From Sphagnum magellanicum (Eukaryota; Streptophyta; Sphagnopsida; Sphagnales; Sphagnaceae), in assembly GCA_021904315.1 (NCBI GenBank), contig CM038922.1, positions 15,971,347 to 16,035,346 on the forward strand: a stretch of 64,000 nt of DNA, read 5' to 3'. Shown in pieces: positions 1 through 64,000 of this stretch. The notes beneath the pieces are model-generated. The model searched no databases and had not been told where the DNA came from. It saw nothing but the letters and a program-made list of their open reading frames with translations. Numbering within the stretch: position 1 is the first letter of the stretch; each line of letters begins with the position of its first letter. Both the position numbers and the translations under genes were made by a program.

Positions 1-220
1 AAAGGTGTCTCTACTACCATCCATCGGCTTCTCAGCTTATAGCTGAAAAGATTAATTTTTGATGTTTAATTTTAAAAAATAACTCTTTTGGCAAAGGAAA
101 GTGTGTATATACTTAAAATGTCCTTAAATTTAGCACCTTCTCTTTGAATCTAAATCTTTCTAATCCACTAATGTCACGGGTCATCCAAGCCAAAAATAAA
201 TAGACAATTCATGCTCTAAA
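1..220. repeat. Left copy of a window-spanning direct repeat
   Basis: The first 220 bases recur at 63,781-64,000 in the same orientation with 7 substitutions and no indels (about 97% identity). Homology runs to both window edges, so the true repeat is probably longer. No coding potential is seen in it. It could be a dispersed transposon end, a terminal repeat of a very large unit, or a boundary of a tandem segmental duplication. Confidence 0.95.
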
Positions 221-1164
221 GGGAAAACCAAGTAAGGGTTTTGATTGTGTTGTATTTCCATCCTTTGGAACCTTAAACTTCATATAGAGCTATTTGCTAC
301 TTGTGGATTATTATTGCACTTTAAACCAAGTATCACTTCACATCTTTGAGATTCATAGAATACAGGCAGCAAATTTTTCAACAAATTTCGTTGTTTTTAA
401 AAAAAGAAACTTGGGGAATTAATGGAGAAATGTGTTTCTCTAGTGTAAATTCTACTAATATTTATTTTTCTACAAATGAATCACAAAATTATTATGTCAC
501 AAAATTGAAAATTTAACCCTGAAATATGGGTACTTGGGAATTTAGTTTTTCTAACATTCTACGATGACATTAGTATCCCTTTCTTTGAAAAATAAAAAAT
601 AATGTCTTTCACCTATCACTTCTTTAAACTTAATTGAAAATGGATTATTAATTATTAATCAGAAGAAGACTCAGACTCCCATTTTAATGCCCACAAAATA
701 AAATAAAATAAAAATTCAACATCAAAAAAGTCTAACTTTTTTCCTTTGAATTGTTCTTTTGTGTGAAATTACTAACAATGTTTTAAATGTTGGCCTAAAA
801 TCTGACAACTCCCCAGAAGAGGCTGCTGAACTTTCACAGTGACAGGAGCTGGACTGGATTGTAACTTTGTAAAGAAAACTAGAAAATGCACAATTTTTCA
901 TAAGCCCATAGGTAGTAACTTGGCATCCTTTATTAAAATGTTTATATGACTTAAATAATAAAAAATTAGGACTTAAGATTCTTTTTGACAAATTAAAACC
1001 CAAACATCTTGCAGATCTTATACAATGTGATCTTATTACATGTGCACAATATTATAATCAAATCATATGAAATCTTTTCGTACATTGTGTATGAAAGATA
1101 ATTTAATTTTTGGGCATTTATCAAAAAAATTCTTTGTTACAAAATTTCAAAGTCATGAAAGTTA

Positions 1165-2300
1165 ACGTGAACATGGACTTTTATGGGTTGCAAATGCACC
1201 AATTTATGGTTTGGATTCAAACAATACAATTGAAAACTTTGTGAAAAAATATATATCATATGATAATAATAAACTAACATCCAATTTTCGTGAAGTTCAA
1301 ACACATTGTCACAAAAAAACTTGTAGGAAGAAAAATCAAGCCGTTTGTCGATTTAATTTTCCATGGCCTCCCATGGAAAAACCACAAATGTTTTAACCAT
1401 TCCCAATGGAATGTTTAATCCCTTCAAAAAGGGTTCATTTAGGTGAAATTAACAAAAACAAATTTGATGAATGTAATAAAATTGATTTACAAACAACGTC
1501 TATATCACTTAGCACATGATTAAAATTGCTTTCTATAGATAAAAAGACATACATCAATGCGTTACAAGTAAATTTCAATATACCAATTTGTTTTTTACAA
1601 AAATTATGTAAAGACATACAAACAAATCCCTTTGGTATTCACATTGGAAACCTTTGGCAAGCAAACATAAATGTTCAATTCATACTTGGCCTTATGCTGT
1701 AGCTAGTTATTGCACATCTTATCTAACAAAAATAGATAAAATAATGACGAAAGAGTTGAAAATTATAATTATTAGTTATTATGAAAACAAAATTGAAGCA
1801 CATATTCACATTCGAAAGATGGGAAATGATTTTCTTAGTGCTCAACAAATGTCAGCACAATTAGATACATATATTGTGTTGTCTATACCACTGTACCATG
1901 CATCTAGAACATTTAAATTCATTAATACATCCCCATTACAAGAACATGCATTTGTATTTTAAAATGTTGCATCATTAAAAACACTTCCTTTGGACTTTAT
2001 AAATATTATGTGTTTGTCGATCATTGATAAATACATCAAACGACCTAACTATTTATCTAACATTTCTCTCATTGAATTTGTTGCAAATTATGACATTGTG
2101 AATCTTAGGAAAAAAAGAAAAAAATCTCATATAATTTGTTATATGCATTATAATGAACATTAAGACCCAGAAATTTATTATTATTGTTTATTCCTTTTTT
2201 TGATACTAAACATACATTCAAAGGTGACCATTTCACATGGAATGCGATATATAACATGCATGAAATACAAATCAATTTATTAAAAAAACATTTATGTACA
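1165..2300 (+). pseudogene. Rep (HUH endonuclease) remnant of the Helentron
   Basis: Near 1,165-1,200 one frame reads REHGLLWVANAPIYG, matching the segment that contains the second histidine of the HUH motif; the first histidine is not preserved. An ORF at 1,211-1,396 continues with the conserved block KYISYDNNKLTSNF...VQTHCHKKTC and VCRFNFPWPP. After a frameshifted stretch, 1,654-1,962 holds YAVASYCTSYLTKIDK and MSAQLDTYIVLSIPLYHASR followed by FINTSP, a signature shared by Helitron Rep proteins. Frames after 2,040 give RKKRKKSHIICYMHYNEH and then DPEIYYY, resembling the Rep-helicase linker. At least four stops or frameshifts are present. The protein would have nicked and joined single-stranded DNA at the transposon ends; here it cannot be made. 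Confidence 0.8.
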
Positions 2301-2317
2301 ATTTTAATAGTAATAAT

Positions 2318-4112
2318 CACTACAAGGAATTTACATATTAATGACTACTTTTTTCAATTAATTTTCAGTCGTAAATGCCACATGTGACTATAATTCACTC
2401 TAGTCACTTTATACAAATTGCATAAAATTTTAGTTGTAAAAAACAATATGTGGAATAATACATGGCACCAAGTCACAATGGTAGTCGCATGAAAATGCAA
2501 CTTACATGAACATTTCATCCATCCAATTAGCTTATGTGGTGTTGTTGTTTTATGACAAAATAATGTAGTTGCATTAATTATATAAATAATATAAAATATT
2601 CATTATTTAAATATTAAAAATTATATATATATATATATATGTTTTATATTATTGATAATTTGATTAATTTCAACTTATAAGTTGTTGACGTGTGTCATTA
2701 CCTAGGTTAGACTAAAAGCTTAATTTAGGTTATTAAATAGGCCACCTAGTCCACTTAGTAGGCTACGTAAATAAAAAATATTTGGTCAACTTACCACCGT
2801 TGACCACAACCCATGTCATTTGTGAAAATTCATCCTTGGACCCCAAGGATGGAAATCAACTCCTTTACCACCAAACCATCTCACTTTTTGTGACAATATG
2901 ACAATGTGTATTCTATTTACCTTATTTCATTCAAAACATTATACAAAACATCATTTTCAATATTTGATATCTTATTAATAATTGGTCCAAATGACAAGAT
3001 TTAAAGTTTAATTTGAATTTTTTTTCAATAATGTACACAACTATATATTTTTTCTTCCAAAAATGAAAACTAAATTGAAAAGAAAAATATTTGAATTTTG
3101 TTATTGAATACCATTTCAATGACCATTCCTTGGAAAAAATTAATTCAAGCACATGATTTATGAATGGAAAAAAACTTTGTGGATAATATAATAACAAATA
3201 AAATTGCATATTTTGTATTTTAAACTTTCATTTCATTCTAAAACTTACATTATACAATTTTGTGTTTGCATATCATAATTTTAATAATAAAATTTAATTT
3301 AGATGTGTGATATATAATATATTCACATATAATAGTTATAAATGGATATAAATAAATTATAATAAAATTATAATAAAATATCTTATATTAATTATATTTT
3401 TTCTTATAATATATTAGAATTGTACCAACAAAAAATAATTTAAATATTTGATATATAATTTAATCACATATAAGGTTTATAAATGGATCATAAATTAACC
3501 CTACTACCTAGCCTAATAACTAGATTAATTACATAATCTACCTTATTAAGTTATTAATTTATACAAAAACATTATCACATATTAATTACCCCTACTATTT
3601 ATTATTTAACCCATGTACATACTTTTTACTATATATCCTATTTAATTACCACCTATTATTTACCTTAATTTATAAATAAACTAATTGCATAGCCTACCTA
3701 ATTAATTAATTAAACATAACATTATTTCATTCAACACAATAAAACACCTACTAATAATTAACTTATTTATATACTAGTACCCAATACTTACTACCTATTA
3801 CTTAGCCTACCTAATTAATTAACTAATAAAAAAACACTATGATATATCAATATGATAAATTTTAATGTTGGAAATTTTGAATAATCGTCCATATTTACCA
3901 TTGCCATGGGTCCTCTAAAGTTTCACAAACCTCCCAAACCTTACTACACATTTAATGGTTAGTTCATTAAAAAAAACTAAGGAAAAAAATCAAACCATGA
4001 AATCCAACAATTTCATTGGCCAATTCATTTTTGTTATATTTAATTTCATGTGCATTTGTAACTAGGATTTATAATCACAATTGAAGTTGAATAAGATGTC
4101 ACATGATGTCTA
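2318..4112. mobile_element. CACTA-like insertion candidate
   Basis: Starts CACTACAAGGAATTTACAT, the usual terminus of plant CACTA elements, and ends with TAGTG. Its first 250 bases carry repeated TGAC/GTCA-type motifs, as in CACTA subterminal regions. It interrupts the Helentron between the Rep and helicase parts, where the spacing is about 1.5 kb longer than that protein needs. The interior is AT-rich without a transposase. Flanking triplets (AAT on the left, GTT on the right) do not form a target duplication, so the right boundary is doubtful. Confidence 0.38.
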
Positions 4113-4560
4113 GTGGTTTATGAACCACATCCCAAGTTGCAAAAACAACTATATTTTCATTTATTTTGAAATGCCATTAAAAATAAATGATATACATCCA
4201 CTTTTCATCAAAACTTTCATCCAAATGACATTAATCACAAGTCACAAATTAAACCAGTTTTTAGTTGTTTTTATGATTACAAATCATTTTTACCATGGTA
4301 CCATGGAGGATAGTCATATCAATAGTTGAAAAAATGGTTGATTTGGACACAAGTCGCAAATGTGTGGGTTGGTATGAATAGAATTCCTTTTAATGAATGC
4401 ATACACAACAAGTTGGGAAAACATAGAATCATAAGCTCTTGAATTAGCAACCAAAAATGACACTAACATATGGATGGATAAATTTCCAAATGCAAATTAG
4501 GTTTTTTTCACAAAATATTACTGATTGTACTAGAATGGAACCATATAACATTCTGTAATG
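4113..4560. other. Stretch with no recognised gene
   Basis: AT-rich sequence between the CACTA-like end and the start of recognisable helicase. It may contain the decayed Rep-helicase linker of the Helentron, but no motif supports that. Confidence 0.4.
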
Positions 4561-7131
4561 AATATATTGTTAACCTATGTATAGGTGTCTCCATTATTCC
4601 TAATTCAACCAATATTGATGTTCAAGACCAAATTATGCCTACCAATGAATTCCATTCATTACTTCAAAAAGTGAATAATGAACATATTATATTTTATGAT
4701 GTCATGTATAGAAAAAACAAAATCCAAATGAACCAATTCAATTATTCATTACTAGAGGTGTTGGTACAAGTAAACTTTCACATTAATTTTTTTAGTTCAA
4801 GCTTTGATACGTTTTTATAATAGACATCGTAATTTAGACCCTTTAAAAAAGATAGCTTTGTTCATGGCATATACTAAAAAAGTAGCATTTAACATTGACG
4901 GAATTACAATTCATTCAAATATTTCTATACCAGTTAATTGTAAAGATTTATCATCATTAAATTTAGAAAAATTAGATAATTTAATTAAAAAATATGACCA
5001 ATTACAATTAACAATATTAAATGAAATTTCATTAATAGGGAAAAGAATATTAAAATTTATTGATCCTTGATTAAGATCAATAAAATGTATTCACATCAAA
5101 TTCTTTAGAAATCTTGATGTAATTAACCCTAGGGAATTTTATCAAGTTTAACTAGTTCATGATGTAGGGGTTTTCAAAATTAATGTTAACAACATTGATA
5201 GTTTAGTTCAAATTTTTTGGATGGAAAAAATTAAATGTTATGAATTGAAGTGAGTCATGCACCAAAGTGATGAAAATTTTCATTAACATCTGAAATCGAT
5301 TTCGAATTGTTACAAAAATTGTAATTAGATGTGGATACCATAAATAATCAATGTTTTCATACATCACCAAATGATCCAAAATTTCCATATTTATTTTACA
5401 CAAATGAAACAAAGGCAAAACATAATGAATTAGCTTTCTTTCAAAATGAAGGGGATGTATTTGAGTCAAAACACATAACTAAAAACCAAAAAGGGCATTG
5501 GATGAACTAGTCAAAATCAAACATTATTTTTTTTTATTACCATTTAAAATCATAGTAATAATGCCAAGTTAATCATTTTTCCTTCATATGAATGTCAAGA
5601 ACTTAGAGTAAAAATTCATTTGATTCAATTTGGTTTTAATTTAGGACATTTGAATATGTACACCTATTATTTTAAATGGAATCAATTTCGCAAAGGACTA
5701 TCAATAGGACCCATATAATATTAAAAAAATTATTGAAAAATATATAGATGATAAAAACATATTAACCACACTAAAAAAACATTCATATTTTTAAATATGT
5801 GGAATTGTAAAATTTTAAAAATTCAAAGAATATTTCAAAATTGTTTCAAAATTTTAGAACTTCAAAACTCCTTTACCACATATAAATGGCTTATAATGTA
5901 CATGATATGTTGAAAAAAGTTATAATTTAAAGTACAATAAAACTATTTAAAATGTGAAATTTTAATTGTGATGATGACTCAAAATTTTGATCATTTTCAA
6001 AATGAAACATTCAATTTGTAAGGAATCTACATAGTTTTAAATATTCATATTTATTCAATAATGACTAACAAAAAAATGTGATGCATTGGGGAAAATTTAA
6101 ATTTTTTTAAAAACAAGTTACAAAAAAATTCATTCAAAATTTCATTTATATGCAAAAGTTTTTTTTGCAAAAAAAAGACTTGCAGTCTTTTTCTAAAGTA
6201 ATTCCTTTAGCTCCTATGTTACAGGTTTTGACCCATTCATATTGTGTGCATAGGATATACATCATAATACATGTCTTTAATCATTTCGATTACAAAATGA
6301 TGCAAATTTCACATCAAATTACATTCAAAGGTTTAAGTAAAGAAAAATATGTTGGTTGCATTTTGTGTTAGAAATTATGCAACACTTGATGGTCTTGTAA
6401 TTTATGGTGCAAATGAAATGTTCCAAAGATCAACTAAAGTATTCAATTTGGTCCAAATTTTTTAAGGTGTACCAAAATTTTGTCACAATGTCACTTTTTT
6501 TTATTTTTTTATTTAGTACTTTTTTACCATGTAAAGACACATTTATGAATGATTATGATGGAATTTGGAATTGTAATGGTCTAAAATATAATCTTTTTGA
6601 AATTTTTGACAACTTTTGATTCATTATTTTTTATGGGGATCAAAATATAGGGTCAAAAAGGACTATAATAAAGACTAGGCTCTTTTCATCTTGTGTGGTA
6701 CACTTTAAAAGATTTTCACCCGTTCATAAAAAGTCATATGGATATTATTTAATAATCCCAAATGTGGTCAACTCACAAAAATAAATAATGCACATTTGTA
6801 TGAACATGAAATACATCCTACATGGACACTAATAGAACCCATATATAAAGATATTCAAATTGGTTCAAATTCTCCTCACATTATAACAAGAACACAATTT
6901 CCCATTCAATTGGTTGTAACACATACTGTACATCGAACACAAGGATTAACACTTGATTATTTAGCATTTGATCCTAATAATGTTCATAAACATGGTTTGA
7001 CATATACAAAACTTTTTCATGTTAAGAAAAAGGAAATTTTTTACCTTTTTCAACCTTTGCAAATGAAAAACATTCAAATTGATCCAAGTGTTGCCATGGA
7101 GATGTGTCGATTGCAAACCATTGCACAATAG
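4560..7131 (+). pseudogene. PIF1-family helicase domain of the Helentron, degenerate
   Basis: Frames from 4,635 read EHIIFYDVMYRKNKIQMNQF, the lead-in to the helicase core. A shifted frame at about 4,748-4,785 gives a Walker A remnant RGVGTSKL in place of GGAGTGKT. At 4,804-5,070 follow VAFNIDGITIHSNISIPVN and a Walker B-like segment LTILNEISLIGKRILKFID (DE changed to NE). Further frames to about 5,470 contain YELK, VMHQSDE and PYLFYTNETKAKHNELAFF, resembling PIF1 motif IV and beyond. The last ORF (6,796-7,131) has FPIQLVVTHTVHRTQGLTLD and HGLTYTKL, the region of motifs V and VI. The intact helicase would unwind DNA during rolling-circle transposition. Loss of Walker residues and repeated frameshifts make it inactive. 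Confidence 0.82.
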
Positions 7132-7852
7132 GATGTACTTGTCCACAAACCACATACATTTTGTGATTCACATGTACTAATTTATTCTTTCAATACTAAA
7201 TCATTTCATTTACATAAAAATGATGTTTTTTCAGAGTACAATCTCATAATAGCTCACATATTGTGCTTCAATGGAACACATTTCAACACATTAATGTGTA
7301 ATAATACATCTTGAAACATCGATACAAGAACACATTCAATGATTAATGTAAATGGTCAAAATGGTACAATGATTATATATGACAATTTCACAACCTTATC
7401 ATCACATGAAATTGTTACATTTTTAGGAGTTGAATGTATTGTAGCAACACTCAATGTAAATATAGGAAAGGCTATTCATATAGTAGCAATATACAGATTT
7501 TCAACATTATCCTTGTCAATGTTCGTAATTCACCTTCAAAGGTTTTTGGATCTAATGCCAATTTCTTGTCCCATGATAATAATTGGCGATTTCAATATTG
7601 ATATGTTTAATTAAAACTCAACACAACCAAATGAATTAAAAAAGTTTTATGGACCAATATTCAATGGAACTTCAATTTTTAAAAATTACAACAATTTATG
7701 GATCCCATATTGATCACATATGGACAAATGCACCCACTCAACAATGCATATCAAGAGTTGTTGAAGCTTATTAGATTGACCATAAACTAATATATTTTGC
7801 ATTCAAACTCCCATATTACATCCCACAATACCATCACATAAGTAAAAAGTAA
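7132..7852 (+). pseudogene. Apurinic-type endonuclease (EN) domain fused downstream of the helicase
   Basis: Directly after the helicase, frames at about 7,160-7,330 read YSFNTKSFHLHKNDVFSEYN and then IIAHILCFNGTHFN, the N-terminal part of an exonuclease-endonuclease-phosphatase fold; the catalytic Glu/Thr region appears as NGTHFN. The ORF 7,339-7,614 contains IVAIYRFSTLSLSMF and MIIIGDFNIDMFN, with the conserved GDFN motif. After frameshifts, GSHIDHIWTNAPTQQC and IDHKLIYFAFKLP correspond to the C-terminal DH region. A stop at 7,850-7,852 ends the homology. Such an EN domain is characteristic of Helentrons and is not part of classical plant Helitrons, which carry replication protein A-like domains instead. 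Confidence 0.8.
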
Positions 7853-8900
7853 GTTTTTTAAAAAAAATATTGACAATAATAATAAGGCAAAAATAATGAT
7901 GAAAGGATAGTGACCTACATATCTCCCTTAATATAACACTTGTAATAATATTTTTGAATGTTAGGGCAGAGACATTATGTGATTAGTAGCTTGTTTTGTA
8001 ACAACTAGCATGTTAGTTCATAAAAACTTGGATGATTAGTCTTGAACATTCAAAATGCCTTTTGTATCTTGCTAGTTACAACATTGTGGACCAAAGATCA
8101 AATCAAATCCAAGCTTCAACTTTCAAGGTTGCTACAATAGCACCACATTGCACAATTACCTCAGGTTCAAACCTAGTGGACCTTGATTTAAGGCCATTTC
8201 ACAACCCTAAAATTAAAGGTTTAAACCCTACTCCTTCTCTTAAATCTTATTAAGTTCACTCAATGCTCAAGCCTAAGATATTCATAGTCACAATCTTGGG
8301 TGTACACATATTGTGAATGGGGGTTAGGCTTGTGATCTTGTCCTGCAAGGACGAAAATGAGTGGCAAAAAGAACCCTATGCACATAAGATCAATAAAATG
8401 AATGGCTTAGATTGAAATGTAGAAAGGGGCAAAAATCCACAAGTGTAAAGGAAGAAGATGGTGACATGGTTTGCCATTTAAGCACTATTTGGAGAATTGA
8501 TGATGATAACAGCATTTCAATGAAAGCAATAGATCTTGAAGAAAAATACCAAATCTGGTGATGGCATAATTTGGCATGATCACTTTCTGGCTTAAAGTCT
8601 GGTTTTTTTCCTTCAAATCCTAGCTATCCTAGCTTGCAAGTGACTGGCGAAATGTTTTTGGGAGAAATTTGGCAATGTTTTGCAAAAAAAGAAAAGAAAA
8701 GTGCAAACTGCCTTTATTTTCCAGACCCTATGCCCGCCCAAAATGGAGGTCCCATATTGCCTCTCTCAGTTGGGCGAGGTGGTACTGCCTTATCCTTCCT
8801 TACATCTACAACAATGCTTTTGGAACAAGTAATAAGTTTCCACTTAGTACTTACTACTGGGCCCCGCATTTCGTGAACGCGCCCTTTGCCGTTCAATGCA
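7853..8900. other. Intergenic stretch, no gene recognised
   Basis: AT-rich to about 8,600, then more GC-balanced. Short ORFs at 8,032-8,253 and 8,634-8,914 have no recognisable motif and overlap one another in different frames, so they are not called. The last 40 bases begin the unit of the following tandem array. Confidence 0.6.
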
Positions 8901-10548
8901 CCTTTAAAGCTTGAAAAACTTTTCTTCAGTGTACATTGAGGAGAAATTTCTGACTTACCGATTTTGTACAATCTGCGGTGGGCACTGTGTACCGCCCATT
9001 AGTGCCTCTCGCAATAGTATGCGGCCGAAAATGATGGCCAACAATCACTTTTAAAGCTTGAAATTTTTTTCTTTAGTGCACGTTGAGAATAAATTTCTGA
9101 ATTACCGATTTTGTACAATCTGCGGTGGGCACTGTGTACCGCCCATTAGTGCCTCTCGCAATAGTATGCGGCCGAAAATGCTGGCCAACAATCACTTTTA
9201 AAGCTTGAATTTTTTTGCTTTAGTGCACGTTGAGAATAAAATTTCTGAATTACCGATTTTGTACAATCTGCAGTGGGCACTGTGTCCCCCCCCAATAGTG
9301 CCTCTCGCATCAGTATGGGGCCAGAAATGATGGCCAACAATTACTTTTAAAGCTTGCTTTAGTGCACGTTGGGAATAAATTTCTGAATTACCGATTTTGT
9401 ACAATCTGCAGTGGGCACTGTGTTCCCCCCATTAGTGCCTCTCGCATCAGTATGGGGCCAGAAATGATGGCCAACAATTACTTTTAAAGCCTGCTTTAGT
9501 GCACGTTGGGAATAAATTTCTGAATTACCGATTTTGTACAATCTGCAGTGGGCACTGTGTCCCCTCCAATAGTGCCTCTCGCATCAGTATGGGGCCAGAA
9601 ATGATGGCCAACAATTACTTTTAAAGCTTGCTTTAGTGCACGTTGGGAATAAATTTCTGAATTACCGATTTTGTACGATCTGCACTGGGCACTGTGTCCC
9701 CCCCATTAGTGCCTCTCGCATCAGTATGGGGCCAGAAATGATGGCCAACAATTACTTTTAAAGCTTGAATTTTTTTACTTTAGTGCACGTTGGGAATAAA
9801 TTTCTGAATTACGGATTTTGTACAATCTGCAGTGGGCACTGTGTGCCCCCCACTAGTGCCTCTCGCATCAGTATGGGGCCAGAAATGATGGCCAACAATT
9901 ACTTTTAAAGCTTGAATTTTTTTACTTTAGTGCACGTTGGGAATAAATTTCTGAATTACGGATTTTGTACAATCTGCAGTGGGCACTGTGTGCCCCCCAC
10001 TAGTGCCTCTCGCATCAGTATGGGGCTAGAAATGATGGCCAACAATCTTATATATAATTACAACAGTGGTGTCTGTCTGTGCGTCCGACGACGCTTCCGC
10101 GTTTTAATTCACTGGCGGAACCAGCCCGGACAGTCGGATTCCGAGACCGGAAACCGGCCCGGACAGTCGGATTCTGCAAACTAAAAATCCCCCACAAAAA
10201 ATCGTTTGTGCCTTTTGCCGCGTCGTGCGTGAAAACCAAGAGGCGGAATCTGCAATGCATGTATCCTGAAGGACAAGTTTTCACTGGGGCCAGTGCATTC
10301 TCCATGCTGAGAAGTTATGACAGGAGTTATTGAATGGGAGTTCTCTCTCTCTGGGCAGAGAAGAAAAATACATGATCGTGCAAACAATAAAGCTTAACAG
10401 AGCGTTTGGGGTGGCTAGAGTGGCATAGCCACGGGTTACCCACTAGTTACTTTTAAAGCTTGAATTTTTATACTTTAGTGCACGTTGGGAATAAATTTCT
10501 GAATTACCGATTTTGTACAATCTGCAGTGCGCACTCTGTGCCACCGTT
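8900..10548. repeat. Tandem array, 137-148-bp unit, nine copies
   Basis: The landmark TTGTACAATCTGC (or a one-base variant) recurs with its ATCTGC at 8,971, 9,118, 9,266, 9,404, 9,541, 9,678, 9,825, 9,972 and 10,520. The first two intervals are 147-148 bp, the middle three 137-138 bp because about 10 bases near the T-run are missing, and the next two 147 bp. The last interval is enlarged by the 401-bp Helitron insertion. Each unit contains GTGCCTCTCGCA and GATGGCCAACAAT. Units 3-8 are nearly identical, implying recent homogenisation. Open frames in the array are by-products of the period. Confidence 0.95.
10046..10446 (+). mobile_element. Non-autonomous Helitron, 401 bp, complete ends
   Basis: A single unit of the flanking array is split exactly between A (10,045) and T (10,447), the known A|T target of Helitrons, with no target duplication. 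The 5' end is TCTTATATATAATTACAAC. The 3' end has a perfect 7-bp stem (GTGGCTA 10,411-10,417, TAGCCAC 10,426-10,432, 8-nt loop) and, 14 nt later, ends CTAG, matching the CTRR rule. Removing 10,046-10,446 restores a normal unit (GGCCAACAA joined to TTACTTTT). The interior is more GC-rich than its surroundings and has two copies of CCCGGACAGTCGGATTC (10,125 and 10,158). It encodes no Rep or helicase, so it was moved by a classical Helitron elsewhere. Confidence 0.92.
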
Positions 10549-10793
10549 AGATGACACAATTCCTAGACTGCAATCACCCTTTTCTTTGTAGTATCTACAA
10601 TATCCTTCCATTACTCATATTGTGCCAAATTTTAGCTCTAGAGACCTTGCATTCGCTTTAATTACATGATTATAGAGTGCAAACTTCTTTTGTCACGCTT
10701 TGCATCTTGAAGCAAACAACGAAGGGCGACCGAAGAACAATCGAATTGGCAGATCCTGAACATGGTTCTTACTTACGGGCTATTTACTTCTGC

Positions 10794-11817
10794 CTAGGAC
10801 CCGGGATGGTATTTTGTCGAGCCACATAGTATGATGTTGCAAAATAGCACGACAACAGATGAAAAGAGAAGTAGAGCGCCAATCGCAGCCCAGTAGTATC
10901 TATCCTTCAGTCCCACTGTCTTTTTCCCGGATTCGCCGCTGCTATGTTTAGACCTCTTCAAGAACCAGGAAAAATTAAAATTTTTTCCTTGTAGCTTCAA
11001 CTCCGCAAGCTGCGCATGTAATTTCTGCAACACTAGTTATTGTTAGCGTTGCAACTTATATTTCAGAAGCCATACAACCTTGCTCTTCGATTGTGGAGCA
11101 GTATCCAGAATAAACTTTGCCGGTTACGAAAGAGGTCAAATTGATCACCAGGTCAAATTCCAAGACAATCTATGTGTGTACCATTAGTTTTCAAGAAAAC
11201 ATTCAAGAAAAAGTTGCAATCAATAAGAACTCGACAAACAGCTTCGATTTACTAGAAGCCTAGTAACTTCATGGTCCATTCAAACCCGTGGAACCTGCAC
11301 AAGGATCTCACTTCTCTCAAGGACAATATTGAATAAAACCAGACTTGATAGAAGCGCTCACCTTTGCTTCAAGTCTCCTACGTTCGAGGTCCGTTTTCAC
11401 TTTCCCATACTCAACGAGCTTGAAATGCACGGTCACGATAGTTATTATGGAAGCTATCAGGGACAGCGACGTAGGGCCCCAAGACTGCCTGCAACTAAGG
11501 ATAGTCGACGGCGTCACAGCCGTAAGCACCGCGCCTTGGAACACTTTGTAAAACCCAATCCACTGGTACACTTCGTTCTTCGCGTCCTGCAATCGAGCTT
11601 CCGTTTGCAGTCTCAAATCCCATGAGGCTTTAAACTGCTTCTCCCACTCCTCCAAAACCCAACTCAACTGCCTGTCCTCCTTTATTTCATACAGCCGTTG
11701 CGGTAATAGAGAGTTTCTATCATTGTGCATATCAATCGTAACTTCCTCGACTGCTGTCCCATTCGATACCGGCCCGTTCGAAGGATCAGAAGGTCCTTCC
11801 AAAGTATCTCGAGTCAT
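10794..11817 (-). CDS. Two-exon gene for a two-transmembrane protein of unknown function (block A copy, intact)
   Basis: Exon 1 runs 11,817-11,362 (ATG to a GTGAGC donor, 152 codons). The intron is 11,361-11,025, and exon 2 is 11,024-10,794 (GTTGCAG acceptor to TAG, 76 codons), giving 228 residues. The N-terminal third is acidic and charged (LEEWEKQFKASWD), followed by VYQWIGFYKVFQG. A hydrophobic segment lies near residues 105-132 (SLSLIASIITIVTVHF), then a basic charged stretch. A second hydrophobic segment sits near the C-terminus (AAIGALLLFSSVVVLFC). It is probably a small membrane protein. The block B paralogue has the same exon phases. I do not recognise a named family. Upstream on the same strand, about 11,960-11,830, another frame (SQFALKTRALHIGKVL) is also similar between copies and may be a lost or alternative 5' exon. 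Confidence 0.72.
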
Positions 11818-13920
11818 TTGTAAGCACCTTTCCGATGTGCAGCGCCCTCGTCTTCAACGCAAATTGGCTCCAGCGACAGTGGTCATTCGACTGCACCGCA
11901 TCCGTAAGCAGCACGTCTTGAAACAAACCCCACTCTTTGTTTCTGTTTCTTGCCCTGTCACTACAACACAAGAGTGATTTCACAAGGACTTCCATCCTTG
12001 TTTATATATATACACATCCCCCCCCTGCCCCCCACCCCCATTTCACTGGATGTTGAGTGAATTTCAATACTTAATGAGGAAGTAATGAATTCACTGGCCT
12101 AGCCTACTGAAAAGGGGCTTGTGAACTGCACTCACTAATGAACAGGGACTCATGAACTGTACCCATTAATGAACAGGTACTAGTGAACTGTATTTTGTAA
12201 TAATGTCTGCCTCTTCAAACTGCTCCCCTCAACCTTCCAGAAGCCACACTGTAAGCCACTTACAAAATGAAACGTGTAAAGGGTTGCTGTCTTGGTGCGG
12301 CGAGGGTGAACGAGCGCCCATGTTGGTACCTTCACCTTTTAGCGTGAGGCCCCTTATTATGCCCAAAAAATTGTTATGTTTGAACTCTGAAAACCTGATT
12401 TAGTGCAAGCATGGGATATTTGTAATATTTCGAAATAATTTAAATGGACTTTGGGATTTTTACCATGGTACCATTACCATAGTGGGTGCTGGTTCACCGA
12501 AGGTGGTGCCTATGGCCTACTACAAAGGTATATCTACCAGTTTGCACTTTTTGAAACTTGAAACCCGTGGGTAAGGCAAGGTATATGTATACTCTCCACT
12601 GATGGCTCGAGAAATCATAGAATTGGTTTTGATTCTATGGGAGGTATTAAAACTCACAATCAAAGAACCAGGTCAAAGAACCAGGTCAAAGAACCTACCC
12701 TAAATCACTGGTTCTTCCATGAGAATGGTCATTTCTTTGGAAATATTTCAAAAACCTAAAACCAGAAGTTCTTTTGATTCTAAAAATATTAATCTCAGAA
12801 CTCTGGTTTTGAAATTCTGAAAATTTTCAAAAAACTGGAATTGAAGGTTCTTCTATTCTTAATTTTTCAATTAAAAAAATCTGAAACTGAAGGTTTTTAA
12901 CAAAATCAAAGAACCACAAAACACCTGTAAATACTAGAAACTTCCGGCTGATTGATACACTGTTACTTGAAAGCTTTAAGATTTTTACCATAGTACCAGT
13001 ATAGGTGCTGGTTCACCGAAGGTACTGAAAATGACTCTTTCCTACTACATAAAAGATAATTTTTTCCTGAGCTCACCAAACAACAATCTTACAAATCTAT
13101 TAATATTTCATAACTGTGTGGAGTTAGAATTATTTTTTTATGCATATGTGAGTCCTCAATCTATGTATGAAGGAAGGTAGTTTGTTTTGTTTTGTAGTTA
13201 TGAGATCCACTGAACCGGGATGCATCCGATTGTGTTCTTGGTGTCTTTGGAAAGCTCTCAATGAGGAGGGGTGCATGGGCTTGGTTCCATGACATTTGGG
13301 GTGCAAAACACCTTGAATATAAAATGTTTTTTTCATTGAAAATTAAATTAAATCATAGCTGAAAATCTCGGAGGAATTGAAATGCGCCTTTGGTGTTGTT
13401 GGAAAGATCTTGATGAACAGGATTTAATGGAATTTATTTGGTAAGATTTGGATTCAGAATGTGAGAGATACTGATTTTTAAATGATTTCTGCCACTCAAA
13501 GTTCAAATGAATTCCAAAAAACCAGGTTTTGGAAGGAAAAATGAATTGAGGATGTGGTAACACTTCAGTCAATCGCACAGGTCCCAGTAGTGTACACCAA
13601 GAAAGAATAGGTTTGTACATTTTATGTATAGGAAAAAGTTCCAGATAAAGAGCCTTCTGGATTTTTGGTCTAGTCCCCAGGCCAATAATTAAAATATAGT
13701 GGATTTTTTTCATTCGTAATGTAATGTACAGTAGGAAAAAAACACAATTTTAAATGAAAAGATGGACAGCCTAACAAGTAACTTCCAGCAGTCTGAAGTG
13801 ATTCTGATAGGTTGGTGGGTAACTTCTAACAGGTGGAAGTTACCCTGAGAGGTTGGCACCCAAACTGACAATCGGAGGGCCAATGAGGCTACCCAAACTA
13901 CAAAGAATAAAAATCAGCGA
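11818..13920. other. Duplicated noncoding part of block A
   Basis: Apart from the possible 5' exon remnant at 11,830-11,960, no gene is seen. The stretch aligns to 46,807-48,935. It includes C-rich runs near 12,018-12,038 and two similar segments reading TTTTTACCAT(G/A)GTACC with GTGCTGGTTCACCGAAGGT (12,459-12,510 and 12,975-13,025), i.e. an internal repeat. Small ORFs at 12,203, 13,130 and 13,348 are not conserved as proteins between the two blocks. Confidence 0.6.
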
Positions 13921-13965
13921 TACTTCATGTGTAGCCTAACTTTGTGTTAGGCTTCTTCTAATGGG

Positions 13966-14641
13966 AGCATTCATGAAATGAAGGTGAACCCCATGCGGGG
14001 AGGGAGGCAACAGCCCCTTCAATCATTATCAGAAAGAGAGAAGTACAAAGGCGGGAGGAGACGTCACCGAATGGTGGCGTTGTCACTCCCGAAGATATTC
14101 AGATGCAACCATTCAATCCTAAAGGCAAGCTCAATTCTATCTTGAATTTCTAAGTCTTTGTCGGGCTTGGGGGCTCTGATGGCCTTCCAGGTGGCCATGC
14201 CGACTTTGACAGTGGCCACCCAGGCCTATTGAAGAACTTTGTTGAGGGAGTAGTAGTCGTCAAAGTGCTTGCGGCACCTCTCGGACCAGAGGTAGTAGAG
14301 AATGAAGGTGCGGAGGATGTCAAGAAGTTGCTTGAGGTAGGTGAAACCGCCGGTGTGGTAAGCGTGGAGGCCGGGAGGTCGTCCTCACGTTCGATGGAGG
14401 CCTCTTCGAGCAAGATGAATGGCCAATTGATGGTGATGTCCTGGGGGCCTTCCATTCCTCCCAGACTCTCCTAAAAGCCACCCAGGCGCGCTGCGCGGGA
14501 GGGCAGTCCAGGAGGCAATGCTGGGGGTACTTAGGGGTCTCGGTGTCGCATGTGTTGTAGGTGGGAGGGATTCCCATCACCTGCAGCCAGGTCCCAGTCG
14601 GAAGACCCTAATTGAGGGTTAGAGAAGCATTCATGAAATGA
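13966..14641. repeat. 644-bp segment flanked by 16-bp direct repeats, absent from block B
   Basis: AGCATTCATGAAATGA occurs at 13,966-13,981 and 14,626-14,641. Block B has a single similar copy (near 53,406-53,421) and lacks everything between. The intervening sequence is LINE coding sequence on the minus strand, and its frame continues across the right repeat. The simpler reading is therefore that block B lost it by recombination between the short repeats. The alternative is a 16-bp target duplication around a new insertion. Confidence 0.8.
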
Positions 14642-15060
14642 GGGACCCAGTTGGGATTGGTAGCCTGCTGGCTAAAGACCTTGATTGAGGTGTGGGCATA
14701 ATGCAACACAAAGCGCCTGGCAATTTGTGTGGCAGAGAAGGAATTGCTTGCAAAATATAATCATTGTTTTTAAAAATGATTTCTTGCCTCGTAAAACATT
14801 GCTCCAAATTTAGCAATGTATCTGGAGGGTACGCTATTAAACTTAATAATGGGCCGAGCATTTGGTATAACAGAACTTTCATCACACAAACATACAATTG
14901 GCTTTCCATTTTACAAAATGCTTCCCCCTTTTTTCTAATAATTTTTTTGGCTGTGCTTTATGTTGGGCAACACCCATGGAGCAAAGGCATTAATGAAATA
15001 AGAACCCCCTTGTCTCCACCCAAGAGTTCATTATTTTAGTAATGCCCTGCTCCAAGGGCA
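13982..15060 (-). mobile_element. 3' part of a LINE-type retrotransposon, minus strand
   Basis: On the minus strand one frame reads NPNWVPHFMNASLTLN, stop, GLPTGTWLQVMGIPPTYNTC, then CLLDCPPAQRAW, a zinc-binding domain typical of the C-terminus of plant LINE ORF2 (C-x-C...H-C spacing around YNTCDTETPKYPQHCLLDC). After it come NWPFILLEEASIEREDD and a tail rich in Trp. Several stops and frameshifts are present. The low-coordinate end has no T-run, so no poly(A) tail is visible. Reverse transcriptase sequence of a similar LINE lies upstream in the same orientation at 16,689-17,643 and may belong to the same insertion. Confidence 0.72.
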
Positions 15061-15130
15061 ATACCCTACATAAGTTTGGAACCACATGGACAATATAGAA
15101 TAATATACTTCTATAAAGTTCCTTAAGAAG

Positions 15131-18100
15131 TGCCGAAAGAGTCCAATAAAAGATCGATGGCCAAAACCATCAAAGGGGAGACCAAAAGGGCAGGCTAAAG
15201 TAAGGCCAAAAGACGAACAACTTGCAAGAACCAAAAAAAAAAAGGAAAGAGCTAATCCTTCTTACGGCAAGAAGTTATCTCACCAATGGCCCCTCTAATG
15301 TCCCCTGCATGCAAATCATGAAATCTAATAATAATGGGAGGTCTAGAACAAGCATCACCCACCAATGCAATCTTCTTCTCTATAGTAGAGGTTAAAGCAT
15401 GTTGAAGAGTAATACTAACATGCTATTTGAAAAATTAAATGCAAAAAGACAAGGGTAAATGAACTTTCAATTGTTTATTGTGGAAAAAAGGGCACATTCC
15501 TTGATGACACGATCCATATCACGCTCGGGTGTGACATGCATCTCCATGGCTATCGAAATAAAGTGTTGCCCCCTCATGAAACCTTCTATATTTATGGATT
15601 TTAACAATGGCACTAAGTTCCACAATTGCACCTATTAGTCAACTAATGACATCCAAAGCTTCTATTTCTCGTGTTGAATCAATAACCATCATATCAACAT
15701 GGAACTCTCGGGTCATGTAGAGATCGGTTCATAATGAAACTCATGATGTAAGGGTGTACCATTACTCTTTCCATATAATGTGCTCATTCTTTCAAGCAAG
15801 GGCATACATGATGTTTCAAATGGTGTCATGTGTGGCTATTCATTGACCTCTAAACATGCAATGAACTAAATGCATGTTAAATGTGTCCAACCCATGTCCA
15901 CACTCACACGTGAAAATATTAAATGCCAAGGGTTGAATCAAACCAAGACAAAAACACAACGTTAAGGTGAAAGTAAAATGTGTGATGCAAAATGAACGGA
16001 TAAATGGCCTAACAGTGAACCATTACCCTACCCCATTGCCTGAACAAAAATGAATGCAAGCTTTTGATGTTAAAGAAATGGAATCATCTTCTAAGATAAA
16101 CCTAAAGGATGTGTTGTGGTGGATGTCCATCAAAGATGCTTGAAGATTTGGGGCATTAATAATTGCCAAAGTTTCAAAAGAAGGGTGTGTCTCTTTAATT
16201 GTAGGAGGAAAACCATCTTGTGCTACACATAAGCATGACTAAGGCAAGTGTGGGCCCTTTTCAACTTGAAACACATACTCTTCCAAAATGGGTCTTTTGA
16301 AAATATGAAACTTAAAACACATATACGGAACCATTAAAGCCCAATTCCTTAGAAAAATAGATGGTGCACAATCCTCCATAGAAAGTAAACCTATACCACT
16401 AAATGATATCAATAGTCAAACTTGACGCCTCACTAAAGGGCTTTGAAAAAACTCACATGATCCTAGACTCGTAATGTCCTAACATACCTTCATAATTTTC
16501 TTGTCAAAACCTGCCAAAAAATATAAGAAGGAAGAAAGAGCTATTGTTCATGTGAGATAAAAAGGTTGATGAATTACACATGAGGACAAAATGCCCAAAG
16601 TAAAATGGGCGTTTCCCAGGAAAAGGAAGATCATTGATATGTGTCATGTCTTAAAATAAGGCTCATCCAAAAAATGCATGGCAAAGTCCTAAAAACCCAT
16701 TGGCACACCCAAAATGCGTGAACCATCTATGACTAAAATGGAGCCATGAGGAATCTTTATGCTTAAAAAGATCCCAAATGGATTCCAAAGCTTGCACTTT
16801 GACACCTTGACCTTAAGTCCAACTAAGGTTAATTGGGTTAAAAGGTGGTCAAAAGCATAGGTAATCTCATTCATAAGCCCCACAATGTGGGTATTGTTTG
16901 CTAAGGATGGAAAGATGCAATTGGGGGCCCGCATAATGGTCTCTAAAAAAGCTCAATAATGGGCCAAAGCAAATAAAGGACCTCTTAAGAGGTCACCTTG
17001 CTTTGTGCCTAAAAAAAATTAAATAATGGTGACCCCTTCCACATGTCACCCATGCTAGTAATATAGAAAAGAATGAACACCATAAATAACTTGGTAAATG
17101 GGACAATGTTCGCCAAAGGCCCCCCCCTGACATCACATAATTTTTTACAAATAACAATTTGAGAAATGTTATTAAGCGTTTTTTAAGGCGACCTACATCA
17201 TGGCCCAATTAAGGTGTAGGTCAAAAAAGGTTTGGATGCCAAAAATGATGGCCCCGTAGCCTTTAAAGGTTGATACTCTAAATTGTTGGGGGGATGAGTG
17301 CTTCTGAAACAACCCTTAAAGTTATAAGACAATGGAACAATTAATAAATTGAAGAAACACCTTGCCTACAGCAATAGGATGAAGACCACTAATGTCCTTT
17401 GCCATTATTAACAATCTAATAACCGCCAACATTAAAGCCACCAACCTAAGGATATCTTTACAAACAACAACATTAGTAGCTTGGAATAATTCTGAAAACC
17501 CTGAGGATGGGTGCTTAAATATGAAACTTCCCAAGAGATGTTCATATACCATCCCAAAAAGCCCATCCAAAGATAAATGGGGAGGAGTGGTTAAGGCTTC
17601 GACAAACAAAGTCCTATCCAAGACAAAAGTGTGTTCAAATTAATAGTAAAAAATAGGTGGAGGGACAAGGTCTAAAGGAGGGGGGTGTAGCTTGCGCAAG
17701 GGAATAACATTATCCTCTAAAAGAATAGCTAATGTCATGGGCTGGAGAGCTTTAATAGCACAACTGTATTCATCGACTTTCCTTAAAAATAAACATTACT
17801 AAAAATGAGTGGATGAAGAATCTTCCCATGAATGGTGAGAATGAAGTGCACATGAAGCCCATGAAGATTCCTCTTGAAGAAAAAACCAATCATTTGCCAT
17901 AAACCTCCTAAGGCAAACAAAAACCTCTCATTGATCTGAACAACCACCTTGAATACAGCACAAACACCAACATAGCAATAAGAGGAAAAAAAATTAGGTT
18001 AATTTGTCCATTGAGTTTCAAATAATTTGGTCAAGGGGTAAGTGAAAAGCCTAATTGACCTCATCTTGCATGGCTTGAGGGATCCTATGAAACAAATGAA

Positions 18101-18958
18101 GCCACGCATAACGAGATTTAAATAGCCCCAAAGTGGAGCTAGATTGAACCATAATTAACTCAAAGAAACAAGAGGAATAATACCAAGGAGAAACATAGGA
18201 GGGGAGGACACTTACAAAAATAAGATAGCCTAGCTAGTTTGGGAAATAAGGCTAGTAGGAAGGTGAGCACTTTTGATGTGCCTCAAAAGGCTGCTTAAAA
18301 TGTAAAGGCCAGAACAATGAGGACAAGGGAAATTTTGAACTAACGAAGGACGTAAAGAGGGAACCATTCAAAAAAAGGCTACATCCAAAACCCCTAAGAA
18401 GTAAAAGCCCAAGTAGCCCCCCTAAATTTTATTAAAATTAAAATTAAAAAATTGAAAATTTTCCTAAAAAAAAAACTTTCTTGCTGTTGTAAAAGCTCAT
18501 TAGTGATGGCAAGCTTGATTGTTGTAAGAACACCATGAATTTTCCCTCTATAATTTATTTTCCACTCATTCATTTCCCTATTGTGATCCGTGAACCATCA
18601 ATTCTAGATTATTTGTTATATTTTGTTTTAAAAAAGAAAGGGAACTCCTTTTTCCGTTTTAGAACTTTCAGAGCTTGGAATATTTTTTTCTCGAACCTCA
18701 AAAGTGTTGTTTGGTTTCAAATTCTTCCTTCGAACTCAATACTAATCTTAGAAGGTTGGTGAAACTTAACAGAGTAGTAGCTTTTAGTTCCCCTCATATG
18801 GCGTCTCATGTGATTAAGTCCAATTTTGCTAAATCAAAATTCGTGTTTGCAAGAAATATTTATCATGAATCTTCATCTTCTTTGACTTTTGGGACAATGA
18901 CTCTTACTCTTGCGCTATTATGTGTCAAGTATAGCAAGAAATTGTTGTTAATCAATAA
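15131..18958 (-). mobile_element. Block A-private segment containing LINE sequence
   Basis: Block B joins the equivalents of 15,130 and 18,959 directly, so this 3.8 kb was inserted in A or deleted from B. The part at 16,689-17,643 is LINE reverse transcriptase on the minus strand. The flanks (15,131-16,688 and 17,644-18,480) are degenerate, with base composition and frame bias compatible with the same element. From 18,480 to 18,958 short plus-strand ORFs have no recognised product. No terminal inverted repeat and no clear target duplication were found. Confidence 0.6.
16689..17643 (-). pseudogene. LINE reverse transcriptase fragment, inactive
   Basis: Minus-strand frames read, upstream to downstream, SGLHPIAVGKVFLQFINCSI (17,400-17,330), the entry to a LINE RT domain. 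A frameshifted stretch at 17,208-16,993 follows, then SLANNTHIVGL at 16,900-16,875 with YAFDHLLTQLTLVGLKVKVS and CKLWNPFGI. The catalytic (Y/F)ADD box appears as ANN at 16,893-16,901, so both aspartates are replaced and the enzyme would be dead. ILGVPMGF at the end is a conserved landmark of this LINE family. Domain order and spacing fit a non-LTR retrotransposon ORF2. Confidence 0.78.
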
Positions 18959-19660
18959 GTAATAAAGAAAAAGATAATGCCTTCCATATGGCGGGAAGAA
19001 CCCTCTCTCTAGGATGGGGTCTTATTACCAAAAATAAAAATACCTCCCCTTACATTAAAAAAATCAAGGAGTGTTTTACTACAAGGTAAAAAACTAGGTA
19101 AGGAATTGGGGGGGGGAGTAAGTGTTTTTTTTCTTTGGGGATTCTCAATGGGTGGGGGTTTGGTTGGGTTCCTTTTTATTTTCATCCTTTCATAGTTTTA
19201 ATGATGGGTGAGTGTTAGGGTGGGGGGTGCAATTTCATGGTCTTTTCTTTTTCTTTTGGGGATCTAGAGGGAGGGTGGGTGGAATTATTTTTTTTCAGAC
19301 CAACCCCCATTCTTTTTTGAAGGTTTAAGTAATGCTTGGATTTAATCCAAGTCTTGTGTTTTTGAAGGTTGGGGGTGGTGGTTTAATTTTTATTTTAGGG
19401 TTTTGAAAGTGTTAGGGTTAGGGGAACTTTTCATTATTGGGGTTCTTTTTGTGTTGGTGATGTTAAGCTAATGGGAAGGATTTCATTTCATTTAAAAGTG
19501 TAAAGTCATTTAATGTTTTTATATATTTACCTACTTGTCTACATATCACATATTTTCTTAATTATCAAGGTAAGCAATGTATGTAACAAGATTAAACTAA
19601 ATAAATTAACAAAATTTATCACCTTATATTTGTGGGATGCAATATTGGTTAAAAACTTCG
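18959..19660. other. Duplicated noncoding segment, G/T-rich
   Basis: Aligns to 61,090-61,760. It contains the shared landmark CTCCATATGG-type sequence near 18,980, several G-runs (GGGGGGG near 19,110) and T-runs. No gene is seen. Confidence 0.7.
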
Positions 19661-20603
19661 TCTATTGGCTCTGCCCATAGGGAAGAGACTTTGCATCTAT
19701 GCATGAATTGGATTTAAGGATAAAATTTTGGCTCATTCATTGGCCAATGTGGAGATGACAAGTGTTCACAAAATGAAAAATTTCACATGGATGTAATTTT
19801 CCATGTTTGGGTGGATGTAACCCCAAGTACATTAGATTTTTAGGTAATTGAACATTGTAGGTTTTAATAACCATCGTAGAAGCTAAAAAATATATATATT
19901 TTAAACCAAACTTTTTGTTACTAGAATTATACCTTTGGCTGAAATGACAATTATCAATAACCATGCTAATGGCCTTCATAGCTTGCTTCAAGCTCTACAT
20001 CCTTGTTTACAACTTATTTGCGATTATTGGAGCTTTTCATGATCACGTTTTGTTCTGTTGTGATGGAATCGATGATGAGTGGAACAAATTTCATATGCTT
20101 GCTCATCATTCATGTACATTCAAAACACTTCCATAACTAGGGAATGTATTGTTACATATTTCTTAACACCCACTTGAGCCATTCTTAATTGTAGGGGATA
20201 TGGGTTCTATTCATTTCTTTCCTTCTTTTTTCTAACAGAACTATCAAGTGCTTAGGATGCGAAACACAAGCTAGGGTTGATGTCCATTCCTATAAAGGCA
20301 TCAAATAAAATAGATAATATATTTGCCATTTAGGTCATTTGGGATCTAACCATGCACAATAGAAGCTATAGATATCTAATTTCTAGAAATTATAAACAAG
20401 TGTCCAAAGATTGTGGCAAAAGTTAGGAGAAAATTTTGTGTAGTTTTTTTTTAACAAAACAAGACAAGAGACAAGAAGATTTTTAAGATTTGGAGCTAGA
20501 TTGTTTGAGTATTTATCTCTTTAACAAAATATAAATTTCCACAAAAAACAAAAGAACAAAGAGAATAACACCACATAAAAAGAAATACACAAGAGAGAGA
20601 AAA

Positions 20604-20622
20604 GGGGGGGGGGGGGGGGGGG
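20604..20622. repeat. Homopolymer of 19 G
   Basis: An uninterrupted G-run preceded by purine-rich sequence (AGAGAGAGAAAA). Length in the assembly may be inaccurate because long homopolymers are hard to sequence. Confidence 0.9.
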
Positions 20623-23330
20623 AAGACAAAGAGCTCATAAGCAAAGAGGTGAAAGGGCAACAATGAAGAGATGGGACACTAGAAGATTCCAAAACTACGG
20701 AATGTTCACCTAGTGTTATTCCGACATTGTGTTAATTCATTTGTTTTGAACAAAAGGTGGGGAACATTCTTTATAAAAAAATCCGCAAATTGTGATTTAA
20801 AAAATCAAAATGGCAAGAAACAAATGTTTTTAGGATTGAAGTCATTAAAGTCCATGTTTAGAAGAAACAACAAAACCTTGCTTCCACACTTGCGATACCA
20901 CCATCAATTTAAATCTTTAGGGTTCTCCATTTGTTCGATCCTTAACATTGTTTTTTTATTTTACCTTTTTCAATCTCTTTGTTGTTTAGTTTTTACTAGA
21001 ATTGGTTGTTTACCAATTTGTTGAATTAATAGTTGTTTTGTAACAATTGCGCATCAAAACAACAACAAAATTACCATCATCAATGTAGGGTGACTTTGTG
21101 CAATTGTTATAATTAGGTTATTACTATTGCCAATTTTTTCAGACTCTCTTACAATTCCAAAATTAAGGTTATGAAAAAATCTAAATTGTTGTTTGTGCCA
21201 ATTTGTAAGCAAAAAAGAGTCAATGAACAACTATAGATGCATTATAGATAGTTGTAGCAATGATGCAAGAAAAAGAAAAATAAAAAATGTAGAAAGTTCT
21301 GAAATCAATGGAGATGAATGCAAGTGTGAAGGTGACCTAATTTGTAATGGAGAACATCATGATGATATTGTTCTTGTTTTTTGTTGTTACATCATCTATG
21401 TAGGGCAATGTGTGGGTGGCACCTCTTCCTCAAGGAGACTAGAGTAAATTGACATTGAAACAAACTAGCAACAAAGACAAAAAAAAGGAAAAAAAAAAGC
21501 CAATAAAGCAAAAAAGGAAGAATCCAATGCCATTATGCAAAGTAGATCACGTTCATGATGTTCAGTTAGGAGATGGAAGAGCTTTTAGGGCTCTTGCATC
21601 AACTTGTGAAGTGTTGTTGTAGCCAATAGGTGGAATAGGTGTTGTGAATATCTAATTTGCAGAAAATGGTGAATGATGGAGTTGTCAACCACTGGGCTAA
21701 TTTCAATTTTTCAAGATTTGTGTAAGAAAATGTTGTTTCTACATTTTGCATGAGTTGGTTCACATGGGCCAAACATCTGGAATGGTATTGTGTTAAATTT
21801 TTAACTTTTAGTTTCTACATTGGGTTTGCAATGCTATTCCTTTCATCAAGCATTCTAAAGTTGGCATGTTGTTGTACATTATAGGCTTTTTTCAAGGTGA
21901 ACCCATTGTCTTAGTTTAGAGTGTGCACCTAGAGCATGCCAAGTGTGTTATATCACACCTATCTGAAGATGGTAAGAAAAGGACAAAGGACAAAGGCTTA
22001 AATCTTTTTGTGGTCATATCACAACATTTACTTCCCTCATGTAAGGAACATTGTTTATACTTTTTTCTTTGTCTACATATTATTCTATGTAAGCTACAAG
22101 AACTTCAACAATCAATTATGTGAATTAATAGTGTACAAGTAAGAAATGGAATCTTGAATTGCCAAAGGAGTCCTTAACTAGTAGGTTGATTTTAGTCAAA
22201 TCACACTACACTTGAAAGAAATATTCAACAACATTGGACATAATAATATAAACAAATTTGGTTGTCATGCAGCTTGAAGTTGTGGGAGATATAGCAAATG
22301 TAATTTGGTAGTTGAAGAATGTTGTACAATAGTAACAACATTGGAATTAATCCTTCATGATGCAGGTACGGAATATTGACTTCATGACTATGTGCAACTA
22401 TCTCAAGAGAAAGAACATCTATGTTTGTTAGCCTCTAGCATTCGTATAATCAAGTTATGCATTTGTTGGAACTTTGAGGTGCTATCAATTGAATTATTTC
22501 AAAAGTCCTTGGAAGTTTAATACTTGATGGGACCTAAGAATATGATTGTCTTTTGAAACGGTAGGTGAAAGTGGATCTTGAAGAGCACATAGGCAAAGGT
22601 GCCAATGACACTTGTTTCCCATTGACACCCCAACATGTAATGTTTAATTTCCAGTATGGATCATTGTTCCATGAGTCTTGGAACACTACATGAAACTTGG
22701 AATCTAATGCTTAAAATCATATTAACATTATAAGTGATGGAGGCAAAGTGGGTTGCATATTGTCGTCTTCCAATCTTTTATAAGCTAAAAATGAAGAATA
22801 TTAAGCTTAAATAGTTTATGATCAACTTTTTCTTACAAAAATCATTCTAGGAAACTTGGCTTCATGTGTAAGAAAGTGATGCCAGTTGATGGGATTGTTT
22901 ACTTAGATAATGGTAAGTGTGGGTCAACATAATTAATCCATTTTTAGTTCATAACTCTTCATTTCCATGTTTGTTCTTTTTTTTCTGCTGCAATTTTCTT
23001 TCAAATACAAAGATTTTCCCATTGTGAGTCATCATGAGAAGTGGATTACCTTTTAATCAAGTTTGTTTCTTTTTGTGTTTGCAGGAATTTTCAAGGTTTG
23101 GTTTGTAAGATGTTACAAGGTTTGTTCTCTAGTATGTGCTTTAGGGAAGAGGTTTTCAAAGGTTCTCAATCACACTTACATTGAAGAGCTTGGCATCAAG
23201 CATTTTTTAGTTGTTTTCTTGTGGTCTTCTTAATCAAAGGTTTTTGATAAAGATTACTAGGTGCACTAGAAAAGGAAAAAATTGGAAGGTGTTGATGGGA
23301 TGGTATGTAAGGTGTGTGTGTATGTAGACA

Positions 23331-23474
23331 TATGAACCCAACACATTGTTTTTTAACAATTCTTTAGCAATTATGGGAGCAAGACTACCATTGGTGACAT
23401 TAGCCTATCTCCTTCATCTACAGAAGAAGGTTGTGGCTATTTGTGGTGATGAAGGCTTCATGTTAAATTCTCAG
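23331..23474 (+). pseudogene. Fragment of a thiamine diphosphate-dependent enzyme
   Basis: One frame reads YEPNTLFFNNSLAIMGARLP, then HLQKKVVAICGDEGFMLNSQ. This matches the start of the cofactor-binding C-terminal domain of acetolactate synthase-like thiamine enzymes, whose motif begins GDG and continues to an Asn about 26 residues later. Here GDG is GDE and only the first ~48 residues of the domain are present. Similarity stops at CAG (23,472-23,474), a plausible old exon end. No neighbouring exons were found, so it is a captured or leftover exon rather than a gene. Which subfamily it came from cannot be told. Confidence 0.6.
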
Positions 23475-23779
23475 GCAAGATTCCAATCTTTCTTCCCATT
23501 GGGTCCTAAAGTTAAGAAGTGGGCATTGGAAATATTTAAAGCTTAGATAATTCTCTATTTTCCCCTTTTGTCCCATTGTTGAACTTTTGAAGTGAAAATG
23601 AACTATAGACCTATTGCAAAAGTTTGAAAGATTAGGCATAATTTTTATTTTTTTATTAAGAGCCAATAGGGGCATTGTAATGTGTAATAGAGAAGTTTAT
23701 TAAACATTTTGATGGTTTTTGTAGGAGATGGAGATAACAATGCATTTAGATATCAACTTGACCATTGTTGTTTTGAATG

Positions 23780-24330
23780 GCAATGGCTTTTCAGTTTTTG
23801 TTTTCAGTATTCAAACATTTCAATTTTTAATATTCAAACATTTCAGTTCTTAATTTTCAATATTCAATCATTTTAGTTTTTTGTTTTAGTATTCAAACAT
23901 TTCAAATTTTTTTGTTTTCAATATTCAGACATTTCTAGTTTTAGTATTCAAACATTTCAATTTTTCTTTTGAATATTTAGACATTTTAGTTTTTAGTTTT
24001 TAATATTCAAGCATTTCAATTTTCAATTTTCAATATTTAGACATTTCAATTTTTAGTTTTCACTATTCAAACATTTTAGTTTTTAGTTTTCAATATTTAA
24101 ACATTTCAATTTTCAAACTCCAAACGCTTCACATACAAATTTCAATTTTCAATTTTTAGTTTTTAGCTTTAAGTATTCAAACATCCCAATTCAAACATTT
24201 TAGTTCTCAAAATTTCAGATTCCAAACATTTCACATACAAATTTCAAATTTGAGTTGTCAACTTTCAGTATCCACACATTAGAATTCAAACATTTCAGTT
24301 TTCAAACTTTAGATTCCAAACATTCCATAT
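23780..24330. repeat. AT-rich minisatellite-like region
   Basis: About 15 irregular copies of a 28-40-bp motif containing ATTCAAACATTTCA(A/G)TTTT with TTTTAGTTTTCA between copies. Unit length varies, so it has expanded by slippage and then decayed. No coding potential. Confidence 0.85.
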
Positions 24331-24717
24331 ATTGTAGTACTTTAGCAAGTTTGGCACATGCTTCCCAAACAATTAATTAATTTTTAATATTCAATTTTGG
24401 AGAATATAAACTCCTAAAGATTTTTTATTTTCCTTTTTAAGGAGTTGGTCTTTGGAATAAAATATTGATGATGGTCATATAACATTAAGTAGACCATTAC
24501 GCGATAAATTGCTTATTTTCATTGACACAAGTGGTTCAAGTTTTTACAATTGCACCTTACAAGAAAATGTAGGTTATGTTAAGTAGGTGGCTTAATAGGT
24601 CACATTAACTAGGGTACGTAAGGTAGGCACCTATTACCTACCTACTTATTATTTTATTTAGCCTAGTTTGCTAAGCTATGTGGGTTTATTATGTGTGGTA
24701 GACACTATTGTTTTATT

Positions 24718-26639
24718 TAAGTAGGTAGGTAGATTAATGAGTTAGGCTAGGCTAAATAATTAAAACATTTGGCAATGTGCGATTATCCGTAATGTAATTG
24801 CAAAGTCAAGTTTCACTTAGGTTACATAAGGTCCATTGTAATATTCATGTTCATTCATGGTAATGGATAAGAAATGAACTATAGTTGTAAAGATTTGTGA
24901 TTATAAATTCAACTTTTATGGCACCTGGTGTCTTTTGCAACTAGTTGTTTAATAACGTTTTGTCTTTGATGACTAGAGTGTTTTTCAATTGTAAATGTTT
25001 GTTAAAATTGAATCCTTATTATAAATTGAATCATTATTTTTCAATTGTCTACTTGTGCGTAACAAAGTAATAAGTAGTCCTTACAAAACACAAACACTTA
25101 CCCCCATCAATGAAAAAATATGATAACTAGGTACATAAAACCAAAATGCAAGGAAGGTTTAAGGTTTAAAAATTACTTGCAAAATTTGCTTCAACAAGCA
25201 TAACTATTGTTACATAGATTTTTCATATCACAAATATTATTTCATGAGTTTGGACATTCATGTGAGTAGGCCACATTTGTTGTTAGTTCACATCTAATGT
25301 CAAATTTTCTATCCCAACATTCAAATTTGTCATCCAATCCATGATAATTGATTGATCTTTATTGTTTGGGGACTATTACAAAAACATGGTTTTTACATTA
25401 ATAACATCACAACTAAAATGACTATAGAATTAAGTTCATTTGTTTGAAATGATTAATTATGTTTAATTTGATCAAAATCAAAATTAAATATGTTCATTTA
25501 AAAACAAACCTATTTAATTAAAATAAACATTATATTAGGCACATGTCATATAAGGACCCACATGGAATTGTCCAACGTGATTAATGTGATTAAAATTAGT
25601 CATTTAAATATGACTAATTATGTTTGTAATGTTACTTTTGATGATGTGACAATATTAAAATAATGTTAAAATATTTTATTCATTTAAAAGGTAAATTACT
25701 GAAAAATGAAAATAGAACATAACTAATGTACATGAAAAACTTGAATTAATTGAATCTATCTAAATTTAATATTTATATAAAATATAAAATAATAAAATTT
25801 AAAACATGTGAATTTTAACTACATAAATTCAAAAAAGAAATTTATTTAAATTTTTTAACAAAATATTATTTATTTATTTTCCTAGAGAAATATAAATTAA
25901 TGTAATGGTATAACATTTGGATTTTTAAAAATATTGAATTTAAAAAAATATTAGATTTTGAAATTAAAAGGAATTATAAATTTCATTGTAAATATTAAAA
26001 TAAAAATAAAATAAATTGAATAATGATATTAAAGATGTGCACAATGTAAGCAAATTTATGAAGAAATTATATAATTATATAATATAGTTATAATGCATGA
26101 TATTCAAAAAGTATGTGTGCTTATGTATTTTGTGATAATAATTTATATCATCATGTAAAGTGGTGGTTGAATGGTAAAAACTTGGGGTTCTGACAAAGAA
26201 GAATGTTTTTAGTTTATTCTATATATATATATATAATTATTAATCCAATATTCTCATATCTACTAATATTTTTAGTCACTTCAGTCAAAATGAACTTAAT
26301 TAAATTTGTGTAAAAAATGATTGGTTTGTTTTGACTAAAACCATTTGGTTCAATGTCTAATATGATCAAAATTAAAATTAAAATTAGTAAAAAAAAACCA
26401 ACATAAAAACATGGTTTTGTGGTAGTGAACAAGGATTTGTGACCCTCAAAAGTATTAGATTTGAACCTCAAGTTCAATGCATAAATATCATGGGTTGGCA
26501 CAATTTGGTTTTTGCCACAAAGTCACATATAAACACATCCTTCAACTTACTAAACACTATCAAATTGTAAACCAACTACAACAAAAGGAATATGGTAACA
26601 AGCCCTAACAAAATTTGGAAATCATAAAGAAGCTCAAAA
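24718..26639. other. AT-rich stretch with no gene recognised
   Basis: Begins just after the end of block A. Contains imperfect (AT)n near 26,221-26,235 and many short A/T runs. The 26,214-26,501 minus ORF is low-complexity and is not called. Confidence 0.6.
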
Positions 26640-26963
26640 TTTGCCTTTTCCCTTTCATGATTTGGCCCATCAATTGCCATCTTCTATGAATAATGTCCTA
26701 TGTTTAGACATAACATGCCTCACAATTCAAACAACATAGAAATCCGATGAATCTCACATTCTTTTGGATTTTAGCCCCTTTTGTTTCCATTACCTTGGCG
26801 AGCTTGGAAAGCACCAAATCTCATTTAAGATTTTTTGAGAAATAATTACATAAGATGGAGAATAGACCTTTGATTATATTTATCATTTGTAAGTCCAACA
26901 TTGTGTCCACCACAAGATTGGTGTAGTGAGCTATATACAATGAACTCCCATGGGTGAGGGGTC
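26640..26963 (-). pseudogene. hAT-superfamily transposase remnant
   Basis: On the minus strand from 26,963 one frame reads DPSPMGVHCI. The adjacent frame then reads YTNLVVDTMLDLQMINIIKG, LFSILCNYFSKNLK, stop, LSKLAKVMETKGAKIQKNV. This resembles a common plant hAT-type transposase or transposase-derived protein segment whose usual form is MSGVHC-HRTNL followed by YFxxSPKR and KLxxxMETKG. Stops and a frameshift show decay. No zinc finger and no C-terminal dimerisation domain were found, and the element ends were not located. Confidence 0.55.
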
Positions 26964-28365
26964 AACCTTTTTAAAATATGTTTTGTAGCATTTTACCTAA
27001 TTCCTTTGGAAAACAAAAACCCCATCTACACCAAATGTTATTGGTTTTCTCACCAAATCTACTCTTTGGATAAGGCACCTTAATTCATGAAGGCTTGCAT
27101 AAATCAAGTTATTAGCACTTGATCCCACCACCATATGCTCAAAAGATAGGAAAATCAATGTATGCAACCAATTTTAAACCTTCTAAACATGAATAAACAA
27201 TTAATTGGTTGTCAATAGTGAAATCACTTTATCATAAATTAGAAAAACATATTGGGGTACTATAACAATAGTTGTTTTAATGGCTATCATCGCAATATTG
27301 TGCATGTGTTGAACCATAATCCTCCTTGTTGTGTTTGTTTAATGCATTTTGGGGTTTTTTTATAAAATCAAAAAATCAAAGAGCTTTTTGTGAACCTCAT
27401 ATTCCCATCTCAATTTGCCATGCTACAAGAACAACATGACATGACAATTTCTATGTTTCTCCCTTGTCACCCCATTAACTACCAACTACAAGACTGATTC
27501 CTTACCCATTGAGGCATAAATAACCTAAATTTTTGTGTTTACAATCTTTATTGATATATCATTTCCCCTTTTTCAGTTTTTTCAAAGTTCTCTGTGCTGG
27601 CTTTGCCCTCATGGGGAGACACTATGGAATGGTGGTACTTCATTTGGTCCATCTAACACATCGTTCAAATTCTAACTCATTAATTCAAAACATAAATTAT
27701 TAAAATCTGAAATAGTGATGAACAATTCTCAAAATTGAAGATAAAATATGAGTAAAACATTTTGGTGAGAGGAGGGGTAAAATGGGATTTTGGGATTTTG
27801 GTGTTTTTTCCAATGTTGGACAATTTTAAAATGAAGGATAGATAAATATGAAAAATATATAACTGGAGGTTGTGAAAAGGTTCAAAGATTTGCCCAAAAT
27901 TGAATTTTTCCCTTTCAAAATTTCAATAACTCATACATTCACAACTTAGATCCTTTACTTTAATCTTATTATTATTATATATGAATAACCTAATAGCATT
28001 GGATTTCTATTCATCCCATCCACCTCAAAATCCCATTTGTTTTCCAAAGGAAAAAAAAGACTTTCATTGGTTTTATGGAAAATGTATAAAATAAAGTTTT
28101 AGTGCTCAAATTTAACTTAAAATATTTCCATGGGTAGGAACAATGTGAATGATATTAATTTTTCTTTTTGTCTCATGACTCATTTTGTGAAGACATTAGT
28201 TTTAAATGATGTAAACAAATTGGGACAACAAGTTCAAATTCACTTTAATTTTTTTGAAAAAACCCTAAATTTTTTGAGAGCAAAGTTGAAGATCCTTGAA
28301 CTCGATCAAAACAATTTGAAAACCCCCAAATCTAAAAACAATACCCCCAACATTATTTCCCCCCA
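26964..28365. other. No gene recognised
   Basis: AT-rich sequence. The part to about 27,500 may be more of the decayed hAT transposase, but no motif is secure. The last 240 bases carry a short plus ORF (28,130-28,384) without known features. Confidence 0.5.
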
Positions 28366-29160
28366 TGTGAAATCTCCAAAATGACAAGAAGCAAATTGAA
28401 GACTTTGGAATTTCAAAATACCAAAACAAAAACCGTCAAAGTTCACAAGAAAAAAAAGGCACATACTTCATTTTCTTGCTTGTGAAACTTCACACAAAAA
28501 ATTGAAGACCCCAAAATGACAAGAAGAAAATTGAAGACTCTAGAACTTCAAAATACCAAAACAAAAGACCCTTCAAGTTCATAAGAAGAAAAGCAAATAC
28601 CCCATCTCTCCCCTTGTGAAACTTCACACAAAAAAATTAAAGACCCCCAAAATGACAACAATAACATTCAAGACTCTGGAATTTCAAAATCTGAAAACAA
28701 AAAACTTTCAAAGTTCACAAAAAGAAAGGCACATACCCCATTTCCTCACTTGTGAAACTTCACACAAAAAAATTTGAAGACCCCCAAAATGACAAGAAGA
28801 AAATTAAAGACTTTGGAACTTCAAAATACCAAAACAAAATACCTTTGAAGTTTTCAGAAAAAAAGAAAATACCCCATCTCCCCCCTTGTGAAATTTCACA
28901 CAAAAAAATTAAAGACCCCCAAAGTGACAAGAAGAAAATTAAAGACTCTAGAATTTCAAAATACAATAACAAAAAACTTCCAAAGTTCATATGAGGAAAA
29001 GCACATACCCCATTTCCTCACTTGTGAAACTTCACTCAACAAAATATGAAGACCTCCAAAATAACAAGAAAACAATTAAAGATTCCAAAATTTCAAAATA
29101 CGAAAACAAAAAACTTTCAAAGTTCACAAAAAGAAAGGCAAATATCCCCTCACCCCCCTT
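28366..29160. repeat. Tandem array, ~135-bp unit, six copies
   Basis: TGTGAAA at 28,366, 28,481, 28,615, 28,751, 28,887 and 29,023 marks successive units; spacings are 115, 134, 136, 136 and 136. Each unit contains GACCCCCAAAATGACAAGAA, AATTTCAAAATAC and a CCCCATCTC or CCCCATTTC stretch. Copies differ by 10-20%. ORFs on both strands here repeat with the period and are artefacts. Confidence 0.93.
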
Positions 29161-29975
29161 TTTCCAGGACTTAAAGTTTTTCCCATTAGGGAGGCTTGGG
29201 GAGGATGGAAGGGGGAGCTAGGATTGCATTCATTCTCTAACCATTGAAAAAGATGTTGAGACTTGAGACTCACCAAGGAATGAACCGTCCAGTGGTTGCA
29301 CTTTGCAATGGTTTGACTCCGGCCCCTGACCCAAAAAATCAAGGGGTGTGTCACGCTGTGGCCTTGCCATTTATATGAAAAAGTATCTTAACACAAAAGA
29401 AGAATTACCCAAAACTCAAATATTTCACCATGCTAAAAAATGTTCTTCAAAAAATCCTCTAAAAGAAACCAAAATCCTTCGAGATATTATAACTCTCTAA
29501 CTAATCTCAAGTTTCAACAGAAGCCAAAATATATCATCTTTCAGAAATCCTCATATAAAAAGAGACCTATTATTATTACCTAGTATGAGCCAAAATCCCT
29601 TAAGCTACTATACTCTGCAATGAATCTAAACACAATATCCTTAAGGGCCTTGATAGGCAAGGCCAACAAAACCCCTTGCCAAGAACCCTAAACCCCTTGC
29701 AAGTTGAAGAAGGGAAGGGGAAGGGGCCAGGAAGAAGAACAAGGCAGGCCAGCCAGTTGTGGTGGGCCTGCCTGCCACTGTCCCTTGCTTGTCCTGTACC
29801 TGGATCCGCAAACCCATATAGAGATCATCAGGAAGCATAATGGGTTGTGTTCTTTGAGAGAAAAAGGAAACCCTAGGAACCTCACTCTCTCAGAGCTTTT
29901 CTCAAGCTCCTAAGAGCTTGAGGTTTCTTTTCTAGTGGACACCCTTCTGGAGCTTCTTCTTCTTCTTCTGGGGCA
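29161..29975. other. Region upstream of the invertase relic
   Basis: Contains no secure gene. The 300 bases before the ATG at 29,976 are less AT-rich and include CATATAGAG near 29,814 as a possible TATA-like box, a TCTTCTTCTTCTTCT tract near 29,950 typical of plant 5' untranslated regions, and repeated AACCCCTTGC (29,671 and 29,691). Promoter activity cannot be judged from sequence alone. Confidence 0.4.
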
Positions 29976-32367
29976 ATGGATCCGTCAATGCTGATTGGGG
30001 ACATTGAGAGCAACATCAGTGGAGGAAGAGCTGGAGCAGTAGCAGCAGCAGCAGCAACTGGTGAAGAATTTTATGTGAGGTTGTCCAGTAGTCATTCTGC
30101 TCACGAGAGAAGAAGAGGGACATGGTGGAGTCTACGGAAGAGCTCTTTTCTTGCCATCTGCTGTGTGGTTGCAGTTCTGTTCGGTCTACTGAGCTTGTAC
30201 ACCGTCCTTAAGCCCAACGGAGGAGTGCCAGTTGCGTTGCCCAAGCTGCCTCTGCTGTTTGGTAGTACACTGCCCACGTTTCTTGGTGGCTCTGTTTCTG
30301 CAGGTGCAAGAAGTCGTCTTCACGACAGGACTGATAGCGAGATTGCTCTAGATCTTCAGAGGACTTCCTACCATTACCAACCTGCCAGAAACTGGATGGG
30401 TGGTAAGCAACCCAACGAGGAAGTCTGAAAAAAAAAACCCCCAATTTCCATCTTGTTTTTGTTCTTGGGTTTCGTCTCTCTAGGTTTCTGGCAACATGAT
30501 TTTCTAGCCATATCTTCCTCCCTTCCTTTTAGTTCAGGAATAGAAAGAACGCGAGGTATGATCCATCTCTCATGGTGATGATGAGAATGCATTGCAAAAG
30601 CTGATCAAAACACACATGGTGTTGGAAAGATCTCATCGAGGGCTACAACTTTGCAGTTGGAAGCTCCTCAATCCGAGCCCATACAAGGGAGTTATGAGCC
30701 TGCAAAGTCGCAAGACTCATAACTTGGGAGTTTCGGGACTCCCCACCACTCTAGCGTTATAGTCTACAAGCAGCGAGAAAGATTTTTTTGTTTTCTTCGA
30801 TTTATTCATTCATATGAAAACTCACAATTTTGCTCTTTGATTTTATGATGATGAACACTTTTTATTTGTGTGTTGTTCTTGTCATGTGGCATATTGGCGG
30901 GCAGTTGGACTTGTTGGGTACTTGTTTTGGTTCTGATCCACAAGATACAAATGGTGGGTGCTTGCTTCATACCTGTAACATAAAATCTCCCTCACTCCTT
31001 CCCTGCCATTTTGTTTTTCAGTTGCTGAAAAAATTCCAGATTCCAAGTGATCATGTTCGTGGCTTTGTCCAATTTCTTTTCTTGGCTGTGTGTATGTGAT
31101 CTGTGGTCTAGTGTATGTGTAGTTTATGGTATATCTACTGTAAGTAGTACATAGGAGAAAGTTTCAAAGAGTTGTTTCTTTGGGTTTCTGGGCTTCTGCT
31201 TTTCTCAAAAATCTCTCTTATGTTATAGTTTCTGATGTTTCGTACACTTGAGATTTTGGAGAAATATTTTCTTTAGTGAAATTTTCAGTCGTTTACTCTC
31301 AACAAAGAAATTCTAAACCTGAACCATCTGTGCTGGTTGTGTTTTGTTGTTTTCTTGGCAGCTCTCTTCTTCTACAAGGGTTACTACCATTTTTTCTACC
31401 AGTACAATATTGGTGGGGCAAGATGGGGAAACATCACTTGGGGCCACACTGTCTCCAAAGATCTCATTCACTGGCTCTACTTGGATTGGGCTATTACTGG
31501 TGATCACTGGTATGACATCAATGGGACATTCTTGGGCTCAGGTACCATTGGCCCAGATGGTACACCTTTCATCATGTACACAGGTAAAAAGCTCACAACC
31601 AAACCAGTTTTGTGGCAGGCACTGCATTTTTTTCCCCTCTTTGTTTTGGTTTTTCTAAGATTTTTTATGCATGTCAGAATAGCAGATCAAAGAGAGAGAG
31701 AGGGTCTTATTTCCATGTGTTGAAAAGGTTCAGTTTTTTGTGTCTCTGGATGTTCACATCTCCTGGACCAGATATTTTCTTAAATCCCATATTAGATCTG
31801 CATGCTAGATGTCAACTGGTTGTAATAACCCACCAACCCTCCTAGAAAGGTTCGGTAGTCTCGAGAGCTGATCAGTTGTCCATTCCTTTGTAGGTGGGGC
31901 TGAAAATCTTGAGGCAGAGCAGTCACAATGCATAGCATTGCCTGATGACCCATCAGATCCGCTTCTGAGAGTGTGGAAGAAATAAGAAGAGAATCCAGTT
32001 TTGACACATCCTGAGGGAATTGGCAAGCAGGACTTCCAAGATCCAACAAATGCCTGGCAGACAGACAATGGCTATTGGATGATCATAGTAGGTGCAATTC
32101 AGACAGGGAATGTCCCTGCTCTACAGGAGCAAAGATCTGAGGCATTGGGAGCCACTCGACCATGTGTTGCATACATTGAATGGCACAGGAATGTGGGAGA
32201 TGCAGGATTTCTTTAATGTAGATTATGAGACCGGTGCACCCTCTTCAAAGTGGGTCTTGAAAGTAGGCCTTATTGACGAGTGGCATGATTACTATACAAT
32301 TGGCTCATATGACAAGGTTGCTCAGCAGTTTATTCCTGACTTTCTGGAACTTGATTGTGGGGTTGGA
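29976..32367 (+). pseudogene. Vacuolar acid invertase (GH32), 5' half, chimeric and broken
   Basis: Exons: 29,976-30,402; mini-exon 30,945-30,953; 31,362-31,583; 31,894-about 32,367. All have GT...AG introns in matching phase 1. The product would start with a cytosolic tail and a membrane anchor (FLAICCVVAVLFGLLSLYTV, residues about 52-71), as in vacuolar invertases, then LQRTSYHYQPARNWM. The nucleophile motif NDPNG reads [21 protein letters not shown] and [11 protein letters not shown] follow. The RDP motif reads QDP (DFQDPTNAW) and WECVDF reads WEMQDF. A TAA at 31,983-31,985 interrupts exon 4, and one extra base near 32,109 shifts the frame. Similarity ends at HDYYTIGSYDK...LELDCGVG, where zinc-transporter sequence begins, so the second half of the catalytic module and the beta-sandwich are absent. 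The intact enzyme hydrolyses sucrose in the vacuole; this copy cannot. An intron at 31,584-31,893 is not usual in flowering-plant invertase genes. Confidence 0.85.
30945..30953 (+). other. Nine-nucleotide mini-exon of the invertase relic
   Basis: ATACAAATG, preceded by CCACAAG and followed by the donor GTGGGT. With the flanking G it encodes D-T-N, replacing the D-P-N of plant invertases. Its phase joins exon 1 (ending at 30,402) to exon 3 (starting at 31,362) with the residue count of the canonical motif. The position and length match the known invertase mini-exon; the Pro to Thr change is an alteration. Confidence 0.7.
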
Positions 32368-32657
32368 CAACATGGCCATCATGAAAACCACAACCATCAG
32401 CATCCTGCAGCAAGCAGCAGTGATTACATAACCCCCCACATGATCGCCCATGACAACTGCAAGAAAAAAAATCCCCACAAGAAGCACCACAATAACGAAG
32501 GAGATGGTACTAGATGCATGCAAAACTCCACATACATATTACCAGATCTGCAAGAGAGATTTTGTCAACAAAAGACTATAGAGATCCTCATCAGCAGCAT
32601 GTCTCCACATGCTTGTGCTGCATGAGTGGATGAATGCTCCTCAATTTTTTTCTATGA

Positions 32658-32680
32658 CAAAACCCTAAACCCTAAAAATG
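32658..32680. repeat. Telomere-like motif pair inside an intron
   Basis: AAACCCTAAACCCTAAAA within the MTP intron 32,507-32,723. It contains two units of the plant telomere sequence. Such telo boxes are also common in plant promoters, so this is not evidence of a former chromosome end. Confidence 0.6.
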
Positions 32681-33264
32681 CTTTTCCATCGATTCTTCAC
32701 CTCCAACTGCATGCTTTTTGCAGGGAAGCGCGTGGAGCATGAGAGTCATGAGATTATTCACGCGGGTATCGAAGAACAAGAGTGCACTAAAGAAGATGGC
32801 TGCAATGATAGCAATCATGGTCAGGAATTAGGGCAGAAACACGGCGACGATGAAGACGACGGTTCTCCCTGCCACCAGTCTTGTTCCTCCAGGCTGAAGC
32901 AGGAGCCAGCTAACATGAATACAACTGCAACGACTCCGAGGATGCTGCAAGATTATGAAAGGAGCGGAAATGAGAGACAACAGATGACTAGTCACGACAA
33001 TATCAACGTGCGAGGAGCTTATCTGCATGCGTTGGGGGACTGGATACAAAGCGTAGGAGTGATGATCGCGGGTGCACTGATCTGGTACAATCCAAACTGG
33101 CTGATCATCGACTTGGTTTGTACCCATTTGTTCTCGTTGCTGGTGTTGGCGACCACCATTCAGATGCTGCGCAACATCGTGGAGATTTTGATGGAGAGTA
33201 CCCCACGCGAGATCGATGCTGCCGCTGTCGAGAGCGGTTTGTCTAGGTCAGCCCTTTTCTTTCG

Positions 33265-33571
33265 CTGGCTATATGTAGCCAGAAAGTTATAATTAAAAAT
33301 TGAAAAGTGCTAAAATCAAGTGCTTTTTGAGTTTTTATTAGCCATAATTCGACCAAAATTTAAGAAAAATCGCCACTATTCTGTAAATGATTCAAGTACA
33401 TAGCCAAAAATATAGAAGAATTTTTTAGGGCTGGCTATATATAGTCAGAAAGATATATGTTAAAAAATTAAAAGTGCTAAAATGAAGTGCTATTTGAGTT
33501 TTTATTAGCCATAATTCGGCCAAAATTTAAGGACAGTCGCTGCTATTCTACACATGATTCAAGTACCTGGC

Positions 33572-33572
<1 letters not shown>
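33265..33572. repeat. Tandem duplication, 166-bp period, in the last MTP intron
   Basis: CTGGCTATAT begins units at 33,265 and 33,431. Each starts with a hairpin-forming palindrome (CTGGCTATATGTAGCCAG in the first, one mismatch in the second) and continues with AAGTGCTAAAAT and TTATTAGCCATAATTCG. The second unit ends at the AC microsatellite. Confidence 0.88.

Positions 33573-33574
<2 letters not shown>

Positions 33575-33627
<53 letters not shown>
33575..33627. repeat. Microsatellite (AC)20 followed by (AT)6-7
   Basis: Pure AC dinucleotides at 33,575-33,614 pass directly into AT dinucleotides to 33,627. It lies in the intron before the last MTP exon and is probably length-variable. Confidence 0.95.
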
Positions 33628-33954
33628 ATATTTTAATATTGTAGCCAAATCTGGCAAAATCTTCCTGTGGATCATTGCCACTTTGGTTAATCACAAAATT
33701 GAAAAAAAAGAAAAAAAGCCATTGGTCCAGGTTCCCTGGTGTGATTGCCGTGCACGAGCTGCACATCTGGGCCATCACTGTGGGCAAGACTTTGCTCGCT
33801 TGCCACATTCGAATTGCAGCGGATGTGAGTAGCGATGAGATGTTGCACATCGTCACTGATTACTGTGAACGTGTGCACAAGATTACTCATTTGACCATCC
33901 AAGTGGAGAAGGATCGACTAATTAATTAATTAATTGACCCACTAATTAACTTTA

Positions 33955-34207
33955 CCAGTGTTGGCCCAGTTATTGGAGAAAATGGCCGGTTATCAGCAAG
34001 GGTCCGTGGGGGAGGAAGCTATGCATAACTAACTGACCTGTAAGGTCCGAGATTGGTTATCAACTGAATGGAGACCCTGGCCAGTGTGGGTCGGTTATTG
34101 AGAAAATGATCGAGTACCGATCAGCAAGGGTTGAAGGCAGAGTTCTTGGTAACTGATTGTACAGGTTGGTTAATGAATTGGTTAAGAACTGAACAAAGAC
34201 CCTGCCT
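33955..34207. repeat. Two-copy 126-bp tandem repeat after the MTP stop
   Basis: CCAGTGT at 33,955 and 34,081 begins two units sharing CGGTTATTG or AGTTATTGG, GAGAAAATG and ATCAGCAAGGGT. They are about 75% identical. It begins 25 bp after the transporter stop codon. Confidence 0.75.
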
Positions 34208-35247
34208 GTCTAGTATATATTCCATATAGACTTGACAAGACCCTTGTGGGTCGAGTGAGTATTGCTTGCATGTTTGGTCCTAACATGTAGAGAATAAACA
34301 ATAAACCCCACTCCCTCCCTTCCAAGAGGACCCACTGGCAGAGACTTTTTTTCCTTGGCAAAAATTTCGACCTCAGAAAAATAAAAATACTTATTGCAAT
34401 TTTCCTTTGTTTGGAAGAAGTCACCAAATTTGGGTTTTTTTAAGGGAAAAAAAGCAGATAAGAAGTTGTAAGAGGTAGCCAGAAGTTAAGAAGTTGTAGG
34501 AGGTAGCCAGAAATATATAGGAGGATGCTTTGAATTTCTTACTTTCATATTTTGTTCATAGCAGATTTGGTTAATGTTAAATCCTCTTATGAATGATCTT
34601 CAATTCAGCTGCATCACAATTTTTTTGAAAAACACTGGGCCCTAGGCGTTGGCAACCAATGGTAACCCATTGCATTGTTTTCATCATCAAACCAAGAGCT
34701 CAAAACTTAGTCTAAGGGCATCTCCACCCCACACCTGCAAACACCCCTTTTTGTTAAATCTTGCAGCATGATCGTGTATGATAGTGTATATTAGCAAGGA
34801 TCAAAAGTCTCATTTGTCTACCCATAAGCCTCAAGTTGATTTTAAAGATCATAGCTCAACTACAAACAAAACAGTCAAGAGTGGGAATGGGACTTCAAGG
34901 TAACTGGGTGGGTCTCCCTCCAAAGGATGGAACTTGAGAGGTACCTAACCTAAAATGTCAGAAAGAAGAAAGGCTTTCTTGGTGCTCAAATCTGCATGAA
35001 CTCATGCAATGTGTGATATGAAAACTTGACTTTTTTAATAAAAAGAAAGACCACAATCCTCCTACATGCACAATTTTTATTACATTCAAGGAAATGGGTC
35101 CTGGAGCATTATGCTAAGTATGCAGAGCCAGTCCTTAAAACTGCCAACACATCCAAATCATAAACAAGAGTTCAAAAAACTCAGTCCTAAAAGGTCAAAA
35201 ATAAGAAAGTTCTTTTGTGCTTAAATTGACATAAAAGCACTATGCAG
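34208..35247. other. No gene recognised
   Basis: Includes a short tandem GAGGTAGCCAGAAGTTAAGA-like duplication at 34,460-34,515. A minus ORF at 34,182-34,427 has no known motif. Confidence 0.5.
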
Positions 35248-35255
35248 GTTTAAAC

Positions 35256-37562
35256 CAGTGTTGGGCGGATATCATTTTTGTGATATCCGTCAGATAAGGA
35301 TATCTGGTCAAAATTATTTATCCAAACCAGATATTAGAAAAAATGTTTCTTTTCCAATTTAAATATCCGGGTCAGATATCATATTTTCAAGTTTGTTGTT
35401 ATTCAACCAAGATATCAATCTACCAAATATCTGTTGTTATTTATTAGTTGAATATTGGTTCCAGATATCAACAACTTGGATTTTAAACAAGTTTATAAAA
35501 GGTTTTAAAAAAATCCTAAAGTCTAAAGTGTGTGCATGCAAACATTTACAAAACTTAAAAGAAAAAACACGACCACTCACTTTTCACTCCTCTCATATCA
35601 AAAAATGACTATGATAAGCCAAAAGTAAAAAATAGAATGATCCTCTACAATGTGAAGGTTGAAAAACTCAGAAACATCCTAAAGTCTTATAATCTGCAAA
35701 TTTTTAAAAAAAAGACTATAAGAAAACTAGAAGTAGTTGAAAAAACTTGAGAAACAAGAGAGAGGAAAAAAAAAACAACACAAGAAATTTCAAATTCAAG
35801 AAGAAGAAGACAAATTATTAAAAAGAAATAAAACAAAACAAAGCTATAACAAAAAAAAAGAAAAAAGGAGGAAAAACCATTAAAAAAAATAAAAAACAGA
35901 AAAATAAAATAAAAAGTAGAAACAAAAACTAGAAACAGATTTTTAAAAAAACACTTGAAAACAGAAAAAAATGAAAATTGATAAAATGAAAATAGGAAAA
36001 GGTTAAAACATGAAACAAAAAAGGGAAATACAGTAGGATAATTTTAAAAGAAAAAAGAAACAAAACAAAGAGCAAAAGAAAGAAAAAATAAACTTGTAAT
36101 AATGAAAAAAAAACCATACTTGAAAAAGAATTAGGTTTTTCTTCTTTCTTCAAACTTCAAACCTACATCCAATCAAACAAAAATGTAAAAGTTAAAAAGA
36201 AGGACTTTCTTTCTATTATATTAAATGTTAGAAAAACCAGAAAAAAGAAAGAAAAGAGAAACAAACATAAAACAAAACACACATAAAAATAGAAACAAAA
36301 TGAAAATAGGTAAAAGAAGAATAGAAATAAAAATAAAAATGAAACAAACATAAACGGAAAAAAAGTAAAACCAAAAAATTATAAAGAAGGAATGAAAATA
36401 AATGAAACAAGGAAAGGGAAATACAATAAATTAATTTTAAAAGAAAAAAAGAAAAAAACAGATTACAGAAAAGAAGAAACAAAATAGAGAGCAAAAGAAA
36501 AGAGGAAAAAAAACACTTATAATAATGAAAAAAAAGCATACTTGAAAAAGAATGAGGTTTGTCTTATTTCTCCAAACTTCAAACCTGCATCTAAACAAAC
36601 AAAAAAACAAAAGTTAAAAAGAAACACTTTATTTTTATTATACTAAAATCTTTTTAAAACCAGAAACTTTTGAAAAAGAAAACAGAAAAAAAAGAGATTA
36701 AAAACGAAAAAAAATAGAAAAAAACTAAAACATGAAACAAACATAAACAAAAAAATTATAAAAAAAGAATGGAAACGATGAAACAAACAAAGGGAAATAT
36801 AGTAAAACACATTTTTTCCAAATAAATAAATAAATAAATATTTTAAAGAAGAAACAAAATAAAGTGTAAACAAAAGATAATTTCTTTTTATGGTAATTAA
36901 ATAAAACATACCTAAAGATGAATGTGATTGTCTTGTCTATTCAAACTTTAAACCTACATCCAAACAAACAAAAATACAAAAGTAAACAAAAGAAACATTT
37001 TACTTCAAGAAACATAAAAACAAAAAAATAAAAATAGAAAAGAAGAAACAAAAGAGAGAAACAAACCTACTTCAAATGTTGCAACAACTTGCAAGAGGAC
37101 AAGGAAAGGGTAAGTAGAGGGTGAGAATAGAGCAAGGAAAAGAGAAAAAGAGAGAGAAAAAGGAAAAATAAAATGATAAAATGAAAGTGAAAGAGGATTA
37201 GAAAAGCCATTGTGACCTTTTTATCCCCTCCTAGGAAAGATGTTAGATTGTGATGATTGCAAATTGCAAACTTTTTCTTTTTCCTAACTTAATCACTTAC
37301 TAACCTAATGAACGACCTAACTTAATTATTAATTTGATATCCTAATCCAAGTTTGAATTTGATATCTAGCTTGGATATCAAGATGCTTATATCTAACATA
37401 AACCTTGAATATCAAAGAGTAGGATATCACATAAGTGATATTCGACAAATCGGATATTAAGTTGAATATCACCCAAAATCATATCCATTGGATATCATGG
37501 ATGATATCCAACTTAATATCTGGGTCTAATATTTGGATATTCTGGATATCCACCCAACATTG
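35256..37562. mobile_element. Non-autonomous hAT-type transposon, 2,307 bp, with TIRs and 8-bp target duplication
   Basis: The left end is CAGTGTTGGGCGGATATC and the right end, read inward on the minus strand, is CAATGTTGGGTGGATATC, a terminal inverted repeat typical of hAT elements. Flanks are GTTTAAAC (35,248-35,255) and GTCTAAAC (37,563-37,570), 7 of 8 identical, the length of a hAT target duplication. Subterminal regions are full of GATATC and GGATAT motifs. The interior (35,700-37,150) is purine-rich on the plus strand and made of about three ~400-bp repeats, each with CAAACTTCAAACCTACATC or a variant (near 36,150, 36,573 and 36,940). No transposase is encoded. Phe/Leu-rich minus ORFs here are low-complexity artefacts. 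Confidence 0.88.
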
Positions 37563-37570
37563 GTCTAAAC

Positions 37571-38109
37571 TTCAATTGTATGATGGAAACAAAGATCAAT
37601 CATTATTATGTATGATTTTTGCATTCAAGCAATGGATTTAGAAGCAATTCTAAAGATGAAAACTTCTAGCTTTTCATATCTTTAATGAACATCAATTATG
37701 ATACCTCATTAACTTGTATGGCATTACTATAGCACAAAAGAAACCTTTATTTTTTAAAGGTGTATGTATATTCAAGCTCTTTTTTTCCTAAAGCAAGCAT
37801 CATTTTTAAAGCCTTAACATTATTTGAACAATAGGTTGAAAAGGTGTGCACAACAATCAAAGCACCTAGAAATACTACAACTAGTTAGTCAACATTTAAA
37901 ACATGACATGGTTTGGGCACCATGTTTTACCTTTAACATGTTTTGACCTTTTATTTTTTATTTTAATTTTTTCTAAATCCAACTTTTGAGATACCATGTT
38001 TTGAGGTGCTAAAACAATGCTCACCTTTAGCCCAAGTGTCCAACACTCAAATTTGAGTTTCATGTTCATTTAATTTATTTTTCTTCTTAATGTTGTAATG
38101 CCGTTTTAT
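37571..38109. other. No gene recognised
   Basis: AT-rich spacer between the hAT element and the inverted array. Confidence 0.5.
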
Positions 38110-39215
38110 GGCATGTCATGAAGGACGTACATGCTTTGAAACATGGTGAAGAGATATTTAAAAAGACTAACATGGTTTACAATATGCTAAAAATGGTTTA
38201 CGTGTTTTGAAACATGATTCTTAAAACATGCCAAAATATATTTATATGATTTGAAACATGCCTAAAACAAGTTGAGAAGGACTTACATGTTTTGAAACAT
38301 GGTTCAAACATGTTAAAAAGGATTTACATGCTCTACAACATGCCACAAGGGCCTATGCAAACATGTTTCAAAACATGCTTAAAATATGTTGGGAATGGTT
38401 TAAATGCTTTGAAGATGCCTAAAACATGTCAAAAAAGATTTACATGTTTTGAAATGTGTTAAGAAGGGTTTGCATGCTTTGGAATATGCCTAAAACAAGT
38501 TAGTAAGGACTTAAATGTTTTGAAACATACTTGAAACTAATTAGAAATGATTTAAATGTTTTTGAAACATGTTTGAAACATGTTGGGAAATACTTACAAG
38601 TTTTGAAACATGTCATGAAAGGCTTACATGCTTTAAAACATACCAAACATGTTTGAAACATATAAGTCCTTAACATGTTTCAAGTATTTTCCAAAGCATG
38701 TAAGTCCTTCCCAACATGTTTTAAAACATGTTAGTCTTTCTTGACAATGTGTTTCAATACATGAGAATCCTTCCAACCATGTTTTAGAAGATATGTAAGT
38801 CCTTTTTGACATGTTTTAACCATATTTAAAATCATGAAGTCATTTCAATTTTAGGCATGTTTCAAAGCAAGTAATCTTTCTCAACATGTTTCAAGGATGT
38901 TTCAAAGTATATAACTCCTTCCTAACACATTTCAAACATGTTTCAAAGCGTGTAAGCCCTTCTCAACCTATTTTAAAGCACATAAGTCCCTTTGGACATG
39001 TTTTCTGCATGTTTAAAATCATTGAAGTCTTTCCCAACATGTTGTAAGCAAGGTTTTAAAACATGCAAACCCTTGTAAACATGTTTCAAAACATGTGAAT
39101 CTTTTTCAACATATTTAATTTGGAATGTTTCAAAGCATGTAATTCTTTCTTGACATATTTCAAGCATGTTTCTTAGCGTGGAAGTCCTTGACATGTTTCA
39201 AAACATAGAAGACCA
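38110..39215. repeat. Inverted array of ACATGTTT-type repeats (foldback)
   Basis: From 38,110 to about 38,645 irregular copies read AGGACTTACATGTTTTGAAA then ACATG. From about 38,655 to 39,215 the same motif is in the opposite sense (CATGTTTCAAAACATGTAAG then TCCTT). The switch is near 38,650. Copies are 30-75 bp apart and themselves contain the palindrome CATGTTT(T)GAAACATG. Transcription through it would give a long imperfect hairpin RNA. The minus ORF at 38,973-39,194 only translates the repeat. Confidence 0.85.
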
Positions 39216-41999
39216 TGTTACATATTGGCATTTTTGAAATCATGTTTCTTGCAAAAAGTTTATTTGTAACATGTTTTTGCGTTTGATGTTCTTTTGTAAA
39301 ATCTCCAAATTTGGGGGGCTTATAACTCTTACCAAACTTAGTAAAATGGGCAAGTTGACCTCATGATTGAGAGCTTTTCAATATCATATGAATGTTTTCT
39401 AATAGACACAATTCAACTTTTCAAATTTCATTGTAATCAATCACTCAAGTTGTTTTGACAACATCTATCAAAAAACATATTTTCTATTTTTACTTGATTG
39501 AAATTATCAAGGGATATTTCCAAAGATACAAAATCCATCTAATTGAAACGTGTTTGGACTTTTCAAACCTCATTCTAATTATTTTTGAAACTAGCAAATG
39601 ACAACTTTTTTCAAACACAAGAAATTTGAAATTTTTGACACATTTTTCTACTTATAACTTACCCTTACAACCAGTTTACAACTCAACTTTTAAAAACTTG
39701 CAAAACCCTAAACATTATTTAAAAATGTTTAAGAATGAATGAATTTTTTTAAAGTGTGGCAAAACTCAATTTAATCAAACTAATACAATGGACTTGAACC
39801 TTACAAGGACTTGAACCCTAAACTAACAAAATAAACAAGCAACAAAGTTCATTAGGTGCATTCATAATAAAAGGAGCCAAAAAATGTTGAACATAATGAA
39901 AATACAACTTTTATTATTTTGAAAACCATCATCAATTGTATTTAATGAAGTATTTATCCATCAATGTTTGCTCATGAAATTGGAATCTTTTAAACTTAAA
40001 ATCATTTCACTATGTTGTTAAAATTCTTTGTCATACACAAAACACTTGTTGGATGGCTTTCTTTAAGGGCTTAGAAATTTGAATGTGTTTTTTATTATTC
40101 AAATGTCTTCCACCAAATGTTTTCAAATTTATTGTGGGCTTTAATATATTTAATAAGAAGGGCCACATGTGTTGATATTTTTAGGTGCACATGTATTGGA
40201 CCCTTTTAAAGAATGTTGATTTTAATTTTGAATGTTTCTAATTACTTAAAAAGTTAAAAATTTGTAATCATGGTTCAAACAAAGTTGTATATTTGAATAT
40301 GATGTAGGTCTTAATGCAAAAATAATAATTTATATATTATGGGTTATGTTTAGTCTAATATCAATATCTAATATCTTATATGTAATCCTTGGTAAGGATT
40401 CCAACCTTGGCGCCCATGGTTCCTTTTATTATGAACTTACTCCCATCACAATAAATTAAAAACATTTTACAATACTAAACTTAAAACAATTAAACTCATA
40501 ATAATTGTGCATAATGAAAATGTACAAGCATACAAACATCAAAATCCTAACACACAAATCAATGAATAATAGACAATTCAACAATTTAATAAATAAGAAC
40601 AAAGTAAGAAGAAACCTAACAAAAAACATTAAACGAGAAAAATTAACAAATAAGGAAAATGAAACAAATAAAACAACCAAGAAAAATAATTACCTTAGGT
40701 AAAATAAAATAAGAAAATCGCCAAGAGAAATATTAATAATAAAAAAAACCCATCAATGTGCAAAACACACAAGTAAAACAATAAGCAAATGTAAGCAAAA
40801 AATTCAATTTCAATTTTTAACACTTACAATAAAAACAAGTCTTGTTTCACTTGCTCAATATGCAACACCTCCAAATGTGAATTCTCAAAAATCGAAAATA
40901 AAAATTCAAAAAATCAAAAGTATGGAAGATAACATTTTTTAAATGGCAAAATCTTATTAGATTTTGACCTAGAATAATCTCCTTCTATCTATGCCTATAC
41001 CATAGGATAAAATCATCAAAAGGTTACAAATTATAGTACAAATTTGGTTTATATTTGTTTCTAAACCCTAACCCTTGTCACTACACATGGCAAGGGTTTG
41101 TAAGAAACATAATAGCAAATGGCACTATCAATATCAAGTCATCCAATGTCATTGATTCCTTCAAGCCATTTTCCTCTACCCAAAATGCAATGGACATTAC
41201 ATATTTGTCATTGTTTGTTGTGACTTACAAAAGGGGTTATCTCACCATCATTGATTATGCACCTTGAGTTGGGATTGCTAGATTGTGTGGTTGCGTAGTT
41301 ATGATGTTAATGTTAGAATTTGGGTCCATAAAATAGTTTAACAAACTCATTCCATGTGTAACAATGGATTTAAAAAGTTCAATCTACATAGGGTTTTGAT
41401 GGTGAAATGTTTAGCAAGGTGATGTAATGTTTGCGAATCACGATTAGCAACCATCCTTTAATGTAAAAGAAATGGTTATGCATCTTAAGTTTAACTTTCG
41501 CTTTAATGAACTTACATTTGTGAATTGTTGCAAAAAATTGCAAGATTTTTTTTTTGGTGTGTGTTATGTACTTACTATGTGGTACCCTCAAGCTTCCAAA
41601 ATCCCATCTTCAAGTGCAAATTGCAATTGTTGATTTCCGGGTTGATTAATAAGCAAACTTGTGTGTATTTTCAAATATTTTTATGGGGGGTGGGGTCTCA
41701 AATCATTTTTGACTTTACTAGGATCCATGAAGTGATTGATACCTACCTTTGAAAATTTGAATCTCTTACTTGTAAGTTGTGCTTGCCTTTTTATTATTCG
41801 GATCATTCATTCTTGGAGTTTATTTGCTTTCAATTGAAGCTTTCAAAGTTTGTAGTTTTCATTCAAATGTCAAGCTTCATTTGCATCCTTTTGAATCCTC
41901 TTTTGCTTTTGTGTGTGTTTTGTGATTAAAAGGTGTAAGGTTTAGTTAAATCCATTCAAAAACCCATGTGGCATCTTGTGAATAATTTTACAATTTGCA
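39216..41999. other. No gene recognised
   Basis: AT-rich throughout. Scattered ORFs below 80 codons on both strands (for example 40,456-40,680 and 41,055-41,267) show no recognised motif. No RNA gene seen. Confidence 0.5.
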
Positions 42000-42427
42000 T
42001 GTGTTAAATATTGATTGGCTTGTGCATATGTTGATTTAAATAATTTCATTAGTATCATGAATTTAAAGTCAATTAGATTGAAACATGTGGCATCATACCA
42101 ATGGGCTAGTAGGAATAATGATAATTTAATTTTTCATCTAACGACCCAAATTGATGCTTGTCATGTACATAATCATATGTTTCAAATGACTACAACTATT
42201 GTCCTAGATGTTTGATAGTCATCATATCAAAGCACCAATCATATGTGGTAAACTACTAAAGTCATGGCTAGTCATTGTATGGCATTTGTGACTATGACCA
42301 CACTTGTGACTAGTGGCATGAAACAACAAATCCTTATTGACTATGTAATCATCTATTCACATGTCCTTATACTTGACTACATATGTAGTCATGGATTTAG
42401 TCATAAAATGATATTTCTAGTGTAGTG
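42000..42427. mobile_element. Terminal part of a CACTA-like transposon, right end
   Basis: Read on the minus strand from 42,427 it begins CACTACACTAGAAATATCA, followed by closely spaced direct and inverted copies of GACTAC, TAGTCA and GTGACTA to about 42,000, the pattern of a CACTA subterminal region. The first 30 bases align with the end at 2,318, so both belong to one family. The left partner was not found nearby. Confidence 0.5.
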
Positions 42428-42624
42428 CATGGTAGGACTATAATGATAAATAGAAAATCTCATTACTACATTATCAATGTGTGGTTATTGCCCAACGAAA
42501 CACAATCATTTTGCTTTCCAATGTCTTTTGGCAACCACAATATCTTGCATGAATGTCAATATTTTTTCATTTTATGTCATTATTTTTACAATAAAATTCA
42601 CAAATGTAGGCAAATGTCAAATTT

Positions 42625-42851
42625 GGCACACAAAACAATTACAAAGGAGCAAAGTTGTTGTCCATAAACCTTAGCTTCTTAACATTCAAATTTCAAAGGT
42701 ACATTTAAAAATAGATGACATTATGCCGAAGGTAGTTTTACAAATAGTGGGGTAACAAAGAATACTTATGTTGCCATAAAACAAACAACATCCAAACGTG
42801 TAATATGTCAAATTTTAAAAGTTTAAGCACTTCGACTTAAGGTCACTCCAC
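42625..42851. repeat. Direct repeat, copy 1
   Basis: About 225 bp, from GGCACACAAAACAA to GGTCACTCCAC, resembling 43,808-44,065 in the same orientation about 1.2 kb away. Shared landmarks include TTACAAATAGTGGG, AATACTTAT and AAAAGTTTAAGCACTT. Noncoding. Confidence 0.82.
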
Positions 42852-43807
42852 TTTTATTTATTTACTTTTCAGAGTTTCCTCATCAACCATTTTATTGGCC
42901 TTAACCTTGGTTTCTATACTTGTTAGATTCAATTTTAGGTCATAATTTTTTACAATAAAATCCACATATGTTTGATTGTAAGTAATGATAATTTGGGTGA
43001 AAACATGATGGTGTAAACAAAAAACTGTCATAGTTTGACAATTTTTGATACTTATGGAACTTTGATATATCATGATTGGTGTTTGGAAAACATTTTGTAA
43101 TTAAAATTTTCAATTAATGGTGGTTTACATCCCAAATATATCATTGTATCATGAAATTGGAACAAATATGAACAAATTAATTATTCATTGGAATACATTT
43201 TCACTTTGCAACAATCTTGTCACAATGTTGCAATTATGAAAAAGAATACGAAAGACTAGATTTAATGGTAATTTATCCATGAAATTTTGCACATGTGAAA
43301 AAACAACCATGAAAAAGAATCTTTTTCACTAAAATTTTCAATTTTTTTTCAAGTTATGAAGTTCATATCAAATGTTTTAAAAACATTTGTTAGTACATTA
43401 TGTTATAATAATGATGAAAATTGTGATCATTTCAAATTGTAAAATGTTCTTTCATTCAAGATGTAGATGGGCTAAGTGTTGTTTTTACCATTTTATATAA
43501 AAAGAATGGATCTTCAAAATTAATAAAAAATGATAATTTGCTGTAAAATAAGGGTTCTAAATCAATGTTTATAAAATTATTAGTGAATTTTTATAGAATG
43601 ATACAACTACCAATTAATTGCATATTAATTGGATTAAAAACTCATTTTATGTTTGAAGTTCAAATTAATTACATGTGATTTCAAAAAAAATTCAAAATGA
43701 ATAAAATCTTACGTGTTATGACTTTTTATACTATATCTAGTCCCAAATTTCTCTAAAATTGTTCGGACCATAATGTGTTTTCACCCATTTTGATTTGGTA
43801 AACAATG
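42852..43807. other. Spacer between the two direct repeats, no gene recognised
   Basis: AT-rich sequence with no ORF above 75 codons and no known motif. Confidence 0.5.
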
Positions 43808-44065
43808 ACACACAAAACAAAATTTGAAAATGAGCCAAGTTATTGTACATCTAGACCTTTGTTTCTTAACATTCAATTTTCATAGGTGTACTTGCAAATA
43901 GATGAAATTGTTATTTATTTACAAAAGCCACAAGGCTTGTTTTACAAATAGTGGGATTGTGGTAAATATAGAATACTTATATCACCATAAACAAACAACA
44001 TAGAAAAAGGTATTATGCCAAGTTCTAAAAGTTTAAGCACTTAAAACTTAGGGTAACTCCACATT
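43808..44065. repeat. Direct repeat, copy 2
   Basis: Second copy of the sequence at 42,625-42,851, with about 30 extra bases (CAAAAGCCACAAGGCTTG region) and roughly 80% identity. The pair could be the ends of a small element or a local duplication. Confidence 0.82.
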
Positions 44066-44201
44066 CAATGAATGCATCACAACTCAAATAAATGGTGAGA
44101 GGGAAGGATGGGTCATTTGTGTGCCTATAGTCCCATCAAGCTTTAAGTAAAGTCTAGTGTGCCCACCATTATATCCTTGAAATCCTAAGTTGTCTTGAGA
44201 A

Positions 44202-45333
44202 TCAGATTACATAATGGCCTACAACTCACATGCTGTTATCCAAGCCTAGGCTTGCAACAAAGGTCTACCAACAAGAACCCTATTTGGATCGAAGCAAGTA
44301 TAAAATTGGAATCCATCTAGGTAACTTAGTATGCAGCTCAACAAGTTTAAACATGAAACTTTACTTACCTGCATTACTATTTGCTGATTTGTGTGATCTG
44401 AAGATATTTCTGAAGATGTTTCTGAAGTCTCCCAATAGGGCAGAAGATGCAGGGTTTTTCCTTGCACCCCTGACAAAACATATGGACAAACTTTTTCAGA
44501 ATTGAATTCAATCCACAAGTGTGAAGTCAAGCATTACAAGTCACATTCGACAAAGAAAAAATCTAACCACACAAGAAAATTGCATACTCACATCTGAATG
44601 TACACAAGTGAAATATGTTTTTTAAGTGCTTGAGAATTTAAAAATCAGGGAGAATCCTTTTTCAGGTATTAGGCATTAAAACAGTTCTATTTCTAAGGAT
44701 ACCTTCAAGCTTGTGGATACATAGCCATAACAAGCATTTTAAAAAAAAATCATGATTCAAAGCGTTATTGAATGTGTACACACCTGTTAAAAACATGTGC
44801 AGATGTTTAGGTGCAAAAAGTGATGTGTGGAACACACAATGATTTGGTGTAAACATGTTACTGGTGAAAGCTGAATTATGACCTTATGAAACTTGAAACA
44901 ATCTAGGGTTCCAATGTTGATTGTGTGAAATTTCCTACCTTGCTTCATACTGCTTTATGAATTCTCCATCCTTGAATTCGATGGTGATGGTCTCGTTGTC
45001 AATCATTTCGTCAGTACTCACACCCAAGACAGCTTTCTCCTCACACCATATCCTGATTGTGGCGTATGAGTCGTTTGGATCAGTGACGTATTTATAGTAA
45101 TTGGGAAGCTCTTGGGTCGACCTGCTGTTTTCTGACGCAGAATTAGTTGTTGGTGTGGTTATTGGATCAGTAGGTGTAGGTGTGGTTCTTGAATCAGTAG
45201 TTGTATGTGTGGTTGTTGGAACATGTTTTGGGTGCAACATCGTCACCAAGGTTTGAGCCCCATTTGATGACTCTTCGTATATGGAAAGTTTTTTACCAGT
45301 ATTATTGATCAGCGTTGTATGTAGTTTAACCAT
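44202..45333 (-). CDS. Three-exon gene, 170-residue protein of unknown function
   Basis: Predicted coding exons: 45,333-44,939 (ATG to an AAG|GTAGGA donor), 44,469-44,369 (GTCAG acceptor to a CAG|GTAAGT donor) and 44,218-44,202 (TTGTAG acceptor to TGA). They total 513 bp in phase. A TTTTGCAG acceptor at 45,378-45,380 suggests an upstream untranslated exon. The product starts MVKLHTTLINNTGKKLSIYE and then has a Thr/Pro-rich linker (residues about 40-70). A compact region follows with YVTDPNDSYATIRIWCEEKA and ETITIEFKDGEFIKQYEA, looking like a small beta-rich domain. The tail is basic (FRNIFRSHKSAN). No signal peptide or membrane segment is seen. It is GC-richer than its surroundings, which supports it being genic. 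The third exon is the weakest part. I do not recognise the family. Confidence 0.55.
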
Positions 45334-45808
45334 GTTGATCACCTGTAGCTCTCAAATCAATGATCACCTCCCTTGTACTGCAAAAGTAAAAAACAAGCAT
45401 ATTAGACCAAGTCTACCTAAGAGTTGCACCTACATGAATCCAACATGTACTCGATAGGATTGCATTCAGGCTTCATAGCTGAACTAGGATTTGCGTAAGT
45501 TCTCTATGTGCATACATGTAAGTAACTGAGTGGAATCCAAGAAGCGAAGAGTCATGAAAACACGAACTTTGGAGGACACAATTCCTAGACTGCAATCACC
45601 CTTTTCTTTGTACAATCTCCTTCCATTACTCATATTATGCCAAATTTTAGCTCTAGAGACCTTGCATTCGCCTTAAATACATAATTATAGAGTGCAAACT
45701 TCTTTTGTCACGATTTGCATCTTGAAGCAAACATCGAAGGGCGACCAAACAACAATCGAATTGACAGAACCTGAACATGGTTATTACTTACGGGTTATTT
45801 ACTTTTGC

Positions 45809-46806
45809 CTAGGACCCGGGATGGTATTTTGTCGGGCCACAAAGTGCGATGTTGCAAAACAGCACGACAACAGATGAAAAGAGAAGTAGAGCGCCAATCG
45901 CAGGCCGGTAGTATCTATGCTTCAGTCCCACCGTCTTTTTCCCGGATTCGCCTGTAGACCTCTTCAAGCACCAGGAAAATTTAAAATCTTTTCCTTGTCG
46001 CTTCAACTCCGCAAGCTGCGCATGTAATTGCTGCAACACTAGTTATTGTTAGCGTTGCAACTTATATTTCAGAAGCCATACAACCTCGCTCTTCGATTGT
46101 GGAGCGGTATCCAGAATAAACTTTGCTGATTACGAAAGAGGTCAATTTCCAAGACAATCTATGTGTTTACCATTAACTTTCAAGCAAGCATTCAAGAAAA
46201 AGTTGCACTCAATAAGAACTCGACAAACAGCTTCGATTTATTAGAAGCCTAGTAACTTCATGGTCCATTCAAACCCTTGGAGCCTGCACAACGATCTCAC
46301 TTCTCTCAAGGACAATATTGAATAAAACCAGACTTGATAGAAGCGCTCACCTTTAATTCAATTCTCCTGCGTTCGAGGTCCGTTATCAGTTTTTCATAAT
46401 CAAGGAGCTTGAAATGCACGTTCACGATAGTTACTATGGAAACTACCAGGGACAGCGACGTAGGGACCCAAGACTGCCTGCAACCAAGGGTATTCGACAG
46501 CGCCACACCCGTAAACACCTCGCCTTGGAACACGCTGTAAAACCCAATCCACTGGTACAAATCTTACTTAGCGTTCCTCAATTGAGCTTCCTCTTGCAGT
46601 TTCGAATCCCATGAGGCTTTAAAATGCTTCTCCCACTCCTCCAAAAGCAAAGTCAACTTCTCGTCCGTCTTTATTTCATACAGCCGTTGCGCTAATAGAG
46701 AGTTTGCATCATCGTACATATCAATCTTAACTTCCTCTACTGCTGTCCCATTCGATACCGGCCCGTTCGGAGGATCAGAAGGTTCTTTCTCAGTTCCTCG
46801 ATTCAT
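45809..46806 (-). pseudogene. Block B paralogue of the two-transmembrane gene, one premature stop
   Basis: Exon 1 is 46,806-46,351 (same 456-bp length as the A copy, GTGAGC donor). The intron is 46,350-46,031, and exon 2 is 46,030-45,809 (73 codons plus stop; three residues shorter than A around KRSTGESGKK). A TAA at 46,566-46,564 (codon 81) replaces the Asn codon of the A copy, in NAK-stop-DLYQWIGFY. The rest of the frame is open, both splice sites are kept, and hydrophobic segments near the middle and C-terminus are conserved. It is either a young pseudogene or translated only as an 80-residue N-terminal piece. It lies head-to-tail, 476 bp upstream of the 170-residue gene. Confidence 0.8.
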
Positions 46807-48937
46807 TTGTAAGCACCCTTCGGATGTGCAGCGCCCTCGTCTTCAACGCAGATTGGCTACAGCGACGGTGGGCATTCGACTGCGCCGCATCCATAAGCAG
46901 CACGTCTTGAAACAAACCCCACTCCACTGGGACAACTCGTTCCCACTCTTCAATCAAGTCTTTTGTTTCTGTTTCTTGTCCTCTCAGTACAACACAAGAG
47001 GGATTTCACTGGATGTTGAGTGAATTCCAGGACTTAATGAGAAAGTAATGAATTCGCAGGCCTAACCTAGTGAACAGGGAGTGAATTCCAGGAGTAAGTG
47101 AGAAAGTAATGAATTCACTGGCCTAGCCTAGAGAACAGGGACCGGTGAACTACACCCACATTTTGTAATAATGTCCCCTCAACCTTCCTAGAGCCAACTG
47201 GACCCACATTTTGCAATAATGTCTGCCTCAGTTCAGAATAATGTCCCCTCAATCTTGCAGCGGCCACATTGTAAGCTACTTACAAAAAGAAATATGTAAA
47301 GGGTTGCTGTCTTGGTGCCGCCAGGGTGAAGAAGCACCCATGTTGGTACCTTCACCTTTTTGCGGGAGACCCCTTATTATGCTCAAAACAATTGTTATAT
47401 TTGAACTCTGAGACCCTGATTTAGTGTAAGAATGGGATATTTGTAATATTTCGAAATAATTTAAATGGATTTTGGGATTTTTACCATGGTACCATTACTG
47501 ACATGGGTGCTGGTTCATCCAAGGTGGTGCCTATGGCCTACTACAAAGGTAGATATCTAACAGTTCTCACTTTTTGAAATGAGAAACCGGTGGGTAAGGC
47601 AAGGTATATGTATACTCTCCACTGATGATGGTTCTAGAAATCATAGAATTGGTTTTTATTCTATGGGAGGTTTTTAAAACTCACAGTCAAAGAACCAGGT
47701 CGAAGAACTTACCCTAAATCACTGGTTCTTCTGATGAGAATGGTCATTTTCTTGAAATTTTTCAAAAACCTGGAACCAGAAGTTCTTTTCATTCTAAAAA
47801 TATTAATCTCAGGACTCTGGTTCTGAAACTCTGAAAATTTTCATAAAACTGGAATTGGAGGTTCTTTTATTCTTAAGTTTTTAATAAAAAAGTCTGAAAC
47901 TGAAAGTTATTAACAAAATCAAAGAACCACGAAACACCCCTAGATACTAGATACTTGTGGCTATTTGAAACACTGTTACTGATAAGCATTGAGATTTTTA
48001 CCATAGTACCGGTATAAGTGCTAGTTCACCAAAGGTACTGAAAATGACTCTTTCCTATATATAAAAGATTTTGTTTTTGAGCTTACCAAACAACGATCTT
48101 ACAAAATCTATTAATATTTCATAACTGTGTGGAGTTAGTACAAAAAATTTATGCATATGTGAGTCCTCAATCTAGCTATGAAGGAAGGTTGTTTGTTTTG
48201 TAGTTATGAGACCCACTGAACTGGGATGTGTCAGATCATGTTCTTGGTGTCTTTGGAAAGTTCTTGAGGAGGAGTGCATGGGCTTGGTTCGATGACATTT
48301 GGACTAGTGGTGCAAAAGTTCTTGAATATTGAATGATTTTTTCACTGAAATTAAATTAAATTGTAGCTGAAAATTTCGAACGAATTTGAATGTAGCTTTG
48401 GTGTTTTGGAAAGATCTTGATGAGCAGGATTTAATGGAATTTATTTGGTAAGATTTGGATTCAGAATGTGGGAAATATTGATTTTTAAGTGATTTCTGCC
48501 GCTGAAAATTCAAATAAACTCCAGAAAACCAGGTTTTGGAAGGAAAAATCAGTTGAGGACATGGTAACACTTGAGTCAACAGCACAGGCCACACTAGTGT
48601 ACACTAAGAAAGAATGGGTTTGTACATTTTATGCATAGGAGAAAGTTCCAGATATAGGGCCTTCTGGATTTTTGGTCTAGTCCCCAGGCCAATAACTAAA
48701 ATATAGTGGATTTTTTTCCATTTGTAATGTATTGTAGGGTTCCGAGCAGGAAAAAAACGCAATTTTAAAGGAAAAGATGGGCAGCCTAACAGGTAACTTC
48801 CAGCAGTCTGAAGTGATTCCGATAGGTTGGTGGGTAACTTCTAACAGGTGGAAGTAACCCTTCCAGGCTGGCACCTAAACTGACAATTGTAGGGCCAATG
48901 AGGCTACCCAAACTACAAAGATTAAAGGTCAGTGATA
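46807..48937. other. Duplicated noncoding part of block B
   Basis: Aligns with 11,818-13,922. A local ~60-bp duplication of GTGAATTCCAGGA(C/G)T occurs at 47,020-47,140, not found in A. No gene is seen. Confidence 0.6.
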
Positions 48938-49744
48938 GGGTAGCCAGGCTGGTCACCAAACACTTAAGCGCTCAGAGCAAACTAACAGCCAGTCTAGTGT
49001 TTATTTTGTCCTACTCTTCCAATACTTTTTAAAAATCAGCTTTAGGCGCATCCATAGCCACTTAGATCACATTGAATGGTGGAGAAATGATGGAAATATG
49101 CCCATTCAAAGTATGGGTCCTTTAAGAGTTGGAAAAGGTGCAAAGCAAACACATGGGTGATTGATCAACAAACACATCATATGGCATGATCAATCTTCAA
49201 TCTGTTGACAAGTGGATAACATACATCTTGTTTTCAAATTGGATGGATGCCCAAACTAACAACTTTCTCATACAAAATAGTTCATCATTCATGAAGGGCC
49301 AAGATCAAAAACCTCAAAAGATAGACCAATCAATGGTCATAGCAAAAGAATTGTTCCTTTAACCTTAATTTTTTAAACTAGTGAGAGCGTTGCAAAATTA
49401 GGGTAGTAGTTTCTCTCTTGTGCACTACAATAGGGATCGTTGAAGTTTGTTGTCTCTCAACATCCAACTCCCTAGTGTCGTTGAGGTGCTCCTTCCCTTA
49501 GTGTGTTTGCACTTTCTGTGTTGGAAAAAGGATGTTTTTTAACCTACTTAACAATCATTGCCAAGTTTTTTTGAGCTTCTACATTGTGTTTTTTTTGCCT
49601 CTAGAACCTAACTAACTATTGCTCATGTGTGTGCAAGGTGTGAAACAAAGGATTCTCGAAGGCTTTAAAGTTTTTTTTGTAATTTGTTTTTTGCACATTA
49701 TGTTTGAGTTTTTTGGGTTGCAAGTTTCCATTGGTTGCAAGTGC

Positions 49745-51107
49745 TCCCTCAAGTTCCTCGCTCTCTAGTTTGAACTTTCTCACCATTGCTCTCTCACTTC
49801 TACCATTTTATTCACTCTCTCCCTGGTGATCGCGCCCTCTCCCTTGTGCCATTGCTTCCTCCTTTCTTGCAAACCTTTCTCCCCTCTATCATTGATCTCT
49901 TTCCTCTACCATCTTTTCACACATTCTCTCCCTTGCCATCTCTTTCTCTCTCTCCCCTTGCTCTCTTTCTCCATGTGCATTGATCTTTCCCCTCTACCCC
50001 TCTTTATTTCTCTTTGGCCACCTCTCTTTCTTTTTCCTTGGGCCAAGGCTCTCTTTCTATCCCTGTTCGTCGATCACTCCCTTTTACCATCGTTCTCTCC
50101 CCTTTGGCATTGTTCCTTCAAGTTTTTTTTTCTCTCTCCATGGCTCTCTCCCTTGTGCAATTACATTGTACGTTCCCTTTTGCCATTGTTTTCTCTTCTT
50201 TGCCATCGTTCTCTTCCCTCTATTGGACCTTTCTTCCCTTTGTAATCATTTTCTCCCATTTACCATATATATATATCTCCCCGTGGGCTAAGGCTCTCTT
50301 TCTCTCCTTGTGCTAAAAATTGCTCCCAACTGCCATTGCTCCTTCAAGTTTTATTTTCCTTTCTTTGGACATGGCTTTCTCCCTTCTGTTGAACCTCTTT
50401 CCCCTTTGCCATCTTTCTTTCTTTCTCTTTATTTCTTTTTTTTCCTCCCTAAGCTAGGGTCTCTCTCTCCTTGTGTCGTCATTTTTTCCCTTCTGCCATT
50501 GCTCCTTCAAGTTTTTTTTCTCTCTCCATGGCGCATTCCCTTGTGCCATTGCACGCTCCTCTTTTCCATTGCTCTTTCCCTTCTATTATTATTATTTCCC
50601 CTCTATTGAACCTTTCTCCTTTATGTTGTTGCTTTCTCCCTTTCTACCATTATTTTTTCCCCTCTACCATTGTTCTCTTTCTATGCCATTGATTTATCTC
50701 TCTCCATGCCTTTCCCCCTTCTACCATCATTTTTTCCCCTTTGCCATCACTCCCTCTTCTTGGGCTTTTTCTCTCCCTTGTGCCATAGCTCCCTTCCTTT
50801 GGACTTTTTATTTCTCATGTGCCTCCATTTTCTCCCTTCTACCATTGTTCTTTTTCTCTTTCTATGGCTCTTTCCCCTTTGCAATCATGCGTTCCCCTCT
50901 GCCATCTCTTTTTCCCCTTTACAATCACTCCTTCCCTTTAGGCTCTTTCTCTCCTTTGTGTCATCATACTCTCCCCTTTACCATTGTTATCTCTCTACCA
51001 TTGTTCTTTTTTTCTCCATTGTTCTTTCCCCTTTGCCATTGCGCATGCACATCTACCATCGTTATCTTCCCTTTGTCATCGTTTTCTCCCCTTTGCCATC
51101 GCAACTT
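49745..51107. repeat. Pyrimidine-rich degenerate tandem repeat inside the pogo element
   Basis: About 1.36 kb with almost only C and T on the plus strand, broken by frequent TTGCCATTG, GTGCCATTGC and TCCATGGC motifs, giving irregular 20-45-bp units (TCTCTCCCTTGTGCCATTGC type). Long Ser/Leu/Phe/Pro ORFs on the plus strand (49,826-51,119, several frames) are by-products. The tract could form triplex DNA and could interfere with sequencing. Confidence 0.85.
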
Positions 51108-51924
51108 GTAGCTAATTAATCAATGGAATGTTGTAGTAGCTTTATTAGACATGGCCTTTTGTAAGCATCCTTGCCTTTGCCGTGCCTTAACTTCTAATTG
51201 TGAAGTTGTTGAAATGCCAAGGTTAACACCTTTATACCCTAAAGGGTGGGCTTTGAAACTAGCTTGGAAGTTCTAGTGAAATTTGTTGCCTACTTTTCTT
51301 ATAGCAATTGTTGACCAGGTTTGGTTGAAATATGCGCTATATCATTTTTCAACTAGCCTTTAAGTTGTTCTATTTGTAGCACTATGTGAATCTATTGCAC
51401 AATTTTTATTTGTTTCCTCCCTTCCTTTTTCCTTTGGTTTCTAATTACTTTAATTATTTTTTTGTCCATAGTTTTTTAGCATAGAATCTACAAATATTCA
51501 TTAGAAGTAACATGGGACTAACTATAGTCCACTAACGGCTCTTTGTTGCTTATTTTCCTTGCAAGTAGATGTGAAAGGGACAACAAATTATGAAAGCAAA
51601 GTGGAGCTCAAGCTTTTTTTGAATGCAACAACTCCTCTTTAGTTACATGTGTAGGTTCAAATAGATCAACTGTGTAATTTAAGTTACCTTATGATTTTAT
51701 ATCTTCAAGGTTACCAAGACTTGCAAGCTTTTCCACATAGTACCTTAGTAGTTGTTCTTGCCCATGAACATTAACTTTAGTTGTAGCAAGCTCATAAGTA
51801 GTGGTGGTTATGTTGATTAACTTTGTAACTATTCCATTTTCACCCTAACCTTCTATATTATTCATTGTTCCATCAAAAAAAATTACATTGTCTTCATCTT
51901 GTGCTGTTGTTGTGATCAATAGTG

Positions 51925-52330
51925 TAGAGTTCACTGGGCTTAGTCCTTCCATCCATAGCCTTTGGATTCAAAGGCTAAAGTCTTATAACTTGAAACCCAT
52001 TCTTGATGTTTTTTTTGCACAAAGCCAAATCTAATGCCTTATCTACCCAACCTATAAATGTAACCTTGTTTGGCTCAATGTAATTATTTTTAACCATGCT
52101 ATTGTCTTTTTCTTTTCTAAAAGTTGTTTTGAAGGGCTTAAAACAACTCACATTTAAAGGCTACAAGGCATGGGAGTTGTGTGAAGGTAATGTAATCATA
52201 TCTAAGCCAAACTATTATGCCTATTTTATTGCCTCTAGGCTGATATGTGAACCATGTCCATCTAGAACTAATAGATGACGGTTGCTTGGAGAAATACCAC
52301 GTAGGACTAACCTCTTGAAAAATGACAAAA
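51925..52330 (-). pseudogene. pogo/CENP-B-type DDE transposase remnant
   Basis: On the minus strand from about 52,290 one frame reads PSNRHLLVLDGHGSHISLEA, three stops, FGLDMITLPSHNSHAL, stop, PLNVSCFKPFKTTFRKEKDN. It then reads GWVDKALDLALCKKNIKNGF and PLNPKAMDGRT near 51,975-51,940. This is the C-terminal part of the DDE_1 catalytic core: DGHGSH carries the second catalytic Asp, and LPSHxSHxLQPLD normally carries the third, which is Asn here (PLN). The N-terminal DNA-binding region and the first Asp were not found. Upstream minus ORFs (52,426-52,668, 52,792-52,983) have no assigned domain. Confidence 0.8.
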
Positions 52331-53399
52331 ATTCTTTGAATAAAAAACTTGTCATCCATGCTTTGGTTTAGACTACCATACATGCTCTAGGTTTGCAATG
52401 AATGATGTAATCATCTTTGATTCTTTCACCTCGAAATATGTAAAATCACTTTGCTAAGCAACTCAATATTCTCCTCTTCGATTAATATGCTTGAAATCTC
52501 TATGCTTTCTTTAGGCACTTGTGATTTGACCACTACTGCACTAGGACATAACAACTCTAAGAATGTTTGAAATTCATTTTCCACATATTGTGGTAGTCTA
52601 GACATGTCCACTTGCAATTGAGCTAAGTTAAATTGAATGCAATACAATTGCATATAGACTATTAACATTCTAATTGTGATGGGTTGTTTCGGGTGGAAAG
52701 AGACTTTGGAATTTCTTAGATCCTTAGGTTCATAAACTTTGTAATTTAATGTGTTGCTAGATTCCTTTAATGTGTTGCACCCCTTTCAACCTTAAAATTT
52801 ATACTCATCACCAAACACTAAAAAACACATAATGGAATTCATTGTTTGTAAATCTACTTTAAATAACACCTTACACCAAACACTTAAAACCCCAAGTGCA
52901 CTTGAATTTTTTAGATTTGCAAAATGTATATGCATTACTTTGTGATGTATATGAGCCCATGTCCAAACATTACCTTTGGTCATAGAACAACAAAAATTAT
53001 AATTGTGCCTTCAAATACCCCTTCACCAAATAGTTTTGTCCAATAGTGTGGTTAATGACCATATAGATGTACACATATATGTGTGCTATACTATTCTTTA
53101 AACCTTCATCAACAAACACCTTCCACTAAATAAATGAACAAAATATTTGTATAAAATTTTTCTGATGCTCCCATGACCAAACATAAATCCAATGTCATTG
53201 GTTAGAACTATAAAAAATGCCAAACATAATTTTTTATAAGACCAAGTGTTTGATGATAGGGTAACATATGAACGGCAATAGGGCCATCCTTATTTGCTAA
53301 ATCCCCCCCCCCCAGCAGTGATTATTCTGGGTGTTTGGTGATGGGTGGTGTTCGGTCATAGGGCAGGTTACCTTACTTCATGTGTAGCCTAACTTTGTG

Positions 53400-53870
53400 T
53401 TAAGCTTCCTCCAATGGGAGTAGTCATGAAATGAGGGACCCAGTAGAGGTTGTTAACTCGCTAGCAAAAGACCTTGATTGAAGTGTGGGGATAATGCAAC
53501 ACAACGTGCCTGACAACTTGTGTGGCTGAGAAGGAATGGCTTTTTGGATAGGATCATTTTTTTATAAAAAAATTCTTGCGTGAGAAAGCATTGCTCCAAA
53601 TTTAGCAATGTAGTTGGAGGGTACACTATTAAACGTAATAATGGGGCGAGCATTTCGTATAACAAAATTTTCATCACAGAACGATGCAATGGGCTTTCCA
53701 TTTTACGAAATGCTTACCCTTTTTTTTAATAATTTTTTTGGCAGTGTTTTACTTTGGGTAACACCTATGGAGCAGGGGCATTACTAAATCAAGAACCCAC
53801 TCAACTCCACCCCAGAGTTTAGTATTTCAATAATGCCCCACTCCAGGGGCGGTACCCTACATGATTTTGG
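53400..53870 (-). mobile_element. LINE remnant, block B counterpart of 14,641-15,060
   Basis: The minus frame from 53,701 reads MESPLHRSVMKILLYEMLAP ... LLNLEQCF, parallel to the block A sequence MESQLYVCVMKVLLYQMLGP; true coding is probably in another frame. It lacks the 644-bp C-terminal LINE part kept in block A. The Ty3/gypsy element begins just after it. Confidence 0.6.
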
Positions 53871-53880
53871 AACTATAACT

Positions 53881-54484
53881 TGATGTGTAACTTGATGTAA
53901 TTACACAATTACTTAGGTAATTGTTTAAAGGCGTAAGTTGACTTATAGGACTCCATAATTTGGTCATGGTGCATTGACTTTCACATATTAATTTATGTGG
54001 AAATCATGTGGACCATGTGATATTGTTTCTTTATGATTAATTGTGGAATCACATGTGCACCATGTGATTATGTTCCCTTGTGATTAATTGTGGAATTACA
54101 CCGTGAACCATGTGATATTGTTTCCTTGTGATTAATTGTGGAATCACATGGGGAACCATGTGATGGATAAACTTTAGGAAGTTTCTTGACTAGTTTCCTT
54201 TTGGTTGGTATATAAATGGGTGTTTGTGACCTTGAGAAACACCTTCACTTGTACAAAGTTATTGTGTGAATGCAAAGTTTGTTAGAATTGAAGTTTTGAT
54301 TTTTGAAAAACTTTTGGTTTTGAATGGTTTTGGTGTTGTTTGTGTTTAGTTCATGGTAGGAGAATGGTGAGGCTTGCATAAACAATAGAAAGGTGAGAAA
54401 ATAATTTTGCAACCAAGAACATAGATTTCATAGCTATGTAGTAATCATACATAGTTTCGGTTATAAACCTGTTTGTGTTGTACA
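53881..54484 (+). repeat. 5' LTR
   Basis: Begins TGATGTGTAACTTGATG and ends GTGTTGTACA, i.e. TG...CA. It includes three TGATTAATTGTGG units at 47-bp spacing (54,034, 54,081, 54,128). A TATATAA box near 54,211 is followed by CACTTGTACAAAG, a plausible promoter start region. Confidence 0.88.
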
Positions 54485-54490
54485 TCTATT

Positions 54491-54508
54491 TGGTTCCGTT
54501 GTCGGGAC
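54491..54508 (+). promoter_or_regulatory. Primer-binding site, tRNA-Asp type
   Basis: TGGTTCCGTTGTCGGGAC lies 6 bases after the 5' LTR. It matches 13 of 18 bases of the complement of the plant tRNA-Asp 3' end used by Athila/Tat-type elements. Confidence 0.65.
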
Positions 54509-55097
54509 CCAAGTCTATGTTTTTTGTGTTGTGGAACTTGATTCTATCGTTGAAAGTTTGGTAGGAATAAGAGAGGAAAAGGAAAGAAAAGAACATTTTT
54601 AAAAAAAAAAACGAAAGATGCAAGGTGACTTGTTTATCCCTGAATCATGGACAGATTCTATAACATGGGTGTAGGAGATTCAGCTTGTGGCAATGGAAAT
54701 CATGAGAGGCGAGCCAAGCCAAGCCAAGTTTGGTGCACGATTGGGCGCGTAAAGCAACATCATGAAGACCATAAACACGAGTCATTCTGTCTGACCCCAA
54801 GTTTGCTTTTGGATATTACTTGTATTTGTAATCCTAGGCATGAACTAAAGTTGGATTTGTGGGAATCTGAGAAGATTCGCAAAGAAAAATTGCAAGCAAG
54901 AAAGGAAAAGAAGATGGCATGTGTTAAACCATATGAGAAAATGTAAATAAAAGTTTATAAAGGATAGTGGGTGTTCATGAGTAAGCTCATGTTCGTTAGA
55001 CCTTGTTGAAACCTTTAAACTTTTTATATAAAAAATGTTATAGGTTGTTGAAAAAAATAAAAAGAATATATGTTTTATTTCTAGGATTAATGTTTTA

Positions 55098-56640
55098 GTG
55101 AAAACATTAATGTCAACGTTAGGAGAGGCTTCTGACTCCCCTGGTACACAGTTTTTCGAAGATAGGCAACAAACCTCATCATTGACATTAGGAGTTGTTA
55201 GGCCAAGATCACCTGTTGAAAGACCTTTGGAAGAACCTGGGACTGTAGGTGAACCAAGTGTGGTAATATCACAACTACATAAACAACGGGAGGAATCTGG
55301 ACTTCAACCTGAATTAGAACCTGCAAGGCAACACCAAAGGACAATCACACAAGAACAACATTTATTCATTTGGCTTAGGAAGAAGGATGCGACTCCAAAT
55401 TATGCCAAAACCAATAACTTGCATGTCATGTGGAGTGCAGGTGTCATTGATACTCGTGATGGTCATGATCTTGTAATTGTTGTCTTTCAATCTAGGAATT
55501 TAGATAGGATAATTGAAGGATTGGAAATGTTTGGTCCTTTTAGAGATTTACACCAAAAAGATAGGGAGAATTTTGTTATGAGTGTAATTCGGGCCATTGG
55601 GAATTTCCTTATTCATGAGGAAAGGTTGTAAAAGCTAAGTGATAGTTGATTAAAGGAACTAATTAGTTTGGTGTGTGTTTTTTTTTTAAAGAAAAAATAA
55701 GAATCAATATGGTTATTCTAGTTTTTAGAAGAAGTAAGGGTGAAGACCCTGAAGTGTTTTTAAGGGAGTATAAAAGGGCTTGTATTGGTATGAGGCTTAG
55801 AATAACTACGGAATGGCTTAATTTTCTTCCTGAATTCTTAGAGGGTACGACATCACTTTGGTTTGAACGACAAACAGAAGAATTGAAGGGATCATGGATT
55901 GACATAACTAAGGCCCTAGTGAAGGAGTTTTTTGTGAAGAATGTCTACTAAAACTTAATATTTGAACTGAGTCAACTAAAGCAGGGGGTTTTAGAGTAAG
56001 TAAAAGAGTATAAGGAGAGGACAATGACATTGCAAAATAAACTCCAAGGGTGTCTTAGGGCATAAGGTCATGAAGGAACTGATCTAATTTTTGCGAGAGT
56101 CTATGCATAGGTACTAGAACATTTCACCATTGGTCTGTTGTCAGAATTACGACAACAAGTGAGATACGAACAAGCGGCGACGTTCGATGAAGCAACGGAG
56201 GTGGCTGAAAAAAAGGAGGTGAGCATGGAGGAAGTTCCACGACTAATTGTGCAATCCATGGTGAAAATAATTCAATTTTCGACTGAACCAGAGCTATGGA
56301 AGCATCCGGAAGTGAGGTCCCACATGGAGTCGGCTATGGAACAAATGATCAATCAAATGAACCAGCTAAGCTTCCATCTACTACAACCAAGGACTAGTAA
56401 ACGTGGAGAGGGACTTGTCAACAATTCAATGTTACAAGTGTCGGGAGATGGGACATTATTCAAAAGAATGTCCAAACTTGCCAGCCTTGGCTACTAGAGA
56501 GAATGCGAGTTTTTCTACTCGAAGGTTTTCTGCAGAGGAGAAGGGCAAAGCTCAAATGCATTTAATTGAATCGATAAATGAAAGACGAAAAAAATACTTT
56601 GATGGGTTTAGAGAAAAGCCACAAAATCCCTGAGGATGCG
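55098..56640 (+). pseudogene. gag polyprotein, frameshifted
   Basis: The 55,098-55,631 ORF (177 residues, Gln/Glu-rich) may be the N-terminal gag part. 55,673-55,951 holds the retrotransposon gag capsid core (DPEVFLREYKRACIGMRLR ... TSLWFERQ). Frames to 56,250 continue with LLSELRQQVRYEQAATFDEA. A CCHC zinc knuckle, CYKCREMGHYSKEC, is at 56,430-56,471. At least four stops or frameshifts interrupt it. The protein would form the virus-like particle and bind the RNA genome. A separate 100-codon ORF at 54,647-54,946 in the leader is of unknown nature. Confidence 0.8.
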
Positions 56641-56862
56641 ATGGATGTCATGGCCCAAACTAAACGACGAGCGGAAGACACTATTCATCCTGACAGAAGC
56701 GTCAAGAGGTTCAAGGAGATGGCGAAAGCCCCAAAAGAAAAGAAAAAAAATTGAAGGTAGAGGTTTGGCTTCCAAGACTTTTTAATTTCTAGAGATTTTG
56801 GTCCTTATTCAGTGGTGAAGGATGTGGGATCACAGAAAGCAGACATCACCATCGGATAGTTA

Positions 56863-57390
56863 GTGGCAATGGTGCCGTCAGCTCGAAAGGAGTTGAGAAA
56901 AGGGTTGTCAACACCTAAAGTCCCAAAGGTACCCACACCTTTGAATGTCATAGCAACTGAACATGAATGTGATCCGATCATTGATGTGCAATGTAATGGA
57001 TCAGTGTTGCGTGGAATGTTGGTGGATGGAGGGGCAGGAGTCAATGTGATGACAATTCCTGTAATGAGGTACTTAGGTTTGAAAATTGATAGGCCAACCT
57101 TAGTAACCTTAAAGATGGCTAACAAACGAGTTATTAGGCCAAAAGGAGTCATTAGCAATGTTGTGATCATTGTAATGAGGGTTTCTACCATTGTGGATTT
57201 CCATGTGGTATTAAAGGAAGATGGGGCTTATCCAATGATATTAAGTAAGCCTTGGTTAACAAAGTCACACGCAAAGAACTATTGGGGTGAAGTATACATG
57301 ACCATTGGAGTTCATCCTAACCGACAGAAAGTTCCATTTGCCAATTTTGTGAAAAGCTCTAGAGGGACGAATGAATATGAGGATGAATAA
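56863..57390 (+). pseudogene. pol: aspartic protease domain
   Basis: The 175-residue open frame contains the active-site motif VDGGAGVNVMT (Asp codon at 57,025) followed by YLGLKI, and later GAYPMILSKPWL, a typical end of the plant gypsy protease. It would cleave the gag-pol polyprotein. This stretch is open, but it is cut off from reverse transcriptase by a TAA at 57,388-57,390. Confidence 0.82.
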
Positions 57391-57465
57391 AAAACATACC
57401 AAAGCTCTAGTTCTGAAAGGATTTACACGAATGATTCTAATGAAGAGGAAATAGGGTTATATGCT

Positions 57466-58960
57466 TTGGAGACAATTCCCAAGGTTGGAGCTTTGTCGGA
57501 TCAAAGGGTTCTAGGGGATGATAACCAATCAACTCCATGTGTGTTAACAGAAGGAGAAGTCGTGGAGCAGCTGAGCAAGATTCAACTGGGACCAAACCTT
57601 CAACCGGAAGAAAGAAAGCAATATGAGGATTTACTACGTAAGTATATCCATCTTTTTGCTTTTAGCTACAAGGACCCAAGGGAGGTCACCATGGAGCAAC
57701 ACAAAATTGAATTGTTACGAAATGCCAAACCGATCAAGGCCAAGCAAGGGAGGTGGAACCCAAGATACACGGCAATGGTGAAGGAGGAACTTGACAAGTT
57801 ATTGGAGGCAGGGTTCATTAGACTTGTGGAGATAACTGAGTGGGTTTCTCTTGTGGTATTAGCATTAATAAAAAATGGTAAGCTAAGGGTATGTGTCAAC
57901 TACAAAGTTTTAAACAAAGTAATTAAGAAAGACTGATACCTTTTGCCATTTTGTGAAGAAATTTTGGAAGAAGTAGCAGGGCACAAGATGTACACATTTG
58001 GAGATGGGTACAAGGGCTACCACTTGGTGAAAATTGCTCCAAAAGATCAATTGAAAACCACATTCACCACACCTTGGGGGACATTTTGTTACACAATAAT
58101 GCCTTTTGGTTTGTGTAACGCTCCAGGGACATTTCAATGTTTAATGAACAAGGTTTTTGATCCATTCTTGGGCCTTTTTTTACGAGTTTTCATTGACGAC
58201 TTTGGAGTTTATAGTGATAAAGCTTCTCACCTTGCCAAACTTGAATTAGTCTTTCAACGCTTGGATAGTTCGAGAGTGATTTTGAGCCCACAATTGGTTT
58301 TTCAGAAGAGAAGATGGTTGGACACATTGTGTCAAAGGATGGGGTAGCCACAGATCCCGAGAAGTTTGATAGGATTTCAAAGCTTCCCTTTCCCACCACG
58401 AAGAAAACCTTTTGAGGTTTTTTAGGGATGGCGGGATATTATCACAAGTTCATACGCATGTTTGGAGCAAAAACATGTCCTTTAACACGATTCTTGCGTG
58501 AAGATGCACTTGCACCAATGGAGGACGAGGTGTCAAGACGGGCATTCGAACAACTAAAGTCAACTCTTCAAGTTGCGCCAATCCTTCGAACCCCAAATTA
58601 GAACAAACCATTTTTAATATATTGTGATGCATTTAGAGAAGCGGTGGGGAGCACACTATCACAATTGGACGAAAATGGGCATGACCATCCCATTCATTTT
58701 CCTAGTAGATAATTAATTTCAGCAGAGAAGAATTATACTATGACCGAACATGAAGGTCTTGTAGTTTTTTTTTTTTTTAAAGAAGTTTTGCCATTATTTG
58801 TTGGGTTACAAGGCCAAAATTGTGACAAATCACAAGGCCTTAACCTACTTGGTTAACAAGCCCAATCCAAATGGTTAACTTGCTCGATGGCTACTTTTGA
58901 TGGAGGAATTTGACATTGACATTGTCCATCGTCCAAGAAGGCGGCATGGCAATGTTGATG
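57466..58960 (+). pseudogene. pol: reverse transcriptase and RNase H domains, interrupted
   Basis: 57,466-57,936 carries the thumb-proximal start (IELLRNAKPIKAKQGRWNPR ... LLEAGFIRLVE, KLRVCVNYKVLNKVIKKD) and ends at TGA 57,934-57,936. After it, the frame from 57,943 reads TTPWGTFCYTIMPFGLCNAP and the catalytic FIDD (58,189-58,200) in place of YxDD. A frameshift near 58,310 follows. RNase H begins near 58,612 with LYCDAFREAVGSTLSQLDE and TMTEHEGLVV, retaining the Asp and Glu. A T-run near 58,768 shifts the frame again. The enzyme copies the element RNA into DNA. Confidence 0.88.
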
Positions 58961-59189
58961 GCCTTACAAGAGCATACGAAGGAGTGGGTGATGTTTCAAA
59001 GGATGAAGACTTTTCGGATGTGGTAATCATGTCCATTAATGCAAAATAAGCACCTGAAGAATATCGGGAAATCATTCAATATTTAGATGGCATGAGGTTT
59101 CCAGTTGGAGCCACAAAGGCAGTGCGAATAAAAATTGCACACAAGAGTCGAAATTACTCGATGATAGGTAATCAGCTCTACTTCCAAGG

Positions 59190-60315
59190 AAGGGATGGTG
59201 TTTTATGACGAGCCATTAGAAAACATGACACCTCACGTATTTTATATGAGTTTCATGATGGGTTCTGTGGAGGTCACTTTGCGGGGCGAATCACTGCAGA
59301 AAAGATTTTGCAAGCAGGTTACTATTGGCCCACCCTCTTCAAGGATGCCCATGATTACTACAGGAGTTGTGATGTATGTCAAGCCTATGCACAAAGGTCT
59401 ACTGTAAGTGGCCCTTTACATCCCATACCACCTTAAGGACCTTTTGAAAAATGGGGAATTTATTTAATGGGCCCATTGCCAATGACTAGGAGGGGGCATC
59501 GATTCATTGTAGTTGCCATAGACTACCTCACAAAGTTTGCAGAATTACATGCCTTGAAGTCCTCAATGAAACAAGAAGTAGCACGATTTCTATATGAACA
59601 AATCTTTATTAGATTTGGGACACCACTTGAAACTGTTTCTGATAATGGTCCCTAATTTTTGAATGAGGTTGTGGAAAACTTATTAGCACACCTTGCTGTG
59701 AAACATAGGTTTACCACCATGTATAAGCCTAGCACTAATGGCCTAATAGAAAGGACCGATAGGACATTATGTTCCATGTTGGCAAAAGAGGCCCAGGTTC
59801 ATGTGAACATTTGTGATTGGGATCTCAAGATCCACCATGTTGTGTGGGTTTACAACACCACATATAAAATTACCACAAGGTACTCACCTTTTCGTTTAAC
59901 CTATGGGATGGAAGCGCTTTTACCCATTGAATTGGAAGTGATGACTTTACGCACTGCCACAACGATAAGACTTCCTTTGGATGAGTCCCAACGCCATCGA
60001 TTGTTGCAACTTAATGAGTTGGACGAATTGCAGTTGAGAGCCCACCAATCCATTGAAGTTGCACAGGTTTAACAAAAGAAGGTTTTTGACAAGAAGGTGA
60101 AGAAAAAGGAGTTCAGAGACGGTGACCTTGTCATGATGTTTAACGCTCGACATCATCGCAAGGCTTATAAGAAATTATTATCCAAGCGGTCTAGACCTTT
60201 TGTTATCAAAAAGGTGTTTGCAGATAATGGATCTTATGAGCTTGAAAATGTTGATGGTTCACCATATCCAGACCGCATTAATCATGACAAATTGAAGAAA
60301 GTTTTGGATATGTGA
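59190..60315 (+). pseudogene. pol: integrase, interrupted
   Basis: An HHCC zinc-binding module is readable at 59,220-59,390 (FHDGFCGGHFAGRITAEKIL ... SCDVCQ). The catalytic core follows: the first Asp position is Tyr (GIYLMGPL, usual GxDxxGPL), the second is VSDNGP at about 59,640, and the third Glu is in NGLIERT near 59,745. Stops occur at about 59,434, 59,656 and 60,070. The C-terminal 60,097-60,315 ORF has RPFVIKKVFADNGSYELENV and ends PDRINHDKLKKV, without a chromodomain. Integrase would insert the element DNA; this one has lost a catalytic residue. Confidence 0.85.
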
Positions 60316-60348
60316 TTCCAAGGACGAAATCCATAATGAATTTGGGAG

Positions 60349-61042
60349 TGATGTAACTGGATGTAATTACACAATTACTCAAGTAATTGTTTAAAAGGGT
60401 AAGTTGAGTGATATGACTCCATAATTTGGTCATGGTGCATTGACTTTCACATATTAATTTATGTGGAAGTCATGTGCACCATGTGATATTGTTTCCTTGT
60501 GATTAATTGTGAAATCACATGTACACCATGTGATTATGTTCCCTTGTGATTAATTATGGAATCACATGTGCACCATGTGATATTGTTTCCTTGTGATTAA
60601 TTGTGGAATCACATGTGCACCATGTGATATTGTTTCCTTGTGATTAATTGTGGAATCACATGTGCACCATGTGATATTGTTTCCTTGTGATTAATTGTGG
60701 AATCACATGGGGAACCATGTGATGGATAAACTTTAGAAAGTTTTTTGACTAGTTTCCTTTTGGTTGGTATATAAGTGGGTGTTTATGACCTTGAGAAACA
60801 CCTTCACTTGTACAAAGTTATTGTGTGAATGCAAAGTTTGTTAGAATTGAGGTTTTGGTTTTGAAAGATTTTTGGTTTTGAATGGTTTTGGTGTTGTTTG
60901 TGTTTAGTTCATGGTAAGAGAATGGTGAGGCTTGCATAGGCAATAGAAGGGTGAGAGAATAATTTTGCAACCAAGAACATAGATTTCATAGCTATGTAGT
61001 AATCATACATAATTTCAGTTCCAAACCCGTTCGTGTTGTATA
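60349..61042 (+). repeat. 3' LTR
   Basis: Begins TGATGTAACTGGATG after the purine-rich AATTTGGGAG (60,339-60,348, the likely polypurine tract) and ends near GTTGTATA. It is about 90 bp longer than the 5' LTR because it has five rather than three 47-bp units (TGATTAATT at 60,500, 60,547, 60,594, 60,641 and 60,688). Confidence 0.88.
60453..60725 (+). repeat. 47-bp palindromic minisatellite within the LTR
   Basis: Each unit contains GGAATCACATG, then TGCAC, then CATGTGAT, so each can form a short hairpin. There are five phased TGATTAATT anchors here and three in the 5' LTR (from about 53,990 to 54,170). Confidence 0.9.
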
Positions 61043-61967
61043 AAACCACATAGACAATATAAAGTTATATACTTCCATAAAGTTCCTTAAATAATAAAGA
61101 GAAACATAATGCCCTCCATATGGCCAGAAGAACCCTTTCTCTAGGATGGGTCTTATTACTTAAACTAAAAATACCTCCCCTTCCACTAAAAAAATCAAGG
61201 AATGCTTACAACAAGGTAAAAAACCAGGTGAGGAATGGCAGGGTGGCCGAGGTTCCTTTTTATTTTCTTCATTTTATAGTTCTTATGATGGGTGAACATT
61301 GGGGTGGGGGGTGCAGTTTCATGGTCTTTTCTTTTTCTTTTGGGGATCTGGAGGGAGGGTGGGTGGAGTTCTTTTTTTTTTGGACCGCCAACCCCCCCAT
61401 CCCCCATTTTATTTTGAAAATTGAGGTAATGCTTGGATTCAACCCAAGTCTTGTGTTTTCTAGGGTTGGGGGTGGCGGTTTAATTTTTATTTTAGGGTTT
61501 TGAAAGTGTTGGGGTTGGGGGAACTTTTCATTGTGGGGGTTTTCTTTTGTTGTGCTGGTGATGCTAAGCTAATGGGGAGGATCTCATTTCATTTAAAAGT
61601 GTAGAGTCATTTAATATTTTTATTTATCTACCTATTTATTTACATATTAAATATTTTTTTAATTATCAATGTAAAATGTGTGTAATAAAATTAAAATAAA
61701 TAAGTTGACAAAATTTATCACCTTATATGGGTGTGGTGCAATATTGGTTAAAGATTTGGTTTATTTCATTGACACGAGTGATTCAAGTTTTTATGATTGC
61801 ACCTTACAAGAAAATGTAGGTTATGCCAGATAGGTGGCTTAATAGGTCACATTAACTAGGGTATGTAAGGTAGGCACCTATTACTTACTTACTTATTATT
61901 TTATTAAGCCTAGTTTGTTAAGCTAGGAGAGCTTACTATGTGTGTGGTAGACACCTATTGTTTTATT
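61043..61967. other. Tail of block B, noncoding
   Basis: Consists of the equivalents of 15,078-15,130, 18,959-19,660 and 24,505-24,717 joined end to end. It is G/T-rich near 61,300-61,540. The 61,120-61,503 ORF (FFFFW..., GGGG-rich) is low-complexity and not conserved as protein in block A. Confidence 0.75.
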
Positions 61968-62094
61968 ATTTTGAGAATGCCCCCACCCTAGGGTTTTATC
62001 CTACACTTTTTTCATACCTACCCCACATTATCCAGTTGGGCTGTGAATCATGTGCAATTCATTGCAGCCAATCGCCCTAATGAAAAATGCCACA

Positions 62095-62121
62095 CCCCCC
62101 CCCCCCCCCCCCCCCCCCCCC
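62095..62121. repeat. Homopolymer of 27 C
   Basis: An uninterrupted C-run. A minus ORF through it encodes a glycine run and is not called a gene. Length may be inaccurate. Confidence 0.9.
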
Positions 62122-63780
62122 AAAACTCACCCTCCATCCAAACAAAAGACAAGGAATTAGTTTGGCAACATTTGTTGTTTGTGGTGGTTTAGGAAATATA
62201 TGAAGACGAAATAAATTCTCAAAGGTTGTTTTCCAACTTACGGTCATTGATTGGCATGAGGGAAAAATATATACTAGTGGGCACATGCATGCACACACAC
62301 ATGCACACACAAACACAAGCATGCTAACATGAGCTCCTGGCTTTTCAATAATCTCCCTCTGAGCTTTGCAAGTGTAGACTTCTAATTCTAAGCAGTTCCT
62401 GAAATCATAAGTCTTTAAACTTGCCAAACTTTTGTTATTAAAAAGAAAGTGAAACAACAAGGGAAATGGAATAAGAGAGATAAAGGACATGGGACATGAA
62501 TTAGTTTCTAGATTCCATTTCTTGACAACCTAAAGCCAAACTAGAAATCGTTGCTCGTTCAACTATGAAATTCAGGCTTTGATATTGAGTTACTCTTCCC
62601 AACTATGAAGTTTCAGGCTTGGTATCGAGTGCTCTTCCCCAGTAGAGAAAGAGGCTGCTAAATTTTGGTGCTCAAGGCCTGACTGACTTTAGAGCAGGCA
62701 TCAGGCATGTGATGTGTGATTTCTGGTTCCCAGCTAAAAAAATTATTGGAAGTAAGTACTTGTTTGTCTTTTTGCTCTTGTTTTTTTTCCCCCCCTTTCT
62801 CTCTCTCTTGGTGCACTGCCCAATTGATGATGCCCCTCTACATGTAGCCTCTGAGAGCTACATTTCTTCTCTGCGATAAATAATGTGTAATGGGCATTGC
62901 TGTGGGCAATGCAATGGGTGGTGTACAGATAGTATGGAATCAAATATCAACTTTGTCTTCTTCTATCTAACCTCTCCCCATTCATGCATTGATTGGGAAA
63001 CTTGCAGATTACCCAATCATGCTTGGAGAAGCTCACAGATGGGGGAGATATATGGGTTTGGTTATTTAAGAAAGTCAAATAGAGGATTTGTGTAAGTTGG
63101 GTGGTAGCAAACAATTGTTGATAATAAAAGTATTGGTTGGCCTAAAGCTACTGAATGTTTTCTAGTGAGTTCTGGAATAAAATATTCTCAGGTTCTTCTT
63201 TTTGTTTTAATCAAAAGGGGGGCGGAAAAAAATTAATTTTCTCAATTTAGACTTTTGAGAACAAGTTCATGCTCTGCCTGCCAAAGCACAATAGCTTCAT
63301 TGTTGTTGGGCTTTGAGAACTAAGTAATTGGTGCCTAACCAGCCTAAGTACTATGGTATCAAAAAGGCCACTATGTCATTGAACTACTTGGGTTATATTT
63401 GAAGGCAAGTTTAGAACAGGGATTAAAGGGAAAAAAACAAGATAGTGCACAATGCCCCTTATTCCCCCTTTAGTATGTGTTCCAAGCTTTTCAAAATGGC
63501 ATCATTAGACTATCTAGAACAGCTATTGGTTCCTAATACTAGGGCACTTTCGATTTACAAATACAAAGAGCCAAGATTTAGCTTCTTTCTGTTGGAGAGA
63601 GGGAAGCAAATCAAAACTCAATGATATGAGCTTTCCTCATGGGAAATTCTAAATTTCCCAATTATACACAACAAATTTCAATCCACATTTCCTTGTAGGT
63701 ATGATGCAATTAAGTACTATGTGTGTAGATTGGTGTGGGGTTGATGCCTTGGAAGTTGAAACATGTTTCCAAAAGAAAAG
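62122..63780. other. No gene recognised
   Basis: Less AT-rich than most of the window. It contains an impure CA-repeat (GCACACACACATGCACACAC region, 62,284-62,316) and a two-copy ~42-bp tandem repeat (CAACTATGAA(A/G)TT...CAGGCTT, 62,561-62,640). The 62,883-63,095 ORF has no known motif. Confidence 0.55.
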
Positions 63781-64000
63781 AAAGGTGTCTCTACTACCAT
63801 CCATCCACTTCTCAGCTTATGGCTGAAAAGATTAATTTTTGATATTTAATTTTAAAAAATAACTCTTTTGGCAAAGGAAAGTGCGTATATACTTAAAATG
63901 TCCTTAAATTTAGCACCTTCTCTTTGAATCTAAATCTTTCTAATCCATTAATTTCACGGGTCATCCAAGCCAAAAATAAATAGACAATTCATGCTCTAAA
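63781..64000. repeat. Right copy of the window-spanning direct repeat
   Basis: Matches 1-220 base for base apart from 7 substitutions (for example CGG to CCA near base 25, TATAG to TATGG, and CACTAATG to CATTAATT). The copy continues past the window edge. Confidence 0.95.

Follow-up and report, generated by a model that had tools for sequence, protein, structure and literature searches.

The window, a 64,000-nucleotide stretch of Sphagnum magellanicum DNA, carries on its (+) strand the relic of a Helentron-type element (921..7995) that has lost its 5′ part, Rep motif 1 included. We delimited the relic by blastn blocks common to dispersed copies of the family, at 81–89% identity, and by a shared 3′ end; four blocks of element DNA were recovered (921–2317, 4396–5461, 6235–6448 and 6723–7995). 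Translated open reading frames (ORFs) place Rep, PIF1 helicase and endonuclease pieces in that order, all on the (+) strand, which bears out the original prediction of a Rep, a PIF1 helicase and a GDFN-type endonuclease in one orientation. The predicted limits of 1150..7852 were too narrow, as shared sequence starts at ~921 and the 3′ end lies at ~7995, and the copy is far from being as complete as had been claimed: its 5′ part is missing, its reading frames are broken, and ~3.95 kb is left of an element near 10 kb, interrupted by three later insertions that together make up ~3.1 kb. These insertions are absent from the dispersed copies. The first (2318..4395) has CACTA-like ends CACTACAAGGAATT / AATTCCTTTTAATG with AAT flanking each side, the second (5462..6234) has short, GAGTCAAAAC-like inverted ends with ATT flanking each side (the ends of both were read by eye), and the third occupies 6449..6722.

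Remains of the Rep (HUH) domain, with frameshifts and stops, occupy 1142..2163 on the (+) strand and were recognized by motif reading and by the match of a kin Rep stretch to PF14214. Motif 2 reads FQSHES*REHG at 1145–1177, where kin have sequence similar to FQSCGSQHDHG, and the tyrosine-motif region reads NINVQFIL / PYAVASYCTSYLTK at 1664–1731. Both Rep blocks named in the original prediction were located here, NINVQFIL at 1664–1687 (ORF 1520–1702) and PYAVASY from 1690 (ORF 1612–1962). The kin Rep stretch L046 matched PF14214 with an E-value of 5e-15, and this family was matched by 6/6 kin Rep rows; PHROGs gave no match for Rep, and two scans of viral contigs yielded no relative that could serve as a Helentron reference.

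The helicase survives in three parts, all on the (+) strand. The first (4396..5461) was identified by Pfam, with PF05970 over ~4834–5061, and by recurrence in kin copies; the middle part (6235..6448) by blastn blocks against dispersed copies; and the C-terminal part (6723..7131), which contains the HTVHRTQGLTLDYLAFD block, by recurrence in kin copies and by alignment to the helicase-endonuclease ORF L047, to which window positions 6730–7128 are 52% identical. Residues 1–96 of the L047 ORF weakly matched a Dda-like helicase family in PHROGs (E 8.6e-4). A Pfam search of the window’s own pieces, proposed as a check on the original prediction, confirmed the helicase (PF05970, E 1.7e-7, in ORF 4774–5070) but matched no relevant family in the raw Rep pieces, and matched the raw endonuclease to PF14529 only, at E 0.092.

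An Exo_endo_phos-kind endonuclease follows at 7132..7850 (+), called from motifs, the Pfam scores of kin, and an unbroken alignment with the helicase end. The window piece, 99 aa long, has an ETH-type block (NGTHF in the window) and GDFN at 7585–7596 (ORF 7315–7614); by eye, HIDHIWTN and DHK can be read after GDFN in another frame. PF14529 was matched by 4/16 endonuclease rows at E up to 1, the best at 1.2e-5. The L047 ORF matched no Pfam family at E up to 0.1 and, among PDB sequences, returned two chance-level rows only (Nup133 and Rab-2B), while the endonuclease profile had 0 PDB matches at E up to 1. With no Pfam family in the L047 ORF and no PDB match for the profile, the endonuclease is recognized from its motifs and from weak Pfam scores among kin sequences.

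The join between helicase and endonuclease is seen in an open frame of 309 aa (L047) that spans the one into the other, and the Rep–helicase join shows in order and spacing only. The 309-aa frame had 129 matches in the genome, the window included (128 of 1026 candidates were scored), and in the window the helicase end and endonuclease aligned without a break over 6937–7731, with 4 stops. In a sample of 20 copies chosen by endonuclease match, of which four were local duplicates on contig C16, the window’s pieces recurred in the same order: E1 in 19/20, H3 in 18/20, H0, H1 and H2 in 16/20 each, N1 and R1 in 14/20 each, and R2 and R3 in 13/20 each. This co-occurrence of pieces in endonuclease-bearing copies is not due to chance. 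Among the matches listed, an endonuclease row lay downstream of a Rep row in 63 of 150 cases, at a median of 3.3 kb; by comparison, the wrong side gave 1 pairing, the opposite strand 0 and 1, and random placement a mean of 0.26 and a maximum of 2. No kin endonuclease was found near canonical Helitron rows (0/60, with 60 rows used of the 150 listed). The colinear copies, the Rep–endonuclease pairing and the 309-aa frame together establish that the endonuclease belongs to the element. Three broken upstream ORFs that we scanned gave no match to RPA or OTU.

At the 3′ terminus of the relic (7945..7995, +), which is the common 3′ end of its kin, an inverted-repeat copy, AGGGCAGAG, is followed by ~22 nt to the end. 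Kin elements end in CTTG and then T’s; the two positions after CTTG are T at frequencies of 0.92 and 0.77 (n=13 rows), and these T’s may belong to the element or to the target. The 5′ end begins TTT at frequencies of 1.00/0.93/0.93 (n=14 rows). Majority ends showed neither the 3′ CTRR nor the 5′ TC of canonical Helitrons. A 9-nt inverted match joins the majority ends, with 15/5000 shuffles giving an equal or longer one, although this repeat was tested after being spotted by eye and appears only in the column majority; within single elements, inverted repeats were not above shuffles (sum 30 vs mean 28.4). Against mononucleotide shuffles, a 5′ hairpin had a mean z of −1.83, with 9/14 rows at z ≤ −1.4, and the 3′ hairpin was weak (mean z −0.80 over 17 rows); the window’s own 5′ fragment showed no hairpin (z 0.02). 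When six ends were folded at 70 nt, z ranged from −1.84 to +0.87, with two 5′ ends at 0.84 and 0.74 and four 3′ ends spanning −1.84 to 0.87. The termini are closer to the Helitron2/Helentron kind than to the canonical one, and the folding tests are mixed.

A separate 5′-end fragment of the same family lies elsewhere in the window (27592..29160, +), with the 5′ terminus at ~27592–27598 and then a 136-bp tandem array at 28376–29160. Among 24 5′-end rows in the host assembly (438,994,042 bp) that start at query position 175 or lower, the local C16 set excluded, 17 begin at query 143–149; at least 16/24 are followed by a Rep and/or an endonuclease at a distance of up to 25 kb, and 0 have one upstream among the matches listed. 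Between families, codon differences were lowest at position 2 (0.345) and highest at position 3 (0.583), and within the family positions 2 and 3 differed about equally (0.162 and 0.138). These codon patterns suggest that the protein was once under selection and that present copies are dead.

We directly observed the domain order, the helicase–endonuclease fusion, sharp termini, the spread of copies, a codon pattern of past selection, and present decay. Very probably, the relic stems from a rolling-circle transposon, ~10 kb long, that belongs to the Helitron2/Helentron group, and is a dead copy, truncated at its 5′ end and duplicated locally. The master element would have encoded an HUH Rep, a PIF1 helicase and, at the C-terminus, an Exo_endo_phos endonuclease, most likely within a single protein. 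The sole Pfam match of the endonuclease might instead suggest the N-terminal part of an unrelated LINE, inserted next to a Helitron relic, as PF14529 (‘Endonuclease-reverse transcriptase’) also covers LINE endonucleases. However, order and spacing are alike in dispersed copies, helicase runs into endonuclease within one open frame, and the element end, ~140 bp past the endonuclease, leaves no space for a reverse transcriptase; we consider a neighbouring LINE, which the recurrence of this colinear order across many chromosomes rules out, highly improbable. The presence in the assembly of contaminating animal, fungal or oomycete DNA, a suspicion raised for a few plant hits in the available text of Thomas et al. 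2014 (PMC4067079), was likewise rejected and is extremely improbable, given kin endonuclease rows across contigs C1 to C20, of which the 15 measured are 17.5 to 36.3 Mb long.

A misread canonical plant Helitron (Helitron1) was also weighed, as strong matches to Helitron Rep number at least 150 in the host genome, the eight inspected being of the canonical kind. Canonical Helitrons, as represented by Helraiser (7lcc) and those of the same genome, share an HUH Rep and PIF1 helicase with the moss element but have no endonuclease, an RGLPHAH motif 2, other termini and a place in another clade. In a Rep tree built from the moss element, canonical Helitrons found in its genome, and bat Helraiser, the moss Rep formed a separate clade with 100/100 support and Helraiser fell on the canonical side. 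Helraiser, the sole PDB match to a canonical moss Helitron, gave an E-value of 4.8e-149 against a 613-aa canonical moss ORF and one of 0.0039 against a 150-position Helentron-type profile, query lengths and methods differing between the two. At the published Helentron motif 2 position, S is present in 7/8 kin rows and, by eye, in the window, whereas canonical rows have L in 5/5; the remaining kin row, L050, has L and reads RGLPHDH, which is Helitron-like. The residue after the S in kin is Q, E or X, never P, and in L052 the S follows D, not G. The Rep tree, the termini and the endonuclease pairing rule out a canonical Helitron, which we regard as very unlikely. The predicted Helentron/Helitron2 lineage holds as to a position outside the canonical clade, the endonuclease and the kind of ends, but the diagnostic F/Y-x-R near motif 2, its column placed from the published description, is absent in 8/8 moss rows.

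The endonuclease-bearing Helentron type is known mainly from animals. Helentrons reportedly go back to Poulter et al. in 2003, and an RPA or OTU protein is common in them, but not universal. As described in the available text of PMC4067079, they resemble the moss element in having Rep, PIF1 and then a C-terminal Exo_endo_phos_2 endonuclease, S in motif 2, T’s at both boundaries, a 5′ palindrome (in most moss ends), internal tandem repeats and deletion derivatives. They differ in F/Y-x-R near motif 2 and in a 3′ inverted repeat ~38–60 nt from the end (22 nt in moss); the moss host is also a land plant, and its three scanned ORFs lack an RPA match. Helitron2, in the available description (PMC3627910), similarly has a 5′ inverted repeat pairing with downstream bases and a 3′ inverted repeat 20–30 bp from the 3′ end, in line with the moss distance, but its 5′ repeat starts at 0–2 bp (~8 nt from TTTG in moss) and that description mentions no endonuclease. 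Proto-Helentron-Pi of Phytophthora infestans shares a Helentron-like Rep, by that paper’s account, but lacks an endonuclease and ends in CTAG rather than CTTG then T (PMC4067079).

The element is a further member of a known rolling-circle kind, from a poorly documented host group, and would work on the known plan. We infer every biochemical step by analogy with the family: Rep would nick and hold the 5′ end, PIF1 would unwind one strand, and that strand would be copied and then joined at a T-rich site; the endonuclease may aid nicking of the target or of flanking T’s, and the two ends of the element may be marked by the hairpin on the 5′ side and by the inverted repeat close to the 3′ terminus. 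Literature searches for Helitron with Sphagnum transposable elements gave nothing on Sphagnum elements, judged by title, and the sole match for Helentron with moss was, by title, on Phytophthora. The SMo in Helitron-5_SMo presumably stands for Selaginella moellendorffii. The predicted extension of the group’s range stands in so far as an endonuclease-bearing element is present in a plant genome, but is tempered by print: Bao and Jurka 2013 placed Helitron-5_SMo among Helitron2 elements (PMC3627910), and Thomas et al. 2014 had a few plant Helentron hits, not separable from contamination (PMC4067079), as far as the available text of each goes.

It is rather unlikely that a Helitron2 lineage on the plant side acquired its endonuclease independently of animal Helentrons. 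The lack of F/Y-x-R speaks for such a gain, as do Helitron2 members in the green alga Chlamydomonas and, by name, in the lycophyte Selaginella, for which the available text mentions no endonuclease (PMC3627910); parsimony argues against it, as do the position of the endonuclease, C-terminal to the helicase, and its Pfam family, both as reported for Helentrons in the part of PMC4067079 available. Tentatively, and with slightly more confidence than in that reading, the moss families could form a deep lineage of plant Helitron2 elements that carry an endonuclease but lack the animal F/Y-x-R, and that either were passed down from early green plants or acquired the endonuclease on their own. If true, the endonuclease was gained earlier, or more than once, compared with the animal-centred picture. 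Rolling-circle elements with an endonuclease did, on this evidence, multiply in a land plant: several of their families have copies anchored to the chromosomes of a single moss genome, and these copies are material with which to date the endonuclease gain. Deletion derivatives are also present in the family (L042).

The original prediction had claimed a Rep-type block, a PIF1 helicase and an endonuclease, in that order, and this arrangement was seen in three frames on the + strand of the window. The host assembly has 438,994,042 bases in 31 contigs, the window lying at C16:15971347-16035346. Twenty copies of 9.9 kb each were fetched from it and searched with ten protein pieces of the window. 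They comprise the 18 endonuclease rows that rank highest below the window itself and two picked from more distant rows, such that endonuclease presence in this sample is by choice. The pieces that remain were found in unchanged order across the 20 copies: the first endonuclease piece in 19 and the last helicase piece in 18, with the other helicase pieces each in 16/20 and the Rep pieces in 13 or 14/20. We found that 63 of the 150 Rep-family rows among the matches listed have one of the 150 listed endonuclease rows downstream in the same orientation, at a distance of 1.5-9.5 kb (median 3.3 kb; certain copies contribute two rows). Controls with the same listed rows gave 1 on the wrong side and, for rows of opposite orientation, 0 and 1; random placement gave a mean of 0.26 Rep-endonuclease pairs, assuming 20 Mb per chromosome. 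None of 60 canonical Helitron rows, the first of 150 among the matches listed, was paired with an endonuclease row. At one kin locus, L047, a single 309-aa open frame extends from the helicase end through the endonuclease; it has at least 129 genome matches, including window 6937-7731 (33% identity, E 9.2e-33, 4 stops). Together, the colinear copies, the pairing seen in listed Rep-family rows versus canonical rows, and the joined frame support the predicted union of endonuclease and Rep/helicase in one element, not two.

The predicted domains fared unevenly in Pfam when raw window pieces were used: PIF1 was recovered (E 1.7e-7), Exo_endo_phos_2 matched weakly (E 0.092), and the Rep pieces taken alone gave no relevant family. 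Matches from kin in the same genome supplement these results. An unbroken 156-aa stretch of one such locus, L046, matched Helitron_like_N (PF14214; E 5e-15), as did 6/6 kin Rep rows (best 1.2e-17), and Exo_endo_phos_2 was matched at E <=1 by 4/16 kin endonuclease rows (best 1.2e-5). Weighing the other way, the L047 frame, the longest bearing the endonuclease, matched no Pfam family at E <=0.1, and PDB sequences searched with an endonuclease profile gave zero matches.

The window relic aligned to dispersed family copies at 921-2317, 4391-5461, 6235-6448 and 6723 to about 7995, and the gaps between these blocks are later insertions. The first begins CACTACAAGGAATT and ends in its near inverse, with AAT flanks (read by eye). 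Copies L029 and L033 on C16 are continuous across all three insertions, and L030 and L031 across those they cover; sequence upstream of 921 is also common to the window, L029 and L031. These shared features indicate that the window copy is a member of a local set of duplicates on C16. The cluster of duplicated relics with common insertions (window, L029, L030, L031, L033) occupies C16:15.97-16.22 Mb, with additional 5'-end pieces at 16.147, 16.167 and 16.202 Mb. Upstream of 921 the element is absent from the window; other copies run on several kb. The distance from 5' end to endonuclease was 8.2-11.5 kb in 8/14 pairs, suggesting a full element of about 10 kb, 13-22 kb in 5/14, and 0.6 kb in L042, a deletion derivative that kept both ends about 1.3 kb apart.

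A second, separate family piece in the window (27,592-29,160) carries a 5' end and a 136-bp tandem array. Window 27450-28300 gave 61 matches. Leaving aside the local C16 set, 24 of them start at query <=175, and 17 of the 24 do so at query 143-149, corresponding to window 27592-27598. The majority 5' end over 14 copies is TTTGTTGGCTTTGCCCTCAGGGGGAGAGACTATGG, preceded by unrelated DNA, and the majority 3' end over 13 dispersed copies is GTTAGCAACTTG, followed by T and then unrelated DNA. In the majority ends, CTTTGCCCT near the 5' end has an inverted counterpart that lies 22 nt from the 3' end; a match this long occurred in 15/5000 mononucleotide shuffles, a test run after the repeat was noticed. 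Within single copies the inverted repeat was not above shuffles (sum 30 vs 28.4), which may be expected of decayed copies, yet weakens the case. At the 5' end the repeat pairs with adjoining downstream bases, with a mean z of -1.83 over 14 rows (0.02 for the window's own 5' fragment). At the 3' end the hairpin is weak, with a mean z of -0.80 over 17 rows, and 70-nt folds of six ends ranged from z -1.84 to 0.87. This end plan resembles the Helitron2 terminal plan given by Bao and Jurka (PMC3627910), and is unlike the TC...CTRR of canonical Helitrons.

In a 13-row Rep tree containing no Helentron reference sequence, eight Helentron-type moss rows split from five canonical rows (four moss and the bat Helraiser) with 100/100 support, the L050 branch being long. 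Thomas et al. (PMC4067079) give S versus L in Rep motif 2 as a quick Helentron test, and F/Y-x-R as a second sign. The moss rows agree with Helentron in the first, with S in 7/8 (L in L050, and in 5/5 canonical rows), but differ in the second, which is missing from 8/8. With 150 of 576 candidates scored, a PF14214 search of the host genome gave at least 150 strong matches. Two lie in frames free of stops (1001 and 1508 aa), and the eight examined are canonical Helitrons. Helitron2 has already been published for Chlamydomonas and, by the name Helitron-5_SMo, for Selaginella (Bao and Jurka, PMC3627910). The literature searched, which covered few subscription papers, yielded no description of elements of this kind from a moss.

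From family knowledge, the HUH Rep is predicted to cut the 5' end and hold it while PIF1 would peel off a strand, with insertion then expected where the target is rich in T. In the proposal of Thomas et al. (PMC4067079), it is the endonuclease that would nick the T-rich flank, and the T's at both element ends agree with such nicking.

Codon positions 1, 2 and 3 of the helicase-endonuclease differ about equally within the window's family (0.160, 0.162, 0.138; all such figures pooled over pairs, without a significance test), as in dead copies. Between this family and more distant ones, position 2 differs least and position 3 most, both in the helicase-endonuclease (0.488, 0.345, 0.583) and in Rep (0.452, 0.312, 0.510). 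Selection thus probably acted on the protein as the families diverged, and the copies examined have decayed since. Among the 20 fetched copies the longest open frame reaches 316 aa.

Elsewhere in the window, ORFs of similar look lie about 35 kb apart at 11552-11977 and 46586-47023; Pfam gave no match for the latter, nor for a minus-strand ORF (11320-11853) overlapping the former. Within 31280-33289 are pieces of a glycosyl hydrolase family 32 gene (PF00251, E 3e-24 and 6e-15), and adjoining them is a piece with a cation efflux domain (PF01545, E 3.6e-10). Shortly past the relic, a tandem array at 8903-10046 repeats a 137-147-bp unit 6 to 8 times. An LTR-retrotransposon-like stretch at 56860-60072, with matches to an aspartyl protease (E 1.9e-4) and to the reverse transcriptase family RVT_1 (E 3.2e-16), lies between two arrays, at 54005-54164 and 60471-60723, whose 47-48-bp tandem repeats are largely alike.
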